From the NCBI RefSeq assembly GCF_016786325.1, contig NZ_JADWYU010000124.1:1809-40592 (forward strand): DNA of 38,784 bases, given 5' to 3'. Source of the stretch: Frankia nepalensis. Lineage in GTDB: Bacteria > Actinomycetota > Actinomycetes > Frankiales > Frankiaceae. This document shows positions 1 through 38,784 of the stretch, in pieces; within the stretch, counting starts at the first letter, position 1; each line of letters starts with the position of its first letter. The notes below the pieces were generated by a model. It was not told where the DNA came from, made no database searches, and saw only the letters and a program-made list of their open reading frames with translations. Both the position numbers and the translations under genes were made by a program.

Positions 1-630
1 CGAGGTTGGACGCCGAGCCCAGGGTGTCGGGGTGGTCGTCGCCCAGGACTCGCCGCCGGCGGGCCAGGGTGTCCTCGGCCAGGGTCCGGGCGGCCTGGTG
101 GTCGCCGAGGTTGGCCAGCCGGAGGGCGAGGTTGGACGCCGAGCCCAGGGTGTCGGGGTGGTCGTCGCCCAGGACTCGCCGCCGGCGGGCCAGGGTGTCC
201 TCGTCCAGGGTCCGGGCGGCTGGCAGGTCGCCGAGGTCGGCCAGCCGGTTGGCGAGGCTGTTCGCGGAGGCCAGGGTGTCGGGGTGGTCGTCGCCCAGCA
301 CCCGCCGGTAGCTGGTCAGGGTGTCCTCGGCCAGGGTCCGGGCGGCCTGGTGGTCGCCGAGGGCGGCCAGCCGGAGGGCGAGGTTGCCCGCCGAGGCCAG
401 GGTGTCGTGGTGGTCGTCGCCCAGCAGCCGCCGGCGGCGGGCCAGGGTGTCCTCAGTCAGGGTCCGGGCGGCCTGGTGGTCGCCGAGGGCGGCCAGCGTG
501 GCGGCGAGGGTGGTGGTGATGCTCTGACTGTGGGGGTGGTCGTCGCCGAGGGTGGCGGCCCAGCGGGTGCGGGTGGTCGCGGCCAGGGTGCGGGCAGTGT
601 GGTATTGGCCGGCGCGGTAGAGGTACCAGC
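1..630 (-). repeat. 126-bp tandem repeats encoding TPR units
   Basis: Five consecutive units begin with a cgagg-type junction at 1, 127, 253, 379 and 505, an exact 126-bp period equal to 42 codons. The first two units are almost identical at DNA level and the later ones diverge gradually. The repeat lies inside the TIR-NB-ARC-TPR gene and codes for its C-terminal TPR helices. The array probably continues beyond the window. Confidence 0.9.
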
Positions 631-2278
631 AGGTGCGCTCCAGCAGCCGGCGGAAACCGGCGGGTTCGGGGAGCCCGGGTTGGCTGGCCAGGTGGTGGGC
701 GGTGGTGGTGACGTGTGGGGTGAGGGCGGCATAGGCCGGCCAGGCGGCGGGGTCGTCGGTGTCGCCGGGGGTGGCGGTGGCGAGCAGGTCCAGCGCGCCG
801 GCCAGGGCGGTGCGCTGCTGGTCGTCGGTGAGGCGGGCCCGCAGTAGCGCGGCGACGAGGCGGTGCACCTGGAGGGTGGTGCCGGTGTGGCGGGCGAGTG
901 CGAGCCGGCTGATCGCCTCGAGCGTGCGGGCCAGGGTGTACGGGTCGCCGGCGGCGAACCGGCCGGCCGGGGTCGGTGTGGCGGCGGCCGGTGTGGGGGT
1001 CAGTGGGATCGGTTCGGGCGCGAGGAACGCCAGCTGGTCGAGGAGCTCGGCGGCGGCCGGCTGGTCGGTGCCCAGTTGGGTGCGGGCGGTGGTGACGGTC
1101 GCGGCCAGGCCGGGATGGTGCAGGGTCTGTTCGGCCAGCAGCAGCTGCGGCTGGGCGGCCAGCAGATCCAAATAGTCGGCCGGGCTGATCCCGGTCTGCA
1201 GGAACGCCCCGGCCTGGTCGACCGCCAGGGGCAGGTCCCCGACCGCTTCGGCGATCTGGTCGGCCTCGGTGTCGGGAAGGCTGGGAACGTGGCGGCGCAG
1301 CAGGGCGACCGACTCGGCGCGGGCGAATTCGCCGACCTCGACCAGGTCCACGCCGACGCGGCGGACCGCGGGGTCGCGGCTCGTCACCAGCAGCCGGCCG
1401 CCCGGTGGGGGCAGCATCCGGTGCAAGGTGGCCGGGTCGGGGATGTTGTCGTAGATCAGCAGCCAGTCGTCGCGGCGCCCGAGCTCGACCAGTGCCGCCC
1501 CCGCCCGCTCGGGCGTGTCCCCGGTGGCGACGCCAAGTGCGCTGGCCAGGGCGGCCAGGCCAGCGGTCAACGTGACCGGGGTTTCCGCGTCGACCCACCA
1601 GATCAGCTGGTAGTCGGCGGCATACCGCCAGGCGAACTCCAACCCAAGCTGCGACTTGCCGACCCCGCCGGCGCCTTGGAGCGCGGCGATCGCGACCCGC
1701 CCGGACCCGGCGGTCAGCTGGCCGCGTAGTCCGTCGAGCAGGCTGTCGCGGCCGGTGAACAGCAGGTTGCGCGGCGGCACGTTCGACACCGGCGGCAGCC
1801 GGCCCGGGAACACCGCCGCCACGGGGGACGCTGCCACGGCGGCGGCGCCGGGAAAGCCGCTCGACACCCGGGCCGGGCGGGCCAGGCCGACCGCCTCCAA
1901 CAGCCGCCGCCGCGCGGCCGCCTCGTCCACGTCGAACAGGTCCCGGTAGGCGATCGTCGCCAGCACCGCCGGGATCGCACACTTCTCCACGCGCAGCGGG
2001 GTCAACGTCCGCCCGCCCAGCGCCCCAGTCCACTCCTGCGTGCACCAGTGCGAGGCGAAATAGGACGCCGAGCAGACCGCGACCGTCCGGGCGGCCCGCT
2101 CCATCTGGGCGCTGATCCAGGTCACGAAGTTCTCCCCCGCCGGAGAGTCCCACGCCTGCACCACCACCGAGCGGCCCTCGGCCTCCAGCACCTCGGCGAC
2201 CCATGTCGCCCACGCCTCATCCGCCCCCGTGTACGAGACGAAGAAATCCACCGACCCGCCCGAAACCCCCGCGCCCAT
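1..2278 (-). CDS. TIR-NB-ARC-TPR protein (3' end outside the window)
   Basis: The frame reads from ATG at 2278 to the window edge without a stop (759 codons seen). Residues about 9-130 form a TIR domain: a DFFVSYTGADEAW start and a SYFASHWCTQEW segment whose Glu82 sits where NADase TIR domains keep their catalytic Glu. A STAND/NB-ARC ATPase follows, with an FTGR entry motif, P-loop GAGGVGKS near residue 200, a LLIYDN Walker B-like stretch, LLVTSRD and a GDLPLAVDQAG motif. From about residue 545 there are 42-residue TPR units of the LGDDHPDTLASA type. Bacterial proteins of this build are candidate anti-invader sensors in which the TPRs sense, the STAND module oligomerises and the TIR consumes NAD+. 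That role is inferred here. No strong Shine-Dalgarno sequence precedes the ATG. The gene lies on the island side of a tRNA remnant. Its NB-ARC-TPR half resembles those of the two FxsT-like proteins in this window. Confidence 0.88.
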   Translation of the reverse strand, partial: MGAGVSGGSVDFFVSYTGADEAWATWVAEVLEAEGRSVVVQAWDSPAGENFVTWISAQMERAARTVAVCSASYFASHWCTQEWTGALGGRTLTPLRVEKCAIPAVLATIAYRDLFDVDEAAARRRLLEAVGLARPARVSSGFPGAAAVAASPVAAVFPGRLPPVSNVPPRNLLFTGRDSLLDGLRGQLTAGSGRVAIAALQGAGGVGKSQLGLEFAWRYAADYQLIWWVDAETPVTLTAGLAALASALGVATGDTPERAGAALVELGRRDDWLLIYDNIPDPATLHRMLPPPGGRLLVTSRDPAVRRVGVDLVEVGEFARAESVALLRRHVPSLPDTEADQIAEAVGDLPLAVDQAGAFLQTGISPADYLDLLAAQPQLLLAEQTLHHPGLAATVTTARTQLGTDQPAAAELLDQLAFLAPEPIPLTPTPAAATPTPAGRFAAGDPYTLARTLEAISRLALARHTGTTLQVHRLVAALLRARLTDDQQRTALAGALDLLATATPGDTDDPAAWPAYAALTPHVTTTAHHLASQPGLPEPAGFRRLLERTCWYLYRAGQYHTARTLAATTRTRWAATLGDDHPHSQSITTTLAATLAALGDHQAARTLTEDTLARRRRLLGDDHHDTLASAGNLALRLAALGDHQAARTLAEDTLTSYRRVLGDDHPDTLASANSLANRLADLGDLPAARTLDEDTLARRRRVLGDDHPDTLGSASNLALRLANLGDHQAARTLAEDTLARRRRVLGDDHPDTLGSASNL

Positions 2279-2600
2279 AGCCGCACAGGATGCCAGCCCA
2301 CCACCTTCCGTCACAGAAGGACCACGTCCCCAAGCCGGCGAGGCAGACCCAGGCAGACAAACTGAGACGCGGAATCCGCCCTTCTCGCGCACTGGAAACC
2401 AGGGCGAGCGGATACCCGGACGACGCTTGACGTAGCTCAGCTGCCCCCGGCCTCGGCCGCAACCACGACGCCGGCCGCGTCACGGGCTGGTCGTGGATCA
2501 AGAGCCGTTGGCGGATCTTGCACGGTCGAGAACCCGGCGGTAGAGACAAGCCCGCCGGAACACCGAAGGGATCACGCTCGCCCCGGCCGTGGGGTCTGGC
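2279..2600. other. Intergenic stretch, no gene recognised
   Basis: This lies between the start of the TIR-NB-ARC-TPR gene and the stop of the small hypothetical gene on the same strand. Open frames here are GC-driven, and I recognise no promoter consensus or stem-loop. Confidence 0.4.
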
Positions 2601-2978
2601 TCAGCCCTCCTCGTCCGGAGGCGGCGCGGGCGCGAACTGCACCGCGACGCCGTCGCGCAGCATCCAGAGACGGAAGTACTCCTGCTCCTGGTCCTGGATG
2701 AACAGCTGCGCGGCCCATGGCTCGCGCCATGGTGTTGATTGGAAGCGGTCGACAATCGCGCCGATGTCGGCGTGGTTGGTGGCGCCAGCCCAGAGCACCG
2801 CTTCGGGGTTCTTCCACCCTCCCCATGGTCCGTCAGGCCAGGCGATCGGCCGCAGGAAGCCGACACCCGTGCCGCCTGGGGGCCGCCCCGGTTCTTCGCG
2901 CCACGGCGCACTGGCCCGCAACCACTCGCTGAACGCAAAGAGGTTCGGCGGGTCTTCTCCGAACGAGACCGAGACCAT
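2601..2978 (-). CDS. Hypothetical protein, about 125 aa
   Basis: I do not recognise the family. The C-terminal 125 residues of this frame have normal globular composition, rich in Trp and Pro with phrases such as FAFSEWLRASAPW, IAWPDGPWGGWKNPE and QDQEQEYFRLWML. The frame upstream becomes Arg/Ala-rich and looks non-coding. I therefore place the start at the ATG at 2978. The ATG at 2999 is an alternative, and neither has a convincing ribosome binding site. No signal peptide or membrane segment is visible. It is transcribed in the same direction as the TIR-NB-ARC-TPR gene, about 320 bases upstream of it, and belongs to the same presumed island. Confidence 0.5.
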   Translation of the reverse strand: MVSVSFGEDPPNLFAFSEWLRASAPWREEPGRPPGGTGVGFLRPIAWPDGPWGGWKNPEAVLWAGATNHADIGAIVDRFQSTPWREPWAAQLFIQDQEQEYFRLWMLRDGVAVQFAPAPPPDEEG

Positions 2979-3438
2979 GACGTTGGCTACCCAGGACATG
3001 ACGTTGATCGTGGCAGCAAGGCCAGCCCAGCCGTCGCGCGCTGCACGTGCCACGCACGGGCAGGACCCGACGGCCCGCCGTGCAGCCGCCTGCGCGCGGC
3101 GCTGGCGCGCCGTGCTCGGCGGGCGCGTCGGCCGCCACCCACCCGCGCGCGTCGGAGCGGCGCACCACGCCAGAGGGCACGGGTACAGCACGGAAGTACA
3201 GCAACCGGCCCGCCGACGGCCGATCGAGACCACACCCGGGCCAACGGCATGTTGCCCGGTTCGCCCTGCTCTGGCCATCGTGCGGGTAGTTCGGGACGAA
3301 GGGCGCCGCGCCCTGACCACGAAATCTGGGACCAGGCTGGGACCGCACGCTGCGCGCGTGAGCGAACCCGAGCGGGAGCGCGGCACGGACGGCACGCCCA
3401 AACCGCTCATGACGTGCGAAAACGACCGGACCACGGAT
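2979..3438. other. Non-coding island edge
   Basis: Every open frame in this stretch has the Arg/Ala/Pro-rich composition expected from random GC-rich sequence. I see no gene, no integrase and no repeat. The stretch ends at the tRNA remnant. It may hold decayed coding DNA that I cannot identify. Confidence 0.35.
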
Positions 3439-3483
3439 CTGGAGGTCTAGGGGTCGCAGGTTCAAATCCTGTCGTCCCGACCA
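3439..3483 (+). other. 3' half of a tRNA-Pro-like gene; probable attachment site
   Basis: The stretch reads like a tRNA from the anticodon loop to CCA: a loop-like ctggagg, a tctag 3' anticodon-stem strand, a gggtc variable loop, a complete T arm (GCAGG-TTCAAAT-CCTGT), an acceptor strand CGTCCCG, then A and CCA. The T arm and acceptor end resemble actinobacterial tRNA-Pro, from memory. The matching 5' acceptor strand CGGGACG and a D arm are missing from the preceding 80 bases, so it is not a full tRNA. Tyrosine integrases commonly leave such a displaced 3' half at the far end of an inserted element. A terminator follows directly, so the chromosome is probably on the right and the element on the left. 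Confidence 0.6.
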
Positions 3484-3489
3484 GGCAAA

Positions 3490-3522
3490 CAGCCCCTCCG
3501 GCGATCCTCGCCGGAGGGGCTG
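3490..3522 (+). terminator. Strong hairpin terminator after the tRNA remnant
   Basis: A perfect 15-bp inverted repeat (cagcccctccggcga and its complement) encloses a 3-base loop, and a short T-containing run (gccgttt) follows. It sits seven bases after the CCA of the tRNA-Pro-like fragment, so it is probably that tRNA's original terminator. Confidence 0.8.
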
Positions 3523-3582
3523 TGCCGTTTCATGACTGGTAACGCGGCCGCCCGCCAGGAAAGCGCTCGGCCGCGCGGCCGC

Positions 3583-3975
3583 CTACTGCTCGTCCCCGTC
3601 GGCCCTGCAGACGAACCCCTTGGTGTCGGCGCCCTCGCCGCCGGCGCCACTCCCGCTGGTGACCAGGTGCTCCTCGGCGTCGGGCGGCTTCGGCAGCGCC
3701 GCGGCGTCCGCGCCGATGTGGACCTTGCCGTCCCGCGTCACCGCTATCGGCTCGCCGGGCTTGGCCTCGCCGACCAGCTCGCCGTTGTGGTAGATCTTGC
3801 CGTCCCGCGCCTCGATGGTGTCGACACCGGCACCGCCCGGGGCCGGGCAGGCCGTCGTGCCGCCGGGGGTGCCCTCGGAGCCGGGCAGCAGCCCGGCGGC
3901 GTTGGCGGCGGCGGCGCCCGAACCAGCCAACCCCAGGGCGATCGCGCTGACGACGACGATCTGGCGAACTCGCAT
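3583..3975 (-). CDS. Small secreted protein, 130 aa
   Basis: The start at 3975 is fixed by a strong upstream GGAAGGTGGGG. Residues 1-27 form a signal peptide: MRVRQ, a hydrophobic VVVSAIALGLAGSGAA core and an AANAA cleavage region. The mature part is hydrophilic and Gly-rich, with two short similar phrases (RDGKIYHNGE and RDGKVHIGAD) suggesting a small beta repeat. It has only two Cys, at about 42 and 123. I do not recognise a family. It diverges from the response-regulator gene across 132 bases that contain a palindrome, so it may be a target of that two-component system. That link is inferred from position only. Confidence 0.7.
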   Translation of the reverse strand: MRVRQIVVVSAIALGLAGSGAAAANAAGLLPGSEGTPGGTTACPAPGGAGVDTIEARDGKIYHNGELVGEAKPGEPIAVTRDGKVHIGADAAALPKPPDAEEHLVTSGSGAGGEGADTKGFVCRADGDEQ

Positions 3976-4057
3976 GTGTACCCCACCTTCCTTGGTGGCC
4001 CCCTCGTGGAGGCGGGGTCAGGCTCCCGCGCGGCGGCTGAGGGGACCCTGAACCCGG

Positions 4058-4073
4058 CTGAAGTGATCTTCAG
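4058..4073. promoter_or_regulatory. Palindrome in the divergent promoter region
   Basis: CTGAAG-tgat-CTTCAG is a perfect 6-4-6 inverted repeat. A further CTGAA lies ten bases upstream and a caggttgtcttgagg stretch follows. OmpR-family regulators often bind repeated half-sites of this size, so it is a candidate autoregulatory operator for the adjacent response regulator and the secreted-protein gene. Confidence 0.4.
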
Positions 4074-4107
4074 GTTGTCTTGAGGAGGGTTCCGGCACGC
4101 TGTCGTC

Positions 4108-4782
4108 ATGCGAGTGCTGCTGGTGGAGGACGAGAAACGGCTGGCCGGGCTGCTGCGGGGCGGACTGGCCGAGGAGGGCTTCGCGGTCGACGTCGCGCAC
4201 GACGGCCGCGAGGGCCTGTGGATGGCGACCGAGCACCGCTACGACGCGATCGTGCTCGACGTGATGCTGCCCCTGCTCAACGGGTACGCCGTGTGCCGCC
4301 GGCTGCGGGAGGCCGGCAACTGGACTCCGATCATGATGCTCACCGCGAAGGACGGCGAGTACGACGAGGCGGAGGCGCTGGACACCGGCGCGGACGACTA
4401 TCTCGCCAAGCCGTTCTCCTACGTGGTGCTGCTGGCGCGCCTGCGCGCGCTGGTGCGGCGCGGCGGGCGGGAACGGCCGGTCGTGCTCACCGCGGGCGAC
4501 CTGTCCGTGGACCCGGCGGGGCGGCGCTGCCGGCGCGGCGAGACGGAGATCGCGCTCACCCCGAAGGAGTTCGCCGTGCTGCACGCGCTCGCCCGACGGG
4601 CGGGCGAGGTCGTCTCCAAGGCCGAGCTGCTCGAGCAGGCCTGGGATTTCGCGTACGACGGCGACCCGAGCATCGTCGAGGTCTACATCAGCGCGCTGCG
4701 CCGCAAGATAGACGTCCCGTTCGGCCGGTCGAGCCTGGTGACCGTGCGGGGAGCGGGATACCGGCTGGACGGGGCGTCCTGA
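4108..4782 (+). CDS. OmpR/PhoB-family response regulator
   Basis: This is a 224-residue two-domain regulator of standard length. The receiver domain (about 1-115) has the acidic pair E7-D8, phosphoacceptor Asp51 in LDVMLP, Thr79 in MMLTAKD and Lys101 in LAKPF. The C-terminal winged helix (about 128-220) has LTPKEFAVLHAL, the recognition-helix segment VEVYISALRRKI and the wing VRGAGYRL. It should bind DNA when phosphorylated by the kinase encoded immediately downstream, whose ATG overlaps this stop (TGATG), indicating translational coupling. An aggagg-like sequence lies rather far (about 20 bases) upstream of the ATG. Confidence 0.93.
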   Translation: MRVLLVEDEKRLAGLLRGGLAEEGFAVDVAHDGREGLWMATEHRYDAIVLDVMLPLLNGYAVCRRLREAGNWTPIMMLTAKDGEYDEAEALDTGADDYLAKPFSYVVLLARLRALVRRGGRERPVVLTAGDLSVDPAGRRCRRGETEIALTPKEFAVLHALARRAGEVVSKAELLEQAWDFAYDGDPSIVEVYISALRRKIDVPFGRSSLVTVRGAGYRLDGAS

Positions 4783-6104
4783 TGCGCTGGTCGGTGCGGC
4801 TGCGCGCGACCGTCGTGGCCACCGTGACGGTCGCGCTGGCGCTCGGAGCGGCGGGCGCCGTCCTGGTCGCGGTGCTGAGGGGCAGCCTCGAGACGAGCGC
4901 CAGCCGGGAGGCGGCGCGGCGCGCGGAGGCGGCCGCGGCCGGCCTCACCCTGGTCAGCGAGGGTGGAAACCCCGGCGAGCCGGGGCCGCTCATCACCACC
5001 ACCCTCGTCTCGCCGGACCCCGACGTGCGGGTTGGTTTCGGCGGCGGCGGCCCGAGCATGTCGGTGGCCACCGGCACCGAGGCGGGCGGGGCCACCCTCG
5101 ACTGGGCGTCCGGCTACGCCACGGCCGAGCGTCTGGTCAGCACGTCGACCGGATCGGTGACCGTCCAGGCGCGTGCCTCGCTCGACCCGGCCCGCGACGC
5201 TCTGGCCCTGCTGCGCATCCTCCTGCTCACGGGCCTGCCCGGGTTGCTGCTGCTCGTCGCCGGGCTGACCTGGCTGCTGACCGGTCGGGCACTCGCCCCG
5301 GTGTCGGCGATCCGCGCGACGTTCGCCGACATCACCGCCACCGACCTGCACCGGCGGGTGCCGGTGCCACGGTCGGGCGACGAGATCGCCCGGCTGGCGC
5401 GGACGATGAACGCGACGCTCGACCGGCTGGAGCGGGCGGTCGAGCGGCACAGGCAGTTCGTCGCCGACGCGGCGCACGAGCTGCGCAGTCCGCTGTCCGT
5501 CCTGCGCACCCGGCTGGAGCTCGGCCGGCGGGAGGCGCCCAGCCTGGTCCAGGAGTCGCTCACGGACGTGGACCGGCTCCAGGAGCTGGCCGCCGACCTG
5601 CTCCTGCTCGCGAGGCTGGACGCGGGTGAGCCGCCGCGGGCCGACGAGGTGGACCTCGGCGAGGTGGCGGCCGAGGAGGCGTCGCGGCCGCGCCGGGAGG
5701 GCATCCGGATCTCCCTGGACATCGCCCCCGACATCGTCGTCGCCGGGTCGGCGTCCCACCTGCGCCGGATGGTCGGGAACCTCGTCGACAACGCCGTGCG
5801 GCACGCCGAGTCGACGGTGGCCGTGCGGGTGACGGCGCCCGCGGTCGTCCAGGTGACCGACGACGGCCCGGGGATCCCCGAGGAGCGCCGCGAGTCGGTG
5901 TTCGACCGGTTCACGCGGCTCGATGAGGCACGGGCGCGCGACGGCGGTGGCAGCGGGCTCGGTCTGGCCATCGCCAGGGACATCGCGCGGGCGCACGGCG
6001 GGACGCTGGCGGTGGCCGAGCCGGATGACGGGATGGGCGGTGCCGCGACCGGAGCCTGCCTGCGCGCCGAGCTCCCCTCCCTGACGGCCGACCGGCCGAG
6101 CTGA
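4782..6104 (+). CDS. Sensor histidine kinase partner of the response regulator
   Basis: The 440-residue kinase starts at an ATG overlapping the regulator's stop. Membrane segments lie at about 9-31 and 143-167, enclosing a roughly 110-residue extracytoplasmic region. A HAMP domain follows (about 168-222). The dimerisation domain has H-box FVADAAHELRSPL with phosphoacceptor His232. The ATPase domain has N-box NLVDNAVRHA (Asn337), G1 DDGPGIP and G2 GSGLGLAIA. All catalytic motifs look intact. The signal sensed cannot be read from the sequence. The kinase gene converges on der, with 65 bases between the stops. Confidence 0.93.
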   Translation: MRWSVRLRATVVATVTVALALGAAGAVLVAVLRGSLETSASREAARRAEAAAAGLTLVSEGGNPGEPGPLITTTLVSPDPDVRVGFGGGGPSMSVATGTEAGGATLDWASGYATAERLVSTSTGSVTVQARASLDPARDALALLRILLLTGLPGLLLLVAGLTWLLTGRALAPVSAIRATFADITATDLHRRVPVPRSGDEIARLARTMNATLDRLERAVERHRQFVADAAHELRSPLSVLRTRLELGRREAPSLVQESLTDVDRLQELAADLLLLARLDAGEPPRADEVDLGEVAAEEASRPRREGIRISLDIAPDIVVAGSASHLRRMVGNLVDNAVRHAESTVAVRVTAPAVVQVTDDGPGIPEERRESVFDRFTRLDEARARDGGGSGLGLAIARDIARAHGGTLAVAEPDDGMGGAATGACLRAELPSLTADRPS

Positions 6105-6169
6105 CGAGGCCGAAACCGCGTCGCGGCGCGCCGGGGGGCTCTGCCGACGCTCAGGGGGTGGCGGGCCGG

Positions 6170-7552
6170 TCAGCGGCCGCGGCGGCGGTCGTCGCGTTCG
6201 CGGAGGCGGATGGAGATCTCGACAGGGGAACCGACGAAGCCGAAGTCCTCGCGCAGGCGGCGCTCCAGGAAGCGGCGGTAGGCGGGCTCCAGGAATCCGG
6301 TCGCGAAGATGACGAACCGGGGCGGGCGCACTCCGGCCTGGGTGGCGAACAGGATCTTCGGGATCTTGCCGCCGCGCGGGGGCGGCGGGGTCGCGGCGAC
6401 GACCTCGCCGAGCCAGGAGTTGAGCCGGCCGGTCGGGATCCGGGTGCCCCAGCTCTCCAGCGACGTGCGCAGCGCGGGGGCGAGCTTGTCGGTCGCCCGC
6501 CCGGTGCGGGCCGAGATGTTCACCCGGGGAGCCCAGGCGACCCGGCCCAGGTCGCGCAGGATCTCCTTCTCCAGGGTGAGCCGGCGGTCCTCGTCCAGCA
6601 GGTCCCACTTGTTGAACGCGAGCACCACTGCCCGGCCGGCGTCGACGACCATCTGCACGACCCGCTGGTCCTGCTCGGTGAGCGGCTCGTCGGCGTCGAG
6701 CAGCACGATCGCCACCTCGGCGGCCTCCAGCGCGGCGGCGGTGCGCAGTGACGAGTAGTACTCGGCGCCGCTGGCCTGGCCGACCCGGCGGCGCAGGCCG
6801 GCGGTGTCGATGAACAGCCACGGCTCGCCGCCGACGGTGACCAGCTCGTCGACCGGGTCGCGGGTGGTGCCGGCGACGTCGTGGACCAGCGAGCGCTCCT
6901 CGCCGGCGAGCCGGTTGAGCAGGCTGGACTTGCCGACGTTGGGCCGGCCGACGAGCGCGACCCGGCGCGGCCCGTCCTCCTGTTCGAAGCGCTCCGGCGG
7001 CGCCTCGGGCAGCGCGGCGAGCACGGCGTCGAGCAGGTCGCCGCTGCCGCGGCCGTGCAGCGCCGAGACCGGGTACGGCTCGCCCAGCCCCAGGCCCCAC
7101 AGCGCCGCCGTGTCGGCCTCCAGCCGCTGGTCGTCGACCTTGTTCGCGGCGAGCACCACCGGGCGGCCTGAGCGGTGCAGCACCCGGGCGACGGCCTCGT
7201 CGGCGTCGGTCGCGCCCACGGTGGCGTCGACGACGAACAGCACGGCGTCGGCGGTGGCGAGCGCCGACTGGGCCTGCGCCGAGACGCGGGCCGCCAGGCC
7301 CTTCGCGTCGGGCTCCCACCCGCCGGTGTCGACCAGGGTGAACCGCCGCCCGCTCCACGTCGCGTCGTAGGCGACCCGGTCACGGGTGACGCCGGGGACG
7401 TCCTCGACGACCGCGGCCCGCCGGCCCAGAATCCGGTTGACCAGCGTCGACTTGCCCACGTTGGGCCGGCCGACGACGGCGAGCACGGGCTGGCCCCCGG
7501 ACGCGGTGCCCGTCTCCGGGCGGTCCTGGCTGGCGCTGTCCTGTGTCTTCAC
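6170..7552 (-). CDS. der: Ribosome biogenesis GTPase Der (EngA)
   Basis: Der has two tandem GTPase domains and acts late in 50S subunit assembly. Both are visible: G1 GRPNVGKST at residues 28-36 with DTGGWE and NKVD, and a second G1 GRPNVGKSS at about 202-210 with DTAGLRRR and NKWD. A C-terminal KH-like region (about 375-455) contains [10 protein letters not shown] and [12 protein letters not shown]. The GTG at 7552 is preceded by AGGAAG and gives a 460-residue protein of normal length. It is the last gene of the scpA-to-der series, downstream of plsC. Confidence 0.96.
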
Positions 7553-7659
7553 CGTCGTACGACTTCCTGTAGGTGCTGCGTGGGTAGTTCCGGCGTTTCC
7601 GAGGGTATCCGGCCGCGCCGACGACGCGGCGGCCTCGGCCGGGGGCCGGGGCCGCCGGC

Positions 7660-8568
7660 CTAGTCGGTGGTGGTGGCTCGGGCGGTGGTCAGGTGGTCGG
7701 CCAGCCGGACCCGGATGTCCTCGGCGACCGCGGCCAGCGCCTTGCGGGAGCGAGGGTTGGCCGGGATCTCGACGGCGAACGGCTCGCCGAACACGACCCG
7801 CACCCGCGCCGACCGCCTCGGCCAGCGCGCCCCCTTCGGCAGCGCGTCCCCCGTGCCGAGGCAGGCCACCGGCAGCACCCGGCAGCGTCCGTGCACCGCC
7901 AGGTAGGCGATGCCGTGCTGCACGGCGGCCATCTCGCCGCTGCCCCGGGTGCCCTCGGGGAACACGCCGATCGCGTTGCCCCGGGCGAGCTCGTCGAGCG
8001 CCGTGTGCAGGGCGACCCGGTCGGCCTTGCCCCGGTCGATCGGGATCTGCCCGACGAGGCGCAGCAGCCAGCCGACGATGCCCTTGTACATCTCGACCTT
8101 GGTCAGGCAGCGGACCGTGCGCGGCGACTCGATGACGACCAGCGGCCCGTCGAGCCAGCTCGAGTGGTTGCCGGCGAAGATCAGCGGCTCGCCCCTCGGG
8201 ACACGCTCGACGCCATCCAACGTGATCCGCATCACCACATGGTTCAGCCACCAGCGCACGGGCGGCTTGAGCACCCGATGCAGGATGTCGTTGTAGGGCG
8301 TCGACTCGGCGCCGCGGTGCGCGGGCTGCCTGGCGGCGGCCACGGGGGCCTTCGCCCCGCCCCCGGCGGCCACGGGCAGGGCCGCCGGCGCCGGCTCGAC
8401 GACCGTCACCGTCGACTCCGCGGCCAGGCGCTGCGTGAGCGCCGCCGGCTCCGCCGCTGCCGACTCCGCCGCCGGCCGCTCCGCGACCGGTCCGGCCGGG
8501 GCGGTCGACGGCTCGGCGGCGGGCTCGGTGCCCGCGCCCGCGCCCGGCGCCTGGTCGGCGGTCGTCAT
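7660..8568 (-). CDS. 1-acyl-sn-glycerol-3-phosphate acyltransferase (PlsC family)
   Basis: This enzyme should transfer an acyl chain to lysophosphatidic acid at the membrane during phospholipid synthesis. The catalytic HX4D motif is NHSSWLD (His135-Asp140), followed by IPIDRG and FPEGTR (203-208). The first 85 residues are a low-complexity Ala/Pro/Glu tail absent from typical homologues. The ATG at 8568 overlaps the cmk stop (ATGA), so the genes are translationally coupled. Fusion or coupling of cmk with a PlsC-type gene is common in actinobacteria. Confidence 0.92.
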
Positions 8569-9332
8569 GGCGTCGCTCCCCCAGTTCCGGCCGCGCCGGC
8601 CGGCGCGAAGCCGGCCGCGGCGCAGTGACGCAGCACCACGTCGACGACCTCGTCGACGGACATCCCGGTGGAGTCCAGCGTCACCGCGTCCTTCGGCACC
8701 GCCAGCGGGTCGACCTTGCGAGTGCTGTCGAGCACGTCGCGCCGGTCGAGCTCCGCGAGCGTGCGAGCCACGTCGTCGACACCCTTCTCCCCCAGCTCGC
8801 GCGACCGGCGCAGCGCGCGCACCTCGGTCGACGCGGTGAGGAACACCTTCACCGGCGCGTCCGGCGCGACCACCGAGCCGATGTCGCGGCCCTCGACGAC
8901 GATGCCACGGCCGGTCTGTGCCGCCTCCGCGATGATCTGGCGCTGCTGGGCGACCAGCCGGGCGCGGACCGCGACGACGGCGCTCACCGCGCTCACCGCG
9001 TTGGTGACCGCCCGGGTACGGATCTCGGCATCCACCCTGACCTGGTTGACGGCGATCGTCGGGGCGTCCGGGTCGGTGCCCGGGGTGATCACGGCCCGCT
9101 CGGCGAGCTCGGCGACGGCCTGGGGATCCTCGAGGTCCACGCGCTGTTCCAGCACCAGCTGGGTGACCGCGCGGTACATCGCGCCGGTGTCGAGGTAGCG
9201 CAGGCCAAGCCTGCGGGCGACCGCCTTGGCGACGGTGGACTTTCCTGAGCCCCCGGGGCCGTCGACCGCGACCACCAGACCGGGCCCGCCCCGGCCGACC
9301 GACTCCGCGCCGGATCCGTGGTCGTGCTCCAC
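8565..9332 (-). CDS. cmk: Cytidylate kinase
   Basis: Cmk phosphorylates CMP and dCMP with ATP. The 255-residue protein has Walker [10 protein letters not shown] at 25-33, the [12 protein letters not shown] substrate segment, an [12 protein letters not shown] motif, and the basic RRSRELG and VDP elements of the family. A GTG at 9332 gives the usual length, although no clear ribosome binding site precedes it. The 268 bases between this gene and tyrA upstream contain no recognisable gene. Confidence 0.95.
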
Positions 9333-9600
9333 CCGCGTCCTCCGTCCCGGCGCCGTCGACAGTCGTCGCGCGCCTCGGCACTGGTCATCGTCACTGGTCG
9401 TCGTCGCTGGTCACAGCCATACGCCACCTACCCCCGGAACCCGTCCAGGGCAGGCCGACCGGGATCAGGCTACCCGGCCCGACCGGATCATGGCCGGCGG
9501 CACGGCCCATGGCGGCGTGGGCTACGACGGCCCGCCGCGGCGGGCCACGCCGGCGCCGCCGACGGCCGGCAACCGGCGGCGGGCGTCCTGGCGCGGCCGG

Positions 9601-10719
9601 TCAGGAACGGTGGTAGGCGACCCAGCCGGCGGCGATCAGCCGGTCGACCAGCTCCCCGGCGACCTCGGGGGCCACCGCGAGCTCGATGACGCCGGCGGGC
9701 GCCTCGAGGCTGTGCTCGAACGGCCCGATGTCCTCGAGGTTGACCTGCCACTCGCCGATCGCGGTCAGCAGCGCGGCGAGCTGGCCCGGCCGGTCGTCGA
9801 GCACGACGCCGACCCAGCCCCATGGCCGGGCCGCCTGGGTCCCGGCCTTGCGCGGCAGCTGCGCCCGCCCGGCCCGGCCGCGTTCCATCATCCCGGTGAC
9901 GACCTTGGTGACGCTCGCCTCGGAGGCGTGGTCCAGCGCGTCGGCGAGCGCGCCCAGCTCGGCGGCGAGCCGGCGGGCGTGCGCCGCGACCGGCCCCCGG
10001 TTGCCCTCCAGGATCGACGACCACAGCGTCGGATCGGACTCCGCGAGCCGGGTCGCGTCCCGGAAGCCCTGCCCGGCCAGCGCCACCTCGCCGGGCCGCA
10101 GGTCCGGGGCCGCGGCGGCGAGCAGGCTGGAGACCACCTGCGGCAGGTGGGACAGCGCCGCCATCGCCTCGTCATGGCGCGCCGGGGTGGCCCGCACCGG
10201 CAGCGCGCCGCAGGCCCGGGCGAGCGCCTCGGTCGCGGCCAGCGCCGCCGCCGAGGTGTGCGGGATCGGGCAGAGCACCCAGGTCCGCTCCGCGAACAGG
10301 TCGGCCTGGGCTGAGGCGGCGCCCCCGCGTTCCCGCCCGGCGATCGGGTGCGCCGGGCACCAGGCGGTCAGGTCGACGCCGGCGACGACCGCCTCGGCGA
10401 TCGGCCGGCTCTTGACGCTGGCGACGTCGCTGGCGGTGGCGGCGATGCCGGCCACCTGGACGGCCCGCAGCTCGGCCGCGACGGCATGCGGCGGCACCGC
10501 GACGACGGCGTGCTCGACGCGCTCCCCCTGCCAGACGCTGCCCGCGCCCATCGCCTCGGCGAGCTTGACCTGCTCGGGGTCGGTGTCGCGCAACAGAACC
10601 TCGACGCCGACCCGACGCAGCGCCAGGCCGATGCTCGCGCCGATCAGGCCGGAGCCGACGACGCCGACGCGGCGCGGCAGTCCCGCCGCCGGGCTCGCGG
10701 CCGAGGGAAGAGGGGTCAC
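9601..10719 (-). CDS. tyrA: Prephenate dehydrogenase
   Basis: TyrA oxidatively decarboxylates prephenate with NAD(P)+ in tyrosine synthesis. The Rossmann motif is VGVVGSGLIGASIG (about 18-31). SDVASVKS and the catalytic-His segment CPAHPIAGRERGG follow, then the all-helical dimerisation region. The end (about 300-365) looks like an ACT regulatory domain, with VVLDDRPGQLAALLTAIGE, so feedback control by an aromatic amino acid is likely. The start is GTG at 10719, with a weak ribosome binding site. It lies 28 bases after rluB. Confidence 0.93.
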   Translation of the reverse strand: MTPLPSAASPAAGLPRRVGVVGSGLIGASIGLALRRVGVEVLLRDTDPEQVKLAEAMGAGSVWQGERVEHAVVAVPPHAVAAELRAVQVAGIAATASDVASVKSRPIAEAVVAGVDLTAWCPAHPIAGRERGGAASAQADLFAERTWVLCPIPHTSAAALAATEALARACGALPVRATPARHDEAMAALSHLPQVVSSLLAAAAPDLRPGEVALAGQGFRDATRLAESDPTLWSSILEGNRGPVAAHARRLAAELGALADALDHASEASVTKVVTGMMERGRAGRAQLPRKAGTQAARPWGWVGVVLDDRPGQLAALLTAIGEWQVNLEDIGPFEHSLEAPAGVIELAVAPEVAGELVDRLIAAGWVAYHRS

Positions 10720-10747
10720 GTCGCCCCAGGCTACGGGTAGGCGGGAC

Positions 10748-11560
10748 CTACAGGCCGACGGCGCCGTGCAGCGCGCCCACCTCGTGGCGGGTGAGGTGCC
10801 GGGCCCGGCCGGAGCGCAGGTTGCCGAGGTGCACCGCGCCGAACTGGGTGCGCAGCAGGCGCACGACGGGATGGCCGACCTCGTCGAGCATCCGGCGCAC
10901 GACCCGGTTGCGGCCCTCGTGCAGGACGAGCTCGAGCAGGATCTGGGCACCTGCCTGGTCGATGATGCGCACGTTGTCGGCGCGCACCGGGCCGTCGGAC
11001 AGCTCCACGCCGGAGCGCAGCCGGCGCAGCGTCTCCTTGCGCAGCGGCCCGCTGATCTGGACCTGGTAGGTCTTGGGCACCTGGTAGCGCGGATGGGTGA
11101 GCCGGTGGGCCAGCTCGCCGTTGTTGGTGACCAGCAGCAGGCCCTCGCTGTCGGCGTCGAGCCGGCCGACGTGGAACAGCCCGGGCGCCGAGCCGAACTC
11201 GGTGAGCAGGTCGGCGACCGTCGGCCGGCCCTCCGGATCGGACATGGTCGAGACGACGCCGCGCGGCTTGTTCAGCGCGAGGTGGACCAGCCCGGTCCTG
11301 GTGACGACCCGCTCGCCGTCGACCTCGATGACGGCCGTCTCCGGGTCGACCCGGCGGCCCTGCTCACGGACGACCTCGCCGTCGACGCGCACCCGGCCGG
11401 CGTCGATCAGCTCCTCGTTGTGCCGGCGCGAGCCGACCCCGGCCGCCGCCAGCACCTTCTGCAGCCGGATACCCGCCGGCCTGTCCGTCTCGCCCAACTC
11501 CGTCACCGTTTCCACCGCGTCCGCCGTCTCGCCCCAGGCCTGCCGGATCGGCTTCGCCAA
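10748..11560 (-). CDS. rRNA pseudouridine synthase (RluB/RsuA family)
   Basis: The protein begins with an S4 RNA-binding domain (about 30-75: IRLQKVLAAAGVGSRR, VRVDGEVV). The catalytic domain follows, with LNKPRGVVST and GRLDADSEGLLLVTN, whose first Asp is the expected nucleophile. The C-terminal motif EGRNRVVRRM is also present. It should isomerise a uridine in large-subunit rRNA; RluB is the likeliest assignment in this scpB-adjacent position. The TTG at 11560 is the longest start; a GTG about 17 codons downstream is a plausible alternative. The gene lies downstream of scpB. Confidence 0.92.
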   Translation of the reverse strand: MAKPIRQAWGETADAVETVTELGETDRPAGIRLQKVLAAAGVGSRRHNEELIDAGRVRVDGEVVREQGRRVDPETAVIEVDGERVVTRTGLVHLALNKPRGVVSTMSDPEGRPTVADLLTEFGSAPGLFHVGRLDADSEGLLLVTNNGELAHRLTHPRYQVPKTYQVQISGPLRKETLRRLRSGVELSDGPVRADNVRIIDQAGAQILLELVLHEGRNRVVRRMLDEVGHPVVRLLRTQFGAVHLGNLRSGRARHLTRHEVGALHGAVGL

Positions 11561-11700
11561 TCCGGGAGGGACCCCGGGCGGTATCGATCCAGCGGCGCCA
11601 CGCCGTCCGGATCGCCGGCCGGGTCACCACCACTAGTTCATCACGAGACGCGACCGGCACCGGGACCGCGCCCACCGGACGGCCACTCCGGGACATCGCC

Positions 11701-12990
11701 CTACGGGGCGATGATGTCCTCGAGGTCGTCGATGCCGGGCAGCAACGGGGCGAGCGGCGGCAGCTCGTCCAGGCCGCGCAGCCCCATCCGCTCGAGGAAG
11801 TAGTCGGTGGTCCGGTAGAGGATCGCGCCGGTCTCCGGGTCGGTGGTGGCCTCCTCGACCAGCCCGCGGGCGGTCAGCGTGCGGATCACGCCGTCGGCGG
11901 ACACGCCACGCACCGCCGAGATCCGGCCACGGCTGACCGGCTGCTGGTAGGCGACGACGGCGAGCGTCTCCAGCGCCGCCTGCGACAGCCGCGACATCTG
12001 GCCGGCGAGCACGAACTTCTCCACCCAGGGGGCGCACTCCTCGGCGGTGTAGAACCGCCAGCCGCCGCCCACGTGGCGCAGGTCGAAGCCCCGCCCGTCG
12101 TGGCGGTACTGGGCGGACAGCTCGGCGAGCACCCGTTCGACCTCCAGCGCGGGCGCGGACAGCCCGGTGGCGAGCTCCGCGACGCCGACCGGCTTCTCGG
12201 CGACCATCAGCACCGCCTCGACGAGCGCCACCAGCGGCGGCCGGTTCGCCTCGTCCGGCTCGGCGCGGCCAGGATCGCCGCCGTCCGCCAGCTCGTCGTC
12301 CTCGTCCGCCGCCGCGTCGGTGCCCGCGACCGGCGCCGCGACGTCCACATCCGGCTGAACGTCCACGTCCACGTGGGCGTCCGGCGCCGCGTCCGTGTCC
12401 GCCGGCAGGGCCGGCGCGTCGCCGCCGCGCGGCGGGATCACCGGCACCTCGGCGGGTGGCAGGATTCCCCCCGCGTCCACGCGACCTACGTCGGCGAGAC
12501 CCAGGTCAGCGGGAGCCAGGCCGACGCCCACCGCCTCCGCGGAATCCTTCTCAGAGGGAACGGAAGCCCGCTGGGAGGGAACGCTGTGCCGGGACGCGTC
12601 GTGAGCGGACTGGCCATCGCCAGGCCCGCTGGGAACTGGCTCCTCAGCGGGCGGCGCCGAGGCCGCTGCCTCTGTGATTGCTGGCCCTGTGACTGTCGCC
12701 CCAGCGGCAACGGCCCGCTCGGAGGCCGCCGACGCCAGAGCCTCGTCTGCTTCGAGCACGGTGAGGGGTTCGTCCGGCCCGGGGGCCTCGTCCGCCTCGG
12801 ACACCGCCAGGGCGTCGTCCGTCTCCGGCGCCTCGCCCGTCTCGGGGACCCCACGGGCTTCGTCCACCTCTGACGCCTCGTCCGCCTCGGAGGGCTCGCC
12901 TGGCAGCGGGTGGACCGGCGCGTTCAGCCAGGCGGCCCAGCCGCCCCGGCGCGCCGAGGTCTCGTGCTCTTCGCCGGTGCCTTCGGTCAC
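11701..12990 (-). CDS. scpB: Segregation and condensation protein B with a long acidic N-terminal extension
   Basis: ScpB joins ScpA and SMC in the condensin-like chromosome complex. The two winged-helix domains occupy about residues 245-429 (PPLVALVEAVLMVAEKPV, LSQAALETLAVVAYQQPVSR, LYRTTDYFLERMGL). The GTG at 12990 has a GGGGGAG site and overlaps the scpA stop (GTGA). Before the core are about 240 residues of low-complexity, acidic, Ala/Pro-rich sequence with irregular repeats around EADEA. This roughly doubles the usual ScpB length and is probably disordered. Confidence 0.93.
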   Translation of the reverse strand: MTEGTGEEHETSARRGGWAAWLNAPVHPLPGEPSEADEASEVDEARGVPETGEAPETDDALAVSEADEAPGPDEPLTVLEADEALASAASERAVAAGATVTGPAITEAAASAPPAEEPVPSGPGDGQSAHDASRHSVPSQRASVPSEKDSAEAVGVGLAPADLGLADVGRVDAGGILPPAEVPVIPPRGGDAPALPADTDAAPDAHVDVDVQPDVDVAAPVAGTDAAADEDDELADGGDPGRAEPDEANRPPLVALVEAVLMVAEKPVGVAELATGLSAPALEVERVLAELSAQYRHDGRGFDLRHVGGGWRFYTAEECAPWVEKFVLAGQMSRLSQAALETLAVVAYQQPVSRGRISAVRGVSADGVIRTLTARGLVEEATTDPETGAILYRTTDYFLERMGLRGLDELPPLAPLLPGIDDLEDIIAP

Positions 12991-14123
12991 GGTGTCGCTC
13001 CCCCATCCGCTGGCTTGAGCGCGTCGTCCTCGCCGACGTCCTCGTCCTCGCCGTCGTCGAGGTCGTCGTCGCCGTCGAGGTCGTCGTCGAAGTCGCTGCG
13101 GGCGGGCAGCGCGGAGACCTGGGCAAGACCGGTGCCGACGTCGACGTCCGGCTGCTGCTCGCTCCAGCGCACGACCAGCTCGCCGAGCGGGGCCTCCTGG
13201 TCGAAGCTGATCCGGCCCTCCCGGAACAGCTCCAGCAGCGCCAGGAAGCGGGCGACGACCTCGATGGTCTCCCGGCAGCCGACGCACAGCGTCCGAAACG
13301 TCGCGGAGCCCAGCTCCCGCAGCCGCTGGATGACCACCAGCATGTGCTCGCGGACGCTCACCCGGGGCGCGTGCACGTGGTCGGTGGCGACCATCGGCGG
13401 CAGCACCGGCTCACGCAGCTTCGCGGCGAGCGCGGCGAACTCGCTGGGCCCGATCCGGATCTGCACCTCGGGCAGCGCGGCGGCGTAGCGCGGCTCGAGC
13501 GGGACGCCACGCGGGGTGAACCGCGACTCCAGCGTCATCAAGGTCTGGAAGATCGCCGCGGCCTCCTTGTAGGCCTTGTACTGCAGCAGCCGGGCGAACA
13601 GCAGGTCGCGGGCCTCCAGCAGCGCCAGGTCCTCGTCGTCGCTGTCGTCCCGCGAGCTCGGCAGCAGCCGGGACGCCTTCAGGTCGAGCAGGGTCGCGGC
13701 GATCACCAGGAACTCGGTGGCCTGCCCGAGGTCGAACCGCTCCCCGAGCCGGCGGATGTGCGCGACGAACTCGTCGGTGACCTTGGACAGGGCCACCTCG
13801 GTCACGTCCATCTTGTGCTTGGCGATCAGCGAGAGCAGCAGGTCGAACGGCCCGCTGAAGTTCTCCAGCTCGACGAGGAACGCCTCCGACCGCCCGCTCC
13901 GCCCGGTCAGCAGCCCTTCCGGCATCACAGACGACGCCTCGCCCACCGCGGCGGCGGCCTCCGGCCCGCGCTCGGCCGGCACGCCGTCACCGGAGGAACC
14001 AGCGCCGTCGGCCACCTCGCGGGGCTCCTCGCCCTCGCGGGGCTCCTCGCCATCAGCGGCCGCGTCGGCGGGCACCGCGCGCAGCATCGCTCCCGAGGAG
14101 GCCGATGCGCGTCCGGGCGTCAT
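12987..14123 (-). CDS. scpA: Segregation and condensation protein A (kleisin)
   Basis: ScpA bridges the SMC heads. The N-terminal kleisin domain starts near residue 83 with FLVELENFSGPFDLLLSLIAKHK, MDVTEVALSKVT and a TEFLVIAATLLDLKASRLLP helix. The C-terminal winged helix contains VVARFLALLELFREG. About 75 N-terminal residues are low-complexity, so a start further in (for example at MPEGLL) is possible. The C-terminal tail is very Asp-rich. In most actinobacteria parA and an M50-type gene lie just upstream; here a 16.6-kb block intervenes. Confidence 0.93.
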   Translation of the reverse strand: MTPGRASASSGAMLRAVPADAAADGEEPREGEEPREVADGAGSSGDGVPAERGPEAAAAVGEASSVMPEGLLTGRSGRSEAFLVELENFSGPFDLLLSLIAKHKMDVTEVALSKVTDEFVAHIRRLGERFDLGQATEFLVIAATLLDLKASRLLPSSRDDSDDEDLALLEARDLLFARLLQYKAYKEAAAIFQTLMTLESRFTPRGVPLEPRYAAALPEVQIRIGPSEFAALAAKLREPVLPPMVATDHVHAPRVSVREHMLVVIQRLRELGSATFRTLCVGCRETIEVVARFLALLELFREGRISFDQEAPLGELVVRWSEQQPDVDVGTGLAQVSALPARSDFDDDLDGDDDLDDGEDEDVGEDDALKPADGGATP

Positions 14124-14228
14124 AGCGCCACGCTACCGCCGATCACCTACCAGGCTGGGCACTCCCTCGCGGCGCCCGCGCAGGTTGCGCCACCGGTCCG
14201 CTGAACCAAGGCAACAGGCGGAGAAGGC

Positions 14229-17200
14229 CTACAGCGGCTGGGGGTCGATGTCGCAGTCGGCCCGGATGCCGGCGGTGACATTCCTGGTCACCGGGTGGTC
14301 AGCGCCAAGAACGTAGCGCAGCCTGTGTGTCGTCCGCCCCAGCAGCCGGACGCTCTCGTCCAGACGACCAAGCTCGCGCAGGTCGATCGCCACGTTGGCG
14401 CCCACCAGCAATGTCGATGGGTGGTTGTCGCCGAGCACACGTCGCGACCGTTCGTAAGTAGCGGCGCCCAACTCGTGAGCGAGGACGAGGCGCCCCAGGG
14501 CCTGACGATCGCTGGCAAGGTTGGCGGCGGCCGCCAACACCCAGGGATGGTCGTCGCCGAGCCGCGATCGCAGGCCGGCGAGCGCGGCCATATTCAGATC
14601 GAGGGCACGCTCCGGCGTACCCATCCGGCGACGGAGGACCGCGAACTGGACGGAGGCCGCCAGCGTGTAAGGGTGGTCGTCGCCGAGGACGTCGACATAG
14701 CGGCTCACCCCCTCCTCGCAGATGGCCCTCGCCTCGTCCAGTCGCCCGGCGTCGCGCAGATCAATGGCGTGGGCGACCGAGGCCGCGATCGCGTGTGGGT
14801 GGCTCGCGCCGTAGCGACGGTCCGCCTCAGCCCAGACCCGGGCGCTGACCGCCAGTGCCTCGTCGTATCGACCGGTCTTGCGCAGGGCCGCGGCGCGCAG
14901 CCCCTGAGCCTCGAGCACCTGGAAATGGTCGTGCCGTCCCTCCACGGTCCGTTCGAGGAGGCCGACGAGTTCCTCGCAGCGCGTCACCGCCCCCGGATAG
15001 TCGCCCAACTCGCGCTGGTCTATCGCGAGACTGCCGAGCGTACGCAGTGCCTCCAGGCTCCGCTCACCGAACAGCGCGGACTTGCGGCGCCAGGTCGCCT
15101 GGTCGAGCGCGCGAGCCTGCGCGAACCGGCCGACAAGCCGCAGGCCGACCGCCACGTCGTGCGCGGCGATCAAGGTATCGACGTGTTCAGAGCCGTGCCC
15201 GAACTCGGCCCGGCTCAGGCGCTCCCGCGCGAGCTCCAAGGCATTTCCGAAGTCTCCGGCGACCATGTGGTCGGTGAAGCAGTTTCCTATGGCGCGCAGG
15301 GTCTCTGGGTGGTCCGGCCCGTTTACCCGATTGGAAAGATCGAGCACTCCGGCATTGATACCAGCCGCCTCGGAGTAGCGCCCAACGGCGAAATAAAGCC
15401 TCCCGAGCCAGCCGGCGACCCGGAGTGTTTCGGGAGCCGCGCCCCCCAGGGACCTCGTCCACGTTCCATGGGCGTGCTCCGCCAGCTCAAGCCCGCTCCG
15501 ATGGTCACCAAACCGGTACAGATAGAAGATCTCATTGACTACGAGGTCGCGGACTTGGGGGTCATCGCTGTCCACGGCGTCGCTCGCCAGCAGGTGTGGG
15601 TAGAGATCGGCATAGGTCCGCCACGTCAGTGGGTCGTCTGGGTCGCCCGGGTCGTTGACGGCCAGCAGCTGGTGCGCGGCACGGCGCATCATGGCGCGCT
15701 CGTCGTCGGTCATCCGTGTCTGAATCACGGCCTGCACCAGGCGGTGCATCTGGTACGAGTCGGTCTCGTACACGACCCGGGCCAGCGCATAACGGTTGAT
15801 CTGGCGCACCGCGTCGGCAAGTTCGGCCGGGTCACGCAGCGCGGTGTCGAGGTCCGGCACCGCCGTGACCGCCCGAGCGCCACGGAGGATCTTCCTGGAG
15901 ATCTGTTTTGGCGCGTAGAACGACCAGACCTGCAACAGTCGCAGCGCTGCCGGGTGGGCGCTCGCGAGCCGGTCGAGCGATACGTTCCAGGCCGCCTGCA
16001 CAGGCGAGCCGTCGACTGGCGGGGATGTGTCGAGCAGCTCGGCGAGCTTGTCCTCCAACAGCCGCAGATAGTCTCCAGCGGCCATCCCGGTCTCCACGAT
16101 CCAGGCCGCTGCCTGGTCCACCGCCAACGGCAGGTCACCGAGCGCGTTGGCCAGCTGGTCCGCGTCCTCGGCGGTCAATTCGGAAGAGCGTCGGCGCAGC
16201 AGTTCAACGCTCTCCTCCCGCATGAACACGTTGACCTCGATCGGGCGAACCAAAGACGACCATTTCGGGTTGCGCGAGGTTACCAGGATGTGGCCCGGGT
16301 CATTCCGCGGGAGGTATTGCGCTATAGTCTGCGGCTCGTCCGCGTTGTCGAACACCAGCAGCCAGTTCGCGTACGGCTGCCCGGGCCGCAGCGCGTCGAG
16401 CACCGCCGGCACGGCCACGTCGGCCTCCGCGCTGACCGGCAGGTTCAATCGCCCGGCGAGCTCCACCAGCGACGCCGCGACCTGCGCCCCGCGCTCAGCG
16501 GGAATCCACCACACCAGGTCAAATTCCCGCCCATAGCGGTGTACATACTCGATCGCCAGCTGCGACTTCCCTACGCCGCCCATTCCTTGCAGTACCACGG
16601 GAAGATCCACAGAACCTTCCTCCAGGGCCGCGCGCAGGTTCGCCAGAATTTCGGCTCTGCCCGTGAAATGAGGGTTCCTTACAGGGATGTTTCCCCTTAT
16701 AGCCGGCGGCCGAGCGCTCTGCCGGTGGGCGAGTCCTTGCCAGAGGGCGTCCTGTAGGCGGCGGGCGCGTGGGAGATAGCGGCCGGACAGGGCACCGAAC
16801 GCGGTCGCCTCGACCGCGACGAAGTCCTCGGACTCGGGTGTGACGGCCGGGATCGGCGCGGCGTCGGGGTCCGCCAGGGCTCCGCCCAGATGGCGGACGG
16901 CGTCCACCCTCGGGCCCAGATCCGCGCTTACCGCCTGGAGAACTCGGATGGTCTCCCAGCGGCGGGTGTAGGCCAGCAGGTGCCCCCGGAGCCCCGGAGC
17001 GAAGTCATAGGCGATGGCCGTTTCGTCCGCGAGGTCACCGGCGGCCGGGTACAGCAGGCCGTGCGCGAAGAGCTCGGCCAGGGCCCCCAGGGCATGCCCG
17101 CGCGGGCCTTCGACCATTCCTAGCAGCAGCCGCAGGGTCGAACGGGTGATGGGCGCGGCCGCGAGGCGGGTCGCCAGCTCGAAGGCGGCCGGGCTCGCGG

Positions 17201-18386
17201 CCGAGCGGAACTGGTCCACCTGGCGGCGGGCGGACGCCTGCGCCACGCCGTCCGGCTGGCTGCCCCTCGCCGGCTCGTCCCAGGGCCGTGGGGACGGCCA
17301 GACGACCATGGCCGGCAGGTCACCCCGGTCGGGATCGTCGGCGGTCAGCCGGCCGGCCCAGCGGGCGACAGCCGCCGGGTGTGGGTCGAGCATCGGCACG
17401 GCGATGGCCCCATCGGCGCCGTCGACTGGCGACGGGCCAAGACCCTGGTACTCGTCGAGGCCGGTGTGCCGAAGCGTGGACCGGGGCACCGCGCCGAGCA
17501 CCGCGACCGGCAGCCGGCGCGCCCAGGACCACAGCACCGGGCCGGCGAGGCCCCGGCGCCACGCGGTACCCATGCCATCGGTGAGCACCCAGATGATCCG
17601 CCGGCCCGACGGTTCGAGCAGCCGCGCCGGGGCGAACCCGGTCGCCGAGGCCCTGCTTCCGCGCAGTCTGAGAGCCGTCGCGTCGTCGGCGTCGGTGTTG
17701 AGGAAGTAGACCCGGACGTCGTGGAAGACGCCCAGCCGCTCAAGCAGCGCGACCAGGCGGGGCACCAGGCCCTGCCAGATGGCCATCGTCCAGTTGTCGT
17801 CGACGACCAGCGTCAGCGACCAGCGCCGTTCCAGCACCGGCCGGTACACCGGCCGCCAGCGCCCGTCGGCGAGGTGCTGGGCGGTGGCCTCCTCGTCCAG
17901 GCCGACCTCCCAGGCCGAGGGCACGGACTGGCGCAGCCCCTCGAGCGCGCGGCGCAGCTCCCGCCACTGGTTGACCAGGGCCGCGAGCGTCGGCGGCGCC
18001 GGCGCGGCCCACGACCCGTGCCGGCGCCGCGCGTGGCCACGGGCATCGGCGTCTCGTCCCCGTGCCGACGCGGCCGGTCCGCCCTCCGCGTCGTCGCCAG
18101 ACCCGGCGAAAGTCGGCTGGCTGGCGCCGGCGGTTGCCATGCCACGGCGCGACGACTCCCGGTCACGCCCACCGCCGTCCGCGCGCCCGTCGCCGCGCTC
18201 CGGTGTCTCGGCCGTCCGGGCGTCGACCGCGCCCGCGCGCGCCCGGTCTTGGTCGTCGGCCGAGGGTTCCCGGTGCGCGGGGCGAGGCAGCTCGTCGGCG
18301 AGCGCCGCGAGCCAGAGCGCCTCCGCGAGGACCAGCGGATCGGTGGGCTCCCCCGGGCCGGCGCCCGGGGGGTTCGGCGTGGTCAT
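14229..18386 (-). CDS. FxsT-like protein: vWA-like (SAV_2336-type) region, NB-ARC ATPase and TPRs (copy 1)
   Basis: A 1385-residue protein whose ATG overlaps the upstream MoxR stop (ATGA). After a low-complexity N-terminus, residues about 150-340 form a vWA-like region: LTLVVDDNWTM, where DxNxT stands in for the MIDAS DxSxS, then VRVYFLNTDADD and IIWVLTDGMG. A STAND/NB-ARC ATPase follows: RNPHFTGR, P-loop GMGGVGKS near 598, LLVFDNAD, ILVTSRN and GDLPLAVDQAA. TPRs fill about 900-1370 (LGDDHPYTLAAS, LGDNHPSTLL). The last residues, DCDIDPQPL, match my memory of the C-terminus of TPR proteins in FxSxx-COOH loci. It is probably an ATP-driven sensor or scaffold working with the MoxR and VMAP-like proteins. 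The ligand is unknown. It belongs to a head-to-tail duplicated operon. Confidence 0.85.
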   Translation of the reverse strand: MTTPNPPGAGPGEPTDPLVLAEALWLAALADELPRPAHREPSADDQDRARAGAVDARTAETPERGDGRADGGGRDRESSRRGMATAGASQPTFAGSGDDAEGGPAASARGRDADARGHARRRHGSWAAPAPPTLAALVNQWRELRRALEGLRQSVPSAWEVGLDEEATAQHLADGRWRPVYRPVLERRWSLTLVVDDNWTMAIWQGLVPRLVALLERLGVFHDVRVYFLNTDADDATALRLRGSRASATGFAPARLLEPSGRRIIWVLTDGMGTAWRRGLAGPVLWSWARRLPVAVLGAVPRSTLRHTGLDEYQGLGPSPVDGADGAIAVPMLDPHPAAVARWAGRLTADDPDRGDLPAMVVWPSPRPWDEPARGSQPDGVAQASARRQVDQFRSAASPAAFELATRLAAAPITRSTLRLLLGMVEGPRGHALGALAELFAHGLLYPAAGDLADETAIAYDFAPGLRGHLLAYTRRWETIRVLQAVSADLGPRVDAVRHLGGALADPDAAPIPAVTPESEDFVAVEATAFGALSGRYLPRARRLQDALWQGLAHRQSARPPAIRGNIPVRNPHFTGRAEILANLRAALEEGSVDLPVVLQGMGGVGKSQLAIEYVHRYGREFDLVWWIPAERGAQVAASLVELAGRLNLPVSAEADVAVPAVLDALRPGQPYANWLLVFDNADEPQTIAQYLPRNDPGHILVTSRNPKWSSLVRPIEVNVFMREESVELLRRRSSELTAEDADQLANALGDLPLAVDQAAAWIVETGMAAGDYLRLLEDKLAELLDTSPPVDGSPVQAAWNVSLDRLASAHPAALRLLQVWSFYAPKQISRKILRGARAVTAVPDLDTALRDPAELADAVRQINRYALARVVYETDSYQMHRLVQAVIQTRMTDDERAMMRRAAHQLLAVNDPGDPDDPLTWRTYADLYPHLLASDAVDSDDPQVRDLVVNEIFYLYRFGDHRSGLELAEHAHGTWTRSLGGAAPETLRVAGWLGRLYFAVGRYSEAAGINAGVLDLSNRVNGPDHPETLRAIGNCFTDHMVAGDFGNALELARERLSRAEFGHGSEHVDTLIAAHDVAVGLRLVGRFAQARALDQATWRRKSALFGERSLEALRTLGSLAIDQRELGDYPGAVTRCEELVGLLERTVEGRHDHFQVLEAQGLRAAALRKTGRYDEALAVSARVWAEADRRYGASHPHAIAASVAHAIDLRDAGRLDEARAICEEGVSRYVDVLGDDHPYTLAASVQFAVLRRRMGTPERALDLNMAALAGLRSRLGDDHPWVLAAAANLASDRQALGRLVLAHELGAATYERSRRVLGDNHPSTLLVGANVAIDLRELGRLDESVRLLGRTTHRLRYVLGADHPVTRNVTAGIRADCDIDPQPL

Positions 18387-19459
18387 CCGGGGTTCGACGT
18401 CGGGTCCAGCCTGCGCCACACCGCGGCCAGCAGTTCGGCCCGTTCCTGGCCGTCGCCGTCGAAAGCGCCCGAGGTCACCAGGTGGGCGGCGTTGAGCAGC
18501 TGGTCGGCGGCGAGCATCCCGTGCCGGCGGCGGGCCACGAACTCCTCGACGATCCGCCGCTGGTCATCCACCGCGCCTCGCGGAAAGTGCGCCAGGACCA
18601 GGTCGGCGAGCGCGTCGGCGTCGGGGTCGGGGACGTCGAGCCGGATGCAGCGGCGCAGGAAGGCCGCCGGGAACTCGCGTTCGCCGTTGCTGGTGATGAC
18701 GATGATCGGGAACTCGTGCACGCGCACGATGCCACCGCGAACGGTCGCCGTGGCGCCCCGGTCCGCCGTGTACACCGACATGTCGGGCTCGAGGTTGCGC
18801 ACCCGGACGAGCTCGGGCAGGTCGAACTCGCCGTCCTCGAAGATGGTCAGCAGGTCGTTGGGCAGGTCGTAGTCGCTCTTGTCCAGCTCGTCCACCAGCA
18901 GGACCCGCGGGTGCCGGTAGGGAAGCAGCGCGGTGCCCAGCGGGCCCAGGTGCACGAAGTCGCCGATCGGCGGCACGGGGCGCTGCGCCCGGCCCGGCCC
19001 GGCCGTCGCCCCGCCGCCGCCCGACTCGACGACGGCCTGGGCTCGCCCGATCGCGTCGTACTCGTAGAGGCCTGACCGCACGGTCGTGCGGCTGGTGACC
19101 GGCCACCGCAGCACCCGGCCGAGGCCGAGCTCGCGGGCGATCAGATACGCGAGCGTGGACTTCCCCGAGCCGGGCCCGCCGGTGACCAGCAGCGGCCGCC
19201 GCAGGCAGATCGCCGCGTTGATGACGCTGAGCTGGGAGTAGCTGAGCTGCCCGGTGGCGACGGACCCGAGCCGCCGGCTCGCCTCGCGTTCGTCGTCAGG
19301 CGGCGGTGGCAGGTCCGGCCCGCCGTCGAAGTCCCGCCAGGGCGGGGGTGCCGGCCAGCGCCGGTCCCGCTCGGCGGGCGGCAGCGGCCGCCCGGTCCCG
19401 TGGAAGATCCACCAGGCCGGCCGGCCCGGCCCGGGATCGGGCGTCGGTCGCGTCGTCAT
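18383..19459 (-). CDS. MoxR-family AAA+ ATPase (copy 1)
   Basis: The 358-residue ATPase has Walker A GGPGSGKS at 94-101, Walker B VLLVDELDK at 186-194, sensor-1 ITSNGE at 255-260 and a presumed arginine-finger segment FLRRCIRLD. MoxR ATPases typically remodel partner proteins together with a vWA protein. Here the natural partner is the vWA-like region of the FxsT-like protein encoded next, whose start overlaps this stop. The start at 19459 overlaps the stop of the VMAP-like gene (ATGA). The N-terminal WWIFHGTGRP phrase is shared with copy 2. Confidence 0.9.
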   Translation of the reverse strand: MTTRPTPDPGPGRPAWWIFHGTGRPLPPAERDRRWPAPPPWRDFDGGPDLPPPPDDEREASRRLGSVATGQLSYSQLSVINAAICLRRPLLVTGGPGSGKSTLAYLIARELGLGRVLRWPVTSRTTVRSGLYEYDAIGRAQAVVESGGGGATAGPGRAQRPVPPIGDFVHLGPLGTALLPYRHPRVLLVDELDKSDYDLPNDLLTIFEDGEFDLPELVRVRNLEPDMSVYTADRGATATVRGGIVRVHEFPIIVITSNGEREFPAAFLRRCIRLDVPDPDADALADLVLAHFPRGAVDDQRRIVEEFVARRRHGMLAADQLLNAAHLVTSGAFDGDGQERAELLAAVWRRLDPTSNPG

Positions 19460-20964
19460 CGTCCGTGCCTCCGCTTCACCGGCGCGGGAATCGACGGGCC
19501 CTGTTCCGGCTGCCGGTCGGGGTCGTCCAGGATCACCGCGAGATGCCGTCCGAGATCCGGCCAGCGCGCGGGCGCCAGGCGCGCCTCCAGGCGCAGGCGC
19601 CGCAGCCGGTCCCGCAGGTCGGTCAGGCCGACGCCGTCCACGGCGGCCAGGAACGCCCGGATCGCGTCCGCGACGTCGTCGCGGGTCTGCTCGCCCCGGT
19701 GCCAGGCCACCACCGGCAGGCCGCAGCTCAGCGCGATCCGCAGCTGCAGGACGGCCGGTGTCTCGTTCGGAGGGCCACTCAGTACCAGTGCGACCATGCT
19801 CTCCTCCGCGAGGATCCTTGCCTGCAGGCGGTCGGGGTCGTGCTCGTCGGCGCCGCCGCCGCAGTGGACGGTGTCCGCCATGCCCTTGGCCAGTTGGCGC
19901 CAGCGCAGCCGCCACACCCGGTGCCAGGGCCTGGTGCGCTGGCGCTCCAGGCTGCGCAGGACGACCGGGTACTGCATGCCGATCGAGCGGGGCAACACGG
20001 AGTCGATCTCCTTGCGCCACTGGTCGACCGGCAGGTGGAGCAGGTCGAGCGGGAGGATGAACTCCAGCGCGACGGTGTTCTCCCCGTCGGCCAGCGAATC
20101 CTCCAGGTCGAGGACCAGCTCCTCGGTCACCCGTTCCAGCTCGTCCTCGTCGAGCGGCACGAGACGGGTCCCGCACGGCTCGAACCCGTCGATTCCCGGC
20201 CACTGACGCCACCAGGTGAGCTCCGTCTGGCCCGGATGCAGCTGGCTGCGCTCGAGCTGGACGATCAGATGGACCGGGCCGGCTGGCAGCGTGCGGCGCG
20301 CCCGGGCCGCGTCCAGCTCGGCGGCGAGTTCGGCCGTCTGGGCGCGGCGCTGGTTCCACTCGTCGACCCGGGTCGCCGTGTCGGGACGGAGCCGGTCACG
20401 GACTGCTTCCAGGAACGGCATGTATGGCGGCAGCCCACCCGCGGGGGCGTTGCGGCCCGCCAGGTGCAGGAGCACCGCCCAGGCGCTGTCACCGTGCGCG
20501 GGAGGGGTGTCCGGGAGGTCTCCCACCGCCTGCCGGTAGGCGTGGCCGACGTCGCCAGGCGGCACCCCGCCCAGCTCGGTCTCCAGCCGGGCCAGCAGGT
20601 CGTCCGGCAGGTCGGCCAGCGCGGCGGCCGCCTCCCACCTGTCGACGAGCCGGCACAACTCATCGACCGCCGCCGCGGGGACGCCGAGATCCCCCGCGGC
20701 CCAGGGAATCTGAGCGAGCCCCGTCACCGACTTTCCGCACATTTCGACCAGGGCAAGGAACCACTGTCGGTCGGGCAGGTAGGCGGGCATTTCGAGGCGG
20801 AGGCCGGACAGTCGGGACAGCCGGTCCAGAAAGAGGCTCCGGCTCTGTTCCCCGCGCAGGACGGGAGTGCCGGTCAGCAGGTTCACGACGTCGCGTTCCA
20901 CCGGCGCGCGGCGGCGGTCCACGACGGCGTCCGGTCCGTTCAATGCGCCATCCGCCGTGCGCAC
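19456..20964 (-). CDS. VMAP-like protein (vWA-MoxR associated, copy 1)
   Basis: A 502-residue protein with a GTG start at 20964 in a weak context. Residues about 22-110 form a small helical domain resembling effector-associated domains (VLRGEQSRSLFLDRLSRL). The rest matches what I know of the VMAP C-terminal module: VHLIVQLERS, TWWRQWPG, EFILPLDLLHLPVDQW (301-316), YPVVLRSLER (332-341) and a final GRHLAVILDDPDRQPE. In described ternary systems VMAP links the vWA-MoxR pair to an effector through death-like adaptor domains. No protease, nuclease, TIR or other effector is visible here, so any effector must be encoded separately. It is the first gene of a three-gene operon with overlapping stops and starts. 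Confidence 0.75.
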   Translation of the reverse strand: MRTADGALNGPDAVVDRRRAPVERDVVNLLTGTPVLRGEQSRSLFLDRLSRLSGLRLEMPAYLPDRQWFLALVEMCGKSVTGLAQIPWAAGDLGVPAAAVDELCRLVDRWEAAAALADLPDDLLARLETELGGVPPGDVGHAYRQAVGDLPDTPPAHGDSAWAVLLHLAGRNAPAGGLPPYMPFLEAVRDRLRPDTATRVDEWNQRRAQTAELAAELDAARARRTLPAGPVHLIVQLERSQLHPGQTELTWWRQWPGIDGFEPCGTRLVPLDEDELERVTEELVLDLEDSLADGENTVALEFILPLDLLHLPVDQWRKEIDSVLPRSIGMQYPVVLRSLERQRTRPWHRVWRLRWRQLAKGMADTVHCGGGADEHDPDRLQARILAEESMVALVLSGPPNETPAVLQLRIALSCGLPVVAWHRGEQTRDDVADAIRAFLAAVDGVGLTDLRDRLRRLRLEARLAPARWPDLGRHLAVILDDPDRQPEQGPSIPAPVKRRHGR

Positions 20965-21464
20965 GCCGACGCGTCGTTGACCGCCGGCCGAGTCCCGGCC
21001 GAGGATCGGCTGCGCAGCGCGTGCCCGTCCGTCCCGAGCGCCCCGCTCACCGTGTCGTCCACGAGCTCACCTGCCCCGGCCCCGTTCCGGTGCGCCGCCG
21101 CGAGTATCCGGACGGCCACAGCAACTCTAATGGCTTGAGATGCCGGTAAGGGCGGCGAATGGCGTGACCGCGCCCTGGCGTGGCGCGGATCAGCCCACCT
21201 GGCAGGCGCATCGCCCCGCTGGCGACCGGGCCATACGGTCAGCCGCGAGAAAGGTGGGCGGTGTGCATCTGAGCGACGCCGGGGCCTGGCATTGCGCGGT
21301 CGATTCGTCTGCTTGGCGAGCAGCGATGTGCGACACTGATGGCCGCATGTCGCCTTGAGCAGGGGCCCCGATCCGGAAGACGGACGTCGCCACGGAACGG
21401 GTTCGCCGAACGGGGTGTTCGGGACGACGCGGGGCAGGTCTCAGTCCCGGGAAAGGAGCCACGC
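20965..21464. other. 500-bp divergent regulatory region
   Basis: This separates the VMAP-like operon (minus strand) from the peptide-HExxH operon (plus strand), so promoters for both must lie here. I see a less GC-rich patch near 21120-21140 (caactctaatggcttgaga) that could carry a -10 element, but no convincing -35/-10 pair. A short frame at 21263-21358 is listed separately. Confidence 0.45.
21263..21358 (+). CDS. Possible 31-aa peptide upstream of the FxsA-like gene
   Basis: GTG at 21263 is preceded by AAAGGTGG about five bases upstream and opens a 31-codon frame (starting MHLSDAGAWHC, ending DTDGRMSP) that stops 106 bases before the FxsA-like ATG. It contains two Cys and three Trp/His-rich spots. 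It could be a leader peptide, a second small substrate or chance. It has no family resemblance that I know. Confidence 0.25.
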   Translation: MHLSDAGAWHCAVDSSAWRAAMCDTDGRMSP

Positions 21465-21638
21465 ATGCCCGTTCCTGACGAGTCCGTCAGGTCGGACCTC
21501 CCCGATGTCGCACACCTTTCGTTGACCGAGCTGCGCGAACTTCACGACGAGGCGCTGAACGCCGGCCTGGAGCGGGTTATTCGGCGAGTACGGACCGCCG
21601 ATGAACGACTGTCGGGCGGCAGCCGGCGGTTCGACTGA
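21465..21638 (+). CDS. FxsA-like RiPP precursor peptide, 57 aa, non-canonical C-terminus
   Basis: The ATG at 21465 has an ideal GAAAGGAG site at 21451-21458. The leader-like part contains DLPDVAHLSLTEL (residues 11-23), the acidic Leu-rich signature I associate with FxSxx-COOH peptides, followed by an amphipathic helix (HDEALNAGLERVIRRV) as in that family. Those peptides end in Phe-x-Ser-x-x, where a radical SAM enzyme makes a Phe-Ser cyclophane. This one ends LSGGSRRFD, with Phe second from the end and a free C-terminal Asp. The next gene, an HExxH hydroxylase-like enzyme, starts two bases after this stop, so the pair is almost certainly co-translated as substrate and enzyme. It could instead be a regulatory small protein. 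Confidence 0.72.
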   Translation: MPVPDESVRSDLPDVAHLSLTELRELHDEALNAGLERVIRRVRTADERLSGGSRRFD

Positions 21639-21640
21639 CG

Positions 21641-23551
21641 GTGGCCGAGCCGTCGTCGGTCCCACCCCTGCGCGGGGGGCCGGTTGTCGGACGGCTTCGG
21701 GTGCCGTGGTCGGTCGTCGACCAGATCGCCGCCGGTAGGCCCGACCAGACCTCCGGTGCCGCGCTGCTAGCAGCCGAACGCAACCACCGGGCCGTCATCC
21801 TGCGCGCGGTGCTGGACGAGGCACGCGCCGCTGGGGCAGCCGCCACCGGCCCGTTGATCGCCATGGACGAGGCCTGGGATCTGCTGGCGACGGCCGAGCG
21901 CGCTGACCCCGACCAGGTCGCCTTCCTGCTCGGCCGCCCGCAGGTCGGTGCCTGGGCGGCACGCGCGCTGCGACGGCTGCGGCTCGGAAGCACCTACGAG
22001 GCGCCGCTGTGGGCCGATCTCGGTCACCTGCATGCGATCGCGGCCGCAGCCGCTGTGCGGACAGGTATCCAGGCGCGGCTAGCCGTTCCCGCGTGGTTCG
22101 GGCAGGTCGTGCTCCCGACCCTCGGTTACGCCCGCGGTCCCTACCGCGATGCCTGGGAGCCAGCCCTGGTCGAGGCCAAGCAAGGTGCCTTCCGGGTCGG
22201 CACGCGCAGGTGGCAAGCCTTCCCATCCTCGTCCGGAGATACCCCGGCCGACACGCTGGACGTGCCTACCTGGCGGGCGGCCACCTGGCTGCGAGTCGGT
22301 CCGCCGGGGGCCCGGCTGACCGTCGACCTGGACGATGCCAGCCCCTACCGGATCCTGCTCGGAACGGCTCGGCCGGCGAGGGTGTGCCCGGCGACGGTTG
22401 GTCGCTGGGAGTCGCTGCTCGACGAGGCGTGGAAACTGCTCCGGGCGGCCGACCCCGCACGCTCCCAGGCCCTGGCCGCGGCGACCATGACGATTGTCCC
22501 ACTGCCCCCCGAGAGCCATTCCCACATGTTCAGCGCCTCCTCAGGCGACGCGTTTGGCGCACTGGTCGCGACCGAACCGGACGACGCGGAGACACTCGCC
22601 GTGACGCTGGTACACGAGTTCAATCACGCCCAGCTCGGCGTCCTGATGCATCTGGTCGATCTCGTCGACGCCGACGCGTCCGCGCTCGACGCTCACGTCT
22701 TCTACGCGCCCTGGCGGGATGACCCGCGGCCGCTGGTCGGGCTTGCCCAAGGCGTTTTTGCCTTCTTCGGGGTGGCCAGCTTCTGGCGCGGACAGGTGCG
22801 GCTGGCGGCGGGCACACGGGCGGCCAGGGCGTACTTCGAGTTCGCGCTGTGGCGGCGGCGGGTGCACACGGCGCTGCGCCGGCTGCGCGCCGATGGGCGG
22901 CTCACGCCGTTCGGCACCCGGTTCTTCGACGGGGTGGCGGTGACCGTCGCGGGCTGGCTGCGCGAGCCTGTGCCACCCGACCTCGACGCACTGGCCCGGG
23001 CCGCGGCGCTCGATCACTACGGCAGATGGCGGATCCACCACTTGCCGCCGTCCCCTGAGCTCGTCGACGCGTTGGCGCTCGCCTGGCAGAATGGCCTGGC
23101 CTTCAAGCCGTCCGCGGCCAGGGCGGTGGCGCGTGGGTGGTGGCACCAGCCAGACGTTCCGGTTGCCGACCCAGCCGCGAGAGACCTCGACGGCGTTGTC
23201 ACCGCCACCCGGATCTGGCTCACCGACAGGGAACGGCTGCGATCAATGCTGGCTGACGCGGACGGCGCCCACTCAGGCGTGGCGGGCGTGGGAAGCGCCG
23301 ATCTCGCTCTCCTCGCCGGCCAGCGCGAGCGCGCCCGCGCCGGCTACCTGGCGGAGCTGGCCGAGCCACACCCGCGGGCTGGCGCGTGGACCGGCCTCGG
23401 ACGGCTGATGGCTGCCGCCGGCGAGGCCGCGGCGGCACGTGCCCTGCTCGAACGCCCCGAGCTGGTACGCGCGGTGACCGAGGCCATGGCAGGCGGGAAA
23501 CGTCCCCCGCCGACGCGACTTGCGGCCTGGCTCGGCCAGATGCTGCCCTGA
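21641..23551 (+). CDS. HExxH-motif protein, putative alpha-ketoglutarate-dependent peptide beta-hydroxylase
   Basis: A 636-residue protein with a GTG start immediately after the peptide gene. The central motif VTLVHEFNHAQLG (His325-Glu-Phe-Asn-His329) and the later FYAPWRDDPRPL (about 354-365) with FWR are hallmarks of the HExxH-motif family linked to FxSxx-COOH loci. Fused radical-SAM relatives have been shown to beta-hydroxylate core-peptide residues using alpha-ketoglutarate rather than acting as proteases. This copy is stand-alone: no CxxxCxxC radical SAM motif is present in it or elsewhere in the window. The C-terminal third is helical and Ala-rich. The likely substrate is the 57-aa peptide encoded just upstream, with its C-terminal Asp or Phe as candidate targets (inference). 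It converges on FxsT copy 2 with 34 bases between the stops. Confidence 0.85.
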   Translation: MAEPSSVPPLRGGPVVGRLRVPWSVVDQIAAGRPDQTSGAALLAAERNHRAVILRAVLDEARAAGAAATGPLIAMDEAWDLLATAERADPDQVAFLLGRPQVGAWAARALRRLRLGSTYEAPLWADLGHLHAIAAAAAVRTGIQARLAVPAWFGQVVLPTLGYARGPYRDAWEPALVEAKQGAFRVGTRRWQAFPSSSGDTPADTLDVPTWRAATWLRVGPPGARLTVDLDDASPYRILLGTARPARVCPATVGRWESLLDEAWKLLRAADPARSQALAAATMTIVPLPPESHSHMFSASSGDAFGALVATEPDDAETLAVTLVHEFNHAQLGVLMHLVDLVDADASALDAHVFYAPWRDDPRPLVGLAQGVFAFFGVASFWRGQVRLAAGTRAARAYFEFALWRRRVHTALRRLRADGRLTPFGTRFFDGVAVTVAGWLREPVPPDLDALARAAALDHYGRWRIHHLPPSPELVDALALAWQNGLAFKPSAARAVARGWWHQPDVPVADPAARDLDGVVTATRIWLTDRERLRSMLADADGAHSGVAGVGSADLALLAGQRERARAGYLAELAEPHPRAGAWTGLGRLMAAAGEAAAARALLERPELVRAVTEAMAGGKRPPPTRLAAWLGQMLP

Positions 23552-23585
23552 CCGAGCCAGTCTCGCCAATCGCCGGTTGTAGGGC

Positions 23586-26500
23586 CTAGACCGGCACCGG
23601 GTCGACGTCACAGTCGCCGCGGCTGCCACTCGCCGCCGCGGCGGTCCCCGGGTGGTCGGCGCCGAGGACCCGGCTGAGACCGTCAACCATCCGGGCCAGC
23701 AGATCCTCGCTCTCCTGGTCCCGGCCCAGCGCTCGTAGATCCAGCGCGAGGTTCACTCCCACGACCAGCGTCGAGGGGTGGTCCGCGCCGAGCACCCGCG
23801 CCGACCGGTCGAAGGTGTCGAGGTCAAGCTCGTGTGCCTGGGCGAAATCCCCCAGCGCGTACTGGTCGCTGGCCAGGTTGGTCGCCGCCACCAGGCTCCA
23901 CGGATGATCCCGGCCGAGTCCTGCGTCAAGCGCTTCCAGGGTCGCGACGTCCAACTCGTGGGCACGCTCGGGCCGACCCGCCTGTCGGTGGATGACCGCG
24001 AGGTTGACCGCGGCAGAGCGGGTGTATGGGTGGGTCTCGCCGAACAGGCGCTCGTAGCGGCGCAGCGCGGCCTCGCACAGCTCGTGCGCCTCGGCCAGTT
24101 CGCCCGCGTGGCGCAGGTCGACGGACAGCGCCAGCGACGCGGCGATCGTGCGCGGGTGGTCCTTGCCGTAGCGGCGCATCAGCCGGGCCTCGACGTCCCG
24201 GGACAGCTCCAGCGCCTCCATGTGCCGGCCCGCCTTGCGCAGCGCCACCGCGAGCAGCGTCCGCGCCAGCAGCACCTGGAAGTGATCCAGGCGGCCCTCG
24301 ACAACCTGGCTGAACAGTCCGACCAGTTCCTCGTGGCGAACCAGCGCGCCGAGGTAGTCCCCCAGCTCACGGACATCAACCGCGAGGCTGGTCAACGTGC
24401 GCAACGTGTCGATGTGATACTCGCCGAGCACGCGGACCCGCTGGTTCCAGGTCTGCTCGTTGAGCACCCTCGCCTCGCGCAATTGGCCGACCATCCGCAG
24501 GTAGACGCCGACGTCGTGCGCCGCCGCAAGCGTCTGGTCAACCTCCGGGCCGTAGGCCCGCTCGGCCCGGCGCAACCGCTCCTGCGAGATCTCCAGCGCC
24601 CCCTGGAAATCACCGGCCACGATCCGGTCAACGCCGACGTTGCCCATCGTCAGCAGCGTCTCGCGATGCTCGTTGCCATGAACCTGGGTACACAGCTCCA
24701 GCACCCGGGCATTGGCCCGCGCCGCGTCCTCATAACGGCCGACGACGATGTACAACCAGCCAAGCCAACCAGCCAGCCGCAACGTGTCCGGCGATTCCTC
24801 CCCGATCGTCCGCGACCAGGTGCGATGCACTTGCTCGGCAAGCTCGACACTCGCCTGGTGGTCGCCCCACTTGTACAGGTACACGACCTCGTTGACCAGC
24901 AGGTCGTGGGTCCACGGGTCCGTGCTCTCCGCCGCGTCACTCGCCAGCAGGTGCGGATAAAGGTCGCCATAGGCCCGCCACGTCGACGGGTCGTCCGGAT
25001 CACCCGGGTCGTTCACGGCCAGCAGCAGATGCGCCGCGCGACGCATCATGGCCCGCTCGTCGGCGGTCATCCGGGACTGGAGCACAGCCTGCACCAGGCG
25101 GTGCATCTGGTACGAGTTCGTCTGGTAGACGATCCGAGCCAGGGCGTAGCGGGTGATCTGGCCCACCGCGTCGGAGAGCTTGATCGGGTCGCGAAGGGCG
25201 GAGTCGAGATCCGGCACCGTCGTGATCGCCCGGCCGCCGCGGAAGATCTGCCGGGAGATCTGCTCCGGCGCGTAGAACGACCAGACCTGCAGCAGCCGCA
25301 GCGCCGCCGGATGTGTGGTCGCCAGCCGGTCGAGCGAGACGTTCCAGGCCGCCTGCACGGGCAGTTCGTAGTCGACCGGCGGCGAGGTGCTGAGCAGCTC
25401 GGCGCGCTTGTCCTCGAACAGCCGCAGATAGTCCCCGGCCGCCATCCCGGTCTCCACCAGCCAGGTCGCCGCCTGCTCCACCGCCAGCGGCAGGTCACCG
25501 AGCGCGTGGGCGAGTCGGTCCGCGTCCTCGACGGACAGCTCGGGAAGACGCCGGCGCAGCAGGTCGACGCTCTCCCCCCGCATGAACACGTCGACCTCGA
25601 GCGGCCGCGCCACCGCCGACCAGTTCGGGTTGCGCGAGGTCACCAGGATGCGGCCCGAGTCGCTCTGCGGAAAATACTGCCGCACGGCCCGCGGCTCGTC
25701 CGCGTTGTCGAACACCAACAGCCACTTCCCATACGGCTGCCCCAGCCGCAACGCGTCCAGCACCGCCGGCACGGCCGTGTTGGCCTCCGTGCTCACCGGC
25801 AGGTTCAGCCGTCCCGCCAGTTCCACCATCGACGCCGCGACCTGCGCCGCGTGCTCCGCGGGCATCCACCACACCAGGTCGAATTCTCGCCCATAGCGGT
25901 GCACATATTCGATGGCCAGGTGCGACTTCCCGACCCCACCCATTCCGTGCAGCGCCTCGGGGAGCACCGCGGTCGTGCCCTCCGCCAGCCTGGCCCGCAG
26001 GTTCGCCAGCAGTTCGACCCTGCCGGTGAAATGCGGGTTTCTTGGGGGGACATTCCCCCAGATGGCCGGCGGGCGGGCGCTGCGCCGCTCCTCTTGGGCG
26101 CGCGCGTGCGTGGTCGAGGTCAAGGGCTCTCCTCTGGCACCGGCAGGCTGGGCCACTACCACACGGGCCTCATCAGCACTGCCAGGACGGGGACGCGGCG
26201 TCGCTGGCGCGTCGTCACTCGGGCTCACCCCGGCTACCTTAGACGGCTCCTCGGCGTTGACCGACCAGTCCCGCCGAAGTTCCTCGCGCAATCGGCGTGA
26301 ACGCGGCAGATAGGGGCCAGACAATGCCCCGAAGGCGGCTGCCTCGGCCGCGACGAAGTACCGGGAGTCGGCAGTGACCTCGGGCAGCGGTGCCTCGTCG
26401 GGGCTCTCCAGGGCCGCGCCGAGGTGACGCACCGCGTCCACCCGGTCGCCCAGCTCGTCCCGGACCACCCGTATCACCCGCATCGTCTCCGCGCGGCGCA

Positions 26501-28073
26501 GGAACGCAAGCAGGTCCTCCCGCAGCCCGTCGTCGAAGTCGTAGGCGACGGCCCAGTCGTCGTCACGGCCCGCGACCGGGTGCAGCAGGCCGTGCGCGAA
26601 CAGCTCGGCCAGCGTCGCGAGCCCCGACCGACGCGGCCGGGCGGCCAGCCGCAACAGCCGACGCAGCACGGAGCGGGTGATCGGCGCGGCAGCCAGCCGG
26701 GTCGCCAGGTCGAACGCGGCCGGGCTCGCCACGGCGCGGAACCGGTCGACCCGGCGGCGCGCCTCGTCAGGCCCGCTGTCGAGCTCATACGGGTCGCCAG
26801 GATCACCGCCGTCCTCCCAACCAGTGCCGCCCGCCGTCCGCCCGGCCCCCGGCGGCGCGACGACCAGCACAGGCAGGTCGGCGTCACGCGGGTTGACGTC
26901 GCCCGGGGCGGCGGCACGTGGGTCGGCGGTGCCCGGGTCGGCCACCCGGTCGGCGAATCGGCGGATCGACGCCGGGTCGGCCTCCAACAGGGGCACGGGC
27001 AGACCGGCCATTCTGGGCGGCTCCAGCACCTCCTCGAGGCGCCACTCCTCGAGCCAGGTGTGGCGCAACGTAGAACGGGGCACCGCGGACAGCACCGCGG
27101 TCGGCAGCCGGCTCGCCCAGGTCCACAGCACCGCGTCGACCAGGCCACGCCGCCAGGCGGCGCCCAGCCCGTCGGTGAGCAGCCACACCACCCGCCGCCG
27201 CGACGGCTCGAGCAGCCGGGCCGGCGCGAAGCCGGCACCGCCCTCGTCGGCGCCGCGCAGCCGCACCCCAGCGGCCTCGTCAACGTCCGTGTCGAGGTGG
27301 TATACCCGGACGTCGCGGAAGACCGCCAGCCTCTCGAGCATCGCGACCTGACGACGCACCTCGTCCCGCCAGATCGCCATCGTCCAGTTGTCGTCGACGA
27401 CGAGCGCGAGCTCGAACCGGCGTTCCAGTCGCGGGCGGTAGACCGGCCGAGGCTCCCCGTCGGCGAGGCACCGGGCCGTGGCCTCCTCGTCCACCTCGAC
27501 CTCGTGGGCCGACGGCACGGTCTGATGCAGCGCGCCGAGCGCCCGGCGCAGCTCCCGCCACCGGTCCGTGAGATCCCCGAGTGCCGGGTAGACCGCGGGC
27601 GACCAGGTGATGGCCTGGCCGAGCCGGCGGCCGACACCGACGGCCGCGTCCGCCGCCGGTCCGATCAGCCCGGCCGCCCACTCGTCGTCGAGAAAACCAA
27701 CCAGCTCGTCGGTGGGCGGCGCGTCCGGCCACCGGCCGGACGGCTCGGGCTGGTCGCCGGGGATCACCAGGCCGTCACCGGCGTCGACCCGCGTTGGTCC
27801 AGGGCCGCCAGGAACGTCGTCGCCCGTGGTCGCCGAGGGCTCCGCGCCCGGTCGCCCGCCCGCCGAGGTCGTTGGCGGGTCTGCCGCGCTCGGCCCGTCG
27901 GTGGCCTCCGGTTCCTCGGGCGCGATCGGTTCGTCGCCGACGGCATCTGGGCGACGGTCAGCTGGTGAGCCCAGGGGTGACGACCGCGCGGGCGGCGGGT
28001 CCACGAACGACGCGAGCCAGACGATGTCGGCCACCTCGCGTGGGTCTGTCGGATGCGCGGGGCGGTCGTTCAT
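23586..28073 (-). CDS. FxsT-like protein: vWA-like region, NB-ARC ATPase and TPRs (copy 2)
   Basis: A 1495-residue paralogue of the protein at 14229-18386, with the same domain order. The vWA-like segment LALVVDDNWTMAIW lies near residue 225, with VVWLLTDGLG following. NB-ARC starts at RNPHFTGR with P-loop GMGGVGKS near 708, then LLVFDNADEP, ILVTSRNPNW and GDLPLAVEQAA. TPRs run to about 1480 (LGADHPSTLVVG), and the end is GDCDVDPVPV. The ATPase core is close to copy 1 (shared LAIEYVHRYGREFDLVWW), while the N-terminal linkers and TPRs differ more, as expected if the two copies sense different ligands. The ATG at 28073 overlaps the MoxR stop (ATGA). A longer linker before NB-ARC explains the extra 110 residues. 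Confidence 0.85.
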   Translation of the reverse strand: MNDRPAHPTDPREVADIVWLASFVDPPPARSSPLGSPADRRPDAVGDEPIAPEEPEATDGPSAADPPTTSAGGRPGAEPSATTGDDVPGGPGPTRVDAGDGLVIPGDQPEPSGRWPDAPPTDELVGFLDDEWAAGLIGPAADAAVGVGRRLGQAITWSPAVYPALGDLTDRWRELRRALGALHQTVPSAHEVEVDEEATARCLADGEPRPVYRPRLERRFELALVVDDNWTMAIWRDEVRRQVAMLERLAVFRDVRVYHLDTDVDEAAGVRLRGADEGGAGFAPARLLEPSRRRVVWLLTDGLGAAWRRGLVDAVLWTWASRLPTAVLSAVPRSTLRHTWLEEWRLEEVLEPPRMAGLPVPLLEADPASIRRFADRVADPGTADPRAAAPGDVNPRDADLPVLVVAPPGAGRTAGGTGWEDGGDPGDPYELDSGPDEARRRVDRFRAVASPAAFDLATRLAAAPITRSVLRRLLRLAARPRRSGLATLAELFAHGLLHPVAGRDDDWAVAYDFDDGLREDLLAFLRRAETMRVIRVVRDELGDRVDAVRHLGAALESPDEAPLPEVTADSRYFVAAEAAAFGALSGPYLPRSRRLREELRRDWSVNAEEPSKVAGVSPSDDAPATPRPRPGSADEARVVVAQPAGARGEPLTSTTHARAQEERRSARPPAIWGNVPPRNPHFTGRVELLANLRARLAEGTTAVLPEALHGMGGVGKSHLAIEYVHRYGREFDLVWWMPAEHAAQVAASMVELAGRLNLPVSTEANTAVPAVLDALRLGQPYGKWLLVFDNADEPRAVRQYFPQSDSGRILVTSRNPNWSAVARPLEVDVFMRGESVDLLRRRLPELSVEDADRLAHALGDLPLAVEQAATWLVETGMAAGDYLRLFEDKRAELLSTSPPVDYELPVQAAWNVSLDRLATTHPAALRLLQVWSFYAPEQISRQIFRGGRAITTVPDLDSALRDPIKLSDAVGQITRYALARIVYQTNSYQMHRLVQAVLQSRMTADERAMMRRAAHLLLAVNDPGDPDDPSTWRAYGDLYPHLLASDAAESTDPWTHDLLVNEVVYLYKWGDHQASVELAEQVHRTWSRTIGEESPDTLRLAGWLGWLYIVVGRYEDAARANARVLELCTQVHGNEHRETLLTMGNVGVDRIVAGDFQGALEISQERLRRAERAYGPEVDQTLAAAHDVGVYLRMVGQLREARVLNEQTWNQRVRVLGEYHIDTLRTLTSLAVDVRELGDYLGALVRHEELVGLFSQVVEGRLDHFQVLLARTLLAVALRKAGRHMEALELSRDVEARLMRRYGKDHPRTIAASLALSVDLRHAGELAEAHELCEAALRRYERLFGETHPYTRSAAVNLAVIHRQAGRPERAHELDVATLEALDAGLGRDHPWSLVAATNLASDQYALGDFAQAHELDLDTFDRSARVLGADHPSTLVVGVNLALDLRALGRDQESEDLLARMVDGLSRVLGADHPGTAAAASGSRGDCDVDPVPV

Positions 28074-29233
28074 TCCCGCTCGGCCGCGGGGTCGAGGCGG
28101 CGCCATACCGCGGCCAGCAACGCGGCGCGGTTGCCGTCGTCCCCGTCGAGGGCGCCACGGTCGAGGAGGTGGGCCGCGTTGAGCAGCTGGTCGGCCGCCA
28201 GCACCCCCAGCTCCCGGCGGGCGACGAACTCGGTGATGATCCGCCGATAGGCGTCCGAGCCACGCGGGAAGTGCGCCGCGACAAGGTCCGCGAGCGCGTC
28301 GGCGCCCGGCTGCGGGATGTCCAGACGGACGCAGCGGCGCAGGAACGCCTCCGGGAAGTCCCGCTCACCGTTGCTCGTGATCACGACGATCGGGAACTCG
28401 TGCGCCCGCACCACCCCTCCCGTGACAGGCGCGGCCACCCCGCGGTCCGCCGTGTACACCGAGGCGATCGGCTCGGCCTCACGCACCCGGATGAGCTCGG
28501 GCAGGTCGAACTCGGCGTCCTCGAGGAGGGTGAGCAGGTCGTTGGGCAGGTCGTAGTCACATTTGTCGAACTCGTCGACCAGCAGCACCCGCGGCAGCGC
28601 GTACGGCAGCAGGGCCGTCCCGAGCGGACCCAGCGTCACGAACCGGCCGACCGGTACCACGGCCGGTGGAACGGGGGCGTCGGGACGGGGCCGGCGTCGC
28701 AACGCCGGGCCGGCGTCACGGGACGCGTTGTCCCGCGAACCGGGCGGCCCCTCCCTGCCGGGCTGGCCGACCGGGACGGAATCCCGGCTGGACTGGGCGA
28801 TCGACTGCGCCCGGCCGATCGCGTCATACTCGTACAGCCCCGAACGCACGGTCGTCCGGCTCGTCACCGGCCACCGCAGAACCGGCCCAAGTCCCAGTTC
28901 CCAGGCAATCAAATATGCCAAACTGGACTTCCCGGATCCCGGACCGCCGGTGATGAGCAACGGCCGCCGCAGATGTATCGCCGCGTTGATGACGGACAAC
29001 TGCTCGGCCGTGAGCGTCCCCACGGCGACGGTGCCAAGCCGGCGTTTCGTCTCCGCCTCGTCGGCGGGCGGGATCTCAAGGTCGGGTGCGCCCGTGAAGG
29101 CGCGCCAGGGAGGCGCCGGCGGCCAGCGCCGCACGCGCTCGGCGAGCGTCGTGGCGGCGGGTCGGCCGGTTCCGTGAAACAGCCACCAGGATGGGCTTTC
29201 CTGGTCGGGAACGGGTGTTCCTCGCTCGGTCAA
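28070..29233 (-). CDS. MoxR-family AAA+ ATPase (copy 2)
   Basis: A 387-residue paralogue of the ATPase at 18383-19459, with Walker A GGPGSGKS at 96-103, Walker B VLLVDEFDK at 216-224, sensor-1 ITSNGE and FLRRCVRLD. Compared with copy 1 it carries a longer Pro/Arg/Asp-rich insert (about residues 148-190) between the YEYDAIGRAQ segment and the next conserved strand. A TTG at 29233 gives the start equivalent to copy 1. Unlike copy 1 it does not overlap the VMAP-like gene, as 34 bases separate them. It should act on the FxsT-like partner encoded downstream. Confidence 0.88.
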   Translation of the reverse strand: MTERGTPVPDQESPSWWLFHGTGRPAATTLAERVRRWPPAPPWRAFTGAPDLEIPPADEAETKRRLGTVAVGTLTAEQLSVINAAIHLRRPLLITGGPGSGKSSLAYLIAWELGLGPVLRWPVTSRTTVRSGLYEYDAIGRAQSIAQSSRDSVPVGQPGREGPPGSRDNASRDAGPALRRRPRPDAPVPPAVVPVGRFVTLGPLGTALLPYALPRVLLVDEFDKCDYDLPNDLLTLLEDAEFDLPELIRVREAEPIASVYTADRGVAAPVTGGVVRAHEFPIVVITSNGERDFPEAFLRRCVRLDIPQPGADALADLVAAHFPRGSDAYRRIITEFVARRELGVLAADQLLNAAHLLDRGALDGDDGNRAALLAAVWRRLDPAAERE

Positions 29234-29267
29234 CTACCTGCCCGCCTCCGCTTCACAGGAACGAGAA

Positions 29268-30842
29268 TCATCGTCCTCGTTCCGGCTGCCGTTCGGGATC
29301 ATCCCATATCAAAGCAAGATGCCGACCGAGATCTGGCCCCTCGGTGGCATTGCGGTACGAGTCCGTTCTGAGGCGCCAGACGCGGTCACGCAGGTCGGCG
29401 AGTCGCGGCGCGCCGACGGGGCGGTCGGCCTCCTGGCCGCCGTGGAGAAAGGCGTCCACCGCCGCGGCGACGTCCCGCGTCCGCCCGCCCCGGTACCACA
29501 GGACGACCGGCACGCCGAGGCGTAGCGCGACCTCCAGTTCACGCCCCGCCCACGCCGCGCGTCCGTCGGGTGGCCCAGACAGGACCAGCGCCACCGTGTC
29601 CGTGTCGGCGACGATCTCCGCGTGCAGGGACTGGAGAAGACTCCAGCTGTCCTTGTCGGCGTGCTCGTCCTCTCCCCACTTGACACTGTGGGAGTCGCCC
29701 TCGGTCAGTTGCTCCCACAGGTTCCACCACCGTCGGTGCCAGCGAGACCGCCGGTGCCGCTCGAGGCTGCGCAGCACGACCGGGTACTCCACCCCCAGGG
29801 TGCTGGGCAGCTCCGGGTTGTCGTCCGCCTGCCAGTGCTCGACCCGCAGATGCAGCAGCTCCCGCGACAGGATGAACTCGATCGCCACGTCGGCCTTCCG
29901 GGCGCGCGGTTCCTCCTCGAGTTCAGCCACCACCTGTCGGGTGAACGCCTCCAGGGCATCCACCGGCCGGACGACCCTGCCCACGCGCTCGAAGCCGGCG
30001 GTTTCCGGCCACTGCCGCCACCAGGTCACCTCGGCCTGACGGCCCGGGTCTGTACCGGGCTGTCCGGCCGGTCCTTGCTCGGTCCGAGGCAGCAGGTCGA
30101 ACTGGAGGAGCAGGTGGACGGGACCTGCCGGCCGCTTGCGCGGGTCTCGGTGGAGCCGCTCCCTGTCCAGCGGGCCGGCGAGGCCGCGCGCACTCGCGCG
30201 CTGCCGGTTCCACTGATCCGCCTGGCGGGCGGTCTCCGGGTCGAGCCGGTCCATCACGGCCTCCAGGAAGGCCATGTCCGGAGGTAATCCGAGCGGACCC
30301 GCGCCCTGGCCCATCAGCCAGAGCAGCACCGCCCACGCCGAGTCACAGTGCGGCGGCGGGGAAACGGCGTGCCCCCCGAGCGCCCGCCGGAAGGCTGGGC
30401 CGACCTCGGTTGGCGTGACGGCCCGCAGCTCCGACTCCAGCCGGCGCAGCAGTTCCTCCGAGGCGTCCTCGACCAAGGCGTACGCCTCCCACCGGTTGAC
30501 CAGGCGGCGCAGCATCGCGACGGTGGGGTCGGGGACGCCCAGGTCCGAGACGGCGTCCGGCAGCCAGGCCAGCCCGACCAGCGGCCCGCGGCAGGTCTCC
30601 AGGAGACCGAGAAACCACTGCTGGTCCGTCGGGTAGGCCGGCAGGTCGAGCGCGACGCCCGCCCACCGCGACAGCCGGTCGAGTAACAGGGTCCTGCTCG
30701 CCTCGCCCCGCAGCGGCGGGCTGCCACGCAGCAGCCGGGCGATCTCGCGTTCCACCTCCGCACGGCGCCGCCCCGTGATCAACACGCCGTCCCGCGCGAC
30801 CGCCTGAACCTGTCGGATCCGCCCACGCCAGCGGGCAAGCAC
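29268..30842 (-). CDS. VMAP-like protein (vWA-MoxR associated, copy 2)
   Basis: A 524-residue paralogue of the protein at 19456-20964. Shared landmarks in order are LRGEASRTLLLDRLSR, DQQWFLGLLE, PPHCDSAWAVLLWL, VHLLLQFDLL, TWWRQWPE, AIEFILSRELLHLRVEHW, YPVVLRSLER and GRHLALIWDDPERQPE. The region before TWWRQWPE has an extra Gly/Pro stretch. No effector domain can be seen. The GTG at 30842 is the longest start, and the homologous part begins around residue 30. It is the first gene of the second three-gene set. The 218 bases upstream include a less GC-rich patch (catcatcaacatag) that may hold its promoter. Confidence 0.75.
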   Translation of the reverse strand: MLARWRGRIRQVQAVARDGVLITGRRRAEVEREIARLLRGSPPLRGEASRTLLLDRLSRWAGVALDLPAYPTDQQWFLGLLETCRGPLVGLAWLPDAVSDLGVPDPTVAMLRRLVNRWEAYALVEDASEELLRRLESELRAVTPTEVGPAFRRALGGHAVSPPPHCDSAWAVLLWLMGQGAGPLGLPPDMAFLEAVMDRLDPETARQADQWNRQRASARGLAGPLDRERLHRDPRKRPAGPVHLLLQFDLLPRTEQGPAGQPGTDPGRQAEVTWWRQWPETAGFERVGRVVRPVDALEAFTRQVVAELEEEPRARKADVAIEFILSRELLHLRVEHWQADDNPELPSTLGVEYPVVLRSLERHRRSRWHRRWWNLWEQLTEGDSHSVKWGEDEHADKDSWSLLQSLHAEIVADTDTVALVLSGPPDGRAAWAGRELEVALRLGVPVVLWYRGGRTRDVAAAVDAFLHGGQEADRPVGAPRLADLRDRVWRLRTDSYRNATEGPDLGRHLALIWDDPERQPERGR

Positions 30843-31060
30843 GACACGACGCTCACCTGACCCGGTCCCCGTTCCCAGCCCGTCACGGTCGGCGCGCCGG
30901 CCGTTCTCCTTGCGGCGACATCATCAACATAGCGACGGATGAAGCGCAAAGCGCGACCGGATGGCACCAAAGCCGCCGTTCCCGCCGTGACGGCGGCCGA
31001 CGGCGGCTCCTTCCGTGGCTGACCGGGCCGACCCGGGCGAGGCCGCCAGTGGGCGGAGCT

Positions 31061-31750
31061 CTACAGGTTGAGGCCGACGATGGCGCCGAGGCCGCGGACG
31101 AGCGGGGGCGCGAGCTGGCCGACGATCGAGGGCAGGCTGGGGAAGAGGACGGGCAGCAGCAGGACCACCAGCAGCAGAATGATGCCGAGGTGGGTCTCGG
31201 AGAGCTTGTAGCTCGCGTTGCGCCAGCCTGGCGACTGTGGCCCGAGCAGGAACAGCACCCGGCCGCCGTCGGTGGGCGGGATCGGGATGAGGCTCAGGAT
31301 GAACAGCGACGCGAACGTGAACGACATCATCAGCAGCATCTCGGCGGGAAACCCGCCGTCGCGGCCCAGCTCGATCGACCGGCCGTCCACGTTCAGGAAC
31401 ACCGGGTCCGACAGCGCGGCGACGCCGGCGATCGCGCCGAAGGCGAGCAGCAGGTAGGCGAGCGGGCCGGCGAGCAGCGCCGCCGAGACGTGGAACCGGC
31501 GCTTGCGCCAGACCTCGTTCATCCGGATCGGCTCGGTCCAGCCGTTGCCGGCGATGAGCATCGAGACCGCGCTGAAAGGGCCCACCCGGGCCGGGATCAG
31601 CCCGGTGGACAGCCGCCCGGACCGGCGCGGCGTCGGGTCGCGGACGAGCTTCGCGGCGTAGATCTGCGCCGTGTCGTGAGCGTAGACCCCGATGACCAGA
31701 GCCAAGATCATACCGAGCAGTGCCGCGGGCTCGGCCAGGTAGAACAGCAC
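31061..31750 (-). CDS. Site-2-protease-like (M50) membrane protein with a degenerate active site
   Basis: The 229-residue protein has several membrane segments (about 5-25, 90-112, 138-158, 190-212) and the M50 layout. Where M50 proteases have HExxH, this sequence has YAHDTAQIYAA: His-Asp-Thr-Ala-Gln. It also has GDPTPRR-like text (RDPTPRRSGRLS) and IPIPPTDGGRVLF in place of the Asn-Pro-Asp-Gly region. The second His and the Glu are lost, so it may be a pseudoprotease with a binding role, or use altered chemistry. The start is GTG at 31750. It lies between parA and the accessory block; in related genomes this gene tends to sit next to scpA. Confidence 0.8.
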   Translation of the reverse strand: MLFYLAEPAALLGMILALVIGVYAHDTAQIYAAKLVRDPTPRRSGRLSTGLIPARVGPFSAVSMLIAGNGWTEPIRMNEVWRKRRFHVSAALLAGPLAYLLLAFGAIAGVAALSDPVFLNVDGRSIELGRDGGFPAEMLLMMSFTFASLFILSLIPIPPTDGGRVLFLLGPQSPGWRNASYKLSETHLGIILLLVVLLLPVLFPSLPSIVGQLAPPLVRGLGAIVGLNL

Positions 31751-31928
31751 GAAAGGTCGTCCGTCTCCAGTAGCGCAGCGAGCAGGTTCAGACCAGCTCG
31801 TCCGTCTCCGTCACCCGTACAACGCCCCGGGCGCCGCCGATTCTCCCACCAACGTGTCGAACATTCCGGCCCGCCCCTCGGCGACGGCCCCGCGGCTCAT
31901 GCCCCACGGGGTCGTTCACCGAACGCGC

Positions 31929-32915
31929 TCACCCCACGGCAGGAGGCGCCTCGCGCCGGCTGATGAGCTCGCGGGCCAGACGGCGGTAGCCGGCGGCGCC
32001 GACCGAGGTGGGCGCGTAGGTGGTGATCGGCTCGCCCGCGACCGTCGTCTCCGGGAACCGGACCGTTCGGTTGATCACCGTGTGGAAGACCTCGTCGGGG
32101 AATCGCTCGACGACCCGGGCGAGCACCTCGCGGGCGTGCAGCGTGCGGGCGTCGTACATGGTCGCCAGGATCCCGGCGAGGTCGAGGCGGGAGTTCAGCC
32201 GCTCACGGACCTTGTCGATCGTCTGCAGCAGCAGCGCGACGCCGCGCAGCGCGAAGTACTCGCACTCGAGCGGGACGATGACCGCGTGCGCGGCGGTCAG
32301 CGCGTTCACCGTGAGCAGGCCGAGGGACGGCTGGCAGTCGACGAGGATGACGTCGTAGTCGTCGATCACCGGGGTGATCGCCCGCGCCAGGCTGTGCTCC
32401 CGGCCGACCTCGCTGACGAGCAGCACCTCGCCGGCCGACAGGTCGATGTTGCTCGGCAGCAGGTCGAGGCCCTCGACCTGGGTCTCGACGATGACGTCGT
32501 TGACGTGGACGTCCCCGGGGCCGAGCAGCAGGTCGTGCACGGTCAGCTCGAACTGCATCGGGTTGATGCCCAGCCCGACCGACAGCGCGCCCTGCGGGTC
32601 GAAGTCGACGAGCAGCACCCGGCGGCCGTACTCGGCGAGCGCGGCGCCCAGGTTGATGGTGCTCGTGGTCTTGCCGACGCCGCCCTTCTGGTTGCACATC
32701 GCGAGGACCCAGGCCGGGCCGTGCGAGGACAGCGGCGCAGGCACCGGGAACAGCGGCATCGGCCGCCCGGTCGGGCCCATCTGGCCGACCTTGTCGTCGT
32801 CCTGGGCCAGCTCCAGCCGGCCTTCCTCGGGGATCCGCGGCTTGTCGATGGTCACCTCGCCAAAGGGAACCCGCGAGGTGCCACCTACCGAGGGCGCGTC
32901 GGAGAAACCAGCCAC
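31929..32915 (-). CDS. ParA-family partition ATPase
   Basis: A 328-residue protein with deviant Walker A KGGVGKTT (77-84), VLLVDFDPQGALS, LVDCQPSLGLLTVNAL and VPLECEYFALRG, all typical of ParA/Soj. It is the ParA paralogue normally encoded near scpAB rather than the oriC-linked one (inferred from context). The start is chosen at GTG 32915 (VAGFSDAPSV), with an AGG nine bases upstream; the in-frame sequence above it looks non-coding. The roughly 68-residue N-terminal extension is hydrophilic. Confidence 0.92.
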   Translation of the reverse strand: MAGFSDAPSVGGTSRVPFGEVTIDKPRIPEEGRLELAQDDDKVGQMGPTGRPMPLFPVPAPLSSHGPAWVLAMCNQKGGVGKTTSTINLGAALAEYGRRVLLVDFDPQGALSVGLGINPMQFELTVHDLLLGPGDVHVNDVIVETQVEGLDLLPSNIDLSAGEVLLVSEVGREHSLARAITPVIDDYDVILVDCQPSLGLLTVNALTAAHAVIVPLECEYFALRGVALLLQTIDKVRERLNSRLDLAGILATMYDARTLHAREVLARVVERFPDEVFHTVINRTVRFPETTVAGEPITTYAPTSVGAAGYRRLARELISRREAPPAVG

Positions 32916-33448
32916 GAAGAAAACCTGCCATTCATTTTCCGGGGCAGCACGGCCTGTGGCGGCGCACAGACCGCTGGGCGGCAGCAGACCCGGGCCGCGA
33001 CTGGAGCGTACCGACAACAACCGCTCTTGCCGGCGATGGGTAGCCAGGTCACGGCGTGTCGCGTGGTGGCCCCCGTTCCCGGAACCCCGCCCATGTCCGG
33101 TTGACGGGCGCGTGCCCAGGCCGCCAGCTCGCCTCCCCGGCCACATTGGTGGAACGGGGCGCGACCGACTGACTACCGTTGCGAGCGGAGCGCGGGCGGT
33201 GCCGGCCGAGGATCGCCCGAGACCTCACGCTATGTCCATGTTGGGACGGATACGCCACCATCCCGACAGACAGGCGGGGCGGGATGCGATCATGCCTGCC
33301 AACGACCGGCGTTCGCGATGACGCGGACGAGGTTCACCATTGCTTGTACTTGTAAAGACAGTCGTCCCTGGCTCTCCGGCAGGAAGCCCGGATCGTCGCC
33401 CTGACCATCGCGACGCCGGCGCACCGGCCGTGGCCGAGAGGAACGCGC
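32916..33448. other. 533-bp divergent intergenic region
   Basis: This separates parA (minus) from the MBL-fold hydrolase (plus). I see no gene. A less GC-rich patch, cattgcttgtacttgtaaagac at about 33337-33359, contains two TTGTA-type hexamers and is the best candidate for promoter elements of the downstream gene. Confidence 0.35.
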
Positions 33449-34096
33449 GTGACGGGTCAGGCCATCCCCCGAGTGGAGCGAGTACTCACCCGGGGGGACT
33501 TCACCCTGGACGGCCAGACCTTCAAGGTCGACAACAACGTCTGGCTGCTCGGCGACGACACCGAGGTGCTCGTCATCGACGCGTCGCACGACCCGGCGGT
33601 GATCCTCGCCGCGGTGGCGGGCCGCCGGGTCGCCGGCATCGTCGCCACCCACGGGCACAACGACCACATCAACGCGGCCGTCGAACTCGCCGACCTGGCG
33701 AACGCCCCGATCGCGCTGCACCGCGCGGACCACCTGCTCTGGGAGGCGATCTACCCGCACCGCCGGCCCGACCGGGCGCTCGTCGACGGCGCGCAGATCC
33801 CGGTCCCCGGCGGGATGCTGCACGTGCTGCACACCCCCGGGCACTCCCCGGGCGGGGTCTGCCTGTTCGGGCCGTTCGCGAGCGGGCCGACGCTGTTCAG
33901 CGGCGACACCTTGTTCCGCGGCGGCCCGGGGGCCACCGGCCGGTCGGGATCGGACTTCCCGACGATCCTTGCCTCGATCCGCGAGAGGCTGCTCACACTG
34001 CCGCCGGAGACCGTCGTGCACCCCGGCCACGGCGACGACACCACCATCGGCGCCGAACTGCCCGACTACGACGCGTGGGTGGCCCGCGGCCACTGA
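33449..34096 (+). CDS. MBL-fold metallo-hydrolase
   Basis: The 215-residue metallo-beta-lactamase-fold enzyme carries a complete set of metal ligands: THGHNDH (67-73), HTPGHSPG (His132), SGDTLF (Asp153) and HPGHGDD (His194). This layout fits the glyoxalase II-like hydrolases, which cleave thioesters or related small molecules. In some actinobacteria a similar gene neighbours the mycothiol-dependent reductase mscR, but none is seen here. The GTG at 33449 has a strong GAGAGGAA site. Confidence 0.9.
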   Translation: MTGQAIPRVERVLTRGDFTLDGQTFKVDNNVWLLGDDTEVLVIDASHDPAVILAAVAGRRVAGIVATHGHNDHINAAVELADLANAPIALHRADHLLWEAIYPHRRPDRALVDGAQIPVPGGMLHVLHTPGHSPGGVCLFGPFASGPTLFSGDTLFRGGPGATGRSGSDFPTILASIRERLLTLPPETVVHPGHGDDTTIGAELPDYDAWVARGH

Positions 34097-34171
34097 GGCG
34101 GCCGCGCGAGGCGGGCGGCGCGAGGCTGCCGCGCGAGGCGGGCGGCGAGGCACGGCTGGACGAGGCGCCGC

Positions 34172-34768
34172 TCAGGGGTTGAGCGTGTAGTCCCCGATGT
34201 GGGTGATCATGCTGGGGTCCCGCCGGATCGCGTCGAGTTCGTCGGGCCGGCCGTGCGTGGTGAAGTGCTCGAGGCCGACCTGGACGAACAGCGCGCGGGC
34301 ACGGACGGCGACCGGCCCGTCCGGGGCCCCGAGGTGCCCCTCGCCGCTGGCATACAGCTTGCGGCCGGCGACGCCGTCGACCCGGGCGGCGAGGCACAGC
34401 GTCGAGCCGACCGGCACGGGGCGGCGGAAGTCGGTCTCCAGCCGGGCGGTCACGCAGCTCATCCGGGTGATGTGCCCAAGCTGGCCGAGAATCTCATCCA
34501 TCGCCGAGGCCAGCAGGCCGCCGTGCGCCAGCCCTGGCGCGCCCTGGTGGTCCGCGGTTACCTCGAAGGTCGCCGACAGGTCCAGGCCCTCGCCGGCCAC
34601 GATCCGCAGGTGCAGCCCGTGCGGCTGGCCCGGGCCGCATCCGAAGCAGCTCACGTAGTGCGGGGGCAGCTCGGCGCCCGGTTCCGGGGCGTCCGGGTGC
34701 CGTTCCGGGTACGTGGCCTCGGGCGGGAGATCGGTTCGGAAGGCCGTCACGAGCCGGACGATATCCAA
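34172..34768 (-). CDS. Hotdog-fold thioesterase (PaaI-like)
   Basis: A 198-residue protein with a hotdog-domain layout: FEVTADHQGAPGLAHGGLLASAMDEILG is the central helix region with the HGG motif and its acidic residue (Asp/Glu), then VTARLETDFRRPVPVG. The family hydrolyses acyl-CoA thioesters. An N-terminal CFGCGP motif precedes the domain, as in several actinobacterial homologues. The start is TTG at 34768 or GTG six codons later; neither has a strong ribosome binding site. It is convergent with the MBL-fold gene. Confidence 0.85.
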   Translation of the reverse strand: MDIVRLVTAFRTDLPPEATYPERHPDAPEPGAELPPHYVSCFGCGPGQPHGLHLRIVAGEGLDLSATFEVTADHQGAPGLAHGGLLASAMDEILGQLGHITRMSCVTARLETDFRRPVPVGSTLCLAARVDGVAGRKLYASGEGHLGAPDGPVAVRARALFVQVGLEHFTTHGRPDELDAIRRDPSMITHIGDYTLNP

Positions 34769-34882
34769 GGCGACCTCGCGGCACGTCCGTCCGCGACCCA
34801 GCTCTCACCGCCGCCACGACCGGTCGCCGCCCGCGGCGGCTGGGCACGCCCGGCAGCCGCGCCCGCTCGGTGTCCCCGTCCG

Positions 34883-35275
34883 TCAGTCGTCGTGCTGCCG
34901 CCTGGCGGCGCGCAGCCTGCGGCGCAGCCCGACCTGCGGGATGAGGCCGATCAGCAGCCCGACGACGAGGCCCGCCAGCGCGGCCATGCTGAGCGCGCCG
35001 GCGACCGACATCCGCTTCGTGGTGCCGAACAGCCACACGTTGACCGGCTGGTCGTTCTTGATGACGAAGACGATCACCAGGATCGCGAGCACGAGCACGG
35101 CGACCGTCGCCGCGTACACCACCCAGCTCACCCCGTGGCGACGTTTGCCGGGCGGCTGCGGACCGGTCCCGGCCGGTTCGACGGGAGCGCCGGCAGGCGC
35201 GGGGACATGTCCCGAGCCGGGGTGCCCGGGGCGGTCGTAGTCGAACTTGCCGGTGGACTGCTCTGGAGCCGCCAT
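34883..35275 (-). CDS. LapA-like (DUF1049) membrane protein
   Basis: The 130-residue protein starts at an ATG with AGGAGAGG upstream. It has a Pro/Gly-rich cytoplasmic N-terminus (about 1-48) and two membrane helices (about 50-73 and 90-113). Between them is the NDQPVNVWLFG segment typical of lipopolysaccharide assembly protein A-like domains. A basic tail (LRRRLRAARRQ) follows. In actinobacteria these small proteins have no defined role; the name reflects the fold only. A perfect palindrome lies 30 bases upstream. Confidence 0.82.
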   Translation of the reverse strand: MAAPEQSTGKFDYDRPGHPGSGHVPAPAGAPVEPAGTGPQPPGKRRHGVSWVVYAATVAVLVLAILVIVFVIKNDQPVNVWLFGTTKRMSVAGALSMAALAGLVVGLLIGLIPQVGLRRRLRAARRQHDD

Positions 35276-35304
35276 CCCGGTCCTCTCCTGCGCAGGCGCG
35301 ATGA

Positions 35305-35317
35305 CTACACAGTGTAG
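35305..35317. promoter_or_regulatory. Perfect palindrome upstream of the LapA-like gene
   Basis: CTACAC-A-GTGTAG is a 13-base perfect inverted repeat located 30 bases before the LapA-like ATG. It may be a repressor operator, or overlap a -10 element (tacact on the minus strand). No regulator gene is adjacent. Confidence 0.4.
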
Positions 35318-35749
35318 ATCCGGGAGGGGCCCGACACGCCGCCACGCGGCTGGTCAGGCCACACGTTCCGGCGGCCGACCGGGAATGACGACGAGTGGGC
35401 GCGGCCGGAGGGGACGAGTCGGCCTGCAAAGCCGGATGCCGTCGGGTGACTCCCTTCGGCGCGCGACACGCCGCGCCGGAAACAGCCGCAGCGCGCCACC
35501 AACCGTGACCGCCGAGGACAGCGGCCCCTCGAGCCCACCCATCAGACGATCGCTGTCCATGCCGTGGCCGCGGGCCACCGGAAGATCCTCGAGAGTCGTC
35601 ACAACCCGCGACGATCACCGGTGGCCGTCCCCGTCCGGGGACCGACACGCGGCCATACCGACCCGGCCACCACGGGCAGCCCACCTCCATCAAGTGATCA
35701 TGAGACGACGACGCACCAATTTCGATCACCTTGGCCGCGATGGTTCGTT
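35318..35749. other. Intergenic region, no gene recognised
   Basis: An 82-codon minus-strand frame (35354-35602) has a partly protein-like start (TLEDLPVARGHGMDSD) and might be a decayed gene, but its C-terminal half is Arg/Pro-rich and I cannot assign it. Nothing else stands out. Confidence 0.3.
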
Positions 35750-36190
35750 CTACGAACTCGCGGGAAAGCCACGCACGAAGAACTCCGGCCGGGCCGCCGC
35801 GTCCGAGTAACGACTCCATGCTGGTCGGAAGCACACGAATAGCGTGCGCGGATCATCTTTGTACCGAGACGAGCGAGGAAATCGGGAGTAGAATGTTTGT
35901 TGCGCGATCTCCAGATCGGCGCCTTGGCTGACTGTCGTGTGTCCACGCATCTGCAGCGTGGCCGGTACGCCGGGATCGACGCCGATCGTGATCGCGGTCC
36001 GACTGTCCAGGATGATGTTTTCCGCCGTTCGACTTCGACGATGAAGGCTGAGGAAGAGCATTTGGGTGTGGTCCACGGTCGCGAAGTGCGCGGCAGACGC
36101 GTGCGGCGATCCGTCTGGCATCAGTGTGCAGACTACGCAGATGGTGTTGGCAGTGATCAGCTCGTCGATCACCTGCGCCGCCGCGTTCAT
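35750..36190 (-). CDS. Pyridoxamine 5'-phosphate oxidase-like flavin-binding protein
   Basis: The 146-residue protein has a PNPOx-like split-barrel pattern: TICVVCTLMPDGSPHAS, MLFLSLHRRSRTAENI and AITIGVDP. Such proteins bind FMN or F420 and often reduce small molecules. The ATG at 36190 overlaps the stop of the LLM oxidoreductase gene (ATGA), so I prefer it to the GTG three codons upstream. Co-translation with an LLM flavoenzyme suggests it may act in the same degradation or detoxification pathway, or supply reduced flavin. The substrate is unknown. Confidence 0.82.
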   Translation of the reverse strand: MNAAAQVIDELITANTICVVCTLMPDGSPHASAAHFATVDHTQMLFLSLHRRSRTAENIILDSRTAITIGVDPGVPATLQMRGHTTVSQGADLEIAQQTFYSRFPRSSRYKDDPRTLFVCFRPAWSRYSDAAARPEFFVRGFPASS

Positions 36191-37335
36191 GTGGTCCACC
36201 GTTCGTCCGGGCGGACTCGCGATTTTTCCTCGGTCGCCGTCGCGGCGCCTTGACTACGTTCCGCGAGCTTGCGCTTGACGACCGGAATGATGTGCTCGCC
36301 TACGTGGTACGCCTCTTCGAGGTAGGGATGTCCGGTGAGCTGGAAGTCGGTCACCCCAACCTCGGTGTACCTGCACATCAGCTCCGCGATGGCCTCATAG
36401 GAGCCGACCCACGCAGCTCCATGGGTAAGGTGCGCGACGCCTGACCAAATGTTGGGAGCGAGCCACGTGTCAATGCTGCTGTTGACTCGAAGCCGCACAT
36501 CCTCGATCGACTCCGACCTCCGCCGGTGTACCGCGTGCGCCACCGCTATCTGTGGATCGGCGTGCGCCACGAAGTCCCGCATGCGCCGCCTGGCTTCCTC
36601 GTCTGTTTCGGCGGTAATGATCCGTGACCATACCGCGAACCGTATCGACCGTCCCAGCTCGGCGGCCAGGTTTCGCACCTCGGTGATCCGGCGACCGGTC
36701 TCCTCGACGGTATGTGCCTGCATCATGTACACGTCAGCTTGCGCCGCGGCCATGGCAATCGCCGCCGGCGAGGCGCCGACGAGATGTATGGCTGGGCCGT
36801 TCGGCTGGACGGGCATCGCCGCCAGGCGCGCGTCCGCCATCCGGTAGAATTCGCCACCGTGGTTGGTGTCACGAAGCGTCCACAGTGATCGGATGATGTC
36901 TACGAACTCGCTGGCGCGCCGATAACGCGCATCGTGATCCAGCACATCTCCGTATTGCTCCATGTCACCCGGCACGCCAGCGGTGACGATATTCAGTGCC
37001 AAACGCCCACCGCTCCACTCGTCAGCTGTCGCGCACATGTGCGCGAAGACACCCGGGTTGACGAATCCAGGTCGATGCGCGATGAGCACCTCCAGCCTGG
37101 TGGTCGCGGCGAGGCATGCCATGCCGCTCGTGTAGGCGTCGACATAGGGCGCGTCGAGACCGTAGCTCCCGTTGCTGAACGAGCACGGGATCAGGACCCG
37201 GTCGAAGCCGGCGTGCTCCGCGGCCCTCGCCACCTGCATAAGATAGTCAACGTGTGGCATTCGTCTGGGCCGAGAAGTGCAGATCCATGGGCTGTCGCCG
37301 CCAACCGGGATGTGCCAGCTGAACCTAAAACTCAC
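36187..37335 (-). CDS. LLM-class flavin-dependent monooxygenase (alkanesulfonate monooxygenase-like)
   Basis: A 382-residue TIM-barrel enzyme of the bacterial luciferase-like family: RFSWHIPVGGD at the start, AAEHAGFDRVLIP, TRLEVLIAHRPGFVNP, GRLALNIVTAGVPGD and HDARYRRASEFVDIIRSLW. These match SsuD-type and related FMNH2-dependent monooxygenases, which oxidise sulfonates, sulfones or similar carbon sources. The GTG at 37335 has an AAAGGAAA site. The leader upstream contains a strong inverted repeat. The base composition (more A/T, mixed third positions) is visibly lower in GC than the core genes, which may signal transfer. It forms an operon with the PNPOx-like gene. Confidence 0.88.
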   Translation of the reverse strand: MSFRFSWHIPVGGDSPWICTSRPRRMPHVDYLMQVARAAEHAGFDRVLIPCSFSNGSYGLDAPYVDAYTSGMACLAATTRLEVLIAHRPGFVNPGVFAHMCATADEWSGGRLALNIVTAGVPGDMEQYGDVLDHDARYRRASEFVDIIRSLWTLRDTNHGGEFYRMADARLAAMPVQPNGPAIHLVGASPAAIAMAAAQADVYMMQAHTVEETGRRITEVRNLAAELGRSIRFAVWSRIITAETDEEARRRMRDFVAHADPQIAVAHAVHRRRSESIEDVRLRVNSSIDTWLAPNIWSGVAHLTHGAAWVGSYEAIAELMCRYTEVGVTDFQLTGHPYLEEAYHVGEHIIPVVKRKLAERSQGAATATEEKSRVRPDERWTT

Positions 37336-37429
37336 GAGTTTCCTTTCTCGAAACCATGTGGGCTGGCCGATCCGCTGTCACGGCGCCCGCGAGTGCTGTT
37401 ACTCCGCGGTCGCACCGAAGACAGCGGCG

Positions 37430-37459
37430 GCCGGCGAGGAAGGAAAGTTCCTCGCCGGC
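37430..37459 (-). promoter_or_regulatory. Hairpin in the leader of the LLM-oxidoreductase operon
   Basis: The sequence gccggcgagga-aggaaagt-tcctcgccggc folds into an 11-12 bp perfect stem with a small loop, about 95 bases upstream of the GTG. It could be an attenuator, a terminator of an upstream transcript, or a protein-binding site. There is no U-run after it. Confidence 0.4.
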
Positions 37460-37589
37460 TTCCCGCTGTTCGGCCCGCGAGCTTCAGACGACAGTGACGT
37501 CCTCGCGGTTGGACGCGTCGCAAATTATGCCCGCGCCGCGCCTCGTCACTGGTCCTGTTCCCGCGCGACAGCAGACAGAATCGAAGCCG

Positions 37590-37870
37590 GCAGAATTGAT
37601 GGACGTATCGAAGGGGGCCGTCACCGCTCCCGCCATCGATGCCCTCGACGAGGTCTTTGGTACCCGGACTGCTGGCCAGACGGTCGTCGCCGCCACCGCC
37701 CACGAGAGTCGATTTTCCGCCAGGGGAAGTCAGGTCGTCTGCGCCGCCCATCCTGACGGCGATACCGCGATGGGTTTGTACGACCGCCCACAAACCATGC
37801 CGAATCCGCGGGCGTCAGACGCGTCGTCTCCAACCCTGCCGACGATGGTGACGCGGCGCCCTTCCCTCAA
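37590..37870 (-). pseudogene. Remnant of an RTX-type calcium-binding repeat protein
   Basis: The minus strand reads GGADDLTSPGGKSTLVGG then GGDDRLASSPGTKDLVEG and GGSGDGPL, a run of degenerate Gly-Gly-x-Gly-x-Asp-x nonapeptides. A neighbouring frame just upstream reads VTIVGRVGDDASDARG and MVCGR, as seen at the N-terminal side of small actinobacterial RTX-like secreted proteins. The two parts are in different frames, no signal peptide or start is visible, and the reading continues into non-coding DNA. I take it as a decayed gene. Confidence 0.4.
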
Positions 37871-38003
37871 GTTAGGCGGATCATCGCCATCGTTGGCCTG
37901 TCTTGCGCAGGTGGTGGTAGGGGTGTCGAGCGTGCACGGTGTCCCGAAAGTTCATTGATGATGTTCACTGACCAGGCGCCAGGATGGTGAAACGCGATCC
38001 ACC

Positions 38004-38337
38004 CCGGGTCGCTGGCTGGAGGAGCGGGGCCGGTTCGCGGCCGACCGGCTCGAGGGGCTCGTCGACGGTCCATGGCCGCGCCAGCCGCGGACCGTGTCCG
38101 ACCAGCGGATCCAACTGCACGTCGCCCCCACCCCGTCCTCGTGGATGAGCCTCGTCCAGCGCCGTTCACCGAACTGACCAACCATGAGCCACGCCGCCGC
38201 ACCCACGCTCCGTGGTCGAACTCGAAGCCGACATCCGTAAGTGGACCAACTCCCGGAACAAGGTCCCGAAACCGTTCGTCTGAACCAAGACCGTCGACGA
38301 GATCATGCAGGCGTCGCCGCCTGCCGCGAACGAATTA
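38004..38337 (+). mobile_element. Internally deleted IS630-family transposase remnant
   Basis: In one frame the plus strand reads GRWLEERGRFAADRLEGLVDG then PRQPRTVSDQR, the helix-turn-helix end of IS630 transposases. It continues directly with IQLHVAPTPSSWMSLVQRR, which belongs near the C-terminal catalytic Glu, so the middle of the gene (including two catalytic Asp) has been deleted. After a frameshift the sequence reads VELEADIRKWTNSRNKVPKPFV, a stop where Trp is expected, then TKTVDEIMQA, the usual C-terminus. It is non-functional. Confidence 0.72.
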
Positions 38338-38392
38338 GCGACTAGGGACATAGTAGGCCTCGCCGCCGATGCCGGGGCCGCGATCCCTAGAA

Positions 38393-38467
38393 TCATTCCC
38401 GCTCTGAGGATTGAAGCCGGGCGATGGCGAGCCGCCGGGTGATCTCAGCCACCCGTGGCTTGATCAT
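38393..38467 (-). CDS. Possible 24-aa ORF with a strong ribosome binding site
   Basis: ATG at 38467 follows GGGAGGGGAGGT at ideal spacing, yet the frame (MIKPRVAEITRRLAIARLQS...) stops after 24 codons, about 55 bases from the IS630 remnant. It may be the surviving 5' end of a gene cut by the element, or a genuine short leader peptide. No family is recognised. Confidence 0.35.
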   Translation of the reverse strand: MIKPRVAEITRRLAIARLQSSERE

Positions 38468-38661
38468 GAATACCTCCCCTCCCGGGCTTCCCGCCTCGTC
38501 CACGTACAGGTTCGAGCGCCGAGCTGACGCGACGCTGACACGACGCTGAAGCCGGTGCCTCGGTACCCGAGAGTGAAGGCTCCCTGTGGCGGCCGGCCAG
38601 AGCCCGAACGGGGCGTCTCGGCTGGCTGCCAGGGGTGGGAGATCGGCGTCGGACCGGTGGG

Positions 38662-38784
38662 TCAGGCGGCGGGGAGGAGCTCGCCGAGCAGCTTCTCGAC
38701 GCGGGTGCGGATGGCGTCGCGGATGGGGCGGACGGCGTCGAGGCCCTGGCCGGCGGGGTCGTCGAGTTTCCAGTCCTCGTAGCG
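38662..38784 (-). CDS. arsC: 3' end of an arsenate reductase/low-molecular-weight phosphatase gene
   Basis: The last 40 residues are visible (RYEDWKLDDPAGQGLDAVRP, then IRDAIRTRVEKLLGELLPAA). This matches the C-terminus of thioredoxin- or mycothiol-linked ArsC proteins of the low-molecular-weight tyrosine phosphatase fold, where the W-x-x-D-D-P-A motif carries the acid-base Asp. The catalytic Cys loop lies outside the window, so arsenate reductase versus protein phosphatase cannot be decided here. Confidence 0.75.
   Translation of the reverse strand, partial: RYEDWKLDDPAGQGLDAVRPIRDAIRTRVEKLLGELLPAA

What the first reader, a model, noticed from the sequence alone, without database searches (positions are those of the whole stretch)
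21465..21638. FxsA-like precursor lacking the FxSxx C-terminus
Seen: the DLPDVAHLSLTEL leader and helix are kept, but the peptide ends GGSRRFD with Phe at the penultimate position and a C-terminal Asp. Known: the cyclophane in FxSxx peptides needs Phe at position -5 and Ser at -3. This peptide cannot carry that crosslink. It may define a separate core class modified only by the HExxH enzyme.
Basis: partly seen in the sequence, partly recalled or inferred. Interest (0 to 1): 0.8.

Follow-up and report, generated by a model that had tools for sequence, protein, structure and literature searches.

The report
RxD-tailed FxsA-like peptide with hydroxylase
This is a real small gene for a peptide that shares its front half with the FxSxx family but ends in a different tag (Arg-x-Asp), is paired with a single iron oxygenase instead of the usual radical enzyme, and sits in a bacterial immune-like gene cluster; the class was noticed in 2020, and I found no test of its chemistry.

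Summary
Window 21465-21638 encodes a 57-residue peptide with an FxsA-like leader, ending GGSRRFD. It has a Shine-Dalgarno site, dN/dS of 0.22 and 0.25 against two homologues, and an intact HExxH enzyme 2 nt downstream. It is not a frameshifted FxSxx peptide. The proposed separate core class is real but already named: Kaur et al. 2020 (eLife) described an 'RxD motif type' of peptide-processing system tied to VMAP/MoxR/vWA systems. The features they give in the text that I could test are met: RxD end, neighbouring HExxH gene, no FxsB match in the window, vWA protein fused to an AP-ATPase with TPRs. Of 55 non-redundant peptides paired with HExxH but without FxsB, 17 end in RxD (19 with RxDY), against 0 of 17 with FxsB. 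After collapsing near-copies it is 9 of 34, against about 0.5 expected. The enzyme has the alpha-ketoglutarate HExxH oxygenase fold (SjiH Z 30, ChlBHExxH Z 21) plus a TPR-like tail, so oxidation is likelier than the proteolysis assumed in 2020. My most novel reading: R-x-D docks the C-terminus so that the residue just before it (here Arg54) is oxidised, as in two unrelated HExxH pathways. That is untested.

The parts
21451..21458 (+). Shine-Dalgarno-like GAAAGGAG upstream of the peptide start
21465..21638 (+). RxD-type FxsA-like precursor peptide (57 aa, ends SRRFD)
21501..21599 (+). leader stretch that matches TIGR04268 columns 1-33 (residues 13-45)
21627..21635 (+). C-terminal R-F-D, the R-x-D-COOH motif (residues 55-57)
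21641..23551 (+). aKG-HExxH-type enzyme (636 aa; TIGR04267 domain at residues 260-431, HEFNH at 325-329, TPR-like C-terminal region about 520-619)
23586..28106 (-). SAV_2336 (vWA) N-terminal region fused to AP-ATPase (NB-ARC)-TPR, convergent with the peptide-enzyme pair
28070..29233 (-). MoxR-like AAA ATPase of the same ternary system
29268..30842 (-). VMAP protein of the same ternary system
   Evidence: tblastn with the VMAP-C region of the other copy, 47% identity
19456..20964 (-). VMAP protein of the paralogous ternary system (EAD2, VMAP-M0, VMAP-C)
18383..19459 (-). MoxR-like AAA ATPase of the paralogous ternary system
14229..18419 (-). SAV_2336 (vWA)-AP-ATPase-TPR protein of the paralogous ternary system

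Best explanation
The peptide is an RxD-type precursor of the VMAP-associated peptide-processing systems, not a broken FxSxx peptide. Its leader, shared with FxsA, recruits the HExxH enzyme encoded 2 nt downstream. That enzyme, an iron and alpha-ketoglutarate oxygenase, oxidises the C-terminal tail, most likely by beta-hydroxylating a residue in or just before R-F-D, without a radical SAM step. The modified peptide then acts as a signal or effector for the neighbouring vWA-MoxR-VMAP/AP-ATPase system. Shown here: the gene, the pairing, the recurrent tail motif, no FxsB match in the window, and the predicted enzyme fold. Inferred: substrate recognition, the reaction, its site and the biological role (a toxin or signal role is the proposal of Kaur et al.).
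For: Real gene: (dN/dS 0.22 and 0.25 against two homologues) and the Shine-Dalgarno site. Enzyme: TIGR04267 at 161.6 bits, cut-off 40; H325, E326 and H329 invariant in the 10-row and 25-row alignments of standalone enzymes; AlphaFold2 model pLDDT 87.4 superposes on SjiH-Ni (22ob, Z 30.0, 2.7 A, 406 residues) and ChlBHExxH (8s5f, Z 21.1, 3.4 A, 315 residues). Motif: 17 of 55 FxsB-less HExxH-paired peptides end RxD, 0 of 17 FxsB-paired ones do; 9 of 34 after collapsing near-copies, against 0.47 in shuffles of the last 12 residues, none of 20,000 reaching 9. Context: of 19 RxD(Y) peptides, 16 lie in loci with vWA fused to AP-ATPase, 0 with them separate, 3 unresolved; of 17 FxsB-paired ones 0 fused, 12 separate, 5 unresolved. 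The same architecture rule and an RxD class are stated in Kaur et al. 2020, section 24 (PMC7159879).
Against: No modification is shown by any sequence evidence. RxD(Y) is absent from 36 of the 55 FxsB-less peptides with the same kind of leader and enzyme, and on the enzyme tree the label needs 9 changes, at least 7 forced. The genome encodes an FxsB and an FxsB-like radical SAM protein elsewhere, which could act in trans. PflC, placed by its authors in the same HExxH family, can also hydrolyse peptides when the leader is absent (PMC12636437), so a protease role is not excluded.
Confidence: 0.7

Rival explanations
1. The HExxH protein is a zincin-type metallopeptidase that cleaves the precursor and releases the short RxD tail as a peptide signal or toxin (the 2020 proposal).
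For: Kaur et al. 2020 call it a zincin-like metallopeptidase. PflC hydrolyses leaderless peptides at the site of its oxidative cleavage (PMC12636437). A small-residue (G/S/A) pair lies in the stretch -12 to -4 of 7 of 9 collapsed RxD peptides.
Against: Sequence and predicted fold place it with SjiH and ChlBHExxH, the latter deposited as an alpha-ketoglutarate oxygenase, far above the peptidases in the 50 rows shown (Z 6 or less). The family members described in the passages I read oxidise leader-bearing substrates.
Confidence: 0.12
2. The enzyme cleaves the backbone oxidatively near the GGS stretch, giving a C-terminal amide and an oxo-capped tail, as PosC and PflC do at ARMD.
For: PosC cleaves at Ala, and partly at Gly put in its place, just before RMD (PMC12636437). 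The window tail is GG-S-RRFD and two homologues have TA-S-RRLD and SA-S-RRLD. One of 19 RxD(Y) relatives has Gly directly before RxD.
Against: The residue directly before RxD here is Arg. In PosC, Gln, Ser or Val there were oxidised without cleavage.
Confidence: 0.13
3. The peptide is a decaying FxsA paralogue that lost its core after loss of FxsB and has no product.
For: Many tails are variable. One relative (L077) keeps the peptide beside a broken HExxH gene.
Against: Purifying selection on the peptide, an intact enzyme gene, and recurrent RxD tails across several genera.
Confidence: 0.05

Closest known systems
RxD motif type peptide-processing system of VMAP-ternary systems (Kaur et al. 2020, eLife, PMC7159879)
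   Same: RxD C-terminus, neighbouring HExxH gene, no radical SAM partner found in the window, vWA fused to AP-ATPase with TPRs, MoxR and VMAP beside it
   Different: They read the enzyme as a metallopeptidase; family and fold evidence here point to an oxygenase. Their source alignments were not seen, so that their 'RxD' is the C-terminal R-x-D counted here is my reading of the text.
FxSxx-COOH (FxsA) with FxsB and HExxH domain
   Same: Leader region and HExxH partner family
   Different: No F-x-S-x-x end and no FxsB match in the window; vWA and AP-ATPase fused rather than separate
PosA/PosC and PflA/PflC (Pseudomonas, PMC12636437)
   Same: Standalone alpha-ketoglutarate HExxH enzyme and a conserved precursor C-terminus R-M-D
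   Different: Nitrile-hydratase-type leader, MNIO-nitroreductase partner, poly-Gln core that is hydroxylated too, Ala before RMD
Nitrilobacillin precursor PesA2 with PesO (PMC13060819)
   Same: HExxH enzyme hydroxylates the residue (Pro) before an R(V/T)DN end
   Different: An extra terminal Asn whose carboxylate becomes a nitrile; MNIO and asparagine-synthetase-like partners. Its leader was not compared here.

Membership tests
FxSxx-COOH (TIGR04268) | C-terminal F-x-S-x-x | tested here: not met
   ends SRRFD; no [FYW]xSxx-stop in any frame of 21300-21900
FxSxx-COOH (TIGR04268) | family score above curated cut-off (28 bits) | tested here: not met
   20.7 bits, columns 1-33 of 44
FxSxx-COOH (TIGR04268) | radical SAM partner FxsB in the locus | tested here: not met
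   no FxsB match in the window; an FxsB and an FxsB-like gene lie on other contigs
RxD-type VMAP peptide-processing system | peptide with RxD motif in its C-terminal part | tested here: met
   RFD at the C-terminus; the source's own alignment was not seen
RxD-type VMAP peptide-processing system | HExxH (zincin-like) gene with the peptide | tested here: met
RxD-type VMAP peptide-processing system | vWA protein fused to AP-ATPase with TPRs, beside MoxR and VMAP | tested here: met
RxD-type VMAP peptide-processing system | precursor is processed to a small C-terminal peptide | not testable with these tools
   needs product analysis
aKG-HExxH peptide beta-hydroxylase (TIGR04267) | family score above cut-off and intact HExxH | tested here: met
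   161.6 bits against 40; HEFNH at residues 325-329
aKG-HExxH peptide beta-hydroxylase (TIGR04267) | fold of ChlBHExxH / SjiH | tested here: met
   predicted model, Z 21.1 and 30.0
aKG-HExxH peptide beta-hydroxylase (TIGR04267) | Fe(II)/alpha-ketoglutarate dependent oxidation of the partner peptide | not testable with these tools
   needs an enzyme assay
RiPP precursor | post-translationally modified core | not testable with these tools
   no product data

The most novel reading that the evidence does not exclude
R-x-D with a mostly hydrophobic x, at or near the C-terminus, is a portable docking tag for standalone alpha-ketoglutarate HExxH enzymes, reached in different precursor families (actinobacterial FxsA-like peptides, Pseudomonas ARMD peptides, Peribacillus R(V/T)DN peptides). 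It places the residue immediately before it at the iron. In this window that predicts oxidation of Arg54, an unusual beta-hydroxyarginine in a peptide of an NLR-like conflict system. In relatives it predicts beta-hydroxy-Gln, -Asp, -Asn or -Glu, and scission where that residue is Gly.
Probability: 0.2. Interest if true: 0.75.

Novelty: new member of a known kind. Interest (0 to 1): 0.5.

Why it matters
It turns an unexplained peptide class in bacterial immune-like clusters into a two-gene system that can be tested directly, with a specific predicted reaction site. If right, it links NLR-like conflict systems to a family of peptide oxygenases and explains why the same short C-terminal tag recurs in different precursors.

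Tried and rejected
Frameshifted FxSxx end: no [FYW]xSxx-stop in any frame of 21300-21900. Pseudogene: purifying selection on the peptide against two homologues. An FxsB gene near the pair: no match in the window. The second FxsB-like gene of the genome (C22) lies in a neighbourhood where only a weak MoxR match and no HExxH match was found. Of the 18 matches, 16 went into alignment A1; L020 (canonical, before FxsB) and L021 (a stop inside, no HExxH neighbour) did not. One search read the minus-strand loci in the wrong orientation; redid them. Pfam gave nothing above cut-off for the peptide and nothing at all for the enzyme. In the 50 rows of the VIA-align listing only SjiH and ChlBHExxH stand out; peptidase folds (leukotriene A4 hydrolase, an aminopeptidase) score Z 6 or less. 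'RxD motif' in PMC8195603 is a Death-domain motif, unrelated (passages).

Limits. The peptide profile was built from 16 Frankiaceae peptides, 5 of them ending RxD, so detection leans slightly to that end. Loci were 80 of 96 relatives kept plus regions chosen from hits, not a random sample. Of 88 peptide hits, 3 had no HExxH match downstream on their strand; all 3 lie in loci with FxsB. Two rows (L088 and one of L118) counted were dropped as doubtful; two enzyme fragments under 400 residues (L077 and one of L118) were left out of the tree. The small-residue and residue-before-RxD patterns were looked at after the fact. My claim that the link between RxD and the ARMD / R(V/T)DN ends is not in print rests only on paper searches and a word search of PMC12636437. 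Morishita et al. 2024 (Nat. Chem.) and Haft and Basu 2011 were seen only as cited.

Full report
What is there. GAAAGGAG at 21451-21458 precedes its ATG, and the next gene, an HExxH protein of 636 residues, starts 2 nt after its stop. The peptide matches TIGR04268 (FxSxx-COOH) only over columns 1-33 of 44 and below the cut-off, while the enzyme matches TIGR04267 (aKG-HExxH peptide beta-hydroxylase) at 161.6 bits. No frame on either strand of 21300-21900 has a canonical FxSxx end.

Surroundings. On the minus strand the pair is flanked by two paralogous vWA-MoxR-VMAP sets: 14229-20964 and 23586-30842. In each the vWA (SAV_2336) protein is fused to an AP-ATPase with TPRs of the FxSxx_TPR family. 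A third member of that family lies at 2-2392; its N-terminus looks TIR-like by eye, which was not tested with a profile. FxsB gave no match in the window. The genome has a separate canonical locus on contig C333 with an FxsA ending FQSSI, FxsB and an HExxH protein, and a further FxsB-like gene on contig C22 in another context.

Relatives. With the peptide as query, 14 of 35 genomes of the family (the window's own included) match at E up to 0.1; with a 16-row alignment, 31 of 393 genomes of the class match at E up to 0.001. A scan of named genomes with the standalone enzyme gave 96 relatives, of which 80 were kept. Across the window and 113 loci (the regions and the 80), 88 peptide hits were found; 85 have an HExxH match downstream, and these are 72 different peptides: 55 without an FxsB match in the locus and 17 with one.

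The tail motif. Of the 55, 17 end R-x-D and 2 end R-x-D-Y; of the 17 FxsB-paired peptides none do. None of the 55 has an [FYW]-x-S-x-x end, and 10 of the 17 have exactly F-x-S-x-x. With two doubtful rows dropped and tails at least 50% alike collapsed, 9 of 34 end R-x-D against 0.47 expected from shuffling the last 12 residues (none of 20,000 shuffles reached 9); Arg at -3 and Asp at -1 go together (Fisher p 0.034). Genera of named RxD rows are Parafrankia, Frankia, Micromonospora, Actinoplanes, Paractinoplanes, Dactylosporangium, Winogradskya and Streptomyces. Against strict need: 36 of 55 lack it, and on the enzyme tree of 70 rows the label needs 9 changes, at least 7 forced, though it is clustered more than shuffled labels (mean 16.3). 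The two closest homologues of the window peptide both end SRRLD.

Architecture. RxD(Y) peptides lie in loci with vWA and AP-ATPase fused in 16 of 19 cases, separate in 0, unresolved in 3. Other FxsB-less peptides: 25 fused, 6 separate, 5 unresolved of 36. FxsB-paired: 0 fused, 12 separate, 5 unresolved of 17. This is the rule stated by Kaur et al. 2020 (section 24 read whole, other passages), who list four peptide types including an RxD motif type, say that a radical SAM-SPASM gene goes with the FxSxx type, and call the HExxH protein a metallopeptidase. The finding is therefore a member of a class already named by sequence analysis.

The enzyme. The HExxH residues are invariant in the standalone enzymes aligned (10 rows; 25 rows). 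The AlphaFold2 model (25 sequences, pLDDT 87.4, pTM 0.89) matches SjiH-Ni (22ob, Z 30.0 over 406 residues) and the HExxH domain of ChlBHExxH (8s5f, Z 21.1 over 315 residues); residues about 520-619 resemble TPR repeats at modest Z, under 8. ChlBHExxH is deposited as an alpha-ketoglutarate oxygenase. This favours oxidation over proteolysis, although PflC, taken by its authors from the same family, also hydrolyses leaderless peptides (PMC12636437, parts 1-4 of 6 read). An earlier paper on Pseudomonas sp. Os17 reports a TIGR04267 match (9.3e-8) for the HExxH protein of what I take to be the pos cluster (PMC7726476, passages).

A wider link. PosC and PflC act on precursors ending in a fully conserved ARMD: they cleave at the Ala and also hydroxylate the Gln residues before it, and PosC hydroxylates Gln or Val put in place of that Ala. 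In nitrilobacillins the HExxH enzyme PesO beta-hydroxylates the Pro before an R(V/T)DN end (PMC13060819, 12 of 29 passages seen). So in both characterised pathways an oxidised residue comes directly before R-x-D. In the 19 RxD(Y) peptides here the residue before R-x-D is R 6, Q 6, D 3, N, S, E and G once each, and x in the 17 RxD ones is L 7, I 3, F 2, V 2, Q 2, T 1. I propose that R-x-D docks the C-terminus and the residue before it is oxidised. Against this, single Ala changes of R, M or D in PosA did not stop the reaction and the motif need not be terminal there, so the idea is held at 0.2.

Verdict. A real, conserved, already named kind of peptide whose chemistry I found no test of in the papers searched.

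Noticed in passing
L116, L119, L120, L122 (Nocardia, Lentzea): Same kind of leader and standalone HExxH enzyme, but the peptides end PLI[TK]C with a C-terminal Cys: a further core type.
   Followed up: no
L123, L125, L128, L131 (Streptomyces): Standalone HExxH pairs whose peptides end with FAGDPK[ST]S followed by three residues: another conserved core.
   Followed up: no
L081, L083, L084, L085, L086: Short HExxH enzymes without FxsB that group with 14 FxsB-associated enzymes on the tree (100/100) and have vWA and AP-ATPase separate: possibly a second origin of FxsB-less pairs.
   Followed up: partly
   Followed up: partly
   Followed up: partly
L173 (contig C22), 7268-8395: An FxsB-like radical SAM gene (48% identical) near a weak MoxR match and short upstream frames, without an HExxH match: possibly another peptide-modifying system.
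   Followed up: partly
L115 (Streptomyces sp. TRM68416): Two peptide-HExxH pairs on opposite strands in one locus, with tails GGYNPQRDER and DGGAERFD.
   Followed up: no
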